This document shows positions 1-64,000 of a DNA stretch of 64,000 nt, piece by piece. This DNA is from Lytechinus variegatus. Taxonomy: Eukaryota > Echinodermata > Echinoidea > Temnopleuroida > Toxopneustidae. Numbering within the stretch: position 1 is the first letter of the stretch; each line of letters opens with the position of its first letter. Location of the stretch: contig NC_054743.1 of NCBI RefSeq assembly GCF_018143015.1, positions 36,769,243 to 36,833,242 of the forward strand, in the 5' to 3' direction. Both the position numbers and the translations under genes were made by a program. The notes under the pieces are model-generated. The model did no database searches, was not told the origin of the DNA, and saw only the letters and a program-made list of their open reading frames with translations.

Positions 1-1704
1 ATCATCATCGTCTATCTTTAGTATTATCGAATAATCGCGCACTGGTTGAATGTTTTGAAGTTCTGATGCGTTTTTCATGAGGCCACAACGCAGACGAAGG
101 CTCGGAGTAAAACAGTTTGCGGTGCAAACCTTTAACTCGAGGAAAGTGGTCTGAATATGCAGCCTAAGGTCCCTGTCATCGAATTATGCACAGCAAATTA
201 TATATGTGCTAGTCTTGTGTGAAGACCTACTTTTATACAAGTTTCAATCACGCTGTGTGTCTGAAGACCACTGTCAAATCTGAATTCAGATCAGTGCTTC
301 AGACATATGGGAATGGGATGACGAAACAAGACGAAATTTGGACGAAACACACAACGTTAGACATTGTTAAGGTCGTTCAAAGGTCCACATAAATTTACGA
401 GGAGATTCAAACGTGTGCATTTGAATTTAAAATACCGAAGATTATAATGAAATATAATTATATCATAGAAATCTAGTATGTTAATAACTAACAAATAAAG
501 TGGACATGATAAATGAAATGTGTGTGTATGAACACAATGATTACGGATTAAAGCAAATGGAAGACGTGCAGAAGTATGCCTGGATTGGACGAGAGGCTGG
601 CTGTACATGATGGTGACGACGGGATGGCCGGTGCTTGAGATGGAATAGAATCTCCGACACGCGCATATCAGGAAGGTCTGAAGATCAGTAAGAAAAACAC
701 GATGGTTTTCTTTCTAAATGATTAGGATTACAGACAGATAACACAAACTCATTGATACTATCTGCCGACAGCTATGTGCGGTGATGGTGAGAGAGGAGGG
801 ATGGTAGAGAGGCGGAGAAACGGAGGAGGGGCGTCAGAACGATTTAATGAGGGGCATTCAAAATTTATCCACGTATGGCGTAAAAGGGTTTTGTAATAAT
901 AGTTTGCTATATTGTGCCAGCCTCAATTTATTTTTATTTTTTGGTATAAGTTTCATTTGCAACTGTTATTGTTATTATATTCGACCAAATTGTTATGTTC
1001 TGTTGAAAATTAAATAAGACAATTTGAAAACGGCAGATTGAATGGTTAACAACTTAACGGGTGAGGAAAAATATTCAAAATGTGCTCCCCGACACCCCAC
1101 CCCATTTAATGAATAAGAAATTTTGGGCCCCATATTTACAATTTTGATATGGTAATATTGTCAATATTACTGATAAAATCGTAATCAAAATTATCATATA
1201 AACCGGTTGGGAATGGAGGAGGCTGATATGAACTTGAGCGGAGCTTGTAGGGTGCTGGAGCCTCCTAATAAAAATATTCTTGTAGATCGTATGGACAAAA
1301 ATGACAACTTGAACATAAAACCAGGTAAATGAAATAAAATGGGGAAATGAAAATAGAAAGAGAAAAATTTGGAAAGATAAGATTTAAGGTCTCCAGAAGC
1401 TTGACCCGGCACTCACAAACGGATCTCGCTGATCAACAGGACAACGAAATGTATAAAAAGTGTGCGTATAGGGATATCCATGTCGCAGTAAAAAGTGTGA
1501 GAGTTGAAGTGATGAAGAGTTAAAACAGTGAGCGAAATTACATCATATTTCAATTAAACTGCCAGTGAATGCAATTCAATATATATTCCGTTTATTTGTT
1601 CATTCACGTCAACTTTCCGATTGTATGAGTTTGACATTTCAAACGATTAAAAAAAAACATATTGGGAGAAAGAAAGAAACAAAATAATATTCACATTTCA
1701 TGGA
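1..1704. other. gene-free stretch, unique DNA with one dispersed repeat
   Basis: No exon-like reading frame or RNA gene was recognised. Bases of about 135-300 resemble 40230-40370: both carry an ACTCGAG-like start, a cAGCAA..TATGTGCTAGTCTT stretch, then TTTCAATCA and a CTGTG-rich end. This marks a dispersed repeat of roughly 150 bp. The rest is AT-rich sequence with no visible terminal repeats. Confidence 0.5.
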
Positions 1705-1786
1705 GCTGCGATGGCCGAGTGGTTAAGGCGTTGGACTTGAAATCCAATGGGATCTTCCCGCGTAGGTTCGAACCCTACTCGCAGCG
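1705..1786 (+). tRNA. tRNA-Ser (anticodon UGA), copy 1
   Basis: An 82-nt cloverleaf with a long variable arm, as expected for a serine tRNA. The acceptor stem pairs GCTGCGA with TCGCAGC and a G discriminator follows. The anticodon stem TTGGA/TCCAA encloses the loop CTTGAAA, giving anticodon UGA. The variable arm is GGGATCTTCCC-like and the T-arm is GTAGG-TTCGAAC-CCTAC. The A box (TGGCCGAGTGG) and B box (GGTTCGAACC) are intact, so it should be transcribed by RNA polymerase III. A TTTT run lies 10 bases downstream. No CCA is encoded and no intron is seen, as usual for this gene in animals. Confidence 0.95.
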
Positions 1787-2049
1787 TTATTTATTATTTT
1801 CCCCTATTTTAGAGTAATAAGTCATGACAGTAAAATCCTCCGTCAAAGCACTGATATTTCGACGAGTGTGTCAATTCCGTAAGGTGCATGTGACATGGAG
1901 TTATGGTCGATTTTGTTCGACGTCTCATCCACAATAATTTCAGTCTGAAATTACTTGGTTGCTTTTTGTCTATTTTTTGCATGTCGATTAATTATTTTGA
2001 TCAGAAGAGCGGAAAAGGAAGAAACAACAGAAAATTAGCATACCATGGA

Positions 2050-2131
2050 GCTGCGATGGCCGAGTGGTTAAGGCGTTGGACTTGAAATCCAATGGGATCT
2101 TCCCGCGTAGGTTCGAACCCTACTCGCAGCG
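2050..2131 (+). tRNA. tRNA-Ser (anticodon UGA), copy 2
   Basis: Identical over the mature 82 nt to the copy 345 bp upstream, with the same A box, B box and UGA anticodon loop. The few bases before it (CATGGA) also match copy 1, while the wider flanks differ, so the pair looks like an old local duplication with the tRNA body kept by selection or gene conversion. A T7 run at about 2137-2143 is a strong Pol III terminator, better than the one behind copy 1. Confidence 0.95.
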
Positions 2132-3926
2132 TATCGCTTTTTTTAGTCAAAGTCTTGACGGTCAAACATTCCGTCTTGGCGCCGCGGCGCCCCCACATGT
2201 TTGATTTTCAGATGATCTATTGTAAATCCTCTGTTTACAGAGGACAGTTTTGTTTAGTATGGAAATTATCATTGTATCAATTGATAACTTGCTCTTGGTT
2301 TTGACAGTCGGTAAGATTGGTGACGAGTTTCATTCCCTTGCTTTTCATCTATCATTTTCTCATATTTATCATTCTCGTTTAACACAGATGGATTCACCAG
2401 GTAGCCTATACCGGGGGAAATTAACATATCTGGATTTATATAAACTGTGCAAGGGGCGGGGCATATGATTAAAATGTTTATTTTCAAGCTGTCTTGCTAT
2501 ATACGCTCCATAACTTACATACAAATCATTGAACTTTTTTTTTCTTTGGCAAGGGGGAGGGGCTGACGTCCCGTGGCTATTCCCCACCCCTGCCGGCCAA
2601 TTTCCAGAAATTTTCAGGCTTACAGGACAGGATCAGGATGAGAAGAGAAACATTTTGATCTTTTTTTTCTGATATTGTTTGACATTTTAAACATTCCAAA
2701 AGACAGAATAATACGAAATGGTCGCATTTAAAATCTGAAATGTTCGGATTTTTTTTTTTAGGTTAGACGGTTCTTTCCTACATCATCTTTTGTCTGATCC
2801 GTTTATTCTGATATTATCAGTTAAAACATTCGATGGAGGTGGAAAGACCAGCGAGTACTAATCCGTTTCGACATGCAGTCTGACAATGATACTATCTGAT
2901 TGTATAGAGTAATAACAATATATTATCACTTCTGTTCCTGTCGTGTTTACATCTAGTCCATTCCAACTTCTATGTCGCCTGAAAACCTGTCCCTCGGTTA
3001 TTCGTCGTCCACTGGGAAGGCTGTTGCTGAAATAACGTAACCCTCCCAAAAAAAAAATGGATGGATGGTTGTTTATGGAAGCAGCGATGAAAGGTCGAAC
3101 TAATTAGAATCTTACCTCTCTGGATAAATAGTATAGAATGCCGAAGTGTGACGTCATTAATTTTCCGATTTTGCCTTTCATCATATTTTGTTATAGAGCA
3201 TGATGAAATACCTCCACTACCAAAGTTTGGTGCAAAACGGTATATGGGGGCCTGAGATACGACCTCATGAATACATAATTAGCTTCAATGATGTATTATT
3301 GGCCTGGTTCCGAACTTTTAGAACCGGCCCAATAATACACTTTTGACTTTTGTGACGTCTTCACTTCGGTAGGCCTACTCCATTTCTCCATGATAGAACT
3401 CTTTCTCCTCGGATGTACCTCTAGGAATTGCCAGCCTGGTCATGGCCGTACGCATGTTTTTTCGGTGGTGGGGGGGGGGGGGGCAAGAAGCGAAGGCAAG
3501 GGGACGAAGCGACTGAGCTTGACATGGGAGCGCATTAGGACAGTATTTTTGGTGGACATGAATTTCATGTGACCATTGAGATGGAGTGGAGGTTGTTATC
3601 TCTGCGTTGCGTCTCGGTGATGAAGTTTGTTTGACTTAGCTTTCTTGTTGATTTATCATAGAATATATTCAAGGTTCGTGTCCCCCATTTATCATTAAAG
3701 ACACCAATCTCACACCTTAAACATCCTACTAACACCATGTTGGCCGAAGAAGCATGACTGCAAATAAAATGTATTTTGAAGTTCACTGATTTCATTGCCG
3801 ATCGATTTTTAGAGAATCATTACTTTTGTGTAGTAATCTAAAAATTTTCCACAATATTTCCGCTCCATGCACGAATATGAACATGACGACAGTTGCTAAA
3901 TGAAGGCTACGCTTTCAAATTCCCTA
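2132..3926. other. gene-free stretch with one dispersed repeat
   Basis: No gene was recognised. Bases 3193-3342 form a dispersed repeat also found at 34345-34540. The shared parts include GATGAAATACCTCCA, GGCCTGAGATA and ACCTCATGAATACAT, and then a TATTGGC..GGTTC segment. A poly-G run of about 14 lies at 3470-3483. Confidence 0.5.
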
Positions 3927-4144
3927 CACTCTAAAAAGGGTTTTCCCAGTATTGGGTAAAATGGGAACATGCATGATTGTTGGTTAAAAAAGTACCAAAT
4001 ATTTTGTAAATTTTACGCAATGTTACGTTGAAGTTAACACATAATATGCATTTTCCCCTAAATTGAGGGAAAATTTACCCAGCAAACATGCATGTTCCCT
4101 TTTAACCCAATATTCGGTATTTTTTTACTCTCTGTTTTAGAGTG
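3927..4144. mobile_element. MITE with CACTCTAAAA termini, copy 1
   Basis: A 218-bp element bounded by CACTCTAAAA and TTTTAGAGTG and flanked on both sides by TA, which fits a Tc1/mariner-type TA target duplication. The arms also fold back internally (TACCCAGCAAACATGCATG against CATGCATG..GTTGG). It has no coding capacity. The same family recurs at 4720-4943. Confidence 0.75.
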
Positions 4145-4719
4145 TAGAATTTAACAAGAAATGGCGATGTTATTCAAAGATCTCTAAATTGCAAAAATAA
4201 TTCAAGAAAATAATCTTGGAGTGCATAAGGCATAATTGAAATCTCCATGCACTTCTTACATGTAAAATGTTTTGGCTGTACCAAGAGCATCAGGTTTAAG
4301 ATATAACGACTTTGATTTTTGTCAACAAAAACAAACTTTTAAAGAAAAATCAATCTCTGCCAGTATATAAGAGAAGTTTGTATGTTGTTTTTCTCTCGCT
4401 CTTCCCTTTTTAAACCGATGTTCACATAACATCACGCCTTTTAGACATAAAACATTCGTGTTGAAACGTTCTGATCTGTCATCGTAACTCACATCTCAAT
4501 GTTCCACCGTCACTTTTCCCGACTGTTTGCACATTAATCATGTTAAACATGATTCATGTAACGGCCGGTGTACATAGCGTAAAGAAATGAACAATTTTTT
4601 GTTGTATGTGTTGTTTTGTTAGTTTGTTACAAATGATTCTTGGTGTTTGTCATCTTTCGTCATGGTACACTTTTCGGGAGTGAATTATCAATACGCACAC
4701 ACCCTCACCGACCATTGCG
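4145..4719. other. gene-free spacer between two MITE copies
   Basis: AT-rich spacer. No exon, RNA gene or terminal repeat was seen. Confidence 0.4.
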
Positions 4720-4943
4720 CACTCTAAAAAAAAAGGTTTACCCAACATTGTGTAAAATGGGAACATACATTTTTGTTGGGTAAAAAGATACAAAATATGT
4801 TGTAAATTTTACGCAATGTTGCGTTGGAATTTGCCCTTTAACTATGCATTTCGCCCAATATTGAGGGGAAAAAAATACCCAGCAAACATGCATGTTCTCT
4901 TTCTACCCAATATTGGGTAATTTTTAACTCTGTTTTTAGAGTG
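4720..4943. mobile_element. MITE with CACTCTAAAA termini, copy 2
   Basis: Same family as 3927-4144, with CACTCTAAAA at the left and TTTTTAGAGTG at the right and shared interior words (AAAATGGGAACAT, CAGCAAACATGCATG). The flanks are CG and CA, so no TA duplication is visible, and the boundary bases may have drifted. The two copies lie less than 600 bp apart in the same orientation. Confidence 0.7.
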
Positions 4944-5193
4944 CATGAAAGTATACCATTCCAATTGTTTTTTCATTTATTGCAAAAAAAGGAATTGATA
5001 CAGGAGATTGAGACAAGAAGAGAGATAACAAATGTAGGGAGGGAAAGGGAGGAGAGTCATTAAAATAGAGAAAAATTGGGAAATAAAGTAGGAAAGAAAA
5101 AGGGAGGGAGATGGGTCGGTAGAAGAAAATTCCGATAATGTTTATGACGGATGACTCTGAGAGCTGCATACATTTCTGAATCATTAATGGACC

Positions 5194-5406
5194 TACTGGC
5201 GGATCCAGGGGGGGGGGGCACAGCCGGCCCGTGCCCCCTTGAGAGGCACAATTAAAATTTGTAATGTAAAACAGTTAATAGAACGTTAACAGAAGTGTGC
5301 CTCTCCCCCCCCCTTCGAAAGTGAAGATCTTTTATTTTTTGCTTGTCAAATTTTTCCTTGGGAAAATGTGCCCCCTCCCTTTCGAAAAATCCTGGATCCG
5401 CCCCTA
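5194..5406. mobile_element. short hAT-like MITE, TAGGGGCGGATCCAGG family
   Basis: A roughly 213-bp element. The right end reads CCTGGATCCGCCCCTA and the left end TACTGGCGGATCCAGGG, so the 16-bp inverted ends match with two changes. A G10 run and a C-rich run sit just inside the ends. No clear target duplication was found. Related ends occur at 55570-55831, where an 8-bp duplication is exact. Confidence 0.65.
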
Positions 5407-8177
5407 GCTGGATGGGCCCACCTCGGCTGTACTTTAGACCAGCCGAATGTATACCTCAAAGAATTAAATTTGAATTATTTTAGATTAAATACATGTTTAG
5501 GATTCAAAATAAAATCTCACTGGTCAGAAGCCACATCCGAAGGAGTCACTTTTTAGCGTATAGGGAGTTTTTTTTTATTGTTATAATTTAGACATCACAA
5601 TTATGATGAATATCTCTGATTTGATACAAACACAACAAATGGAACCTATGACAATCATTTTTAACTCACAAAGTATAAGAGACAGATGAAAATCGGCCAT
5701 TATATTGATACCACGGTTGTGATGCCTTCTTATATAGGAAGAATAAGAAAATCTGATAGAGAAATATTTCATGAAAAAAAAAACTATTCTTTTCTTTTAA
5801 ATAGGCAATGTCATTCAATAAGGCGAACGCACGAACCAACAACTTATTTTTTTTTTTAAATATAATTATGGACATGATGGATGTATCTGTCTATTCTGTA
5901 CTATGACTCAAGAGTTCAACTATGTACGAAGAATGCAAGACTCACTCGAAGTTCCCAAGAATCATAGGTCCAGACCGTCGCGCAGCTCTGGATGCGTGAA
6001 GTGTTATATTTGCGTTTGGCGTTTTTAGATAAATATCAAATATTTCCATCCCGCTTTAAAAGTAGATTAGTTTGTGTACTGAGACGGATTAATGCTTATA
6101 GAAAACGATTCCCTCTCTTCATAGTAATCACATTAGCATCCGTGCAGTGTTAATGGAATGTTTAACTGGTTTAGTCAATTGGTGATTCAGTCGCTTGTTT
6201 CTGTTGAATTACATTTTCATAAAACGGTGAAAATACAGCTTCCACCATTCTGTTCAAATCTTATCTGAATATTTTTTTTACCCCTTCTGCTATATATTTC
6301 TGCCCACCTGGACAGACATGTAGATGGGGGTCTTGGGCACTGAGGACCCCCCCAAAAAAAAAAAAAGGATAAATAAATAAGTAAAAAAAAATCGACGACA
6401 AAGGGGAATGAATAAAGAAGGGGGAAAAAGGAAAAGGAGATGAAGAAAAGGGTGAAATATTTTTTTTTCAATAGGAGTATAATTTCAAAATCTATCACGA
6501 TATTAGGTCTTCATTATAAAAGTTTTTTTTAAAGAACTCTCGCTCGCTTTTCAATATGGTTGGGCTCATTACCCCCACAGTCCACGCGCATCTTCTATTC
6601 TCCTAACACCCTCAACTTCATCTTCCTCTGTTTATGCCTTTCTTCCAATCTCCTCCACCACCCCTCTAGCACTAAAAAAGTCACATGGCTATCCCGAGAA
6701 AATAGTAAAAAAACATCTCAATAGTTTAGATTATTGAAGATGATATTGGACAAAATCGAATATGCAATAATGTCATAAAAGATTATCAATAAGTCTTCAA
6801 TTGTGTGTATTTCATGAACTAATTTTTTTTAATTCCTTTTAATGTGGAAAATGTTTAATTCTTGAGAAAAAAAATCAAATGTCCACACATTGTTTTTTTT
6901 AAATAATTTATATCATAGCATAGCCACATTATAACCATGGTATAACCATGAAGTTCATTTAGTCCCATAGGTCCATGCATGCAGTAACTCAATAAGGCTC
7001 TCTTGCCTCACATGTCGTCACGATAGTTAGAGCAATGCACTGATCAAAGATGACACGTGAAATGGGAGGAAGGGGTCCCTACGAGACAGGCCGGGGGACC
7101 AAACATCGCTGCTAATTTCCAAAATGTTCACTCATTCCTGTTTGCTTTCTAAAAAACAACAGAAGTGTATTCTAACCCAAATACGGAAATAACCATTCCC
7201 CAATAAAACCGCATTTCACGATCGAAATATTTTGCATAAATCACACGGGGCGCATACTTCCATATCACGCAATACTCATGTGAAAAACAAGGTAAAGTTC
7301 ATATTTCTAAATCTGGAAAAAAAAAAAAGTATCTGAAATGAAACATTGAGATTCAAAGTAAAAAACCCACTAATCTTTTCCTTCGAAAAGAATAAAGTAA
7401 AGACATAATGTGCTGAAAATGAAGACAGTCTGCCAATAGGCTATGAAATTCGTTTTCAGCACTTATTTATAGATGTGAGAAATTGAATTGTAATATGTGA
7501 TACAAATACCACTTTAAAAGTTGTCTTTCCTAAGCCATATAAGTTGGTTAGATGCAACCAATTGTCCCCCACCCCACCCCAGCCCCTCTCGACCCGCCAA
7601 TCTGTCTACCCCCCCCCCTCCGCATTCTTCCTTTGAACTCACATTAAATTCATATTCATTTCATATGCACTTCTTTGCAATAGTCATGATTCCCGTACGA
7701 TGTATTCGTACCCATTCTCCCCTTTCTTACATGCAGTTGCAGACAAGATCTTTGCGAGATTTGAATTCCGAATCAGTGCATCTATATTCGAAACGTCTGC
7801 ATCACACTTGCGTGCCATTAATACAGGCGATGGGATCCAAGGGATGGATGAACCAATGGAAGAATATGCTGGTTTAAATTGATTTGTGTCCAATGTTGAT
7901 CGTTAATATCCCCCACGAGGTCCGGGGATGCGGATGGTATGACAACCATAGTCTGGTATTTAATATGATGTTCATCATTTATATAGACGCTTTAATGCAA
8001 TTAAAGTATGACTCCGCGTGCATATCATGCATGTATTTTCTTTATTCAAATGCTCAAATGTTGTGTCAATGCTGTTATTGGTCTATTTGGATGAACATGG
8101 CATCATTCGTTTTTATAAAAGCATTTTAAACTCACGCTGGATTATAATAAAGACTTAATATGAATAAAACCTACACT
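5407..8177. other. gene-free stretch
   Basis: No gene was recognised in 2.8 kb. Short open frames here are isolated, lack splice sites and show no family resemblance. A-rich and T-rich runs are common. Bases 7565-7625 are C-rich, with runs of up to nine C. Confidence 0.45.
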
Positions 8178-8767
8178 TAAAGGGGAATGAAACCTTTGGA
8201 ACAAATAGGCTTGTGTAGAAACAGAAAAATCAAAGAATAAGAATAAAGAAAGTTTGAGAAAAATCGGACAAATAGTGAGAAAGTTATGAGCATTTGAATA
8301 TTGCAATCACTAATGCTATGGTGATCCTCACTTTGGCAATGCGACAAGGATGTGTGATGTCACTGATGAACAACTTTCCCTTTGGTGGACTATAAAATAC
8401 CCTCAAAATGTCTCTTTTTGCTTTTTCTTATGATGATACAAACTCTTTATCCATGATGTATTCTTAAAAAATATGTATTACATGCCCTCATGTAAACAGA
8501 ACACATTATTTATGGATAGATGTGATAAAAGAGGCAATTCTAGTGAAATATATACTAAAGTAATGGGAGAGTTGTTCACAAGTGACATCACACATCTTTG
8601 TCGCATTGCCAATTTGCTATCTCCATAGCATTAGTGGTCGCAATATTCAAATGCCCATAACTTTCTCATAATTTGTCTGATTTTTCTCAAACTTTCGTTG
8701 ATCTGTTTCTTTGATTTTTCTGTTTTTACACAAGCTATCTTGTTTCAATGGTTTCATTCTCCTTTAA
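8178..8767. mobile_element. foldback element, TTAAAGGGGAATGAAACC ends
   Basis: A roughly 590-bp inverted-repeat element with long imperfect arms. The left arm starts TTAAAGGGGAATGAAACC and the right arm ends GGTTTCATTCTCCTTTAA. Mid-arm words shared between the halves include AGAAAGTTATG, TGTGATGTCAC and CAATGCGACAA. It belongs to the same structural group as the foldbacks at 21186, 30136, 30778, 53426 and 54107, which carry the same mid-arm motif but different ends. It is non-coding. Confidence 0.75.
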
Positions 8768-9446
8768 AAACAAAATATTGCATGTCGTGATGTTAAAAAA
8801 GAAAATAGAAAAAAGGAATGGAATAGAACAGAATGAAAAGAATATTAGAATACAAAATAATACAACTCTTACAGCAAGAGTATAAACCCCCTCCTCACAA
8901 CATAATTATTTTTGTTTCTTTGCAACGGATACAAATACTTATGTTTATATATGGTATACAATTTGTTTTTGTTTGATGGAAGTGAAATAAATAAATTTGA
9001 ATTTGAAATTTGAATTTGAACCAAGAATCAAAGAATCATCCTACTCGTACACTAAAATGTACTATTCATTTCTAGTCGAAACATGGAGTTGGACGTATAC
9101 CGTTATGTTACACATAAATCAGATCCGATTCTTCGCTGATGGGACGCATGCGAGTGACGGCGACATCGGGTGACGAACAAAAATGGCGCATTCTTGGGAT
9201 GCCCCGACCAATGGAAGCAGGAAAGGTGCCGAAACGAACGTGTAAACATCGTAAACAACGCCCATGTCAACGGCTTCCGTGTAAATTAATCAATTATCAA
9301 ATTAGTCAATGCGAATGACACATGAACAGTTAGATGAATTACATGTTATGTAGATGTAAAACACGCCGGGCGACGTTTGGAGGTGACGAAATACATGCAA
9401 AATGGTGCTGCCTATTAAAGTATTGTGTAATTTACTCTCATCATCT
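8768..9446. other. gene-free stretch
   Basis: No gene was seen. Bases 9120-9250 are richer in CG dinucleotides than the surroundings, but no exon or promoter element could be supported. Confidence 0.4.
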
Positions 9447-9621
9447 GGGCCCCATTTCATAAAAAGTTACTATCATGACGATGATGGTAACCCTTTCAGG
9501 AAATGTCAACTTTTATTCGAAGAGCCAATCAGAAAGCGGAATTATCACTGTTGTCATGGTAGTTGACAATCCAACAAGAGTTGCTGTCATATCAACTTTT
9601 TTTTTAATGGAATGGGGCCCC
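9447..9621. mobile_element. MITE, GGGCCCCATTTCATAAA family
   Basis: A 175-bp inverted-repeat element starting GGGCCCCATTTCATAAAA and ending AATGGAATGGGGCCC. The centre contains the family words AGCCAATCAGA and TGTCATGGTAGTTG, seen again at 10966-11096 and 15763-15918. It is non-coding. Confidence 0.7.
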
Positions 9622-9681
9622 GGTTATAATACATAAGTTATGCATGAACCATGACCGCATTCCAGAGGGACATGAAAAACT

Positions 9682-9902
9682 TCATTCATTCATTCGTTCG
9701 TTCGTTCATTCATTCATTCACTCATTCATTCATTCATTCGTTCATTCGTTCATTCATTCATTCATTCATTCATTCATTCATTCGTTCGTTCGTTCGTTCG
9801 TTCGTTCGTTCATTCATTCATTCATTCATTCGTTCGGTCATTCATTCATTCGTCCATTCGTTCATTCATTCATTCATTCATTCGTTCATTCATTTATTCA
9901 GG
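9682..9902. repeat. (TTCA)n/(TTCG)n tetranucleotide array
   Basis: About 220 bp of TTCA units interspersed with blocks of TTCG, including seven TTCG in a row near 9780-9810. It translates to Ser-Phe-Ile-His repeats in open frames, which are not genes. Confidence 0.95.
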
Positions 9903-10965
9903 CATTCATGGACAATCCTAATTAACTTGTCAACCTTGTGGGGAAACTGGAATTTAGACATATATTTTGTATATGTATAATAATAATAATAAGAAGAAGA
10001 AGAATACTAATAATACCAATAATAATAATGATAATGCTAATAATCATGATAACAATGATTACAATATAATAAGTTCTTGTACGCACAATTATAGTCTCTA
10101 TGCATGTGGAAGAATTATTATTTTACATAGGGCTAATAGTTATTAGCCCTTAAAATGTATGTTTTTAACATAGATTTGAATCTGTTGAAATCTGTTATTG
10201 ATCTTATATTATCAGGTAGGTTAATTAAAACCAATTAATGTACATGCAGGTAGAGCAGAAATTAACACTTCATTAAAAAAAATATAATGAACGAACGAGC
10301 AACCAATAGCCTATGCCATGACCATCACTTTGGTAATGCGTGGCAGTTTGGGAAGTTCTACCTGTCTATAACATCTTCATCATCTTCATTAACATAGTAA
10401 TTAGTATAATAGTCGTTACGCTCGCATCCTTTCTTTATTTTTTTATACTTGTATTAAATTTTCCTTTAAGCATGTTCAGTGTTGGTAGCAAAGACAAAAT
10501 GATCGAAAACTACTTACATGAATATTATCCCTATTTAAAAAAAAAAATGAAAATACATTTCGGTATTCCGGTCGGGTCAAACCGAACTTGGTATTTTAAA
10601 AACTACTTCATCCCAGTAATATCAAAGGACCAAACTCTCTGAAGTCAATAGCTCTCTGATTACAGTCCGACCTAATTATTCTACTTCTCGTTATTGTATT
10701 TGTGACTACGAAACCAAGACCACCTCCATCCATGAGAATATAATATCCAAAACCTCCCACAATTAACCAATATGAACCTCCGACTATAAATTAAATTACA
10801 CAACAAACGTCATGGCAACTGTCAGTTTCTTTTGTCGAGCAATCAAACATCAGGGGATCTTTTACCAAATGATTACAGCTCCTCCTTTCTTTTTAGTGCC
10901 CATTCTTTTCGTCCTATTTTAAGGGTATTATCGGCACTATATAGACCAGGCATAAATAGTTTTTA
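9903..10965. other. gene-free stretch with a short (AAT)n tract
   Basis: Bases 9978-10050 are an imperfect AAT/AAG array. A 100-codon open frame at 10340-10642 is hydrophobic but has no relative I can name, no splice context and AT-driven composition, so no gene is called. Confidence 0.45.
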
Positions 10966-11096
10966 GAGCCCGTTTCATAAACACAACTATTATTAATTTG
11001 GAGACCTTGATTTTGATTGGCTGCTGAGCCGTGTTGCCATGGTAGTTGCCATAAAGCTAAAGTTACAATGGTTGTAGCCCTTTATGAAGTGGGTCT
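10966..11096. mobile_element. MITE, GGGCCCGTTTCATAAA family, copy 2
   Basis: A 131-bp element beginning GAGCCCGTTTCATAAA and ending TTTATGAAGTGGGTCTC. The middle holds GATTGGCTGCTGAG and TTGCCATGGTAGTTGCCAT, as in the copy at 15763-15918, in opposite orientation. Confidence 0.7.
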
Positions 11097-11661
11097 CTGG
11101 ATGTATTTTATTAGGGTTCTGGGTTATTTTTCATTCCATAAAGCCGACAATAGACGCGAGGGAGGGAGAGCCGGAGGGTAACCTAGATATTTTTGGGTGT
11201 ATTCATTTGGGTCGCATCGAGAAGGCACAAGTTCAAAAGCACGGTGCACGAATGAACGAAAGATATGTTTGATTGGAAATTACAGAAAAAAAGATGCAAA
11301 AATATTTTTAACTTCTACACACGTAGATAATCTACTTTTCAAAATCTTTTTCATTAATATTGATTGTGTTTGAAAATGCATAGGCCTGCCTTTAGCGTTT
11401 TAGTTTTGAGTTGAACTTGAACATCTTGTGCCATAAAAGACAATAAAAAGGCTGGGATATCTTCAGACAGTCATGACAGTAGCTGAAAGTTATTTTAAAA
11501 AGTGAAATCTATAAAAACGCGGCCCAACTGAATCTCGTTTTCATGTTGTTCGTTTGGATGTGTTTCTTGGTAACCTTATGGCGACTGAAACTTCATTAAT
11601 GTTGGAACTGTTTGTATTTGTTGTACACAAAAAGTTAAAATGAAAAATAACCAGAATCAAG

Positions 11662-11756
11662 GGACCGGGCCATGGAGGATTATCATTCTGTTGTTACTGG
11701 GGGCGCTCTGACAATGCTCAGTACCCCGCGCGAGATAATCCTCTGTGGCCAGGTCC
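11662..11756. repeat. 95-bp hairpin
   Basis: GGACCGGGCCATGGAGGATT at the left pairs with AATCCTCTGTGGCCAGGTCC at the right, leaving a loop of about 50 bases. The stem continues three more pairs inward (ATC/GAT). The size and near-perfect stem would fit either a tiny TIR element or a structured RNA; the sequence does not decide between these. Confidence 0.6.
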
Positions 11757-11889
11757 GTGTGAGAAAAACGGGCATAGCCTATTGCTGTAATACAAAACAA
11801 GATAAAATTATATTTAAAGAAAATACACCTCATTAATTCAACCTTTATCCATTGAATGATAATGATTTCAATGACAAGATACTAGAGAT

Positions 11890-12194
11890 TTTTCGCATTT
11901 ACTATAGAGACACTCTCTACAACGCATTGATTCCTTTAAAGATGCAATTAAAATCACAGAGAGCTGAGAGGCTTTTGTCGAAAGTTGCCGGACTGGGACA
12001 GCAGATCATCCGAAGATTTGCACCAGACGAACAATTGCAAATATTATGTCGTTGTCCAGAGTCAAGAGATTCCGATGCTGTCCTAGTCCACCAACTTTTG
12101 TCAAGAGCCTCTCGGGTCCTCATTGTGATTTGACTTGCATTTATTTTACATGAATTGGGGTGTTGTAGAGAGTGTCTCCGTCGTAAATGCGAAA
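11890..12194. mobile_element. foldback element, 305 bp
   Basis: Inverted ends: TTTCGCATTTACTATAGAGA at the left against the reverse complement of TCTCCGTCGTAAATGCGAAA at the right, continuing through ACACTCTCTACAAC. The interior halves also pair (GAGAGGCTTTTGTCGAAAGTTG with CAACTTTTGTCAAGAGCCTCTC-like sequence). Open frames of 93 and 103 codons on the two strands only mirror the palindrome. Confidence 0.75.
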
Positions 12195-12620
12195 AGCCCG
12201 AATTATCAAAGAGTTTAACAGATGTCATGATCTCGACTGTTGAATGTGTTCTCGTATGAGGTGCACTGCAGGGAAGACTTGAGGGTCATGTTCATCGTTT
12301 ACTTTCACCCCAATCCGTCTCTCTACTTCATCTCCATCTTCTTTTATTCTATTTTAAGACAGGAAATGAGCTCTCGATTTGTGGAGATGTTCACCCCAAG
12401 CCCCGGATAATCCAGGCACACTTCATCGAGAGGACGGCGAGAAAGGAAACGGTATTCCAGGGATCGGTGGAGAGGGGAGTGAAGATGGGTGGGGGGGTGG
12501 AGACGGGAGTTGAGGGGTGCAGCTGCATTGGAAGAGGGGTAGGGTTCTCAAGCTCCAACAAATAAAACAGAAAGCCATCCGTAAAAAAAGATATTACGCA
12601 TTAACTCTCTATTTACTATA
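12195..12620. other. gene-free stretch with a G-rich tract
   Basis: No gene was seen. Bases 12486-12520 carry four or more G runs of three or more bases with short loops, a possible G-quadruplex. Confidence 0.4.
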
Positions 12621-12856
12621 CATTGCAAAAACTCTGGTGTTGATTTAACACCAGCCCGGAATCTATATGTCCACACCAGAGAAGTATTGAAACAACACCA
12701 GTTTGGAATCAAACCGATGCTGTTTTAATATAATATGGTGTCGTATAAACACCTATCTGGTGTCAGACCTAAACGAAACTGGTGTTTAACACTTCTCTGG
12801 AGTGGAAATATATAGTTTCCTGGCTGTGTTAAATCAACACCAGAGTTTTTGCAGTG
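12621..12856. mobile_element. MITE, CACTGCAAAAAC family, copy 1
   Basis: A 236-bp palindromic element starting CATTGCAAAAACTC and ending GAGTTTTTGCAGTG, with TA on both sides. The inner arms repeat GGTGTTGATTTAACACCAG. The word ACACC/GGTGT recurs many times. TA flanks fit a Tc1/mariner-type origin. It is non-coding. Confidence 0.85.
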
Positions 12857-13015
12857 TACACTATACAATGAAATTATATCAGATTTAATAGATCATTTTG
12901 AAATCCCGGAAAAGCAAGACTTATTAAGAAAAGCGGCCATCAAATTGAAATACGTATATAACAGGACCTATATATACCAAATAATTCAGAGAAACGTTGG
13001 TAGTACACTGCAAAA

Positions 13016-13245
13016 ACTTAGGTGTTGATTTAACACCAGCTCGGAATCTATATATGTCCACACCAGAGAAGTATTGAAGCAACACCAGTTTGGAATTAAA
13101 CCCATGCTGTTTTAATACTAATTGGTGTTGTATAACACCTATATGGTGTTAGACCAAAACCAAACTGGTGTAGTTTAACACTTCTTTGGTGTGGACATTA
13201 TATATTCCGGGCTGGTGTTAAATCAACACCGGTGTTTTTGCAGTG
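13016..13245. mobile_element. MITE, CACTGCAAAAAC family, copy 2
   Basis: A 230-bp second copy only 159 bp from the first, in the same orientation, with termini CACTGCAAAAACTT and GTGTTTTTGCAGTG and TA on both sides. It is similar to copy 1 along its length, with several substitutions and short indels, so the two were probably inserted independently. Confidence 0.85.
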
Positions 13246-14160
13246 TAATTTATTGATTTTTATTAAGAACGTGATGAATAAGAAATCAATCTAAAATACA
13301 ATTCTTGAAAGGAATCAGTAGTCAAAGATAAGCAAAGCTTTGATTAAATTATATCTGACCAAAATATTGGTAAAAAATAAAATTTTGTCCGACAGAATAT
13401 TCAACACATGAATTATTTTGAGCAAACTTTTTTAAGACTGTACCTACCAAAGCATGCCCATTGAAATACATATGTTTCTATATCCATGATATCGGGGAAT
13501 AGTTAATTCCCTGCTTTTCTCTTCGAAGCTCCTTTATAGTAATACATTACTATTTTGAAGGGCTGTGTTTCTTGTTGTATTCCCCCACGTAGGTTACCTA
13601 CACTTTTTCATTTTCATCTCTTACCTAAACATTCGAGGAGGGGGCACGTGTCTCCTTGCCCCATTCGCGGAGGGGATACGCCAGCAGCCGTCTTCAAAAC
13701 AGAACACTCCAAAATCTGTCTGTGACCTTTGGGTAATTTTCATGGACGATTATTAGGGGCATCGATAGGCACATAATGGATCTCTGTTGCTTGATTTACT
13801 TTGCGCTTTAATACGAGACGATACTTGCATATAATTGGAGCAGACGATTAAAATCATGAAAAATAAATAATCTTGCCCAACTGATGAAATGAATGGAAGA
13901 TTTGTGAATATGTAATTAAAAATGAGACACAAAAGGTTAAAATGAAGACAAAAATAGTACATGTGGTGATGCGATGATGAAAAAAAGGCAAGACTGATGA
14001 AGGAAAGATGGGGGGGGGGGACGGGGTCGAAGTAGATAGAAATAGAAAGAAAATCGGAGGATATGGAGATCATGGGGATGGGAGAGGGAGAAAGAGGGAC
14101 AGGAAGAAAGAGAGAGGTGGGGCGGCGGAGGGGGGGGGGACATGATGGCGATAATATATA
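13246..14160. other. gene-free stretch
   Basis: No gene was seen. The 3' half (13920-14140) is purine-rich with G9-G10 runs near 14012 and 14131. Confidence 0.4.
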
Positions 14161-14163
14161 GGC

Positions 14164-14290
14164 CTAGTGATGATGGTAGTGGTGATGATGATGTTTAATG
14201 ATGATGATGTTTAATGATGATAATGATGATGATGATGATGATGATGAAGATGAAGAAGAAGATGATGATGATGATGAAGATAGTGATGAC
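14164..14290. repeat. (GAT)n microsatellite
   Basis: About 125 bp of GAT/GAA triplets. Reads as poly-Met or poly-Asp in open frames. Confidence 0.9.
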
Positions 14291-15762
14291 GAGTCGCATG
14301 AGTAAGCCTAATAATGGGACAAAAGTAAATAGTGAAATCAAGAAATCTAAACGAATATATATTTTAAGCCAAAAATATTACAATATTACAAAATAAAATT
14401 GCGTCGCGAGGCTTAGGAGAAATGTACGAAGGACACACTCTAATATAAACTAACGAATTTCTACTGATAAATTATATTGTATAAATGCCTCCAGAAATCA
14501 GAATATTAAAAAAAAATACAAGTCAGGTTAGACCGTCATAACAGTAGCCATGTCTTGTGCAACCAAACAGGACCAAAATTTCTGGATATCATAGCGAAGA
14601 AAAAGAACACGGATGCCCAATGTAATGATCGGTCACACCCAATAAAAATTATTCCTAACCGACCGACGGCTTGTCATCGAAAATAAGGGAATACTCTTGA
14701 TCGATCTGGGTTCGGTTTTATCAGTGTGGCTGTACCCTTACTGAAGAGAATTCCTTATGTATCCAATCTCGAATCCTTCTACATCCCATCTCTCATCACA
14801 AGTATTTCTCTTTTCTTGAACATTATTCTTCCTTCTATCGATATAAATCACTCCCAGTGCTGAGGATCTCGGAGTAGATCGACTGGATGAGCACGATATA
14901 GCTCAGGGCTATCGTGATGAATAGGCGGCGGAAGCGGGGGGGGGGACGTGTCTACCCTAAATTTGAAGTGGGGAGACGATCCCCCCCCCCTAAATTTTTT
15001 TCCGATGACTTTTTTTTTTTGCTTGTCAGTATTTTTTGCCCGTGTCCCCCCTTAAATTTTTGGCTAACGCCGCCAATGTCGTGATGTATAGGGTACTTAG
15101 GGGCTGCCTTCATCATAGCTCACCATCACGATTCTGAAGTTGCTCCAGGTCTTCTATCCATTTAAAGTGAGTGTTTAAGGTCGCGTTCGCTCCTAAAAGT
15201 TGATTTAGTTAAAATAGAGTAAAATCAAACAAGCAATACACCGATATATCCATCAAAATCGGGAGTTAATAAAGATATTAATTATGAAAGTTTGATAAGT
15301 TTTGTCTTAATTCTCAAAACAGTTACACGCATATATGAATCTAGTTGTAAAAAAAATTAGGCCTAGTAATTTGTGATATTTGGGTTTTTCCCCGATATAT
15401 TTCCCAGGCTACATGTGGAATAAAATATTATGTAATTTAATATGGCCATTTGTGGTATTTGATAAGTACGCCTCAGCTACCAATTCAGAGCCATTGAGGG
15501 CATTATTACGGATGAGGGATTATTAAACTTTATATTTTGTAAATATATTTCTTTCCCTAGCTGCAAATCGTGAGAATTTTAAATCTAAAGCTAAAAAAAG
15601 TAGACTTAAAATAAAATGCAATAAATTTCTCATTTCATATTAAATATCCAATTCGATAAAATTTGAAATGATGTATATCCAATTTTTCTTGTCTAATTTG
15701 TGAAATTCAATTCATAATTGGGATTGACTTGGTGGTTGGTGGGGGGGGGGGGGGTGCCTTCA
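14291..15762. other. gene-free stretch with a C/G-rich repeat and a foldback half
   Basis: Bases 14925-15078 have GGCGGAAGC..G10 at the left and AACGCCGCC at the right around a C10 run, and may be another member of the GGCGGATCC group. Bases 15170-15345 look like one arm of the foldback superfamily (TTAAGGTCGCG, then ATCAAAATCGGGAGTTAAT and CAAAACAGTTACA). A G14 run lies at 15741-15754. No gene was seen. Confidence 0.45.
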
Positions 15763-15918
15763 GGGGCCCGTTTCATAAAGGACTTGCACTGTTGTAACTT
15801 TGCCATAATGACAACTACCATGGTAACATGGCTCAGCAGCCAATCAGAATCAAGGTTTCCATGGTAGTTGCCATAATGGCAATGTACTGAGTTGCAAGTC
15901 CTTTATGAAACGGGCCCC
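15763..15918. mobile_element. MITE, GGGCCCGTTTCATAAA family, copy 3
   Basis: The best-preserved copy: 156 bp, beginning GGGGCCCGTTTCATAAAGGA and ending TCCTTTATGAAACGGGCCCC. The first 30 or so bases of each arm pair almost fully (ACTTGCA with TGCAAGT). The core has CCATGGTAAC, AGCCAATCAGAATCAAGG and CCATGGTAGTTGCCAT. Confidence 0.85.
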
Positions 15919-16016
15919 AGGTCATCTGTTGATTGTGGATTGTGAAGACTGATATAACAATATTGGATTTAATTGACATGTTTTCATTTATTGCTTCATT
16001 CCCGGCTTCATTCCTT

Positions 16017-16253
16017 CACAGCAAAAACTGTGGTGTTAACCGGTGAACATAGAGGACCACACCAATTATTTCACACCGGTGTTAAATTGGTGGTGTTAGT
16101 TTTACACCTATAGGTGTTATTACAACACCTATGGTTGTTACATTTACACTCTTTGGTGTTATGTTCAATCTCTAAGGTGTTATTATAACAACCTCAGGGT
16201 GTGGTCCTCTATTAACACCAATTATTGGTGTCAGTTTTAACAGTTTTCACCGT
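16017..16253. mobile_element. ACACC-rich palindromic MITE
   Basis: A roughly 237-bp element with left end CACAGCAAAAACTGTGGTGT and right end CAGTTTTCACCGTG. It is rich in GGTGTTA/TAACACC words and has a GAGGACCACACC..GGTGTGGTCCTC internal pair. It resembles the CACTGCAAAAAC family in composition and layout but differs at its ends, so it is a relative rather than a copy. Confidence 0.65.
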
Positions 16254-16445
16254 GTTGTTTTATAGGCTTTATTATGATTGAGGAATTAGAAATGATTAGG
16301 ATTCGGTCCTCCTTTAAAATAAAGAGGTTGAATCAAATGAATCTGAATGAAATAGAACAAGCATCGAGTAAATGAACTATTTTGAGGGAAACTGGGCCCA
16401 AACGCACGAAAATTTGTTTCGAATTTACTCAAGATTATAGCAACA

Positions 16446-16726
16446 TTAATAGTCAGTTATAGCGCATAACACATTATGAATAACGTCTCTATGCGATTCC
16501 AAAGGACTTAGATATTATTACCATGGCTGTAGCTCAAGCAGCTAGCTTCCAGCGCTCGGCAATTCAAGGAATAAATTCCTGCTAGGTACCCATTCACCTC
16601 ACCTGGGTTGAGTGCAGCACAATGTGGATCAATTTCTTGCTGAAGGAAACTATGCCATTATGGGTGGGATTTTAATCCACGACCCTCTGTTTCAAAGTCC
16701 GGAGACTAATCCACCGGGCCACAACG
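16446..16726 (-). mobile_element. tRNA-derived SINE, family A, antisense copy
   Basis: Read on the minus strand it starts TTGTGGCCCGGTGGATTAGT (A-box-like) followed by GGTCGTGGATTAAAATCC in the B-box position, then the body words CTTCAGCAAGAAATT, CCAGGTGAGGTGAATGGGTA and GCGCATAGAGACGTTATT, ending near GCGCTATAACTGACTATTA. The plus-strand copy at 44819-45112 matches throughout. Pol III promoter boxes are partly decayed. Confidence 0.85.
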
Positions 16727-16928
16727 TTCCACCTTATACTGAACATCCACTCATTTGATGATTAAGAATTAATGTTCCTCCTGATTTTATTTCGTTTAAT
16801 TATTTTTTTTTTGAGTCGCGCTTGGAGATATTCTTTCTGCAGCTGCTGCAGCTGCAACTGGCACGTCGAAGTCAGTAGTTACACGCCCTCTCGTGTTTCA
16901 TTTCTTAAATGTTATCATTTTTGTCAAG
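16727..16928 (+). promoter_or_regulatory. probable 5' region of TMEM135 exon 1a
   Basis: The 200 bp before the 16929 ATG hold a short GC-rich patch (16845-16900, with a CAGCTGCTGCAGCTGCAACTG repeat) and no TATA box that I can support. The start lies in TCAAGATGGCAGCC, which gives A at -3 and G at +4 and resembles the YY1-type AAGATGGC motif found at starts of housekeeping genes. The transcription start cannot be fixed from sequence. Confidence 0.35.
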
Positions 16929-17072
16929 ATGGCAGCCCCCAGCAAACTCTGGGAGATTGCGACCTGTTATGAACTTGGTCATTGTTGGACCCCTAGTTGC
17001 GTAGCAGCTACTTTATCTGTAGGAAAGGCATCGGTGAAATATTCTCTGAAATTGTATACTGCATTCTACTTA
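16929..17072 (+). CDS. TMEM135: TMEM135 exon 1a (48 codons)
   Basis: ATG at 16929 in a strong context, ending TACTTA|GTAAGT, phase 0. The peptide begins MAAPSKLWEIATCYELGHCW and keeps the C-Y-E-x-x-H-x-W-x-P-S-C pattern of the family's Cys-rich N-terminal domain, followed by a VKYSLKLYTAFYL segment like vertebrate EESLKIYAPLYL. It is closer to the vertebrate N-terminus than exon 1b is. To join exon 2 at 25419 it must splice over 8.3 kb of transposon-rich DNA and skip exon 1b. Confidence 0.88.
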
Positions 17073-20000
17073 GTAAGTATGGTTAATGGGAAAATAACGG
17101 AGAGATAACACGTTGGTCTAAGTAGGCTAATCCTTTTTGTATGGGCGGTGTGCATGTGAGCGATGTGGGGGCGGAGACCGCGACAGGGCCCGAGACCCTG
17201 GCCTTGGGTGCCTCGCAGAAATTTCCCGTGCTCCGCGGCGTGATCTCGCAGTCGCAGTAGCCAGGGGCGTTGTGGGGAGTGAAAGTTATATAGTGTACGT
17301 AGCTCACTCCCCACTAACGCCAGGAATCACCGTACATGCCTTTGCGTATCAGACAGGATTACCCATGGTGAACCTAGACCTAAATCACCAATTTTAGTTA
17401 TAGTTTTTCGCCCAAAGTTATGTACATGGGCAAGTTTTATGTTTACCCCCATTTGATTCTATTTCTTTTATTTTTCATTAAATAAATAGTCGTAAAATTG
17501 AAAGAAATTAAGAGCAACAGCGTTCACTTACCCCCGTCTGTTTACGAAGCCATTTTGATTTCTTTTGTTATGATACCTAGATACACACGCGTGCAGAGCT
17601 GCAACTTAGATTTAAAAAATACTTGCATTTGTCAATAAAAATCACGATTTGTAAAATATTTGTTTCGGTTGAAAAATATCATGAAATAATTTATATATTT
17701 ATCGATAAAAAAAAATATTTTGCGATTCCTGATATCTATCGGCAGATGCAAATATTTTTTTAATTCAAGTTGGCGGTTTGACTGCCAACTTGAATTAAAA
17801 AAATATTTGCATCTGCCGATAGATATCAGGAATCGCAAAATATTTTTTTTTATCGATAAATATCATATAAATTATTTCATGATATTTTTCAACCGAAACA
17901 AATATTTTACAAATCGTGATTTTTATTGACAAATGCAAGTATTTTTTAAATCTAAGTTGCAGCTCTGCACGCGTGTGTATCTAGGTATCATAACAAAAGA
18001 AATCAAAATGGCTTCGTAAACAGACGGGGGTAAGTGAACGCTATTGCTCTTAATTTCTTTCAATTTTACGACTATTTATTTAATGAAAAATAAAAGAAAT
18101 AGAATCAAATGGGGGTAAACATAAAACTTGCCCATGTACATAACTTTGGGCGAAAAACTATAACTAAAATTGGTGATTTAGGTCTAGGTTCACCATGGGT
18201 AATCCTGTCCGATACGCAAAGGCATGTACGGTGATTCCTGGCGTTAGTGGGGAGTGAGCTACGTACAGTATATAACTTTCACTCCCCACAACGCCCCTGG
18301 CTAAGTCGCAGGAGATTGTTTCGCCTCCGAGTAAGTTAGTCTCATTCATAAGGCAGGGCTCGGCGCTAATGCAGTTTCGCACCGGTCGATTACTAGCACA
18401 CCTAATCACCAATACTTGTTCCCAAATGTCATGACAAGTCTCTCAGTCACATTTTGATGTCAATATATCCACCACTTTTCAAAATATTGTGATCGGGAAT
18501 GGCTGTATTTCGGCTTCGATCTCAACGTCGTTGATCGACACGGCGTAGACATCGCTTCGCGGATCGCTTGGATTCACCGTGCATGCACCGTAATGTTGAT
18601 ATGAACTGAAGTTAGCAACCTAATCATGCGAAAATGTGGCGAACAAACTGCCAGCATGCCGCATGCGAATCTATGTTTGCATGATTTGGTTGCTAACTTC
18701 AGTTCATATCAACATTACTTGCATGCACGGTGAATCCAAGCGATCCGCGAAGCGATGTCTACGCCGTGTCGATCAACGACGTTGAGATCGAAGCCGAAAT
18801 ACAGCCATTCCCGATCACGATATTTTGAAAAGTGGTGGATATATTGACATCGAAATGTGACTGAGAGACTTGTCATGACATTTGGGAACAAATATTGGTG
18901 ATGAGGTATGCTGGTAACCGGCCGGTGCGAAACTGCATTAGCGCCCAGGGCTCCACACTAACCCATTTTTTCTGCTGGTCCAACCTTTTCATGTCGGACC
19001 AGTAGATACCCAGTTTTTCAAATTTTTACTGGTCCTAACCTAAAATCTACTGGTCCTGAAAAATAAAGAAAACATAAAAAAAGGCACAAGTTTATTTGTC
19101 TAGCCTTTCGTTAACCCCCCCCAAATAAAATGAAGGAATGAAGACAAAAAGAAAGCAAGACAGAAACGAAGAAGGAAGGAAAGACAGGAAGGAAGGAAGG
19201 AGGAAGGAAGGAAGGAAAAGAAAGAATAAGAGAAAGGAAGGAAGGAAAAGAAAGAATAAGAGAAAGGAAGGAAGGAAAAGAAAAAATAAGAGAAAGGAAG
19301 GAAAGAAAGAATAAAAAAGGAAGGAAGAAAAAAGAACAGGTAAAGAAAGGATAGATGTGAGGAAAAAAGAAGAACTAAAGAAGGAAAGGAATGAAGAAGG
19401 AACAAAAATAAGAAAGAAAGAAAAAAAAGAAATGAAGGAAAGAAAGAAATGAAGCAAGCAATTCAGAAAGAAAGAAATCCAGAAAGTAGTAGGCCGTAAA
19501 GGAAAGAAAGAAGAAGCAATAAAAAAAGAAAGGGTTAAAGGAGAGATGGAAAGAAGGACAAAAGAAAGAAAGAGAGGAAGGAAAGATTGAAAGAAGGAAG
19601 AAAGGAATTAAGGAACAAATAAAGAAAAGGTAAAATGATAGATAGATAGAAATAAAGGGAAGGAAGGAAAGCAAGCAATATAAAAAAAAGAAAAGGTAAA
19701 AGAATAGATTGAAAGGAAGAAAAAAAGAAAGACTGAGAGACAAAGAAAGGAAGTAATACAAAAAAGGTAAATAAATGATGGAAGGAAGAAATAAAGAAAG
19801 TAACGAAGAATGAAGGAAAGAAATGGGTAAAAGGAAGAAGAGAAGAGATGAATATACGATGGATGGACTAAAGAATCAAAGAAAGAAAAATATCAAAAAG
19901 AAAGGAAGGAAGAAAGAAAGAAAAAAAGACGGAAAGAAAAAGAAATAGAGAAAAATATTTTTTTAAAGCATAGAAAGAATGAAAGAACGAATAAAGAAAA

Positions 20001-23000
20001 AAGGGAAAATAAAAAAGAAAGACAGTAACAAAAAACAGAAGAGAGGGAAAAAACAAAGAAAGATTGAAAAGAAAGAAGGAAAGAAAGATAGGAAGAAAGC
20101 TAAAACTGTCATCATAAATAATTCATCAATTTCTTTTTGGCTCAATTAAAATAGCTACGAAAGAAAGTCAGAAACCAAGTGTATCAACACACACATGAAT
20201 GCATATGTGGGGCTCATATGTATTCAGACGATATCGCCCAAAACCCGATCTGTTTGAACCAAACAGAAGTGAAAATTTATCCTTTTACTGCTTACAAATG
20301 ACAGAGTTACTCCAATTTTTAGGAAATATGGACATCATAAGAGCCTTTCATGAGTATGAACCATGAATTTTGACAGTTCTGTGAGAGATTTCTGCCAGAG
20401 TTTAGCCAAGCTTCGTTCGTGCAGCCAGTAGAAAATTTACCACGTAGGGTGTGTTGCTGGCTACATGTACACTGTATCTACTCTAGTAGCAATTACGTGC
20501 GATTCATTCTGTGTGTATTCTGTGTGTGGATGACAGAATTTATCGGGGGGAAATGGTTTGCAGCGAATTTGATCATTTCTGGAAAAGTTATTGGTCCAAC
20601 AATGGTTTTTATTACTTGTCATGTCGGACCCTTAAAATCTTGCTATTTTTGGAAAAATTACTGGCCAGACAATGACATTTTTTTACTGGTCATGTCAGAC
20701 CAGTAAATCTTCCTATTTCTGAAAATCTACTGGCCCGACAGCGATTTTTACCGGTCTGGGACCGTCGGACCGCCGCTTGTGTCGAGCCCTGCATAAGGGG
20801 GGGGGGGCACAAGACATGCAAGAGGGCTGAGAGTGAGATGATAGTGCAGTTATTGCCAGACTTATAGAGAGCTGGCAGCCGTCTGTTTCAAGGAGTTTTT
20901 AAACATTTTTTATTTTTTAATTTCTCCTCGTACACAGACAGCTCGCTATTGACTGTGCAGCCACCATTAGGGGGTGAACAATGCAAAATTCTCCCGACGG
21001 GGCACATTGATTTTTGTCTTTATTTCATAAAAATATTGAAAAAGAATTGAACGGAAATGCAGATTATTATTCCATTTTGGCCTGAAATGCACCACAATGG
21101 GGAAAAATCAACTTAAAAGGGGAAAAACAGTGACTTAGATCTACTTCAGCTGTCGCACAACTTCACAGTCTTCACTCCCTCGTTTTATCCGAACGTAAGT
21201 ATTTATAGCTTAATAAATAGAGTAGAATCCACTGAGCAAAATGCCGAAAATTTCATCAAAATTGGATAAGGAATAATAAAGTTATTTAAGTTTTAAGTTT
21301 AGCAATATTTTGTGAAAACAGTCGTCATGAATATTCATTAGGTGGGCTGATGATGTCACATCTCCACTTACTGTTTTGTTATGTTATTACATAAAATCAT
21401 ATTTTTTTCATTATTTCATATTTTGGTGAATAATATGTATCCCTTATTATGAAATAAGTTGCAGCAATAAATATCTAATGCGCTAAATCAGTTGTCAATC
21501 CAATTTGTCTAGTTCTTGGAGGAAAAAATTGAATAAACCTAATTTCATATAATGAAATACAAAAGAACAAGTGGAGATGTGACATCATCAGCCCACCTGA
21601 TGAATATTCATGACGACTGTTTTCGCCAAATATTGTTAAACTTTAAAATTCAATAACTTTGTTATTTGTTATCCGATTTTTATGAAATTTTCAGCATTTT
21701 GCTCAGTGAATTCCACTCTATTTATTAAGCTATAAATACTTTCAGCCCGGACCACCCCTTTAAGTACATAAACATATGGCCATCGAGTCCCCTGTACAGA
21801 TTGCGCTAGAACTTCGGTGTCTGTATTTGGTGAGTGGAGCCAACGTAGTTCAGTGGAACAACCAACAGAAACAGAGACCGAAGCTTTTGGTCTATGCCAG
21901 ACTCTGAGTTACACAATCACAGCTGAGATCTAATCTCTTAATTGTAATTAGTCTTGGCCTTGGAGGAGTTTTTCCCACACTCTACAGATAAAAAAAGGAG
22001 TGCATTTAGTTTACTTTAGAATCCATATCCATATTTAGGGACAGTGATTTTCCGCGATCGCGGAAAACGGACGGAATTCATGGAAATGGCCTTTTGAAAC
22101 GGAAAGTGGCATTTCAAACGGAAAATCACAGAAAACATATTTTTCCTCAAAATACACAGAACAGCAACATAAATTACTCAAAAATATCAACAAAATATGA
22201 ATATTAAATGGCCACAAAACCTCACAAAACACGATCTCACTTGACCAAAATCAACATATCATGACTGCTCTTCACTCCTTCACACCAAATCGTACCCCTC
22301 ACCCCGGTCCTTCCCGGCCGCTCTGGCAGTGTACGGTCGATCGGCCGTATCAAAATCATTCACATGCAGGTCGTGTTTTGCTGAATATGTACAGCACGAT
22401 CTTGAATTCCAAAATGGCGGATAGAATGAAATCGTTGACTGCTCGAAACGATGTCCAAAACCCCCCCAAATTATCTATAAAAGTTCATTCAACAGTGAAA
22501 TAATGCTAGAAATGTAAAAGGTGAGGATGTATTCATGTGAGATATATGTGTCAAAATATTTTTTTGTGCCCGCATAGATCCGATTAGAGCGGATTCTACT
22601 GTGTTGTTGGTACAGTGACAGATCCAAATTTTGACCAGCGCGAGCGTTAACTTGTGTTATTGCTACTGGATAGGTAAACGGAATTGTCACTTTTCCGTGT
22701 GTACAAAGTCTCTATAGGGAAACGGAATTTCCATTTTCTGACATGCCGAAACAGAATTTAAGATTTTCTGAAACGAAAAAGGCAATTTTTTGAAACGGAA
22801 AATCACTGTCCCTACATATTAATCAAACAACCTACTTAGCCTGACACGAGAAAGTAACTTTTTAGAACGAGACATCACACACCCTACATATGTAATTGAT
22901 TCATGACATTTGATTGTAAGCCCCACTGTGAATTAAGTGAGATGTAGCTAACGTTAGTCCAGTTCCACATTGGAAAAATTCATGGATTAACAGAGACAAA

Positions 23001-26000
23001 AAATCTGAAAATGGGGTATACAAATTTTTATTTTTTGAAATTTCATTATTTTTTTTAAAATTTCATTTTCATTCTTTTTCATTTCATTTCATATCAGTTG
23101 TGAAACCATGTGGTCCAGTGCTAACTCACACTTACATAGCAATGAGAGGTTTATATGTTAACTTTATACAGGGATTATAGACTAGTGCTGCAAGTCAGGC
23201 GGCATGTTCGGGTTCGGTTCGGCAGGGTTCGGCAATTTTTTCTGAACTTTGGTTCGGTTCGGGGTTTGGCAATAAATGACAAATTAAATTTAAGGTTGGC
23301 CTTGAGTCTGGCCTGGGATTAGCTTGGTCACAGTCCATGGTCACAAAGCCCAATATTATTTAATTATGTAATCTAAAGACCCTGATAATGTTCTACTAGA
23401 TATAAATTTTACAAATGACTCTATTTACAATTTCATGAGCTATACCATAATTTTGTTGATCTCAGCAGAACTGAGGATGCATCAATTTGCTTTTGCTTTT
23501 GGTGAGTTCTGCAGTTGTCATTTGCAGTTGGACATTAACTTTTGGTGATAAATTCTCAATCTGAAGTACAGATTTTTATTCAGATTGAAAATGGCAGAAA
23601 TGAGTAGATTTTGGCAGCAGTGTACTTGTTATGAATTTCTTCACTGTTGGTCCCCATCATGTTCAGGAGCTGTTTTTTCGATTGTGAATGCAGTGACAAA
23701 GTACTCTATTAGGATGCATGCAATTTTTTATGTGGTATGTATCAGTATGTCAATCTGGGGCCGATTGCACGAAAGGGTCTTTCCAAGGACCATCTTTCGT
23801 GTCGCCCACCTTTTATGATACGCTGTATGCAGGATATTTCTCAAATTTATGATAAGCAAATAAAATTTGTTAGCTAGCTTTTAAATCAATTTTTACACAA
23901 TTTCACTACATGTAGTTTTCTTTAAAGTGCATAAAGTGTGCTCCTTCAGTTTAATATACAGAGTGAGGTTTATGATTTTTTTTATTAATACACCTCAGAA
24001 ATTGCTAATTCAATTAGAGGGATTGCCAATCTCACGAAAGAGTCCTTTCTCCCAAATAATTTGATGCAATTTTAGATGTACATTTGGATGATCAGGAAGT
24101 ATTCTTTGCTGTGATGTAAAATTTGATTCGTGCCTATAAAGTGAGGCATGTCTGCAATGAATGAATTTTGATGTCCATGAAATCAAGAGTTGCAGTAAAA
24201 TAGTTTGCAAAATTTATTGATTTTAAATAAACAAACCAACATCAGAATGAGAATCATTTCAGAAACATTTTTGTTAATCAAGAAAAAAAATGAAGAAGAT
24301 TGTTTGACCTATTTTCTTTAGGGGAGGGGGGGGGGGGGTTGCAGAAGCATTGAAATGGTTCTATCTTTCGTTGTCCATGCCCTACCTACTTCATTCCATC
24401 CATCCATCCTTTACAGGTCTCACACACATACGGACGTCTGAAAAAGAAACAGAGATTGACTTGGTCACGCCTGGTGCCTTTCTTTCGTGACGTCTTCCAG
24501 TCGACATTGTTTCTTTCTAGCAATGTCTCAATGGTCATATCTGCATTCTGTGTATTTAGGTACCTTCCAAAGTGCATGTGAATCGGAGTCGTATAGTGAC
24601 GACAATCACAAGGCAGCACACTTCCAATGTATTCATCTTTTGTTCAACGGATGATTTCAAAGTGGGAGAAAAACAATTATGAAAAACCAGTATACTTTTA
24701 TATACAGTAGAGGAAATATATTTTTTTTAAAACTCAAATGGAAGCTGAATTTCTGTTAACAAAGAATGTAATACATAGGCTTTGTGTTCCCTTCTTGTTC
24801 ACAAATTCTGGCTTGCCTTATGATTGAAATTGATTTTGGTACAATGTATGCGTAAAAGAATTTTTTTTAACGTCATTGACATCTTTTTGTTGTATTTCGA
24901 TCATTCATGGTTTCACTAATCTCACTTCTGTGCAGAGTTCAGAAGAGTCCTCTCTAATTCTTTTTTTCATCAACTTCAATTATCAATTCCTCTTTTCCAA
25001 CTGACAAATTTTGATTAGTTTTTTAATCTGATTATGTGTGTTATTTCATACTTCTTACTCCATGTATTTGTTCATGTACCACTAATTATACTTGGCAAGC
25101 CAGAATTTGCAGTCTAGTTTATGAGTATGCTATTATGTTATGCTTGAAATCGCATCTTGTTGAAAAAAAACGCGTTCATTGTAATATGAACAAGCTTTCA
25201 GAAGCAGCCAAGGCTTTTTCTTTGTTTCATATTTTCAAACTAGATCACTACTAGTGAGTTTTATTTTGCAAAGTTTTTACTTGCATCAACTATCTAGCAC
25301 TTTCAGTAGGGCATTTCATAATAGCTTTCTCATATTCTTTCAGGCTCCCCACTGCATTTTTTTCTTCAAAAATTCTTTCCTGTAAAAAAAATGTCTTTGT
25401 GTTTGTTGTGTATTACAGATATCCGCCTTAGTTCGAAAACGAAGTTGGCCGTATTTTCAAAAGGGTCTGCCTGTGGAAATCCTGCAGTCTACCGCTTTTT
25501 TGTCCACCAATGCCGCCCTCTTCATGAATTTTATTTGTGTTTATAGGTACTGTAAAATGTAAATCACCATGGGGGAAAAAATTAGAAGACATTTAGAGTT
25601 GGGAACTTGGGATTGGGATGATTGTGTCAAAAAATAAATGATTGTTTATCTTTAGTTACATGTATCAAATAGACGGTGGACCTTTTAATTACAATTTTAC
25701 AATTCAATAGTTTACTTCTTTTCATTCCCAAATATATTTTATAAATTATACGGTACATTTATTTCCAGGGTTTGGGCAAATCTTTTCATCTTATTTATTT
25801 AATTTTTATTTTCAGGTTTTTGTTTTAGTTCACTTAGATAATTTGCACCATCACTTTAGTGACCATCAACATGATCTGCACCTTTTCCTATTTTTAGTAT
25901 AAAATATTTTTAATTTCATGATAACCAGCAGAGATAAACAGTTAAAGAATGATGCTTCTTGTCATGCTTAAGAAAGAAAAGCGAAATTGCACCCTTCATC

Positions 26001-29000
26001 CGATACATGTTATTTTTCTTTATTAATCCAATTAACTACATATTGATGTTTAAATAAATGTATGAAGAGTATTGCACCCATACTTATGTTCTCTTTTTAT
26101 CAATGAGGTACTGGTTTACAATGTTTTGAAGTTAAATCCAACTATTTCAAGTTTTCCAACATTCCAACTATTTTCAATTCTATCAGAAATCTTAATTTGT
26201 ACTTTGTATGCTTCAGTATTATTTGTACGAGATGTCCTTAAAAAATAATATTTTTATCAAATAATCTCTATTTCCCCTAGAATTGATTAAAAACTTTTTA
26301 CAAAAAAATTATTGTGCGGAGACTTTGAGATTATGTCATTTATTATCGCAAGTAAATTCATTTTTATATTCAAAACTTTAAATCAGTACCTTAAATATTC
26401 TATTTGTTTTGCATAAAGTTTACCTCAAACTAATTTTGATTCTCTTGAATACAAACTTTGTTTAATGTTGAGCTTACAAAAAAAGAATAAAACCCATATT
26501 TTTTTCTGTTCAAACTTCTTTCACATTCCTGTAATTATCAGGTACTTGAATTTCAATGATTTATGCCAGTGGGGAAAAATGTTATTAATAAAAAAAGACA
26601 TTCTGAAATACCAATAGAAGTCTATGACTTATAAGAAGAAGAACTATTCAAATTCATGGCAGAATTATTAATATCATAATGAATACTATCAGCACAATAT
26701 CTTGTATTTTTTTTTACTTCAAAATCTATAATGCATATACATATAGGGGATAGTGACAGAAGTGACTGTTATCTCCTACATTTTTTTGCATATTTCTACA
26801 AAAATAAATCAATTGACCATTGTACCCATTTCTAGCTTAATATGTCCTTTATTTTTTCCTTTTTTTTTCAGACATTTATTTGGAGGTTTTTATACTGGAT
26901 TTGGTTTTATTTCTTCATTTCCTGCCTGCTTTATTGCCATATTGACTGAAAGAAAAAGCAGGTGAGTTGATGACGATGATGATGGAAATTTATTGAAACA
27001 GTGATGATGATTGTGACGGTGGGGATAGTTAGGAATGTGAGAGGATGTTGGTCGTGCTATTGAAGGTGATGGTAGGTTTGATGGTGATTTTTCTGCTGAT
27101 GATGTTGGTAAGGATGTGTAGATGAAAGAAAATTGGTAACACTGATAACGATGGCAGTGATGATTGTGAAGAAGGTGATGATGGTGATGTTGATGATGAT
27201 GATGATGATGGTGATGTTGGTGATGATAATGATGATGATGATGATGGTGATGATGGTGATGATAATGATGATGATGATGATGATAATGATGATGATGATG
27301 GTGATGATGATAGTGGTGATGTTGATGATGATGATGGTGATGATGGTGATGATGATGGTGATAATGATAATGATGTTGATGATGGTGATGATTATGATGA
27401 TTCATGATGATGATGGTGATGATGATGGTGGTGATGGTGATGATGATGGTGATGATGATGCTGATGGTGGTAGTCATTAAAAATTATGAAAACATTAGGT
27501 GGTTTCAAACCGCCTCGATCACAAGAATCCCCGTTAAATTACGAGAACCTTTTAAGGCTAAAAAATACCCGTTAATTATTCCTGCATTCACACCGCCCCG
27601 AAACACATCCTTCGGGATAAGTTCCCGAAGTTACGAGCATGCGCAGTATGGTCTGATAAGCAGGCAAGGCGCGAGATTCAAAATCACTATCCCAGCAGCC
27701 GCCCACGCCGCCGCGCCCAACGACTCGCTGGGCTAAAAGTTCCCGTAATTTGCTTTCACATCGCCAAAATACCTGCGACCTTGGAAAAATCCCCATGAAA
27801 GTTCTCGTAATTTCGCCAAGTACCTACTATTTAGCGGGTATTTTCTTTCGGGGAAATTACGCGTAGTTTGCTTTCACATTACCAAAATACCTGGTATTTT
27901 CTGATCGGGGTAAATTTCCCGATCAGAGAATACCTGGAACTGGCGAACTTCGAGGCGGTCTGAAACCACCTAATAATGGCAGGGATAGTTCTGAAGGTGA
28001 AAGGAGTATCTAAAGTAATCTTGATGGTGAAGATAGGTTTGGTGATAGCGTTGGTAATAATGATGATGTGTAGATTAAAGAACATTAGGAAACAAAATAA
28101 TGATGATGATGATGGAATTATGGAAACAATATGACAGTAGTGATGGTGAGGATATTTATGAAGTTGAAAGGAGTAATGTTGTTCGTGCTATTGAAGGTGA
28201 TGATACATGTAGGTTTGATGGTGATTTTGCGGTTGATGTTGGTAACGATGATAATTAAATAACTTTGGTACAGTAAACTCAATAATGATGGTAATGATGA
28301 CCATGATGGTGGTGATGATGGTAATGATAATGCTGCTGATGATGATGATGAAGATGAATGAAGATGATGGTGGTGATGATGATGATTTATTTACATTACT
28401 ATACTTTTGTCATTGTATTTCAGGAGATCAATGCTAGCACTCTATACAATGAATCTTGTAAGTAGCCTACATCTCTGTGACATCATTATTCCTATTCATT
28501 CCTCGCAGTGATTTTCATTTATAATTTTTTTACAATTGTGTGCACCATTGGTAAAATGTTCAGATTTTGTTTTGTTTTGTATTTTTGCTTTTCTCTTCTT
28601 GATCGTTTCACTATGAAATTTTTGTTGATTAAAATGTAAACTATCAAGAAAGTTTAGAAACAAACATACCTTTACAATTACTTCTTCCTTGCTTGTTAGT
28701 TATTCCACTTTAAAATGTCAGGAAACCAAATCCATGTCCTTTATATTAAAGCAGGTCGTCCTCCTCCTGTTCGGCTGGTCTATAAAGCATTTTGGACTGT
28801 ACATAATAAAAATAAGGAACATTCGTTCAGAATATTTTGAACTTCTTTGTATTGTTTTCCCCATCAGGAAGTAGTATTTAACATTTATCTTTTGGTTGTA
28901 CTTTGTTCATTCATGGTTTTACAGCTGCACAGAAGTGAGACTCGTGAAAGTTTCACTAATCTCACTTCTGTGCAGATTATCCCTCTCTTATTTTTTTTCA

Positions 29001-32000
29001 TCATCTTCAATTATAAACTCCTGGTTTCCAACTGACAGATTTTGATCAATTTTGAATTTGATGATTTGCTGTATTTCATTTTACTATTGCTTCATGTACG
29101 TACCACTAATTATACATGGCAGGCCTTAATTTGTGGTCTAGGTTACGAGTGTATTATATTATGCTTAAAATCGCACTTTGTTAAAAAAGTTTTTAAAAAT
29201 ATGAAGAAAAAAAATCAGCATTCATTGTAACACAAACCATCTCTTCAAAGCAACCAGGGATTTTGCTTTAGTTAGTTATTTTCAAACTATCTCTAAGTTT
29301 TATTTTGCATAGTTATTAATTCAAAATATTGTTAAATGCATATTCTGTGTAATGTTTTCCCATCAGGCCATGGAAGTAGTATTCAACATGTGTAAGCAGA
29401 GGAATTATGTCTCACCAATCAAGAATGGAGAAGTAAGTTCTATTTACTTTGTCCAAAGTTTCTGTTTCTGTTTGTGGTAACTCCCGTAGGAACTCGGCAG
29501 GACAGCATTTTTTGCTGGTAAATGCCAAGCTGGCATATAACCAATTACCTATGAAACGTTTTACGTCTAGGTTAATGAGTCATAGTGGCTGACGTTATAG
29601 AAGACAGATATCACTCTCGGGCCTTTTTATCAAAGTGAAGACAATGGCAGAGTTGGGATTCGAACTCACAACCTTGCGATTATGAGTCCAACGCTCTAAC
29701 CACTACCCTTTGTAACTACTGGACCACACGACCCTTATTAAGTAGATTTAATAATTTTTTATGGCAATATGAGAGGTATCTTTTCCTCGTGTATGATAAT
29801 CAAGAACATTGAAAGTTTGAGATGAAATGGAAGTTCATCTCAGACGCGTTTTCGTGCAATTGTACTAATGTAATGCCAGCAATACAGGCTTTGAAAAACA
29901 ATATTTAAAACGTCCCTTGTATTGTGTCAGTGGATCAATTTCTGATCATTCACGCCAAGCAAGGAATTTTTTTATCATCTTAGAGATAACAAAGAAAATA
30001 TGAATTTGTGAATAATGTGAATTTTTATACACATTATAGGGGTCTACATGTACATGTATAGTACAAGACTATGTTGCCTGGTCAGAATGTTGCACTATGG
30101 GTAATGAACATGGCCAGATCTGGGTAATCGAGGACTTAAAGGACAAGCCCACCCCGACAAAAAGTTCATTTGGATAAGAAAAGAAAAATCCATCTAGAGT
30201 AACACTGAAAATTTCATCAAAATCGGATGTAAAATAAGAAAGTTATGACATTTTGAAATTTCGCTTAATTTCACAAAACAGTTATATGTACATCCTGGTC
30301 TGTATGCAAATGAGGAGACTGATGACATCATCCACTATTTTGTATTTTGTTATCTGAAATATTCTAATTTTCTTCCCTTTGTCAAATGACACACCGATTA
30401 ATTCCTCCATGAACATGTAGAATTAGCGTTGTTTAATACTATATGGTTCAGTCAAGTTGGTCCTTATTGTCAAATCGGTAAAAAATGAAATGTTGAATAT
30501 TTCAAACTATAGTAAACAAAAGAAATAATGAGTGAGGGACATCATCGACCATCTCATTTGCATGTCACTGAGATGTGCATATCACTGTTTTGTGAAAAAT
30601 AAGCAAAACTTTAAAATGTCACAACTTTCTTATTTTACATCCGATTTTGATGAAATTTTCAGCATTATGCTTGTTTGATTTTTCTCTATTCATTCACATC
30701 AACATTTTTCTGGGGTGGACTTGACCTTTAAGGGTGGGCTAGATTAGGGCTGCTGGATCGTATGCCTTTAAAGGACAAGTCCACCCCAACAAAAACATGA
30801 TTAATAAAAAGAGAAAAAATCAACAAGCATAACATTGAAAATTTCATCAAAATCGGATGTAAAATAATAAAGTTATGGCATTTTAAAGTTTCGCTTCATT
30901 TCACAAAACAGTTATATGCTCAACTATTTCTTTTGTATTTTATTATATGCAATATGAAATATTTTTATTTTCTCATCATTGTCATGTGAAATGAAGTTTC
31001 ATTCCTCCCTGAACACATGGAATTCCATTATTTTAACATTTTGTGCTTCAGGCAAGGAGATCTTAATCATCAAATTCGTAAAAATTGAAATATTGTATAA
31101 TTCAAACAATAAAAAACAAAAGAAATAGTGAGTGAGTGATATCATCAACTTTCTCATATTTGGATGTGACTGGCTCGTTAATGTAACTATTTTGTTAAAA
31201 ATAAGCGAAACTTTGAAATGTCATAACTTTCTTATTTTACATCCGATTTTGATGACATTTTCAGCGTTATGCTAGTTTGATTTTTCTCTATTGATTCAAA
31301 TCGACATTTTTCTGAGGTGGACTTGACCTTTAAATGTATACTGGGAGCATACATTAAGAGCTAGAGGGGAAAGGAGGGGGGGGGGGGGGGGGGTTATGAT
31401 CACAAGTAAATTGTAATTGTTGATTATTTATACAAAGCGGTTCCCCCATGACCTCAAAAGGCATATACACACTGCACATTAGTACCTCTTTTTTGGTTTA
31501 GAATTGTATTCAACTGTAATAATTAGTATATTCATTGATTGTATGTATGAAGTAATTAGTCGGTTAGAACAAATATGTCGAGATTAGCAGATTTTCGTGT
31601 TACTATCAAGGGACATGCTCATAACCTTGCTGGTATCTCGTCTCTGTTTATTCATTTTATCATGGTGAACCTGCATGATGTCCAATGTCTACATTTTTGC
31701 TGGAAAAACCTGCTGGTTGTTGGACAAGTGCATACAGGATGGCCAGCTTTAGTAGTGAAATATGCGTTTACAACGTTGTTTGTACATATGGAAACAAATT
31801 AATTTGAGATGTTTAGCTTTGGTTTGCTTCTTGTTGGCCAAGCCTTGTTTTAACCTTAAAAGGCCCAAGGGAAGGGGGGGGGGGTATGGGAAATGATCTG
31901 CCCCCTCACACTTCACATTTTTGCGATAAATCTATTAAAACTTGGAATGCTCTTGCAACGTTTTTTATGTGTTCTTTTTTGTCAAGTCTCGTGCAACTCT

Positions 32001-33721
32001 TGAGACCAAATTTGCGACCCCCAGGTAAATGGTTCTGAAATTACATAACATTTTGTGTATGTCAGACAAAAAAGAAAAAATGAAGGATTTCATGCATACT
32101 TTTGGTAAATTTTGTGAAAATTTATAGTTAAAAATGTAAGTTTTAAGATTTTCTAGGAGCACAAGGATTCTAATTTCTTTCTGTCAAGTCTCATGCAACT
32201 TTTGAGACCAAATTTGCGATTCCTGGGTACACGGTTCTGGAATTTACGCATCATTTCGTGAATGTCAGAAAAAAATGAAGGATTTCATGCACACTTTTGA
32301 TGAATTTTGTGAAAATTTATAGTTAAAAATTTAAGTTTTCAAAATTTCTGGGGGGCAATTTTCTCCCAAACCACCACCCCCTGCCTCCCCCGGCATACAG
32401 CTATGATAGTAATTTTAACTTGAGAGCCTCATTCTGGACCCTTGCTTCTTTAGGAGCCCCCAAAGAATGAATAACCCTCACTCGTTTAGATTTTTGTGAA
32501 AGTGTGTCATCTTGATCTGATGTATGTTTGTGAATGTTTGTGAATGAATTATCCTCCAATACACATTTCAAGGAAATTACCTGAATGCAACTTACCCTCT
32601 ACTCCCTGGTACATAAAGCTCAGCAATCGATCATTGGAGTAGCTTTTTACGATTGATCATACGCACTAATCAATGCAGTCGATTGCAGAAATCAGTCTCA
32701 TGATCATTCATTGCGCTTTGTGTGACAGGGCCCTGGAGTGGACTGGTCATTATCTAGACATTCTATGATGACCTGAGGGAATCATTTCAAGGGTCATCTT
32801 CACTCTTGGATTAATTCCTTTTGATTTTTGATTGGCATTTGTTATGATTTAGATGCCTGGAGTGTGATAAGAAGCATGTATATTCAGGGTCAGTCTATTC
32901 TTAGGGGTAAACTCCACTTCACCGCTTATCAAGACTGATCGTGTCAATTTATTCTGAAATGATAAGATATAAACCATTTGAAGTGGCAGGATTCGGACTA
33001 TAAATAATATTTGATTGCAATAGGTTTTATATATTTTCATTAATCAGAAAAAAAAGGAAGCTTGTGTCAAACAAGCATTCGATCAAGGATATTTTAAAGG
33101 ATATTTTTACCATAGTACATGTAGGTCCATGTTTTAACTGAGCTTTCATCAGGGGACCGTTTCATCAACATTTTTGTCCGACAAGTTGTCAGATCTGACA
33201 TCTTTCCTTGATTCTGATTGGCTGAGAGGAACTGTTACTATAGTAACTGTCGGATAAAACGGGACTTGTCGGATAAAACGTCTGACAAGTCCTTTCATGA
33301 AACGCTCCCCAGAAGTGTATTTTGTCTGCAGTTCAGTTCATACTGAAAATTGTTATGTAATTTGTATGAAATCAGTTTGTAAATATCCTAACTTCCCCTT
33401 TACTTTGAGTCTCGTTTTCCTGCGCACTCTTGAACCAAATTGATGATTTCAGGATAGTTCTGTTGGTGTATCAGTGATCTCTGCGTTGGAGTTTTTAGTC
33501 CTTTATGACCAGACGACTATACCCTTTATGACCAGACCACCAGAGAGAAAGATATGCACAGTGCTATCAATATTTGATCACATATTTCAGAATTGTCGGT
33601 GCAATGGCCTGGTGAAAAATATGTTATGATGATTTAATTTTATAATCATTCTCTCAATTGACCTCTCATTTCAGGTTTTGATATTTGCAGCTGCCTCAGC
33701 AATCATCTTCTGTATGCTCCG
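16929..33721 (+). CDS. TMEM135: TMEM135 orthologue, 5' part (exons 1-6, open at 3' side)
   Basis: Transmembrane protein 135, a multipass membrane protein of the Tim17-like group; in vertebrates it is linked to peroxisomes, mitochondrial dynamics and lipid handling. Six coding steps match the vertebrate protein in order: the Cys-rich N-terminus (TCYELGHCWTPSC), VEILQSTAFLSTNAALFMNF, FIAILTERKSR, MLALYTMNL, AMEVVFNMC..KNGE, and VLIFAAASAIIFCMLR. All junctions are GT..AG with matching phases (0,2,2,0,0,2). Using one first exon, 509 nt (169 codons plus 2 nt) are present, roughly the first 37% of a family protein of about 458 residues. The next exon (vertebrate CKDGLKGF region) was not found before the right edge. 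The first exon occurs twice (see both entries). The orthology call is firm; the localisation is from the family only. Confidence 0.9.
17073..17257. other. GC-rich start of intron 1a
   Basis: From about 17135 to 17257 the sequence is GC-rich and CpG-rich, unlike the AT-rich surroundings. It may belong to a promoter-associated CpG patch of exon 1a or be foreign DNA. It is continued by 18312-18346 on the other side of the palindromic insertion. Confidence 0.4.
17258..18303. mobile_element. 1046-bp foldback transposon, near-perfect palindrome
   Basis: Two arms of about 515 bp each meet at about 17780, with a spacer of only a few bases. The ends are TAGCCAGGGGCGTTGTGGGG and its complement CCCCACAACGCCCCTGGCTA. 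Exact 8-bp direct repeats AGTCGCAG flank it at 17250-17257 and 18304-18311, so it inserted as a unit. The arms differ at only a few positions, which points to a young insertion or ongoing arm homogenisation. Both arms carry the same open frame on opposite strands, a mirror effect and not a gene. An 8-bp duplication fits hAT or P-like elements; no transposase is present. Confidence 0.9.
18362..18945. mobile_element. 584-bp foldback nested in the hAT left end
   Basis: A palindrome from GGCGCTAATGCAG to CTGCATTAGCGCC with its centre near 18650. It is bordered by exact direct repeats CAGGGCTC (18354-18361 and 18946-18953), which are the first eight bases of the hAT terminus and therefore the target duplication. 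The outer arms pair nearly fully; near 18385-18402 and 18905-18915 they differ. It is non-coding. The 8-bp duplication and long arms fit a hAT- or Mutator-like foldback. Confidence 0.9.
19130..20110. repeat. 980-bp polypurine tract (GGAA/GAAA-type)
   Basis: Almost pure A and G on the plus strand, made of shifting GGAAGGAA, GAAAGAAA and AAGGAAGG units with a near-exact 26-bp-scale repeat around 19210-19300. It lies wholly inside the hAT element. Long Phe/Ser/Leu open frames on the minus strand come from the TTC/TCC composition and are not genes. Confidence 0.95.
20792..21185. other. gene-free stretch
   Basis: No gene was seen; a G10 run lies just past the hAT target duplication. Confidence 0.4.
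21186..21763. mobile_element. foldback element, superfamily member with AAGTATTTATAGC arms
   Basis: A roughly 578-bp foldback. AAGTATTTATAGCTTAATAA at the left pairs with TTATTAAGCTATAAATACTT at the right. Mid-arm motifs GAAAATTTCATCAAAATTGG and GATGATGTCACATCTCCACTT are mirrored. The ends differ from the AAGTCCACCCC foldbacks but the mid-arm motif is shared. Confidence 0.8.
22036..22814. mobile_element. hAT-like element, TAGGGACAGTGATTTTCCG ends
   Basis: A 779-bp element with TAGGGACAGTGATTTTCCG at the left and CGGAAAATCACTGTCCCTA at the right, a perfect 19-bp inverted match. CATATT occurs directly outside both ends, a 6-bp direct repeat, possibly a worn 8-bp duplication. Subterminal GAAACGGAAA words repeat inside both ends. 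The centre (22260-22460) is GC-richer and holds a 80-codon open frame with no recognised relative. No transposase was recognised. Confidence 0.8.
22815..23590. other. stretch before TMEM135 exon 1b
   Basis: Contains a GGTTCGG-rich patch at 23195-23275 that resembles a worn element end (GCAGGGTTCGGC). No TATA box or CpG patch comparable with exon 1a was found upstream of exon 1b, so its promoter is unclear. Confidence 0.4.
23591..23734 (+). CDS. TMEM135: TMEM135 exon 1b (duplicate first exon, 48 codons)
   Basis: ATG at 23591 in GAAAATGGC (A at -3, G at +4), ending TATGTG|GTATGT, phase 0. The peptide begins MAEMSRFWQQCTCYEFLHCW and ends TKYSIRMHAIFYV. It has the same length and phase as exon 1a and keeps C-Y-E-x-x-H-x-W-x-P-S-C. 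About 40% of residues match 1a by eye. It lies 1.7 kb before exon 2, so it is the nearer donor. The frame is intact with no stop, arguing against simple decay. It could be an alternative first exon or what is left of a tandem gene copy; no other duplicate exon lies between 17.1 and 23.6 kb. Confidence 0.82.
23735..25418 (+). other. TMEM135 intron 1b, with a repeat block shared with intron 4
   Basis: Bases 24885-25280 match 28894-29317 in intron 4: both have TTCATTCATGGTTT, TCACTAATCTCACTTCTGTG, ACCACTAATTATAC, and AGTTTTATTTTGCA at the end. A half of a TTTCATAAA-like element (GATTGCACGAAAGGGTC) is at 23762-23830. A G13 run lies at 24325-24338. No further exon was seen. Confidence 0.6.
25419..25546 (+). 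CDS. TMEM135: TMEM135 exon 2
   Basis: Acceptor TATTACAG|ATATCC and donor TATAG|GTACTG; 128 nt, phase 0 in, phase 2 out. It encodes ISALVRKRSWPYFQKGLPVE and then ILQSTAFLSTNAALFMNFIC, matching vertebrate AAILRKRKLDYYLHKLLPE and [20 protein letters not shown]. The second half is hydrophobic and likely a membrane segment. Confidence 0.93.
26872..26961 (+). CDS. TMEM135: TMEM135 exon 3
   Basis: A strong polypyrimidine acceptor (T-rich run, TTTTCAG|ACATTT) and donor GCAG|GTGAGT; 90 nt, phase 2 in and out. It encodes HLFGGFYTGFGFISSFPACF then IAILTERKSR, matching vertebrate [20 protein letters not shown] and ERKSR. The Gly-rich hydrophobic segment followed by ERK-S-R is a family landmark. Confidence 0.93.
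26962..28423 (+). repeat. TMEM135 intron 3: (GAT)n minisatellite with higher-order units
   Basis: Nearly the whole intron is GAT/GGT-rich. About 27170-27470 is simple GATGATGGT array. Outside it, longer units recur at about 26970-27140, 27973-28090 and 28100-28260, sharing words such as GTCGTGCTATTGAAGGTGAT and GTAGGTTTGATGGTGATTTT. The array is split by a TIR element at 27498-27970. Long Met or His open frames are composition artefacts. Confidence 0.9.
27498..27970. mobile_element. 473-bp TIR element inside the (GAT)n array
   Basis: Ends GGTGGTTTCAAACCGCCTCG and CGAGGCGGTCTGAAACCACC, one mismatch in the outer 20, with TA outside each end. A direct internal repeat (AATTTGCTTTCACAT..CCAAAATACCTG) occurs at about 27747 and 27866. 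CpG-rich compared with its host. Perhaps a Tc1/mariner- or ISL2EU-like non-autonomous element; the family is unsure. Confidence 0.8.
28424..28457 (+). CDS. TMEM135: TMEM135 exon 4 (34 nt)
   Basis: Acceptor GTATTTCAG|GAGATC, donor AATCTT|GTAAGT; phase 2 in, 0 out. Encodes (R)RSMLALYTMNL, matching vertebrate RRGLLTIYMANL. It is a very short exon but the alignment and both splice sites support it. Confidence 0.9.
28458..29366 (+). other. TMEM135 intron 4, with a relic of exon 5
   Basis: At 28852-28884 the sequence GTTTTCCCCATCAGGAAGTA followed by GTATTTAACAT repeats the real exon 5 border (GTTTTCCCATCAG|GCCATGGAAGTAGTATTCAACAT) with six bases lost after the AG. It is followed directly by the repeat block shared with intron 1b (28894-29317). 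A 14-bp-arm hairpin (AGAAGTGAGA / TCTCACTTCT) lies at 28930-28971. Confidence 0.7.
29367..29432 (+). CDS. TMEM135: TMEM135 exon 5
   Basis: Acceptor CCCATCAG|GCCATG, donor GGAGAA|GTAAGT; 66 nt, phase 0 at both ends. Encodes AMEVVFNMCKQRNYVSPIKN then GE, matching vertebrate [22 protein letters not shown]. Confidence 0.93.
29480..29740 (-). mobile_element. tRNA-derived SINE, family B, antisense
   Basis: On the minus strand it reads TAGTGGTTAGAGCGTTGGAC (A-box and anticodon-stem-like) followed by GTGAGTTCGAATCCCAAC (B box), then a non-tRNA body. It sits in TMEM135 intron 5. The head is better preserved than in family A and the family is different. Confidence 0.8.
30136..30731. mobile_element. 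foldback, TTAAAGGWCAAGTCCACCCC family, copy A
   Basis: A 596-bp foldback in intron 5. The left end TTAAAGGACAAGCCCACCCC pairs with the right end GGGGTGGACTTGACCTTTAA. The mirrored mid-arm motif is AAAATTTCATCAAAATCGGA with TAAAATAAGAAAGTTATGAC, and near the centre GATGACATCATC. Non-coding. Confidence 0.88.
30778..31333. mobile_element. foldback, TTAAAGGWCAAGTCCACCCC family, copy B
   Basis: A 556-bp second copy 46 bp after copy A, same orientation, with TTAAAGGACAAGTCCACCCC at the left and AGGTGGACTTGACCTTTAA at the right. The arms share the mid-arm motif of copy A; the central 100 bp differ more. Confidence 0.88.
31334..31977. other. gene-free part of TMEM135 intron 5
   Basis: Contains a G18 run at about 31376-31393. 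A 75-codon open frame at 31575-31802 has no recognised relative and no splice context. Confidence 0.4.
31978..32345. repeat. 204-bp tandem duplication
   Basis: Two head-to-tail units: GTCAAGTCTCGTGCAACTCT begins unit 1 (31980) and GTCAAGTCTCATGCAACTTT begins unit 2 (about 32184). Both continue TGAGACCAAATTTGCGA, then ATGAAGGATTTCATGCA and GAAAATTTATAGTTAAAAAT. Unit 2 is slightly shorter at its end. Confidence 0.85.
32346..33151. other. gene-free part of TMEM135 intron 5
   Basis: No exon was seen. Bases 32620-32730 hold an inverted pair around GATCATTGGAG/ATGATCATTC-like words, possibly a worn MITE. Confidence 0.35.
33152..33310. mobile_element. MITE, GTTTCATAAA family, copy 4
   Basis: A 159-bp element starting GGGGACCGTTTCATCAACAT and ending TCCTTTCATGAAACGCTCCCC. 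The core GATTCTGATTGGCTGAGAGG matches the AGCCAATCAGAATC core of copy 3 read in reverse, which ties it to the same family. Confidence 0.75.
33675..33721 (+). CDS. TMEM135: TMEM135 exon 6
   Basis: Acceptor CATTTCAG|GTTTTG, donor CTCCG|GTAAGA; 47 nt, phase 0 in, phase 2 out. Encodes VLIFAAASAIIFCMLR (last codon split), matching vertebrate VLLFCITAAMYMFFFR, a membrane segment. The following exon, expected to encode a K-D-G-L-x-G-F-like start, was not found in the remaining 30 kb. Confidence 0.92.
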
Positions 33722-36700
33722 GTAAGACCCCTAAAATCTTTATTTTATCATTTCCAAAGTTTTTGGATTGTGAAGCTGAAAGGGAGAGGGAAAATCACAA
33801 ACTTTAATTGAATTGTTAATTTCTACCTCATTTGTTTAGAGGTTTAATTTTTAGATGATCATCATGAGAGTCACTTGAAGTCTTGATGTTGAATGAATGT
33901 AGTGATCAGTACAAGAGATTTAGTTCTTTTCACCAACTGATACACTACAGCTATGATTGGAGAAAAGGGAAAGCATCAATGTAGAATAATGAAAGATTTA
34001 AAAGAGCGCCCTCTTGCTTCCTGAGGTATACAGCATTTTTTTTTTCTGAAGGGAAATTACTTGGTGGGAGTAAAGACACATTTTCATATTTATAAGTTGA
34101 TTTATCTGACAATCAAGCAATCCCTTTGTGATTTTTTTTGTAAGAGAGATTCAGAATTTTGATTTATAATGGGCTATTAAGGACTTACTAATACAAAAAT
34201 GTAAATATTGACTTTTTTAAATTTCTATTTAAAAAGTGTGTATAAAAATGATCAACATTCGATCTGTTGTGAAGTATAGAGTATTGAATTGCGGTGTAAT
34301 CAATTTTCCATTTTTGCATTTAAGCTTTTTTGATGCCATGTTTTCGTAGTGCACGATGAAATACCTCCATAACCCAAATTTGGTGGAAATCGGTAAACGG
34401 GGCCTGAGATATGACCTCATGAATACATTATTAGCTCCAATGAAATAGCACTTAATCAATATACAAAATATAGATATATAATATAAAAAATGTATATTGG
34501 CATTGTTCTAAATATTACGAACCAGGCAAATAATACCTACATTTGAATTAAAAGGCATAGAAAGCTATTTGTGTATTTTAATTAAAGGAACCTGTCTATT
34601 TTTAGAGTAATACCAAAGAATATTATATGCAGACAATAATAATTAATAAATGATGAAACACACGAAGGAAACAATTTTTTGAAGGAGCAGAAAACAGTGA
34701 TTTGTAGGCCTACACTCATCATGATGTTTTTTAGATAAGTTGGTAACTTGCCTAAACTGTTTATGGAAGTGTCACCGACTCTTTAATCAAATTTTAGATC
34801 AGCAAAGGCCATTTTTCATAGGCCGACATAGAAAATCTGAATTGATGTTGTCAGAGAGTGTAAGCGTGAAGTGTGAGATATCGCAGGTAATCAGGCCTGG
34901 GGGACCTTCAAGAATTCAATTTATGTATGTTAGTCAGTCGAGGCTCTGCTGTCCTCCATCTCCTATCTGAAATGAAGGACTAAAAATACCCAGGATATCT
35001 ATGTAGGAGTGTCAACTTTACTACATGTAAGTGGGGTCCATCATAGATGAGTGGCCTCAAGTACTGTGGAATGAATTTTGTTCACCCTGGAGCATGTTCA
35101 GGTGCAGTATCGACATGTGACAAAGAAACGTACAATTTCCCGCATTCTTAACTGTACTTTAATTTATAAAACTCAGGTCTGAAGTTGGGGTGTAAGTAAC
35201 TATGGATAGCCAATTCCGACACCAATCTCTATATTGCAATCGATTTAATACATTCAGTACATTTAGTGCCCAAATTACGTTTTGAAATAATAACTGAAAT
35301 ATTTTGTTTACCATTTAAACATGCGGAAAGAATCAATGAAAAAATCAGAAAAATGCGAACCAGACAATGTACCGGTAAACAAAACATTGACATTTTTGGC
35401 TTCCCATAATTTTAGCACAGAGTTAGGCCATGGCTTAGACTGATCATGACTTTATTAAACTACATGTATGGGCCAATGACTATTCCATTCACACTTTAAA
35501 AATGGAGCAAGGTTGACCATTTAAATATTATATATTTCACCCTCACATTATAAAACTCTTCAATCATTCAACCTCACGATTTGTGTTATGTCTCGGTTTG
35601 ATTCTCTTCTCTTTCTGTCTCTATTTTCTTCCTTCATTCTCTTATCCTTTTCTTTATCTCTTTTTTGTTTTGATATTCTCACTCCTTTCCTCTGTATCTC
35701 TTCCTATGTTTTTAGATCACTTTTGAAATTCTCTGTGTCTCTCTGTCTCCTCTCTTTCAACCACTCTCCTCTCTATAGACTTTCAAAGAAATTCATACGA
35801 CTATGAGAAGAAGAGACAAAAGATAAAACTGAAAATTAGCAGTATACTAATATTCTTTTTCAAATAACAAACAAATTCTATGATAACAAATACTGATACA
35901 TGTACATAACAAGTGCAGAAAATATATCAAAAGTTCGCATGAACATAATGAGTACCTCTTAAAATCATTTTATAGAAAATTACTATTTACAAATGTACAA
36001 AAGAGATGATTTTGACTCCCCCTCTCAACTCTATGATGCTATTCTACACACTTGTACACATTTTCTTTTTCAAAATAAAAACACATTTCGATTTCTTTCA
36101 TTTTTTTTATTCAGTGCTTTTAGAAAAAGTTGATTTTGTTCATTCGTCAAGTTGAATCAGACCATGAGGTATCTGTCTGTATTTTCTCCCAAACTACTGT
36201 GGTGATTTAACATACACAGTGCATCGTGCCCCATAGGGAAGCCAATGCACTTCTGACGAATGATTCAGTTTTACGACTAATGTATCAATTTTCATGACTA
36301 ACCTAAACAAAATTAAGTCTGGTGTAATTTCTTTACTTTCTTATTTACCAATTATTATGCCAAAAATCTCTTTGAAATAAAAAGTACAATAATATGGAAT
36401 ACTTTGCATCTTTCAACAAATATACTTGAAATATTGAAATACATGCCCTTAGAAAGCTGTTGTTTTTCAAAGCATTTTGCTAATCAATTTGAAGTACATG
36501 TATTTGAATTATTTTCAACCATTAAAAAGCATGCATTTGTGACATGTGATTGATTTTTCAGATGCATTTAATTACAACTCTTCCTGTTTTGGAGGTAGAC
36601 ATTGTGATGGTATTACACATAAAATAAAGATACATGCTTAATAGTAAGAACAAAAACAAGAAAGAAAGAAAGAAAATGAAAAAGAAAATGAATAAAAGAT

Positions 36701-37857
36701 GAAAATCAATGGGGTCCTGTTTCAGAATGTTAGATAAGGCAACATGTACAAAAATAAACATTAGAAATAGTTTCAATATAAAGTCACCAGTGTTAAATAT
36801 ACATGTACTTTGCTACTTTAACATGTAAGCTATAATTTATACACAAGATAGCCTATAAACAGGCAGAACTATTATACTTGAAGTCAAATAGTTGTTTTGC
36901 CAACCTCTGTGGATTTACTTTTTCAGATTATTGTACCACCGCACACAAAATAAAGGCTTGCAATCATCCACATTCTTCTATTAGTAATAGTAATCTCACA
37001 TTTAATTTGAACCTCAAATAAATAGATTCAAGTTCATTCACATTTTCAGGTACATGTACAGCAAAATGTGATTTGTTCCAAAATCAGGTCATGGACCAGT
37101 GGCATTATAAAGGTGTGTGGGGGCATTTTGAAATGAAGAGGGGAATATGTCATGTTGAAATGGTTCAATACATGACATGATTAAGGTTCCATGTAAGTGG
37201 TATTAAGTCACTGGTGAGAAAGGGGTCAGTCGTCTCAGAGAAAGGGGGGGGGGGGGGGGTTCAACTTTTTGTGTAGGGCCCTAATACTGGTAACCTGTGC
37301 TTCTGTGGTAGGGAAATCAAGATCAATACCGCGGAAAGAATAAAAATACAACTATGGAACTCTTAAAGTTTTTTTTTTCAGAGATCTGAAGATCTATTAA
37401 TAACAATTCTTTGTATAAAAAGAAATCTTTTGACCGACTCCTGTCACTTTCTGCTATCGACCCGCAAAAATACCCTCTTTATGATGTACATGTACATGTT
37501 TTTCTGGTTGCACGTGTCTACTGTACAGTTAAACAGCTAGTACCCCCCCCCCTCCTGATATACACACATGCTTCCATGTTCTAATACCTAAAATCCCTAG
37601 AACTGCATGCATATGTTATATTTGTTTCATGTAAAAGGAGTAGGACCCGTACGTAGCTATTGAATTAAGCAATGAAAGTTGATGACTGCTTCTTTCTAGG
37701 TAATTGATTTTTAATGCCAAAACCACATTCCTCTGAATTGCATCTTCCAAGATGTACATGGGCCTGACAGGGAAATTTTTATCCAATTGTTATGTTATGT
37801 TTTAAAATCATAACCATTTTAGAGGAGCATAGTTTATTTTTCTATCTTTCCACCTGA
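33722..37857. other. gene-free stretch (TMEM135 intron 6 or 3' flank)
   Basis: Four kilobases with no exon I can support. It includes the second copy of a dispersed repeat (34345-34540, see 3193-3342). Open frames at 34740 and 35588 show no family signal; the second is a T-rich composition frame. A G14 run lies at 37246-37259. Confidence 0.45.
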
Positions 37858-38016
37858 GGGATTTCATAAAGCTGTTCGTAAGTCAAGAGCGACTTTAAGA
37901 ATGACTGGTGATTCTTTCTTACGCGTTCAACCATCGCCAATACATGTACCATAAGAAAGGATCACCAGTCGTTCGTAAAGTTGATCTTAACTTACGAACA
38001 GCTTTATGAAACACCC
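37858..38016. mobile_element. MITE with TTTCATAAAGCTGTTCGTAA arms
   Basis: A 159-bp inverted-repeat element: GGGATTTCATAAAGCTGTTC at the left, GAACAGCTTTATGAAACACC at the right, and inner arms GAATGACTGGTGATTCTTTCTTA / TAAGAAAGGATCACCAGTCGTTC. It shares the TTTCATAAA ends with the GGGCCCGTTTCATAAA family but the core differs. Confidence 0.8.
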
Positions 38017-38496
38017 ACCTGCTTCATATGAGAGCTATTCCAGAATTTTATATACAAATGTAAATTTGCTACACTTTTTTCACAAGACAGTACAAATCAT
38101 AGAAAACAGACCTTCCTCAGTAGGCTGTACATTGTATGAAACAAGCTTTGAAGGCACTGGTGTTGATTATCACATGTACATTAACATTTCAAAGTTCAGT
38201 ACATTCAACTTTGAATATGACCAGCTAGCTACGTACAGTTTGGTCAGAGAGAATACAAGTCACAACCATTTCATTCCCTTCTTGAGTTGTTTTTCTTACA
38301 TTTTTCTCACATTTCCTGCATCAATGTACAGAGAACTTCCATGAGTTCATTGCAGTTCTGGAAAGAAAATACAATTCACAATGTTCCTAGGAGTCTTTGA
38401 ACTGTAATAATCCCTTTGGGAAGTGGGATGTGGGCTTGAAAGTTTTGATGTTTCCTGATATTTTTTTATGGGGGTGGGGAAGCAGAGAGAGAGAGA

Positions 38497-38980
38497 CACC
38501 GTTCTCACTATGTTCCTAAAACTAGTTTAGTGGAAACTAGTTTGTGGAAACTAGTTGAGTAGAAACTACATGTAAGTTTGTAATGAGAACGGTCAAAGCG
38601 ATCTTGGAAGTGATCTTCCAAACCAGTTTGTAAAACCACCTCGTGATGTAGTTTTCAAGATCGCTTTGCCTCGTTAAACTGGTTTTATCGTAAATGAGGA
38701 CACAACCTTTCTTAGGGAATAGAATTTCACACATTTTGAGCGTGCTACATGTACTCCACACACTGTGTAGAATGCCAACGCTGCGGTTTCAAATTTCGTG
38801 CGAAACGTGTCACCCCACTGAGAGTGTTCCCTAATACCAACAAGATCGCTTTATGTGAAGTGATTTTGAAAACCACTTTCTGGTGATCAAATGGAAACGC
38901 TAGCAAAGCGATCTTTCAAACTGGCTTCCTAAACTGGTTTCCAGTAAACTAGTTTCAGAAAGCGTAATGAGAATGGGGTG
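38497..38980. mobile_element. 484-bp foldback inside a (GA)n tract
   Basis: Left end CACCGTTCTCACTATGTTCC and right end CGTAATGAGAATGGGGTG form the inverted repeat, followed inward by repeats of AAACTAGTTT and AACTGGTTT. Inner arms repeat AAGCGATCTT / AAGATCGCTTT in several places. GAGAGA lies outside both ends, so it inserted into or duplicated part of a GA microsatellite. Confidence 0.75.
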
Positions 38981-39357
38981 AGAGAGAGAGAGAGGGGGGG
39001 GGGGGGGAGATGGGAGATGCTGTAGAAAGTGCTTTGAGCATTGGATAGTTAATTTAAGATAATGCCCTTAGCGTCAATTGTTGCAAAGGAATACAGGATG
39101 AAAAATTGTTACAATTGAGTAATTCCAGATTTTATTATTAAAAGGATAGACACCAGCAATTGAAGTGAAATAGAAGTGAACTAGATATCCCAATGTGATG
39201 TTTTGGTATTTTGGGTATTTTGCTATGAATTGACGGCTACACATTGAGTGAGAGATATTAGTACTTTGTTAGTCTGTTTGGTGTTGTGACTTATTTTCTT
39301 TTATGGATGTAATTTTAATTTGCCTTATCTGATAGATTTTTTGTGGTACTTATGGTC

Positions 39358-39747
39358 CGGGGGGGGGGGGGGGGGATGGGGGCTACTCAAATAATAACAT
39401 GATACCTATATGCCACAGCAAAGTAAAAAATAGGGGGCTCTGAAACTAAATCAAGGTCTTGAAATGGGGGTCTCCGGGACGACTCTTGGATCAACGATTG
39501 CTAAAAATGCAATGCTCTGGAACTAACCACATAAAAAAGCGGGAGTCTCCAGAACTCATTATCGTACAAGGTAGTGGCTATGGTAGCGCACGGGAATGAG
39601 AATCACACATTTGATCGTCTCTGGAACGGGAAAAATAGGAATTTCTATGGCTTTCTAAATTGGTGATGCGCTGGAATGGAAAATTAGGCTAAGAATGGGG
39701 TCTTGACCGTGGTACATACGTATCTTATATTTATGCCCCCCCCCCTC
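39358..39747. mobile_element. poly-G/poly-C bounded element, GGGGTCT family, copy 1
   Basis: About 390 bp that starts with a G17 run and GGGGGCTACTCAAATAAT and ends with C10. The interior repeats a loose GAAATGGGGGTCTC / GAACTGA-like word. The element at 47418-47890 is built the same way and shares ACTCAAAT and AATGGGGGTCT words. Function unknown. Confidence 0.6.
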
Positions 39748-40576
39748 TGGCTTATGGTTACAATATGAGGCTTATAACTTACAAAATGATTGAATAAAAT
39801 ATAAAGACCATGTACAACTCACCATAAGACAACATTCATTTGTATTTGGATAAATTATAATATTAATAATTAGCCTTAGGATGACACATTTAAAAAAAAA
39901 TCACTTTACAAAGTTAATCTCCATTGATGCCCTTTATGATTCTAGAAAAAGTGACTCATTTTGTCATCCATTTCTTAATGTTGGATTTGAAATGCACATT
40001 TCCAGACCAGCATGACGTTTTCATTAACAGATAAACCCTACAGGTGAAAATTGATTTTTCAGGTCAGACATTTTCTTCTTGCCAAATTTTCTTTGGCATT
40101 TTATCAATAATGTAAACATTTAATTCGCAAGGATTCTCATATGTGGTTAGTCATAAACTCTGTATATCATGAATCTGTACCGAGGGTACGTAATTCATCT
40201 AGTCTGCTGTGCACACCCTTCACTCGAGTTAAGGGTCTGAATGTGTAGCCTACTCATGCCTTGTTTACTGAAGGCCCTCATAGTTCTAAACAGCAAGTTT
40301 TGTATGTGCTAGTCTTTGCGTGGAGACACACTTTCAATCAGGGTCTGTGCCTGCAGAGTAGAATTCATCGGTATGGTACTTTGGGCATGGAAGACATGAT
40401 AATGTTATTAAAAAAAGAAGAAAAAATAGCTTTTCACCACAAAGAGGATCATTTTCTTCAGAATTTTCTGACAAGCAAAAAAAAGAAGGGGTAGGAAGGG
40501 ACCCCACTCTTCAAAAAATGACACAATTACACCCACCAAAATATCAGACAAAAAGTCACTTTGAAAAGGCTCGTCT
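39748..40576. other. gene-free stretch with a dispersed repeat
   Basis: Bases 40230-40370 match about 135-300 (see the first entry). No exon was seen. Confidence 0.4.
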
Positions 40577-40798
40577 AAGGGGGTGTCACAAGAAAATATC
40601 TGCAATCAATTGCAAATGGCGGTTGCAAATTCACAAGTGGTAGATCAATTTTAAATTGAGCAGATAAATTTGTATTTCTTAAAGCAAGAAGCAGACCGTC
40701 AATCAATTGAAAATGTTCAATTTATTAAAAAAATTTGTGATTGATTTAAGGAAATAACTTTGACTTGCAATCAATTGAAAGTTTCTTGCAACACCCTA
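40577..40798. mobile_element. MITE, AGGGTGTTGCAAGAAA-type ends
   Basis: A 222-bp element. The right end, read inward on the minus strand, is TAGGGTGTTGCAAGAAACTT and the left end is AAGGGGGTGTCACAAGAAAA. CAATCAATTG words repeat near both ends (five or more times in total). Non-coding. Confidence 0.75.
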
Positions 40799-40834
40799 TA
40801 AGAAATATATGGGTACAATACTACAATCAAAGAC

Positions 40835-41244
40835 TTTAAAGGGAAGATTGGACACTCAATAGAGCGCGTAATGAAATGCTCGGAAATAGCGCCCGAGTAT
40901 TATCGTTGCGCATTGCCATTTGGGGTTGTGTACAATACATACGAGAGAAATAGTAGAGGGGTGTAGAAATAGACGATTTTTATATTTTAGATTTTTTTTC
41001 CATTTTTTTCTTCTTCTAAAATCAGAGATGAGAATATCTTTGAGGTTTCTGGGAAAGAAAAGCTGGAATTATCCACATGTGCCACCCCTGTGGCCTCTCC
41101 CAAACACCCGCTCTCATTTTCTCCGTATGTTTTATACACAGCCAAGTGCTGATGTGCAAAGGTTTACTCATCGCTGTTGGACGTCCTTCCCCATGAGCGA
41201 AATATAGTGTTTATAAAAATCGCTGAAGTGTCCAGTCTTCCCCT
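40835..41244. mobile_element. TIR element, AAGGGAAGATTGGACACT ends
   Basis: A roughly 410-bp element whose left end AAGGGAAGATTGGACACTCA pairs with the right end GAAGTGTCCAGTCTTCCCCTT. The internal arms also show weak complementarity (GCGCATTGCC against the TGATGTGCAAAG region). It ends about 160 bp downstream of the lectin stop codon. Confidence 0.65.
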
Positions 41245-41406
41245 TGTATTGTCTGGTACAATCCCAAATTTAGGCAAGGTTACTTCCCTCTCACTCTCTG
41301 GATATAGACATGCTTACTATGCAATGTGGAATAAATATTAGTGACTATATTGCTTCCAAGTGAAATCTTATGAAATAATATCTTGCTGATCTTGTTTATT
41401 AAGAGA

Positions 41407-41636
41407 TTATTGTGCAGGCATCTTACACACAAAGGGATGTCTCTCGTGGCACGAAGAATCCACCCAGACCGCCACGCCCATCATGGGGACAATCTGACGG
41501 GCACAGTTTTCCATTTGGGCGGAGTCGCTGGGTTCGCCCCTGTGCCAGTTGGTGTAGTTGACGGGTGATTTGTCCAGCCAACTCCACTGGCCCTCGTGGC
41601 CTCGGTCTGACAGACCTATCCACATCCCTGGGTCGC
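41407..41636 (-). CDS. C-type lectin exon 2
   Basis: 230 nt beginning after the acceptor CTATCCTAACCCAG and ending at TAA (41407-41409). Encodes GDPGMWIGLSDRGHEGQWSW through to PFVCKMPAQ. An AATAAA-like signal (minus strand) lies at 41395-41400, only a few bases past the stop, so the 3' UTR may be very short or use another signal. Confidence 0.88.
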
Positions 41637-42748
41637 CTGGGTTAGGATAGTTGTAGGTTGATTAGGGGTGATGATGGTGTTGGTGGTGATAAATGGTTTT
41701 GGTAGTGAGGATGATTGTGATGAGAAAGATGAAGATGGTGATGAGGAGGGGGGGGGGGGAGTGGTGATGAAGATAATTATGATGGTGGAAGTTGTGATGA
41801 GAGGTGATGGTGATGATTATGGTTGTGATGATGAATACGGTGAGGGTGGTGTTGGTGATGTGATGAATATGGTGTTGGTGGTGATGGTTATCGGGTGATG
41901 GTGGTGATGGTTATCGGGTGTTAGTGATGATGGTGGCGATAATTGTGTGGTGATGATTACGATGATGGTGGTGATGATTATGATGGAGATGATGGTGATG
42001 ATGATGATGAAAAAATGTTTAATAAGAAAGGGGAAGAGAAATAAAGGAGAAAAAATATAATATAAGTAAATATCTTAGATTATTATATATCCAAGCTATT
42101 ATGAGTACTATATTCATTATTTGTGCATTTGGCAAGGTACAAACAAAATTAAGTTTCCAATATCTCTGCTACTGACATTCAAAATTGACCCATTTTGAAT
42201 ACTGTAGAGAAATGACAGACGAGCCTAGAATATATGAAGTCTTACAAAATACAGTCAAATAAAAAAAAATATTTCATGAAAATTTTGCTTTTAGAATCAA
42301 AGTTATATTGACAACTTCAAACAACTTTTTTTCCATTCCCCTTGTTAAATGTTTTAGGTCTTCAATAACTATATATCATTTTGGGACCATGAATTCCTTA
42401 TTGGAAAAAAAAGATTTTATTGAAGATGAAAAAGAAAGAAATTTGGAGTCTTTTGGACATACCTCCACCAAACATTCCAGTGATGCTCTGCCTTAACTCT
42501 GTGATGAACATCTCCTCCTCCGGCGACGTCATGGAAACTATGTGAGCCATCTCCTCCCCCTTGCAGGAGGAGTACCCTGCGCACGTTACCTCCGCCTCGG
42601 ACCACTTCACGCGCTTACCGAAGAAACGATAGCAGAATATCCCGTGGTCAAACTGGTAGTGTGTCCAGAGCGGCGGGCAGTAGGTGACCGCGGCAACCGC
42701 TTCAAAGGCGATCAATAGCAGGAGGAGGGATGCAATCGGTAGCTCCAT
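41407..42748 (-). CDS. secreted C-type lectin, single CTLD, two exons, 171 aa
   Basis: A secreted protein with one C-type lectin domain. Residues 1-20 (MELPIASLLLLLIAFEAVAA) are a signal peptide. The CTLD spans about 24-167: C24-P-P-L-W and C39 form the long-form extra disulphide, C56 should pair with C166 and C140 with C158, and C62 is an extra cysteine. The domain hallmark W101-I-G-L-S follows the splice junction. The sugar/calcium loop reads E130-P-S instead of EPN or QPD, and the WND site reads W153-V-D. There is one N-glycosylation sequon, N122-Y-T. Exon 1 is 42463-42748 and exon 2 41407-41636; G|GTATGT and CCCAG|GC give an intact codon across the join. Similar small CTLD proteins in sea urchins include echinoidin and spicule-matrix lectins, but which group this joins is not decided. 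Confidence 0.9.
41637..42462 (-). repeat. lectin intron with (GAT/GGT)n array
   Basis: An 826-bp intron. Bases 41665-42010 are an imperfect GATGGTGAT-type array with a G10 run at 41750-41759. The remainder is AT-rich with no exon. Confidence 0.85.
42463..42748 (-). CDS. C-type lectin exon 1
   Basis: 286 nt from the ATG at 42748 to the donor GGAG|GTATGT, phase 1 out. Encodes the signal peptide and the first half of the CTLD. An in-frame ATG 20 codons upstream (42808) would put MTCFIPHRK in front of the signal peptide; the inner ATG is preferred because it starts a normal signal sequence. A possible acceptor (CTCACAG|GAAAAT) upstream hints at a 5' non-coding exon. Confidence 0.88.
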
Positions 42749-44271
42749 TGCTGCTGTGGTTCTCCCTGCTGTATGGTAAATTTTCCTGTGAGGTATGAAA
42801 CAAGTCACAGTGTTGCTTTACTCAGAGTCTCCGATCTTGCAGTATGAAGTTGGCTAAGATGACTTGGTTGGAAATGATCGGTGGTGGTGGTGGAGGCACT
42901 CTTTCTCAGTGAGGATGTCCATCTAGTGTGAAATGATCTTTCAATGCTTCTTGGCTGGTATGTCATATAGCGAGACTCACTATGCAAACTGAAGTTTTGC
43001 ATTAATCGATCCAGATGATTTTCATGAAGTTCAATGAATAGACTCCTTATTTCATGCTTATGAATCTCCCTCTTTGTCAAGAACCTGATGTTAAGAATAG
43101 ACCTTTTGGAAATCTGATGTTGTAGTCACACATTGGCCATCACATTTCATCAAATGGAGACTCACAGACTGTTGATTATCCAAATATATGTATCCATGAC
43201 ATTTTCATCAACAAAATGATATCCCAACCTCCTCTGGCATATTGACAGCATTACCCCAGTTCTCGATGGTACGGTGCAAATTGATCTCGTGTAGTCCCAT
43301 CAACTTGTATGTGCGTTGCCAAGCTAGAATAATGAGAGTTCTTGTTTCTTTCTGCCAATCTTGCTACTATTTGTCCATTAGAGATGTTGATGAGGAACTT
43401 GTGGTGTTGGTTGTTTCATCTGCAGATAGTACCTTGCCAAAATCTGAATGATCTGATTGATCCCTTCCAATTCTCTCTTCAATGTGTTACCTAGGAGAAG
43501 AAGAAGAGAGGGTTGATTCATCAAATGGAATAACAAAAAAAATGGCAAAAGATGACAGGGTTGCGGTTGATTTCATATTATGCAAAGTTGAATTTCAAAG
43601 AATTTCTAATAGACAATAGATGATATTATTTCAGCTTGGCATCTGAAAGGTGAAATCCTAGTATTTTGTCCAAGTAGAGTATTATGACGAATGTTGGATG
43701 CTGAGTGATGGAAGCTAAAGCTCTGATATGTGATTGCTCTGAGAAATCATTTTGAAAGAAGTTTAATGGAAGGGTTAGGATAGCGCTTTTACAGGTTAGA
43801 ATAGGTGGTTTCTAGTTGTTAATATTCTCAGAATTTATAATTCATGAAGGGTCTACACGTATGTCAGGTATCTTTCTGTTCAGAAATGCCCATTATGCAG
43901 TGTGATCATACCAATTTTTTCATGAAGAAATGACTGGTCATCTACATGTATGTGTACATTGAATTGAGGGAGAGTGAAAATACTCTCATTTATTTCTTCC
44001 AATAATATATACATGTAAAAACATACAAATATTTGAACATAGATATACATAACCATGAAACATTAAGATGAGATTTAAAAAAAGATAATGAAAGAAAAAG
44101 GTATCCCAAAAAGCCTCAAAGGCTTGACAAAAGGGAAACCAAGAATAACAACATAAGAATGATCATAGAAAATGATTCGCAAATAGAACAGAGTACGGAA
44201 TGCGTCGCCACAACAGTAACATTACCCATCATAATTATCACACACAGAGCTGGATACATATGTATACATGA
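42749..44271. other. upstream region of the lectin gene
   Basis: Contains the presumed promoter and 5' UTR of the minus-strand lectin. No TATA box could be fixed. Open frames at 42805-43080 (minus) and 43242-43451 (plus) lack family features. No repeats were identified. Confidence 0.4.
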
Positions 44272-44626
44272 ACATCTCGTCAAAGGTCATACTTTTGCAG
44301 GGGTGAGGCCATTGTCACTACAAGGGCACTAGCAAAAAGAAGTATACTTTTCAACAGCCTGATCTGACTATCATATCGAAACATTTGAATATTATTTTGG
44401 ATGGGGATTACATGACAAAATACTTGTTAAGGGTATTCAAAGATCAACTGGTGATTTCTTGTTTAGGGTACTTTCTGAAAGTCCATGTATGATTATGATA
44501 GTTGTGTCCCCCCCCCTGCCCTTCATTACTAACATTCTTTCACTGTCTTAACTTTATTTTCCTAGATATACTAAATACTAGAATGTTTTCTTGTTAACAT
44601 TGTTTAGTAAGATGTTATGATCTTGT
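44272..44626. repeat. 355-bp tandem duplication, unit 1 (SINE-free)
   Basis: Begins CATCTCGTCAAAGGTCATAC and runs to GATGTTATGATCTTGTA. Unit 2 starts at 44627 with the same words. Across the SINE site this unit reads TTGTTTAGGGTACTTTCTGA, giving the uninterrupted sequence. Confidence 0.9.
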
Positions 44627-45243
44627 ACATCTCGTCAAAGGTCATACTTTTGCAGGTGAGGCCATTGTCATTACAAGAGAATAGCAAACAGCAGTATACT
44701 TTTCAACAGCCTGATCTGACTATCATATTGAAACATTTGAATATTATTTTGGATGGGGATTATATGACAAAATACTTGTTAAGGGTATTCAAAGATCAAC
44801 TGGTGATTTCTTGTTTAGGTTGTGGCCCAGTGGATTAGTCTCCGGACTTTGAAACAGAGGGTCGTGGGTTCAAATCCCAGCCATGGCGTAGTTTCCTTCA
44901 GCAAGAAATTTATCCACATTGTGCTGCACTCAACCCAGGTGAGGTGAATGGGTACCTGGCAGGAATTTATTCCTTGAAATGCCACAGCGCTGTAAAAGGC
45001 TGTGGGGCTAAAGCCAGGGTAATAATATCCAAGTCCTTTGGAAGCGCATAGAGACGTTATTTATAATGTGTTATGCGCTATACAAGAACTGTCTATTATT
45101 ATTATTATTATTTTGAAAGTCCATGTATGATTATGATTGTTGTGTCCCCCTTCCCTTCATTACTAACATTCTTTCACTGTCTTAACTTTATTTTCCTAGA
45201 ATGTTTTCTTGTTAACATTGTTTAGTAAGATGTTATGTTCTTG
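44627..45243. repeat. 355-bp tandem duplication, unit 2 (split by a SINE)
   Basis: Matches unit 1 on both sides of the SINE at 44819-45112: left part to GATTTCTTGTTTAGG, right part from GAAAGTCCATGTATGATTAT to TTAGTAAGATGTTATG. It lacks the ATACTAAATACTAG segment of unit 1. Confidence 0.9.
44819..45112 (+). mobile_element. tRNA-derived SINE, family A, full-length copy
   Basis: Starts TTGTGGCCCAGTGGATTAGT (A box), then GGTCGTGGGTTCAAATCCCA (B box), then a 200-bp body with CAGCAAGAAATTTATCCACA, CCAGGTGAGGTGAATGGGTA and GCGCATAGAGACGTTATTTA, ending in a (TTA)n tail. It is inserted in unit 2 of the tandem duplication. The promoter boxes are the best preserved of the family A copies here. Confidence 0.9.
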
Positions 45244-45500
45244 TTTTTCACTGGAACCAAGTATTAAGCCAATGAGCATAATTAATGAATTTAACATTTG
45301 CCACCAAAACAGAGACATTGCCCATCAGATATAGAAGAGACAAGTTGTGTGTAGACAAAATACCAATATGAAAGGGCAGTTTACGTCTAGTAATTATTTC
45401 CTAAAGTCTTATCAGGAGTAGTTCTGATCATGTTTGTATAAAGTTGATGTATTTCTCGGTTGAAAAATACTTTTGAAAATAACAAAAACAGGAGATTCGC

Positions 45501-46246
45501 ACAAATGAAATCAGGTGAACTATTTCAAAAATTGTGTCACTTGAAACTATAACTGTAAACAAGATCTCATTCACCTTTATCAGTCAGAATAAGGGATGTT
45601 TAATCATGGATATCTGTTTGTTCATGATACCCCTATTAATTAATTCTAGCCATGTTGATATGAAGGGTTCGCATACATAGTACATTAGATGTTGTAACAT
45701 AGATAACGTTGTCATATACATGCAGTTGTAACATACAATGTAGATAATTATAATGTTTTATCTAGCTAGGGTACTTCAGATATGAAACTGCTCTAATAGT
45801 GGGCCTGGCATAAACATAATATTACCATTACTGTACCCTTCTTCAATCTAAATGCTAAGCACATTGCAAGAAGGCGGAAGATCACATATTCAAAAGTCTT
45901 TTGGTATGACTCGACAGGGGATTGAACCCATGGCTCCAATTCATGAGATGGACACTCTACCACTGAGCCAACAACAATTATTAACAACTTGATATAAATG
46001 TAGAACATTTCTATACTTGGAATAGGAATGGGGATAGATTCACCTAGTAGGTTGTACCTGTGTAATATGGGGGGGGGGGGGGGTGGGGATACCTTCTGAA
46101 TTGGTGACACGCTGCACAATCGGCAATGTCTTGATTTCTTGAAAGACATTCATGTACTTTAAATTAGCTCCTTGTGTTCAGAGTTTTTTAATTTTTGAAT
46201 CCTTGACAAGGTTATTAATTTGTGACTAATTGCTAATTGATTTTCA
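45501..46246. repeat. 746-bp tandem duplication, unit 1
   Basis: Starts ACAAATGAAATCAGGTGAAC and ends TTTGTGACTAATTGCTAATTGA..CAC. Unit 2 follows directly at 46247. Differences are scattered substitutions and small indels. A G15 run lies at 46070-46083 in this unit only. Confidence 0.9.
45790..45975 (-). mobile_element. tRNA-derived SINE, family C (in unit 1)
   Basis: Minus-strand head TTGGCTCAGTGGTAGAGTGT (A box) and CATGGGTTCAATCCCCTGTC (B box), followed by a body ending in GGTAATATTATG and GCCAGGCCCAC. A second copy lies in unit 2, so it was present before the duplication. Confidence 0.75.
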
Positions 46247-46946
46247 CAAATGAAATCAGGTGAACTATTTCAAAAATTGTGTCACTTGAAACTATAACTG
46301 TAAACAAGATCTCATTCACCTTTATCAGTCAGAATAAGGGGTGTTTAATCATGGATATCTGTTTGTTCATGGTACCCCTATTAATTAATTCTATCCATGT
46401 TGATACGAAGGGTTCGCATACGTAGAACATTAGATGTTGTAACATAGATAATGATAATGTTTTATCTACATGTAGCTAGGGTAGCCACTTCAGATATGAA
46501 ACTGCTGTAATAGTGGGCCTGGCATAAACATGATAATATTACTATTACTGTAGTGTACCCTTCTTCAATCTAAAATGTCAAGCACATTGCAGGAAGGCGG
46601 AAGATCACATATTCAAAAGTCTTTTGGTATGACTCGACGGGGGATTGAACCCATGGCTCCCATTCATGAGATGGGCGCTCTACCACTGAACCAACAACAA
46701 TTTTTAGCATCTTGATGTAAATGTAGAACATTTCTATATTTGGAATGTGGATAGACTCGCCCAGTAAGTTGTATCCGTGTATGTGGGGGATGGGGATTCA
46801 TGTACCTTCTGAATTGGTGACCCAATATTTTCTCCCGGACAATTGACAATATCTTGAAAGACATTACTTTGAGATTAGCTCCTAAGTTCAGACTTTTTTA
46901 AAATTTTAAATCTTGACAAGGTCATCAATTTGTGACTAATTGCTTT
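46247..46946. repeat. 746-bp tandem duplication, unit 2
   Basis: About 700 bp matching unit 1, with the second family C SINE head at about 46616-46695 (minus). It has lost the poly-G run and carries several short deletions. Confidence 0.9.
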
Positions 46947-47280
46947 TATTGGGAACAAAGCAATGGAATGCGTATGCGTTTGTGTATAACTCTAACATAT
47001 ATCCCTATATTTGTACATCCCAAATCTACAGTCTCGTACCATGGATCCAATCCATATGCTCGTACACAACCCCAGAACATTAAAATAAACAGATACTGAT
47101 CACTGCACTCATATAGACTAAATATCAAAACAGATCATGATGCGGATGTGAAGGTGATACAGTTCCGGACCCTGGTACTCAAAGATTTACAATCAATTGG
47201 AAATTTCAAACTATGAATGATCTAGGTTCAGTTCATACATAGATCTGGGTCCTAAATGTATTACCTATTATTATTTAAAC

Positions 47281-47411
47281 TTTGCTATAAAAGATATGGT
47301 AACTACCATGGTTCTACCTTGGTATCAGGGCTTATTAGCCAATCAAAATTGAGGATTCCATAGTAGTTGGCAAAGTTACCACAATTGTAGGTCTTTATGG
47401 AGCAGTCCCCT
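47281..47411. mobile_element. worn MITE of the GTTTCATAAA group
   Basis: About 131 bp. The core GGTAACTACCATGGTTC, TTAGCCAATCAAAATTGAGG and CATAGTAGTTGGCAAAGTTA corresponds to copy 3 at 15763, but the terminal GGGCCC and TTTCATAAA are eroded. Confidence 0.55.
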
Positions 47412-47417
47412 ATTTCC

Positions 47418-47890
47418 GGGGGGGGGGGGGTGATGGGGCACTCAAATTATTTTTTATAGGGGTGTGCCTCACAAAACTCTGAAATGGGGGTCTAAGGAAC
47501 TGACTAAAAGGGTAAAGTACGGGGTCTTGGGAACTAAATATATACTGCGGTGCGTGAAAAACGGTCTATGGAACGGGATCGCGGCGCTGTAGGTACAGTG
47601 CACCATAGCGCTGTGAATGCGTTAGCCATGCATGGAGCGTCTACTAGTTATATGTAGGGAGTTGCGAAGTCGTACGTGCATCTCTCACATGCGGTGTTCG
47701 CGCTTGACAATTTTGGCTGGGCTGGGAAACTGAGATGTCTCGTAATGGGGGTCTTGCGAATGGCGCTGGGCGGCTTCTGAACTGAACTTTTGTCATTTGG
47801 AGTATCTAGAGAACTGAAAACTAGGTCTGAAAAGGGGTGTCATCAAAGCGGCACGTCCCCGTACCACCAATATGTGTGAGTGCCCCCCAA
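47418..47890. mobile_element. poly-G bounded element, GGGGTCT family, copy 2
   Basis: About 473 bp. The left end GGGGCACTCAAATTAT pairs loosely with the right end TGTGTGAGTGCCCC. The interior repeats AATGGGGGTCT, ACTGA and AAAGGGGTGT words. See 39358-39747. Confidence 0.6.
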
Positions 47891-48762
47891 CCCTATTAAA
47901 CAAGATGATCATGTAACTGCAAATTTTTGCTTGTTTTGTGATCAATTGGAACTTTCGTATACTGAGAATTGATCTAGTTAGATGGTGAAAGAAGCCCCTT
48001 GGTGTAAAGGTCCATGCATTTATAAAGGAGGAGTCCACCCTTGTGTGCTGTGTCAATTTGATTTTGATCATAAAATGAGAGAAACATAAATAATGAAGGT
48101 TGATGAAAATTCATTATAAATTCGGATTGTTTTATTTTTAATTTTTTGACCTCAAATGCTTTTTAGTAGAAGCGCACTATTTGTCATATATTATAAATTT
48201 GCATATAAATTAGTTTTAATGATTCAAGGTGATTCAAGTTTTTTTTTTGGGTGTGTTGAATGCATAGGTCAAATAATTTTCAACTTTATTTGTGCTTTCA
48301 TTGAATTCATACAAGATAGCTGCTTGCACTTGATGCCTCAACTTAAAAAACTCAAGGATTTAAAGTTTTTTAGGTTCAATAATTATATCTGGGTAATGCT
48401 TTTAACATTCAATGATACAAAATTGTAGTAACTGTCAAATATGATTTTTAATCATTGATTCGTTGTGAAAATGTGAATTTATTGTATGGTGCTTTGCCTG
48501 TACTCTGCAACGAATATGCAACGAATCGGATACGGCCATTTGCCCATCAATTGATGATGTCAAGTAAAAAGAAAAGAATTCCCATAAGAACTAACCATAA
48601 GAACTCATTAAACTATTTGCAGGTAATATCACTTGCACATCCCAAAATATCTCCCAATAAAGCGGGTACGTTACAGTTTCCATTGGCTTGACCTTGGTTT
48701 GACCTTTTAACTTTTTGCGTTTCGGATCGCTGATATTGTATGTCTATTTAACACTAACAGTA
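47891..48762. other. gene-free stretch
   Basis: No exon was seen. Open frames at 48156-48428 and 48455-48691 are AT-driven and unflanked by splice sites. Confidence 0.4.
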
Positions 48763-49114
48763 AATTGCCATTTTGTCTACTGCCAACTCGTCCACTCACC
48801 ACATGGTCTACTTTCATTTAGCCTAATGCCATTCCATCCATCAACAACCATTTGGTCCAATAATCACTTCATCTAATCACCATTTCATCTATGACCATTC
48901 TGTATATTAACCAGTTGGACTAATATCCATTTCATATTTATTCATTTTGCACTATTAAAACATAGTCCAAATAGACCAAATGGTATATGCAATAAATGGC
49001 TATAGGATCAACTGGTAATTAGACTAAATGGTGAGTGGACCAATTTGCAATAGACCATGTGGATAGTAGATGAACTGATGGTAGACCAAATGATAGTAGA
49101 CGAGTTGGCAATTG
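48763..49114. mobile_element. degenerate foldback of GTCTA/CCATTTGGTC words
   Basis: A 350-bp inverted-repeat element. TGCCAACTCGTC at 48781-48792 pairs with GACGAGTTGGCA at 49099-49110. The left half is filled with short words such as CCATTTGGTC, TCATCTA and CCATTTCATCTA, and the right half with their complements GACCAAATGG and TAGACTAAATGG. Non-coding. Confidence 0.75.
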
Positions 49115-52100
49115 GAAATATTGGAAATAAACCCACTCTAACATGTATGTGTTTTGAATAGTCACACCCTATTCATAGGTTCAACATAAGAAATTATTCT
49201 TCTCTCTGAAAAAAAAAATCAGCTTCTGCTGTGCAATTTGTGACCCTGAGAAATGACAGAGCTTAACATTGAGTTAAGAAGATCTTTTGGAGATAATTCT
49301 TAAATTTGACCTGACGGAGGCTATTCCTCATTTGAGAAATCAGTATAAGCCAGTTTCATTTACAATGAGACATAGTTACAATCATTTTCAAAATTAGATA
49401 TGGCTGAATGCGTGTATTTTCAGTCTGGACATTTGTTGTTAGGAGCAAATGTCATAGAACCTACATTTGACATAAAATTATTTTTATACTGGATGTTCCT
49501 CTTTTCATAGAACTCTATTTTCTTGCAAACTGAGGCTCAGAAATACTTCATTATTATATTGTTTTTAAAGCTATCAGCGACTTGAAAACAACTTGAATTT
49601 CCAGGGTATTCGAACAGCAACATTTTTTTTTCGAAATTGACAGTTGTACTAAACATAGAGAAAGCAAGGGACACATGCCACAAGATAATATTTTCAAAAA
49701 GTTGTGGAAAATGAGTCGTAAATTAGAAAAGCACAGGTTTCTACGACAGCGAAGCAGACATTACCAATATTGCCTCCAGACTTCACTTTCTATCTAATGA
49801 TTTGAGCCAATATCCCTTCATTAACTTTCATGGACATTTTAATGCCTTACTGTTTTGTTCAGGTTAGATGTTTTTAGGTCATCCAGAGAATTGCTGGAAA
49901 TGATGACTTCCATTGTGGTGGTCAAATGCGAGAGCTCCACCCCCTTCCCCACCCCTCCCCTCCCCTGGCCCTGGCCCTTGCCCTCCCCACACAATCTCCT
50001 CATGCTTTACATTAGCTTCTGAGCTATCCTGCACGTTGGGAACACAGACAAGCATTTCTTATTAAACAGTAATGTCTTTGTTTCAGTAACTACATGCAGC
50101 CCTTATTAACAGTCATACTTCTGTTCTTGAACCTAACCATAAAGTACACTTCTGCAACTTTTCGGACCAAACAAACTTTTCTCTTCCGAACTTGAAATCC
50201 CCGGGACAGAAGCGTTCATCGGAGATCGAATTTCACTGCATTTTGCTCTCAATCCCTAGATCCTATGCTTCATCAGTCTCCTTAACGTCCCTCGCGTGGC
50301 TCCGCTCAGGGTACGAATCTAGCGGAAAAATCTAGGATTTAGTGGGCTAGATGTGTCATTCATCACCAAGTCCAACCCTACCAATGATCTGACAGTTTAT
50401 TCCCTCTCTATGATATGTGCACATGGTGTACAGCAATATGGGATGATTATGTAAATAGGGTTTCATTGTTTATTTATAAGGCAGTCATGAAATGAAATGC
50501 AATTGCAGTCTTTGAAAATGATTAGATGACCAAGCATTTTTTTCCTGAGTCTGTTTCTGTCTCTCAGTTTATTTCATCTTGTTGCGTGTCTGCATCTTTT
50601 TCGGCCTGTCTTCTATCTCATTCTATTGCTGACAATGTAAAAATGTCAAACTCATCATTTTGGTTTCCAATTTGCTGACTCATATATATATAGATATATT
50701 GTTTTAAATGTTTTTTTTAAATTATTATGAATTACCCGTATTTTGTATTTTGACAACAAAAGTTTGGCTGTGTTTGTTGTGGTAATAAACTCATTCATTC
50801 ATCACAGTTGTCAAAGCAGTCATGTTATATGAACTATACTTCTATACAATCAAACATTTATAAAAGGTTATGACACAATATTATCAAGATGTTTTGATTA
50901 TCATTGTTTAGTTATTTATTTATTCTATTCATTTATTTATTTCTCATAGTATAATTTATTTGTTTCTTGAAATATGATTTATTTGTTTATTTCTAATATT
51001 ATTTATTTATGTATTTATTTTATTTGTTTATAAATTTATTTGTTCACTTTATTTATTATTATTATTATTGCTATTATTATTATTATTATTTCTTTTTTGG
51101 AGGGGGGGGGAGAGGGGGTTGGGATGATCCCGGATGCTCTTATACTCTAGTACACATGTACATGTACACTGTATGTAGCTATCCTTGCTAAAAGTAGGCC
51201 AGCCTTTTCACCCAAAGTTATTTTGTCTGCTAATATCATGTTCAGAAGACCCTCACCCCCTTTTAGATCCAATATAAATGAAGCCAACTCTTATCCCTAT
51301 CACCACATCACTAGAGCTCTATAAAGAAAAATAAAATTTGTTAGAATCCTGTCAAAATGCAACATTAATTCAATCAGACTCTAACCTCAGGGGTGGGAAA
51401 AAGATAAAAACCTGACCGTGGACGGCCGCCTCCCGCACGCTTGATGTTTTGGGGCGGCTCGCTGAAAAGCTTAATGATATTTCATTTCCGGTGGAGTTGA
51501 TAGAGGTTTGTGATAAGAGATTATATTTGATTTTTGAGGTGGTTAGGGGGATTTCAAAAAAGGTTTAAGGATGTAGGATGGATGCTCTGTGGCTCTTATC
51601 CCTGGTAGTATTCAAAGTGTCCATAGCACTCTATGACTTTAACACCAATGTTAATCAAAGTCTGCATAAGCAGGTATCAGCAATTAAATAGAATGATAAT
51701 GATATCAACCATAGTTTATGTTATGTAGATAACCACATATACAGATCCATGCACTATTATTGCCAGTACGTATTGCTGAATGAAATTATATTGACCACAT
51801 CTGTAAAAAAAATTCTTTATGGGTATTTTGGGTATGTACATTGATGTGAGTTTTCGCAAAAGACGAGTTTTAACATATTCTTTGATAAAAAAACCCAACT
51901 TTGAAATAATGGGGAGTGTTTTTTTTTAATTATTCATTTTTTCCACTCAGATGTAAAGTGTAAGATCACTCCTAAGGTAGAGTGAAAGAAAATAAAAGCA
52001 AGTACAAACTGCAGAATAACAGAAGTACAAAGTAAAAACAAAAAGTTAACCAAATCTTTTTATTTACAAGACATGTTTTCAAAAATTTATTTGAACTGAA

Positions 52101-53017
52101 CACTATTTTGTCAAATGAATTGTTCACATGTTAGGAGCTTTCTTATAATTATTTGTAGTCAATTATATATACAAATCAACTCAACTTGTCAGCAAAAAAT
52201 GAGATAGCTAATCTAGTGAAAAACTAGCCTAATAGATGATAAATTAACATTAAAATGTTGGTATAAAATGAAATGAGTGAAAGGATAATCAGTAGGTACT
52301 TACCTTCAATCTCACTACTCTTTAGCTCACTGCCTATGAGATTGGAAAAAAAGTTTGCCACACTTGATAGATATTTAGAGTTGAATAAATCCAGTTCCTC
52401 TTTCTTGGCAAGAGTTATTAAGAAATGAAGTAATAAATGCCGCCTGGCTGGCAGAGTTTTAATCGGTAGCGTGAGAGAAACTTAATCAGGAGTAGAGTGT
52501 TTATGGGTGACCAACGAGAGTGCGAAGCCCTTCACAGCTTTCCATGTGGTACGCAGATGTACCCGCACAGATGGAAAGTATACTTTCAAAGTATACTTTC
52601 ACGGTGCTGCGGTGTAGTAAGGGAGAGAGGGAGAGAGAGAGAGAGGGAGAGAGGGTGAGAGCAGAGGAAAATAGAGAGAGAGAGAGAGAGAGATCCTACT
52701 GTTATACTATACTATTATACAGATAAAAGGAGAGAGAGAGAGAGAGGGGGGAGGAGATTTTGGAGGAAAGGTGTGTAGGGAATAATTCTATTAAGACAAA
52801 AAAAAAACCCAGGTGATTATGGTTTTAAGATGCAAGGGAATTATTAATAATCTTTTCAAATGTTCATAATTTATGGTGATATGGGCAAGGGAAGAAGTCA
52901 GAGAGAACCAGAGGGAGAAGTTAGAACAGGGTATAGAACATGTAAATATGTAAAAAAAAAATAGAAAGAGAGAGAGAACCCAATAATTAGGCCAATTTTA
53001 AAGAGTTATAATGAGTT
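49115..53017. other. gene-free stretch with simple repeats
   Basis: No exon was seen. Bases 49936-49990 form a C-rich tract. Bases 50905-51095 are a (TTTA)n/(ATT)n array. Bases 52618-52750 are (GA)n tracts. Confidence 0.45.
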
Positions 53018-53425
53018 AAAGGGAAAGTTCACCCTGGCAAAAAGCCTATTTTAAAATAGCAGAAAACATGATAAAATACATTGCCGAGGGTTTGAGAATT
53101 TTCTATCAAATAATTAAAAAGTTATTAGAATTTTAATTATTTGATTAGTGATGTCATATGCGAGCAGCATTCCTACATGGCGATTGGTGAAAAAAAATCT
53201 TAAATATCATTTTCTCAGAAAATTGAAAATTGTTTTTACTGTACGATTTGTGTATCAATAGACTTACCATTTCACACCCTAACATGAAAAGAAAACAAAA
53301 AATAAGTCATCAGGAACCATTAAAAAGTGAAATTAATGGATTTTATATTACATACATGTAACATATGGGGCAGCTGCTTGTTTATGATGTCACAAATCCA
53401 AAACTTAAAATTGTAATTAGCTTTC
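53018..53425. mobile_element. foldback superfamily member, right arm cut by next element
   Basis: Starts TTAAAGGGAAAGTTCACCCT. The arm word GATTAGTGATGTCATATGCG is mirrored by TGCTTGTTTATGATGTCACA. The right arm stops where copy C (53426) begins, so it was truncated or never complete. Confidence 0.6.
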
Positions 53426-54003
53426 TTAAAGGTCAAGTCCACCCCAGAAAAATGTGATATTTGAATAAATGGAGAAAAATCAAACTAGCATAACGCTGAA
53501 AATTTGATCAAAATCAGATGTAAAATAAGGAAGTTATGGCATTTTTAAGCTTCACTTATTTTTCACAAAACAGTGACATGCAAATGTGTCAGTCAATGAT
53601 GTCCATCACTCACTATTTCTTTTGTTTTTTATTGTTTGAATTATACAATATTGCATTTTTTACAGATTTGGCTATGAGGACCAACTTGGCTGAACCATAC
53701 AGTAATAAAAAATGCTATTTCCACATATTCAGGGATGAATTAATCCTTGTTTCACTTGACAATGGAAAGAAAATTAGAATATTTCATACAATAAAATACA
53801 AAAGAAATAGTGAGTGGATGACATCTTCAGTCTCCTAGTTTGCATACCGACCAGGATGTGCATATACCTGTTTTGGTGAAATTAAGCGAAACTTTAAAAA
53901 GTCATAACTTTCTTATTTTACATCCGATTTTCAGTGTTATGCTTGTTGGATTTTTCTCTTTTTATTTAAACAAACTTTTTGTTGGGGTGGAATTGTCCTT
54001 TAA
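53426..54003. mobile_element. foldback, TTAAAGGWCAAGTCCACCCC family, copy C
   Basis: A 578-bp copy: TTAAAGGTCAAGTCCACCCC at the left, GGGGTGGAATTGTCCTTTAA at the right. It carries the mirrored mid-arm motif and the GATGACATC centre. A 100-codon frame across it is a by-product. Confidence 0.88.
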
Positions 54004-54106
54004 TCTTTAACAGATTTTCCTCAATTCTTCATCAAGATATCTTATTAAACTTTTATTACTTTTAAACTTTTTATACTAACTTTTCTTCAGGATGAATTTC
54101 CCCTTA

Positions 54107-54682
54107 AAGTTGATTTGAATCAATAGAGAAAAATCAGACAAGCACAATGCTGAAAATTTCATCAAAATCGGATGTAAAATAAGAAAGTTATGACATTTCA
54201 AAGTTTCGCTCATTTTCAACAAAATAGTTATATGAACGAGCCAGTTACATCCAAATGAGAGAGTTGATGATGTCACTCACTATTTCTTTTGTTTTTTATT
54301 GTTTGAATTATACAATATTTCAATTTTTACGAATTTGACGATTAGGACCTCCTTGCCTGAAGCACAAAATGTTAAAATAATGGAATTCCACGTGTTCATG
54401 GAGGAATGAAACTTCATTTCACATGACAATGACGAGAAAATAACAATATTTCATATTTCATATAATAAAATACAAAAGAAATAGTGAGTGAGTGATGTCA
54501 TCAACTCATTTGGATGTAACTGGCTCGTTCATATAACTATTTTGTTGAAAATAAGCGAAACTTTAAAATGCCATAATTTTCTTATTTTACATCCGATTTT
54601 GATGAAATTTTCAGTGTTATGCTTGTTGAATTTTTCTCTTTTTATTCAAATCAAGTTTTTGTTTGGGTGGAATTGTCCTTAA
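54107..54682. mobile_element. foldback, TTAAAGGWCAAGTCCACCCC family, copy D
   Basis: About 576 bp. The right end GGGTGGAATTGTCCTTAA is intact; the left end is worn (TTAAAGTTGATTTGAATC). The arms pair over more than 250 bp and match copies A-C. Mirror frames of 64-66 codons lie in both arms. Confidence 0.82.
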
Positions 54683-55156
54683 GCTTGGATTGTAGTTTTG
54701 AGGAAACGAGGAGAATATGGGCTGCTCAAAAAGAATAGAGATGTCCTATTTGTTTCCTTATAAACTTTTTAAAACTTGAATTTGCTTGGGTCCTCTGTAA
54801 TAAATTGTATTGTTCAAAAGTGTGATTGAAATTTCTTCTTAAACTATGTGTAAAACAAAGAAAAAAGAATGGAATTATGAAGTGTTTTAAGTACAAACAT
54901 TCAGGCCTCAAAGAAATGATTTTTAAATTATCCAAGCCCCAAGCTGTATGTGATATTTAGTCATGGCCTAGCAGTTAGATGTTAATTGGCCCTCTGTATT
55001 TATTCCCCATATATCATGGAAAGAAGTGTGTAGAGATGAATAATGACTATTTGTCTAAGACTCCCCATAAATCATCCGAACACACTTGGAGACAGAACGC
55101 CCATTAAGCAGCCAATAAATCTTGCATTGTGTCATGCCAAGAAATTATGGTTACAC
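54683..55156. other. gene-free stretch
   Basis: Nothing recognisable. Confidence 0.35.
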
Positions 55157-55159
55157 TTA

Positions 55160-55410
55160 GTAATTCCGAATGTTCGTTTTAAATCCAAAAATGAAATAAG
55201 GTTCGTTGTTCCGAAGGTTCGTTAGTCATTTTGTTTTCAAACTAACGAACCTTCGGAATTGTGAACCTCATTTCATTTTCGGATTAACGAACCTTCGGAA
55301 TTACGAACCTCACTTCATTTCGGACTAACAAACCTTCGGAATTACGAATCTCATTTCGTTTTCAGACTAACGAATCTTCGGAATAATGAAGCTTCGGAAT
55401 TATGAATGCA
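55160..55410. repeat. about 50-bp tandem repeat with AACGAACCTTCGGAATT
   Basis: At least four direct units of CTAACGAACCTTCGGAATTA plus CGAACCTCATTTCATTTTCG from 55234 on, preceded by one or two units in inverted orientation (GAAATAAGGTTCGTTGTTCC, then GAAGGTTCGTTAGTC). The inversion point is near 55230. Confidence 0.85.
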
Positions 55411-55569
55411 TACGGAAATTATCACACATTGGTCATATTCTATCATGATTTATTGCAATGTAAATGTGTATTATGGAATGTTAAATATGCTTGGGGTTGT
55501 GTGAATATAAAATGATGTTATGTCGCATCTTGAAGAGCTCCAAGGTTCTTTCATACTTACAATTGCACT

Positions 55570-55831
55570 TAGGGGCGGATCCATAATTTTACAAAGGGGG
55601 AGGGGGGCACATTTCCCCCCAGAGGAAAAGTTGTAAGCAAAAAAAAGTCCTCAACTGTGTATGGAAGACGTACATGTAAATGTACATACTCCCATTAAAA
55701 TATATGCTTTGACGTTCAAAGGGGGGGCACACTTGTGTAAGAACAGCATATTTACATTAACAATTTTGATTATATGGCTCTCAAAAGAGGGTGGGGCACA
55801 GGCCAGATATCCCCCCCTTGATCTGCCACTG
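55570..55831. mobile_element. 262-bp hAT-like MITE, TAGGGGCGGATCC ends
   Basis: The left end TAGGGGCGGATCC and right end GATCTGCCACTG are bounded by exact 8-bp direct repeats ATTGCACT (55562-55569 and 55832-55839), the hAT hallmark. Poly-G/C tracts lie inside both ends, as in the relative at 5194-5406. Confidence 0.85.
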
Positions 55832-55839
55832 ATTGCACT

Positions 55840-56273
55840 GCTATTGCACTCGCATTCTTTTTGTCATCTATTATTAGAAATCTTTACATTCATCTTCTAA
55901 TTCAGGTTTATTTTCTACTTGATGTATTTTGTTTTCTTGTAACAATATTGGGCCAGCAGGTTAAAAGTTGTCAGAATATATTCTGTCATTGTTTATTGTA
56001 TATGCTAATGGTTATAATTTCAAATAAACTTTTTATAGATCATGCTGATGTACAGTATAATACTTTTATCCCTCGAACAGAGTTTGGAGGATACTATAGA
56101 TTTGGCCTCGTCATGCCGCGTCCGCTGCTGCTGCAGCAGAGATTTCCTTGTGAGTGCTCTATCAGCTGCATTTCTTCTCTGATCATCTTCAAATTTGGCA
56201 TGAAGGTTTGGTATGGTATAGCGAAGAAGCCTATCGATTTTGGTGTGGGCGGAGGTCACATGGTAAGGTTATT
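55840..56273. other. stretch leading into a tandem array
   Basis: A 170-codon open frame runs from 55861 to 56373 through this region into the array. It has no recognised domain and its 3' part is repeat sequence, so it is not called. A CTGCTGCTGCAGCAG palindrome lies at about 56121-56138. Confidence 0.4.
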
Positions 56274-56790
56274 AAGGTCATTTTCAGGTCAACATCGAAG
56301 TTTACATATGCAAGACTCTCTTATGACACCTAACACCATGACCGTAAGTCACTTTTCAACCAAACTTGAATGATAGATGGACTTGGGGGACCTGCATGTT
56401 ATGCTGCAGTCAGAGGTCACATGGTAAGGTCAAAGGTCATTTTCAGGTCAACATTAAAGTTTACATGTAAGACTCTCTTATGACACCTATCTCTGCAAGC
56501 GTAAGTCACTTTACAACCAAACTTGGATGGTGGATGGATTTGGGGTACCTGCATGTTGTGCTGCAGTTGCAGGTAACATGGTATGGTCAAAGGTCATTTT
56601 CTGGTCAACGTTAAAGTTTACATGCAAGACTCTCATATGACACCTAACTCTGCAACCGTAAGTCACTTTTCAACCAAATTTGAATGGTAGACTTGGGGGA
56701 CCTGCATGTTATGCTGCTGTCAGAGGTCACATGGTACATGTAAGGTCAAAGGCCATTTTCAGGTCAACGTTGAAGTTAGAGAGAAATGCC
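56274..56790. repeat. 157-bp tandem repeat array
   Basis: The word AAGGTCATTTTCAGGTCAAC recurs at 56274, 56433, 56589 and 56749 (spacing 159, 156, 160). Each unit also has AAGACTCTC..TATGACACCTA, CGTAAGTCACTTT.CAACCAAA and GGGGACCTGCATGTT. A detached partial unit lies at 57178-57265, about 400 bp further on. Confidence 0.88.
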
Positions 56791-57177
56791 AGTAGTTGCC
56801 GTAAAGACTGATTTCATGAGAAAGCCTGTAAAACCAAGCTTAATTCTCAGAATATCATCAAGGATCTAGATCTGTTACAGTTACATAAACTGAACTTTGT
56901 GAAATCTTGAAATCTATGCTGAAAAACGTTCACACTGAAGATCACCAACACAGATAGGCACACGTGGGACAGTGTATTATTATTGATGGAATAAAGACCG
57001 ACGGAAGTGACCGAATCCGCGCTTATTTTGCTTATTTCTCAGCAATTACACTATTTCTCCCAGAATCCTTTGGCACATATTTTTTATTCATACAAACAGA
57101 CACTTGGGTGGTCATTATATTAGATTCTGTAAAAAGTCATTTTGAGATCGTTACTAAAACTTGAATTTATCTTTAAC

Positions 57178-57265
57178 ATGCAAGACTCTCTTTCTCTGTA
57201 ACCATAAGTCACTTTTCAACCACACTTGGATGGTAGATGGACTTAGGGGACCTGCATGCTAGGGT
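57178..57265. repeat. detached unit of the 157-bp repeat
   Basis: ATGCAAGACTCTCTTTC, CCATAAGTCACTTTTCAACC and GGGGACCTGCATG match the array at 56274-56790. The 390 bp between look like inserted or unrelated sequence without clear terminal repeats. Confidence 0.7.
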
Positions 57266-58153
57266 CATTTTTTCGTCAAATTTCTGTGTGAGCTCTATAT
57301 ATCGCTATGATGGATGACGCGGTGGTGGGTTGGGGGGATACGTGTGTGTGTGCTGGCAGCGCGACCCCCCCCCCCCCCCCCGAACATCTCTAGTTCACAC
57401 TGACCTGTAAACCAATACAAATTTCAAGTTGATGGACATTGATAGGGCCTACTTAGTATAGGTCTACTTAACATTTGAATTCATTACACAATCTTACAGT
57501 CTATCTTCAATTCTCTATTATATTTTTGTAGGTTTTTAGTTCCAGTATCATTTCTGAATTAGTCCAGCAAGCTGATCAACCAATGCTTGGTCAGTCGGTA
57601 AAAGTTTTAAAACAGATGTCATTCAGCTGTCTGCCAGACTACCGCACTCTCTTAATTTTTTTTTCTTCTGAAATTTCCTTCTTCGAACTACAAATTCATG
57701 GTGATGCTGACCCCATTATATAAGTGGTTTGTGCAAATATGACATAATATGTTGCTAAACGTAGAACAAAAGTTGCACATGTCTCTTAATTTTTTGCTTA
57801 AACTCACCCGTAGTATTGAAATGACACCCATTTGAAAATCAATGTAACAGTCTTGGAATGCCATATGATTGTGGAAAATTAACCAATTTATTGTTGTTAT
57901 TGAAATTTAGGTGTGGTTTCAATGTCATTACCCAACTACTTCTGAAGGTATATCCTTTTAATACTAATTACAGACTATCATCACAGAAGATATCACTGTT
58001 TTTGGCTCTTTATCTTTGATTTATCACAATTTGAAAAGTGTTGAAAAGCATGTATGTGTCATTTGACGACCATTTTGGAATGCGAAATCAGTCACTAAAC
58101 ATTCCGGTAGCAAAATTTCTCAAGTAACACTTGAAAATATGGGTGAATGCTAT
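57266..58153. other. gene-free stretch
   Basis: A C16 run lies at 57366-57381. A possible acceptor at 57531 (TTTTTGTAG|G) opens only to an early stop. No exon. Confidence 0.4.
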
Positions 58154-59631
58154 CAGGGTGACCAGACGTCCCGTATTTCCCGGGATTGTCCCGTATTTTG
58201 CTTCTTTGTTCCGGCGTCCCGACAAACCCTTCCCGGGACGCCTATTTGTCCCGTATTTCAGAATATTGAACAAAATGTATTTAAAAGTGACAAATTTTCA
58301 TCCAAATAACCAACATATGAAGAAGCAGAGACAACAATGAAATTGATGAATAAACTTATGCAAGTTCTGCGGTGATTTTCTTGCTAACCCCAATACATCG
58401 CAAACGAACTGGCCTCCTGCCATTGTGTGGCAGGCTACTATAGCTAGGCATGTAGGATCGGAGCAGATTCTCTCCATCAAACGTGCGAAAATAATCACAA
58501 AAAATGTACAAAATTTGTATAATGATATTTTGGGTTCTCAGATTACTGATTTGGAGATGTGATCGGAGGAACAAGTTCTTGAGTTTATAGATCTAGTTGT
58601 TTAAGCCTTCGTTTTGAGTCTTGTTGTGTATGATGCCGCGATGCTTCATCTAATTTTTAAATAAAAAGAAAATCACTTTGAAATTTTATTCATTTCTGAA
58701 ACTTTTTTTTAGTTTTAAAAACATATTTGAAAAACACCAAATATCATTCTGAATTTTTGTTAGATGATTGGATTTTGTTTGCTTGAAGTCTGAACTTTTT
58801 TCCTCTTTCTTACTTTTCTATCCTTCTTTCTTCATCCATCTACCTTATTCCATCTATCTTTCTTTCCTGATCCTTTCTCTCTCTGTTCATTTTTCTTTCT
58901 TTTCCTCTTTTTATTACCTGTCTTTATCAAATTTCCTTTTTTTATTTCCTTCATTCTTTCTTTCTTTAAACTTTTTTCTCCCCCTCCCTTCCTCTCCTTT
59001 TTCTTTTAATTCTTTCTCTTCTTCCATTATGTTTTCATTCCTCCTCACTTCATTCTTTCTCCCTCTCTTTCCTCCTTTCATTCTTTATTTTATTTTCACT
59101 TCTAATTCTTTCCCTTATTCTTTCTCTTCCTCCCTCCCTTAATTCCTTCCCTCCTCACTTACTGTTTTCATTCTTTCTTAATTGTTCGTTTCTTTCTTTC
59201 AAAGAATGAAGGAAACATTTTTCTTTCCTTCATTTTTTCTTTCCTCCTTTTTCTTACTTTCTTTTTTTCTCTCCTTTATTTTGTCTTTCACACATGTATT
59301 CTTCTTCCATTCCTTTCTTTTTCTTTCTTTCGGTATTCCATTCAAAGAATGACAGAAACTTTTTTCGCTTTTTGTTCTTTGACTAGTTGGCTCATCGTTT
59401 TATTCTAACTTTCTTTAATTCTTTTTTTCCTTCATTTTCCCCTTCATTTTTTCTTTCTTTCTTCTCAATTCATCTTTTTTCTTTCGTCTTTTCTTTCTCT
59501 CCTTCATTCTATCGTTCACCCTCCCTTCCAATTCATAATAATTTTTCACAGGTGTAACACTGTGTAACCTTCTTTGTTGATCTTTTTTGTCGATTGTCCC
59601 GTATTTCATTTTGTGAAATCTGGTCACCCTG
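58154..59631. mobile_element. hAT-type element with pyrimidine-rich filling
   Basis: Left end CAGGGTGACCAGACGTCCCG, right end TCTGGTCACCCTG; 13 outer bases match exactly as an inverted repeat. Outside are AATGCTAT and ATGTCTAT, a worn 8-bp duplication. Subterminal TGTCCCGTATTT words occur four times inside the left end and once at the right. The GGTGACCA..GTCCCG type of end is known from hAT-Tip100-like elements in other animals. Bases 58800-59520 are a pyrimidine tract. No transposase frame. Confidence 0.85.
58800..59520. repeat. 720-bp polypyrimidine tract
   Basis: TTTC/TTCC/CCTT units with little else, wholly inside the hAT element. Encodes long Ser/Phe/Leu frames that are not genes. Confidence 0.92.
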
Positions 59632-60885
59632 ATGTCTATCAAAACACAGAAATTGGTCCCCCTCCTCGATGGGACGGGAGGTGATCCGTGACCTTGAACT
59701 TGGCATCTTTTGAAAAAATCCAACTTTGAGAGAAAACAATACACACTCTTGGATTAATATATTCTAATTCTGTTGAGTATACGAAAGTCCATAAATGTGC
59801 ATAATATTTGGTTCTAAGCTAATTGAATTTTGTATTTATGAACCTCCAAACATGCTTCTGAAAACATTGACATGGACGCTTAACACCATTTTCGTTGACC
59901 TCATGTGCGAAATCCGGTCGACAGGTACTCGCTTTAGTAAAGTCTGCATGTTTAGACCAAAAAGTTCTTCCAATTTACTTAAAATGAGGACTGTAACTAA
60001 TCAAAATTGTCTGCAGTTGTCAATCAAAAATAGGCAATTTTATTTGAAATAATTTCTTTGAGTGCGCACTGGTTGCTATGGGAGGCTGTATCTTAGAAAC
60101 TCTTTGACCTTGGGGCAAAATATTTCAGATTTTTTCGTCAGACATTTGGGGTAACATTTGGTGCGAGTTTAAAGAAAACCGAAGAGGCTTGGGTGACAAA
60201 TTGTCGGAAAATTGGTTAATTTGACCTGGATTGACCCACATGTGTATGGTATGAAATTATTTTGGAGAAGATACTCTTACAGGCAATAAGATATTATTGT
60301 GTTCATTAGTATTTATTCTTAAATTTGGGATTTGTGAGGTGTCAATTTTTAACCCACAGGGTATAATGATAATAACATACAATGAATACAGTGAATGACT
60401 TGTGTTTACTATCCAAGTCCCATGTAAAAAGACCAAAGTATTGACAAGGAGAAAATTTAGACATTTCTTCAATCTAATAACAAATATGATACCGAAATTC
60501 AGTCAAAAGTATCTCAGCATTCACATAACACATGTACATGTAGATCATTTTAAATTATCTCCATTACATATGAAAATACTTCTTGAATGCAATTTCTTAT
60601 AAAACTCAAATGTCAAAATGTGGGGGGGGGTCAAGAATAAATTTTCCTCCTCAAAATCTCACATTCTTCTAATAAATTCATTAAACGTAAATTGAGAAAG
60701 CAGTCTATATCAAACATTTATTTCCTTTCTCCTATAAATTATGATAAATTATTACTTACAGTGCAAGATCAAGGTTGAGCAATCAAATATTGAAGGAAAA
60801 TGTAAGTGAGCGAAAAGAACCAACCAGTTTTTAAATCCTGAGCTGTGATTGGTCAATAATTTCCAGCCCAAGAGTGAATCCCATT
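59632..60885. other. gene-free stretch
   Basis: No exon, RNA gene or element ends were recognised. Confidence 0.4.
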
Positions 60886-61190
60886 GGCCCAAATTCACAC
60901 AAAGGTGGTTTTTCAAACCCACGGTTGAGTCCATGGTTTATACAGATTTCCTGTATAAATTACGCTTAATTTTAATAGTGCGTATCGGGAGCGTGTATAA
61001 AACATGTCAAATGCTGATGTGCGCATTTGTCACAGTGCGCCAAATTGACGCCTGTCAATATGGTTAGATACGCTATTTTATTCATGAGTCCACTCTTGAA
61101 ACAGTAAGTTAAGTGTAATTTATACAGGAAATCTGCATAAACCATGGACTCAACCATGGGTTTTCAAAAGCACCTTTGTGAATTCGGGCC
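60886..61190. mobile_element. 305-bp TIR element with ATT duplication
   Basis: Ends GGCCCAAATTCACACAAAGG and CACCTTTGTGAATTCGGGCC; ATT directly outside both ends (60883-60885 and 61191-61193). Arms pair over about 100 bp, including TTTATACAGATTTCCTGTAT / ATACAGGAAATCTGCATAAA. A 3-bp duplication suggests a PIF/Harbinger-type MITE. Confidence 0.82.
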
Positions 61191-61558
61191 ATTAAGACCT
61201 AACAATGTTGCACATTGCTAATAGTCTGCCGACCCAAAGTCAATTCCTTTGTGACATCACAATGCATACACTGCTTTAGGTCTTGTGTCCAAAAATTTAA
61301 AAGGTCTCTGACCCTGAATTTTGACAAAACCTTCAATGTCACATGCAGTAGTAAACAATCTTCTTGTGAGAGGCGTATATTAATACATAAAATAGCTTTC
61401 TAGAAAATTTAAATAAATTGAGAGATGGCATTGATGAGTACCAATCCTTAAGTTTCAGCAATCACTCATCATTGGACGTGCATAGTTAAAAAATATATAA
61501 AGTGCATCCCCTCAAAAAACAAGATTTAGCAATGATTTATCACAACTTAATGACAAAT
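61191..61558. other. gene-free stretch
   Basis: Nothing recognisable. Confidence 0.35.
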
Positions 61559-62116
61559 CCGGGGGGGGGGGCACTTCCATCGACGAGTGGAAACCATGCG
61601 CGACCATGGGGTCTCGAAAAGCACCCTAAACACGTATTTTTCATATTCTGAAAATGCACCCCTTAAGTATTGGCATTTGAAACCATACCCTTAGTAGTAT
61701 TGGAAACAAAACGATACTCTTGACAAGTATTCCTTGAAATGAACCCCTAAACAAGACAGTACAGCGATATTTTATCGTTATGTCACGGATCCGTCGGTTT
61801 GACCTTTATATTACACACCATTTGGTTTAATTAGTACGGCCCCTCTTCCACACCTTGTGCAAATCGGACTCTGAACACATAGTGTTGGGGCAAAAAGGAC
61901 ATCCTTTATAGAACATTTTAATCTTCCTTGTTTTATCATCCCTGCAAATTTGACCCTAAACACGTAATTTTCTTGGCAAAATGGATATTTTTGTGTTTTT
62001 GACACCCTTATCACGTTACATACGTAACTTGCCCTATCTTGAAAAAGACATCCTTTTTGCATGTTTTTTTGATCGCGCATGGTATCCACTCGTCAATGTA
62101 AGTAGTCCCCCGGGGG
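61559..62116. mobile_element. 558-bp foldback with poly-G terminus
   Basis: Left end CCGGGGG.. then GACGAGTGGAAACCATGCGC; right end GCGCATGGTATCCACTCGTC then CCCCCGGGGG. ACAAAT flanks both sides (61553-61558 and 62117-62122). Interior arms repeat CCTAAACACGTA / TACGTAAC and CCCTTA-type words. Non-coding. Confidence 0.78.
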
Positions 62117-62123
62117 ACAAATA

Positions 62124-62724
62124 CAATAGACAAATGACCTACCATTGTAAAGCTTAGAATCTCCTCTTTCATCATTCACGCATGAGTGAGCAAAAACAAT
62201 TTGAAGAAAGGGTATCTAAATTTTAAAAGAAAATCACATGCCTAAAATGTTCAGTATCAGATACCTTAGTCACAGAAAATGGTCAAAAGTTAAGAAAGTT
62301 CTGTTCCCTTAAAAAAGTGCTTGTATTTCCATAATTTCCTTAAACAAATATGTTTTCACCAGTTTCCCACAGGAGCTATCTCACAGTTAAGAAAAGACTT
62401 AATGCAAAACGGAGTGTCGAGCAAGTCTAAACGCTAGCCTGTAAAATCTCTTCATTTTATAAAATTATTGAAATTCAAGCCTTATTTCAAATAATCAGAA
62501 CTTTGTTATTTCTTGACATTTATCTGTAATTGAGGTATCAAATTAAAAAGCAGACATTGAACCTTTCAAAAATGTGGTTTTCTTTTTGAAACAGATTCAA
62601 GGACTTTTGATATCCTTTCTTCAGATTGTTTTTGCTCATTCATGTGTGAATGAGAAATAATCTAAGTAATTTCAGACAAAAGAGGAGATTCTAAGCTTTG
62701 CACCGGTAGGTAATTTGTCTATTG
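62124..62724. mobile_element. 601-bp foldback, CAATAGACAAATGACCTACC ends
   Basis: Left end CAATAGACAAATGACCTACC, right end GGTAGGTAATTTGTCTATTG. Arms pair further through AAGCTTAGAATCTCCTCTTT / GAGGAGATTCTAAGCTT. One base separates its left end from the duplication of the previous element. Non-coding. Confidence 0.85.
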
Positions 62725-62806
62725 TTTTTGTGATTTAGTTATGATCAATCATCAGTAAATCTTGGTTGTTTTTTTTTGACACACTGTAAATAGGAGTGGC
62801 GCCCAA

Positions 62807-63066
62807 ATGGCACCAATATCACAAAATGAAAAATAAGTATAGTGAGTGGGTGACGTCATCCATTTCCTCATGTGCATACAGACCAGGGTGTGAGTATAAC
62901 GGTTTCGTGAAATTATAAAGAGAACCTTTCAAATGTTATAGCTTTCTTATTCTACTTCCACCGGGACTTCCGCTTTTGATGAAATTGTCAGTGTCATGCT
63001 TGTTGGATTTTTCGCTTGTTATTCACACAACTTTTTTTGTTGGGTGGAATTTTCCTTTTTTTTAAA
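62807..63066. mobile_element. single arm of the AAGTCCACCCC foldback family
   Basis: Carries AGTGAGTGGGTGACGTCATC, CTTTCTTATTCTACTTCC, TTTTGATGAAATTGTCAGTG and the end GTTGGGTGGAATTTTCCTTT, all from one arm of copies A-D. The other arm is missing. Confidence 0.7.
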
Positions 63067-63150
63067 TGAAAATGCTCACCGCCACAAATTTAGTTTTTTC
63101 CTTCAAATGATTGGGTCACAACTCACAAAAATATTCTAGAATGTATTGCG

Positions 63151-63410
63151 TCATGGTTTAGTGGGTCTGAAACTCATCAGAGCGTAAGTGGGTTTTGAAT
63201 CCCAGCCATGGCATGTTTTCCTTCAGCAATAAATTTACTCATATTGTGCTGCTCTCAACCCAGGTGGAGGTGACAGTACCTTGAGTGCACAAAATGCTTC
63301 AAGCAGCAGCTCCAGTTAAAGCCTGGGTAAAGGTAGATTGCATTGGATTAGATTATATATACATATACAGTAGATAGATGACACTATATAAATCCCCATT
63401 ATTATTATTT
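63151..63410 (+). mobile_element. tRNA-derived SINE, family A, worn copy
   Basis: GTGGGTTTTGAATCCCAGCC (B box), CTTCAGCAATAAATTTACTC, GTGCTGCTCTCAACCCAGGT and an ATTATTATT tail match the 44819 copy. The body carries several deletions and the A-box half is poorly kept. Confidence 0.75.
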
Positions 63411-64000
63411 TCATATTTTTTCTAATACATGTACTTACATCGTTACATTAACCGTGGCATGTATATCTACAGAATAAAATAGTAACAACAAAATATAAAC
63501 AACATTAAAGAGATCCATCAAGGTGACTTGAAATATTGGGCAATTCCACGATAACACCGTGACATTTTACTCATTAAATGTGGAATACCAACAAACTATT
63601 TATCTTTTGAAAAAAATTGGATTATGTATCTATGACTCTAATCACAACTAACCGACAACAACAACAAAAATCTTTAACTTCATGCTAATTAATGAATTAT
63701 GCATAATTACAACTGTAACACCGTGACTCAAAATGGACATGCATTTTCTCGTACTTGATTCATTTAATAAACTCTGTGAAGTTACTGAACATTTTAAAAA
63801 GAGATTATGTTGTTGAGATACAGTAGAGACTTGACAGTAATAACCAAGTAGTTTATAGAAAAATAATCAATAAACATGACAATGATGATACATATTATAA
63901 ACAAATTCACTGTAACACCGTGACTGTAACACCGTGACTTCAGAACTGCATGTACAAAACGTATGTAGAATTTTCACATCATTCTTCCTTAACCTAAATA
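63411..64000. repeat. right edge with repeated TAACACCGTGAC motif
   Basis: GATAACACCGTGACATT at about 63552, TGTAACACCGTGACTCAA at about 63716, and two tandem TGTAACACCGTGACT at about 63910-63940. About 420 bp hold four exact TAACACCGTGAC words. The rest is AT-rich; no exon was seen. Confidence 0.6.

What the first reader, a model, noticed from the sequence alone, without database searches (positions are those of the whole stretch)
16929..23734. TMEM135 has two intact, equally long first coding exons feeding one exon 2
Exons 1a and 1b both have 48 codons, phase 0, a good start context and a donor, and keep the C-Y-E-x-x-H-x-W-x-P-S-C signature, yet differ at more than half the residues. No other duplicate exons lie between them. 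This looks like a duplicated first exon that could swap the Cys-rich N-terminal domain of the protein, possibly under separate promoters. It may change targeting or partners.
Basis: partly seen in the sequence, partly recalled or inferred. Interest (0 to 1): 0.8.

Follow-up and report, generated by a model that had tools for sequence, protein, structure and literature searches.

The report
TMEM135 with two duplicated 5' exons
A sea-urchin-like TMEM135 gene carries two intact versions of each of its first two coding exons, so it could make several proteins that differ only in their first ~95 residues; gene variants of this kind are known elsewhere, and no RNA was available here to prove that both versions are used.

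Summary
Exons 1a (16929-17072) and 1b (23591-23734) are real, homologous (22 of 48 residues identical), in frame and intact. But they do not feed one exon 2: exon 2 is duplicated too (2a 24417-24559; 2b 25419-25546). Both exon 2s run from phase 0 to phase 2, so an mRNA needs exactly one; both or neither breaks the frame. All four combinations match the TMEM135 N-terminal family (100.5-138.3 bits, cut-off 27). Order is 1a-1b-2a-2b; 1a and 2b are the conventional versions. A second, inverted copy of the locus 2.5 Mb away (haplotig or duplication) keeps all four exons intact; 1b differs there at 3 bases, all synonymous, 2a at none. No third TMEM135 gene was found. Most likely reading: alternative first exon plus mutually exclusive second exon, swapping the Cys-rich N-terminus and the first predicted membrane segment. 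Expression, promoter use and pairing are inferred, not shown. Weak points: no transcripts, no second species, no promoter signal at 1b, omega too imprecise to exclude one drifting copy. New member of a known kind, moderate interest.

The parts
16929..17072 (+). Exon 1a: start codon and 48 codons, phase 0 donor gtaagt; conventional version
   Evidence: alone 42.7 bits to PF15982
23591..23734 (+). Exon 1b: start codon and 48 codons, phase 0 donor gtatgt; divergent version
   Evidence: alone 25.5 bits to PF15982, just under the cut-off of 27; 3 of 3 differences between the two genomic copies synonymous
24417..24559 (+). Exon 2a: 143 nt, phase 0 to 2; divergent version, 5 codons longer than 2b
   Evidence: alone 16.3 bits to PF15982, under the cut-off; 0 differences between copies
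25419..25546 (+). Exon 2b: 128 nt, phase 0 to 2; conventional version
   Evidence: alone 29.5 bits to PF15982
26872..26961 (+). Exon 3 (one version found), phase 2 to 2
28424..28457 (+). Exon 4 (one version found), phase 2 to 0
29367..29432 (+). Exon 5 (one version found), phase 0 to 0
33675..33721 (+). Exon 6 (one version found), phase 0 to 2; the next exons located lie beyond the window
24802..25109 (+). Stem-loop in the 2a-2b intron: perfect 16-bp arms 24802-24817 and 25094-25109; role unknown
   Evidence: RNA fold z = -3.23 for 24790-25125, 0 of 100 shuffles as stable
24880..25300 (+). Intronic element upstream of 2b, about 71% like one at 28950-29321 upstream of exon 5; found only in this gene and its second copy
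   Evidence: control repeat

Best explanation
This is a TMEM135 gene of an echinoderm (probably a sea urchin) in which the first two coding exons were each duplicated. SHOWN: two intact exon 1s, two intact exon 2s, compatible phases, one shared set of downstream exons, and a frame that breaks if both or neither exon 2 is used. INFERRED: each mRNA takes one exon 1, chosen by start-site choice (alternative first exon), and one exon 2, chosen by mutually exclusive splicing. 1a-2b would make the standard protein and 1b-2a the alternative one, with 1a-2a and 1b-2b also possible in frame. The C-terminal half is unchanged; the Cys-rich N-terminus, a basic stretch and the first predicted membrane segment (human 67-89) are swapped (2a has 8 Lys/Arg against 5 in 2b, and 5 more residues). 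That would most plausibly tune membrane insertion, targeting between peroxisome and mitochondrion, or partner binding.
For: All four exon combinations score over the PF15982 cut-off of 27 bits: 1a2b 138.3, 1b2b 120.0, 1a2a 118.8, 1b2a 100.5. Including both exon 2s, or none, gives stops. Paralogue exons keep homology at high synonymous divergence: 1a/1b pS 0.63, pN 0.36, omega 0.35; 2a/2b core of 23 codons omega 0.37; both together 0.36, 95% 0.14-0.73. Simulated free drift to about half that distance (0.7 per site) leaves an intact exon 1 in at most 0.22% and an intact exon 2 in at most 0.88% of 20000 runs. Two genomic copies of the locus both keep all four exons with their splice sites; exons 1a-6 differ at 4 of 796 sites against 407 of 13692 noncoding sites; all 4 exon differences (3 in 1b, 1 in exon 5) are synonymous. 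Expected amino-acid-changing differences in 1b plus 2a: 3.7-6.6, observed 0. No third TMEM135 gene was found in the genome.
Against: No transcript data and no second species could be examined. Bootstrapped omega does not exclude 0.5 or more (25% of resamples for 1a/1b, 32% for the 2a/2b core, 20% together), as expected if one copy were unconstrained. At the base level 1b (3 of 144) is no more conserved between copies than its flanks (59 of 3535). With a shorter assumed drift (0.3 per site) the simulation leaves up to 2.9% (exon 1) and 7.4% (exon 2) intact. 1b and 2a alone score under the PF15982 cut-off (25.5 and 16.3 bits). Exon 1b has no CpG-rich promoter-like setting. Donors of 1a, 2a and 2b are weak in a generic recalled matrix (90.2, 88.8 and 82.8 percentile). 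Exons for about residues 165-250 of the human protein were looked for and not found, so the whole reading frame was not reconstructed.
Confidence: 0.68

Rival explanations
1. Nested two-exon cassette: 1b and 2a arose together, as one copy of the exon 1-2 block inserted into intron 1 (1a-[1b-2a]-2b), and are used as a unit from a promoter near 1b, giving only two proteins, 1a-2b and 1b-2a. This is a sharper form of the best explanation.
For: 1b and 2a are neighbours (682-bp intron) and are the two divergent versions, while 1a and 2b are the two conventional ones. Divergence of the two pairs is the same: pN 0.361 and 0.361, pS 0.63 and 0.62.
Against: Synonymous sites are near saturation, so equal divergence is weak evidence. 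The self-comparison of 16000-34500 showed no intronic homology that would mark a block copy. A tandem copy of the block would give 1-2-1'-2', which is not the order seen; two separate single-exon tandem duplications give the observed order directly.
Confidence: 0.3
2. Two independent single-exon tandem duplications, used in free combination (up to four proteins).
For: The order 1a-1b-2a-2b is what two adjacent exon duplications give; all four combinations are in frame and match the family. A partial exon copy elsewhere in the gene (window-frame 92974-93059) shows that exon copying recurs here.
Against: Both pairs show the same divergence; the divergent copies lie next to each other.
Confidence: 0.35
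3. 1b and 2a are decaying relics of old duplications that are no longer used.
For: No RNA evidence; each alone matches the family below its cut-off; 1b lacks a promoter-like CpG setting; base-level divergence of 1b between copies equals its flanks; omega of 0.5 or more is not excluded.
Against: Both exons are open, with splice sites, after near-saturating synonymous divergence, which free drift rarely leaves intact; 3 of 3 differences in 1b are synonymous (chance about 0.012). For contrast, the partial exon copy at 92974-93059 is in another frame, has no matching donor that I could see and carries an indel between the two genomic copies.
Confidence: 0.2
4. Assembly artefact or a separate TMEM135 gene whose first exons were misplaced here.
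For: The genome does hold a second, inverted, similar copy of the locus, which may be a retained haplotype.
Against: Both copies show the same order of all four exons; exons 1b and 2a were found only in these two places, and no further exon 3 was found elsewhere.
Confidence: 0.03

Closest known systems
Homologous mutually exclusive exons / tandem duplicated exon substitution (PMC3228551 and PMC9741552; abstracts and passages seen)
   Same: 2a and 2b: similar length, same phases, GT-AG sites, homologous, adjacent, inclusion of exactly one forced by frame.
   Different: Mutually exclusive use in RNA is not shown; the pair is divergent; it sits directly after a duplicated first exon.
Alternative first coding exons / multiple-promoter terminal exons (type B in PMC3228551, passages)
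   Same: 1a and 1b: each starts with ATG, same length, same donor phase, homologous.
   Different: No transcription start evidence for either; 1b lacks a promoter-like CpG context.
Chelicerate sDscam tandem 5' cassettes (PMC4835542, passages)
   Same: Alternative two-exon 5' modules (exons 1-2) that could be joined to shared downstream exons.
   Different: sDscam cassettes are tandem arrays of whole blocks, with promoters reported; here the order is 1a-1b-2a-2b, there are two versions only, and the protein is an organelle membrane protein.
Human TMEM135 isoforms (PMC8303332, passages)
   Same: Same gene family, alternative splicing predicted.
   Different: Human isoform 2 lacks residues 133-154 (by length and place probably the counterpart of exon 5 here, my inference); the passages seen mention no duplicated first or second exon.

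Membership tests
[quoted passage not shown]
   All four spliced combinations 100.5-138.3 bits, cut-off 27
TMEM135 | Conserved C-terminal half (Tim17-like) | tested here: inconclusive
   Five C-terminal stretches match the human protein (recalled) 29-36 kb beyond the window; the PF02466 genome search gave 4 places, none at this locus
Mutually exclusive exons (criteria A-C of PMC3228551) | A: about the same length | tested here: met
Mutually exclusive exons (criteria A-C of PMC3228551) | B: conserved splice-site pattern and reading frame | tested here: met
   Both AG acceptor, GT donor, phase 0 to 2
Mutually exclusive exons (criteria A-C of PMC3228551) | C: sequence similarity | tested here: met
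   tblastn E 6.9e-4 and 5.6e-4 in 204 kb; 15 identities in 52 columns, shuffle z 7.4
Mutually exclusive exons | RNA shows exactly one of the two | not testable with these tools
   No transcripts held; frame argument only
Alternative first exons | Each has its own start codon, matching donor phase and homology | tested here: met
Alternative first exons | Separate transcription starts | tested here: inconclusive
   CpG o/e 0.83 at 1a, 0.36 at 1b, window median 0.57; no start-site data
sDscam-type tandem 5' cassettes | Tandem array of whole exon 1-2 blocks, 1-2-1'-2' | tested here: not met
   Order is 1a-1b-2a-2b

The most novel reading that the evidence does not exclude
An organelle membrane protein gene carries a whole alternative N-terminal module (exons 1b and 2a) nested inside its own first intron, switched as a unit by a second start site, so that one gene makes two TMEM135 proteins with a shared C-terminal core and different N-terminal regions and first membrane segments, perhaps sorted to different organelles.
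Probability: 0.25. Interest if true: 0.6.

Novelty: new member of a known kind. Interest (0 to 1): 0.42.

Why it matters
TMEM135 is reported in peroxisomes and mitochondria and affects mitochondrial fission (PMC10541902, abstract and passages); the passages I saw do not say what its N-terminal Cys-rich domain does. If this animal really makes versions that differ only in that region, comparing them in one cell type would be a natural experiment on what the N-terminus does. It would also add a case where a first exon and the next exon are both duplicated.

Tried and rejected
Looked for further copies of exons 1-6 in 204 kb around the gene and 150 kb around the second copy: none beyond those listed, at E up to 1 only short weak hits. 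Looked for the exons that encode about residues 165-250 of human TMEM135: nothing convincing. Relatives in viral contigs: 3 pattern matches, none confirmed; genome contigs was not scanned, as it holds no animals. Papers: TMEM135 with 'isoform' and 'exon' 31 papers, 20 listed; with 'sea urchin' 0; with 'echinoderm' 0; with 'mutually exclusive exon' 1, whose passages show an unrelated co-occurrence; a broad 2-of-5-terms search, 15 of 9130 listed, none of the 15 holding TMEM135; 'first exon duplication' 14 papers, the 10 listed mostly on dystrophin. Terms on the N-terminus and isoforms had no match in PMC10993500. Solved structures: 0 matches at E up to 1. A structure prediction was not run: only near-identical sequences of the window could serve as its alignment. 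A noncoding divergence of 4.7%, with a Fisher p of 3.6e-11 and an expectation of 10 changes, came out; I dropped these because block edges were probably misaligned, and use (3.0% overall, 1.7% for 22900-26871). First translations were one base off and were redone. A first tblastn run returned nothing because of an option that the program lacks and was redone. RNA pairing across introns as a splicing switch was considered; the 16-bp stem and the locus-specific element in the 2a-2b intron could take part, but nothing shows it.
Full report
What is there. The window is G000:C4:36769243-36833242 of an 870-Mb genome in 33 contigs; the window's GC is 36%. The finding's two first exons are real. Exon 1a is 16929-17072 and exon 1b 23591-23734, each 48 codons ending in phase 0 before a GT donor, each with A at -3 and G at +4 of the start codon. 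They share 22 of 48 residues, including C-Y-E-x-x-H-x-W-x-P-S-C; the alignment score of 138 compares with a best of 28 in 5000 shuffles.

There is not one exon 2 but two. Exon 2a (24417-24559) and exon 2b (25419-25546) are both open, both start in phase 0 and end in phase 2, and are homologous (15 identities in a 52-column alignment, shuffle z 7.4; tblastn E about 6e-4 in 204 kb). Putting both in, or leaving both out, shifts exon 3 out of frame and gives stops. So a working mRNA needs exactly one of them. Exons 3 to 6 were found in one version each (26872-26961, 28424-28457, 29367-29432, 33675-33721). Five C-terminal stretches lie at window-frame positions about 93.1 to 99.9 kb, beyond the window, and match the recalled human protein. 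The part for about residues 165-250 of the human protein was not found.

Which versions are conventional. All four N-terminal combinations match the TMEM135 Cys-rich family PF15982 from profile position 3 to 133 of 134 and above the cut-off of 27 bits: 1a-2b 138.3, 1b-2b 120.0, 1a-2a 118.8, 1b-2a 100.5. Alone, 1a scores 42.7, 2b 29.5, 1b 25.5 and 2a 16.3, the last two below the cut-off. Against the recalled human protein, 1a has 21 and 1b 15 identities over 48 columns; 2b has 20 over 43 and 2a 11 over 50. So 1a and 2b are the conventional pair, 1b and 2a the divergent pair, in the order 1a-1b-2a-2b. Positions where 1a and 1b agree against human (9; only 2 where 1b agrees with human against 1a), and where 2a and 2b agree against human (3; 1 where 2a agrees with human against 2b), suggest that both duplications came after the split from chordates; with one recalled outgroup this is only a hint.

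Are 1b and 2a under selection? Three lines say yes, none alone decisive. First, synonymous sites are near saturation (pS 0.63 and 0.62) while protein changes are fewer (pN 0.36 in both): omega 0.35 for 1a/1b (95% 0.12-0.87), 0.37 for a 23-codon core of 2a/2b (0.12-1.06), 0.36 together (0.14-0.73). Omega of 0.5 or more, expected if one copy drifts freely, is not excluded (25%, 32% and 20% of resamples). Second, simulated free drift to a distance of 0.7 leaves an intact exon 1 in 0.05-0.22% and an intact exon 2 in 0.16-0.88% of 20000 runs, depending on the indel rate; at 0.3 the figures are 0.3-2.9% and 1.2-7.4%. Third, the genome holds a second copy of the locus, inverted, at C4 about 34.14-34.34 Mb. 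The eight exons (1a, 1b, 2a, 2b, 3-6) and their splice sites are intact there. Exons differ at 4 of 796 sites against 407 of 13692 aligned noncoding sites (Fisher p 2.5e-6), and the 4 differences (3 in 1b, 1 in exon 5) are all synonymous (bases; translations identical). In 1b plus 2a, 3.7 to 6.6 amino-acid changes would be expected at noncoding rates and none is seen (P 0.025 to 0.0014). Against this, 1b's raw divergence (3 of 144) is no lower than that of its flanks (59 of 3535), and the differences are unevenly spread, so these P values are optimistic.

What the second copy is. Homology runs through the window and beyond it, at 88-98% in blocks of over 1500 bases, and the far end of the fetched stretch, 36.950-36.953 Mb, still matches 34.137-34.140 Mb at 90%. 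The end points span about 195 kb; the stretch from about 36.89 to 36.95 Mb was not aligned. It may be a retained haplotype placed in inverted orientation or a true inverted duplication; I cannot tell. Either way the exon arrangement is seen twice, and exons 1b and 2a were found nowhere else (8 places, 4 per copy, being exons 1a, 1b, 2a and 3; 2 places, exon 1a of each copy). A misplaced separate gene is therefore unlikely.

How it would work. 1b has its own ATG. A splice from 1a into the AG just before 1b (exon start 23584) would run into a stop after 7 codons (read), so 1b makes sense best as a first coding exon, from its own start site or after an untranslated upstream exon. The surroundings of 1a have GC 0.46 and CpG o/e 0.83, those of 1b 0.36 and 0.36; 400-bp windows have a median CpG o/e of 0.57 and a 90th percentile of 1.07, so 1a is above the middle but not exceptional and 1b is below it. 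Acceptor-like AGs lie upstream of 1b (23584 at the 91st, 23466 at the 97th percentile under a generic, recalled matrix). A promoter at 1b is thus possible but has no support yet. For exon 2, the 2a acceptor scores above the 2b acceptor (99.9 against 95.1 percentile) and both donors are weak (gtacct, gtactg; 88.8 and 82.8), which leaves room for regulated choice. The 859-nt intron between 2a and 2b contains a perfect 16-bp inverted repeat (24802-24817 with 25094-25109; fold z -3.23) and an element (24880-25300) that is about 71% like one in the intron before exon 5. That element was found at only 4 places in the genome (2 introns in 2 copies), whereas a control repeat from the same gene (30140-30730) gave 9004 first-look candidates. 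The tool skips very common words, so this is good but not complete evidence that the element is locus-specific. A role in splicing is a guess.

What changes in the protein. The swapped part covers residues 1 to about 91 (with 2b) or 96 (with 2a): the Cys-rich start, a basic stretch, and the place of the first predicted membrane segment of the human protein (67-89 in PMC8303332, passages). 2a is 5 residues longer and more basic (8 Lys/Arg against 5). With 2a, 19-residue hydropathy windows exceed 1.3 between residues 74 and 103; with 2b none does before residue 96. Papers place TMEM135 in peroxisomes and mitochondria, with an N-terminal Cys-rich and a C-terminal Tim17 domain and a putative Pex19 site (PMC10541902, passages). 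Changed targeting is thus a reasonable but untested idea.

Known relatives of the design. The exon 2 pair meets the published search criteria for mutually exclusive exons: similar length, same splice pattern and frame, homology (PMC3228551, passages). That paper files homologous terminal exons such as 1a/1b as multiple-promoter exons. Two-exon 5' cassettes with their own promoters are reported in chelicerate sDscam genes (PMC4835542, passages), but as tandem whole blocks. Human TMEM135 isoforms described in PMC8303332 (passages) lose internal residues; the passages mention no duplicated exons. Nothing on this arrangement in TMEM135 was found in the searches listed; the library lacks most subscription journals and all bioRxiv preprints.

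Verdict. The anatomy is solid, richer than reported, and most simply read as an alternative first exon plus mutually exclusive second exon. Use in RNA, pairing and consequence remain to be shown. It is a new member of a known kind.

Noticed in passing
G000:C4 about 34.14-34.34 Mb against 36.76-36.95 Mb (L003-L011, L026-L031): The window has a second, inverted copy 2.5 Mb away on the same contig, 88-98% identical in long blocks, with end points spanning about 195 kb: retained haplotype or large inverted duplication.
   Followed up: partly
window 41407-42748, minus strand: A two-exon C-type lectin gene (PF00059, 66.8 bits for the spliced protein; exon ends read by eye) lies between exon 6 and the next located exon of TMEM135, on the other strand. 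Nine of the 37 ORFs of 95 aa or more were also scanned; none matched Pfam at E 0.01.
   Followed up: partly
window 17258-18303 and 18359-18948: Two long palindromes (98.4% and 91.6% self-complementary) sit in the intron after exon 1a and are absent from the second copy of the locus, so they look like recent fold-back insertions.
   Followed up: partly
window 24880-25300 and about 28887-29321: An intronic element occurs before exon 2b and before exon 5 and, in the genome search, nowhere else apart from the second copy.
   Followed up: partly
window 28859-28886: A short stretch resembling the acceptor and start of exon 5 lies about 500 bp upstream of exon 5, like a relic of an exon copy (seen by eye).
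   Followed up: no
L014, window-frame 92974-93059 (beyond the window): A partial copy (86 nt, 80% identical) of a C-terminal TMEM135 exon lies just upstream of that exon, in another frame and with an indel between the two genomic copies: a decaying exon duplicate.
   Followed up: partly
window 30140-30730: Member of a very common dispersed repeat (9004 first-look candidates in the genome, 40 scored), about 70% self-complementary over its length.
   Followed up: no
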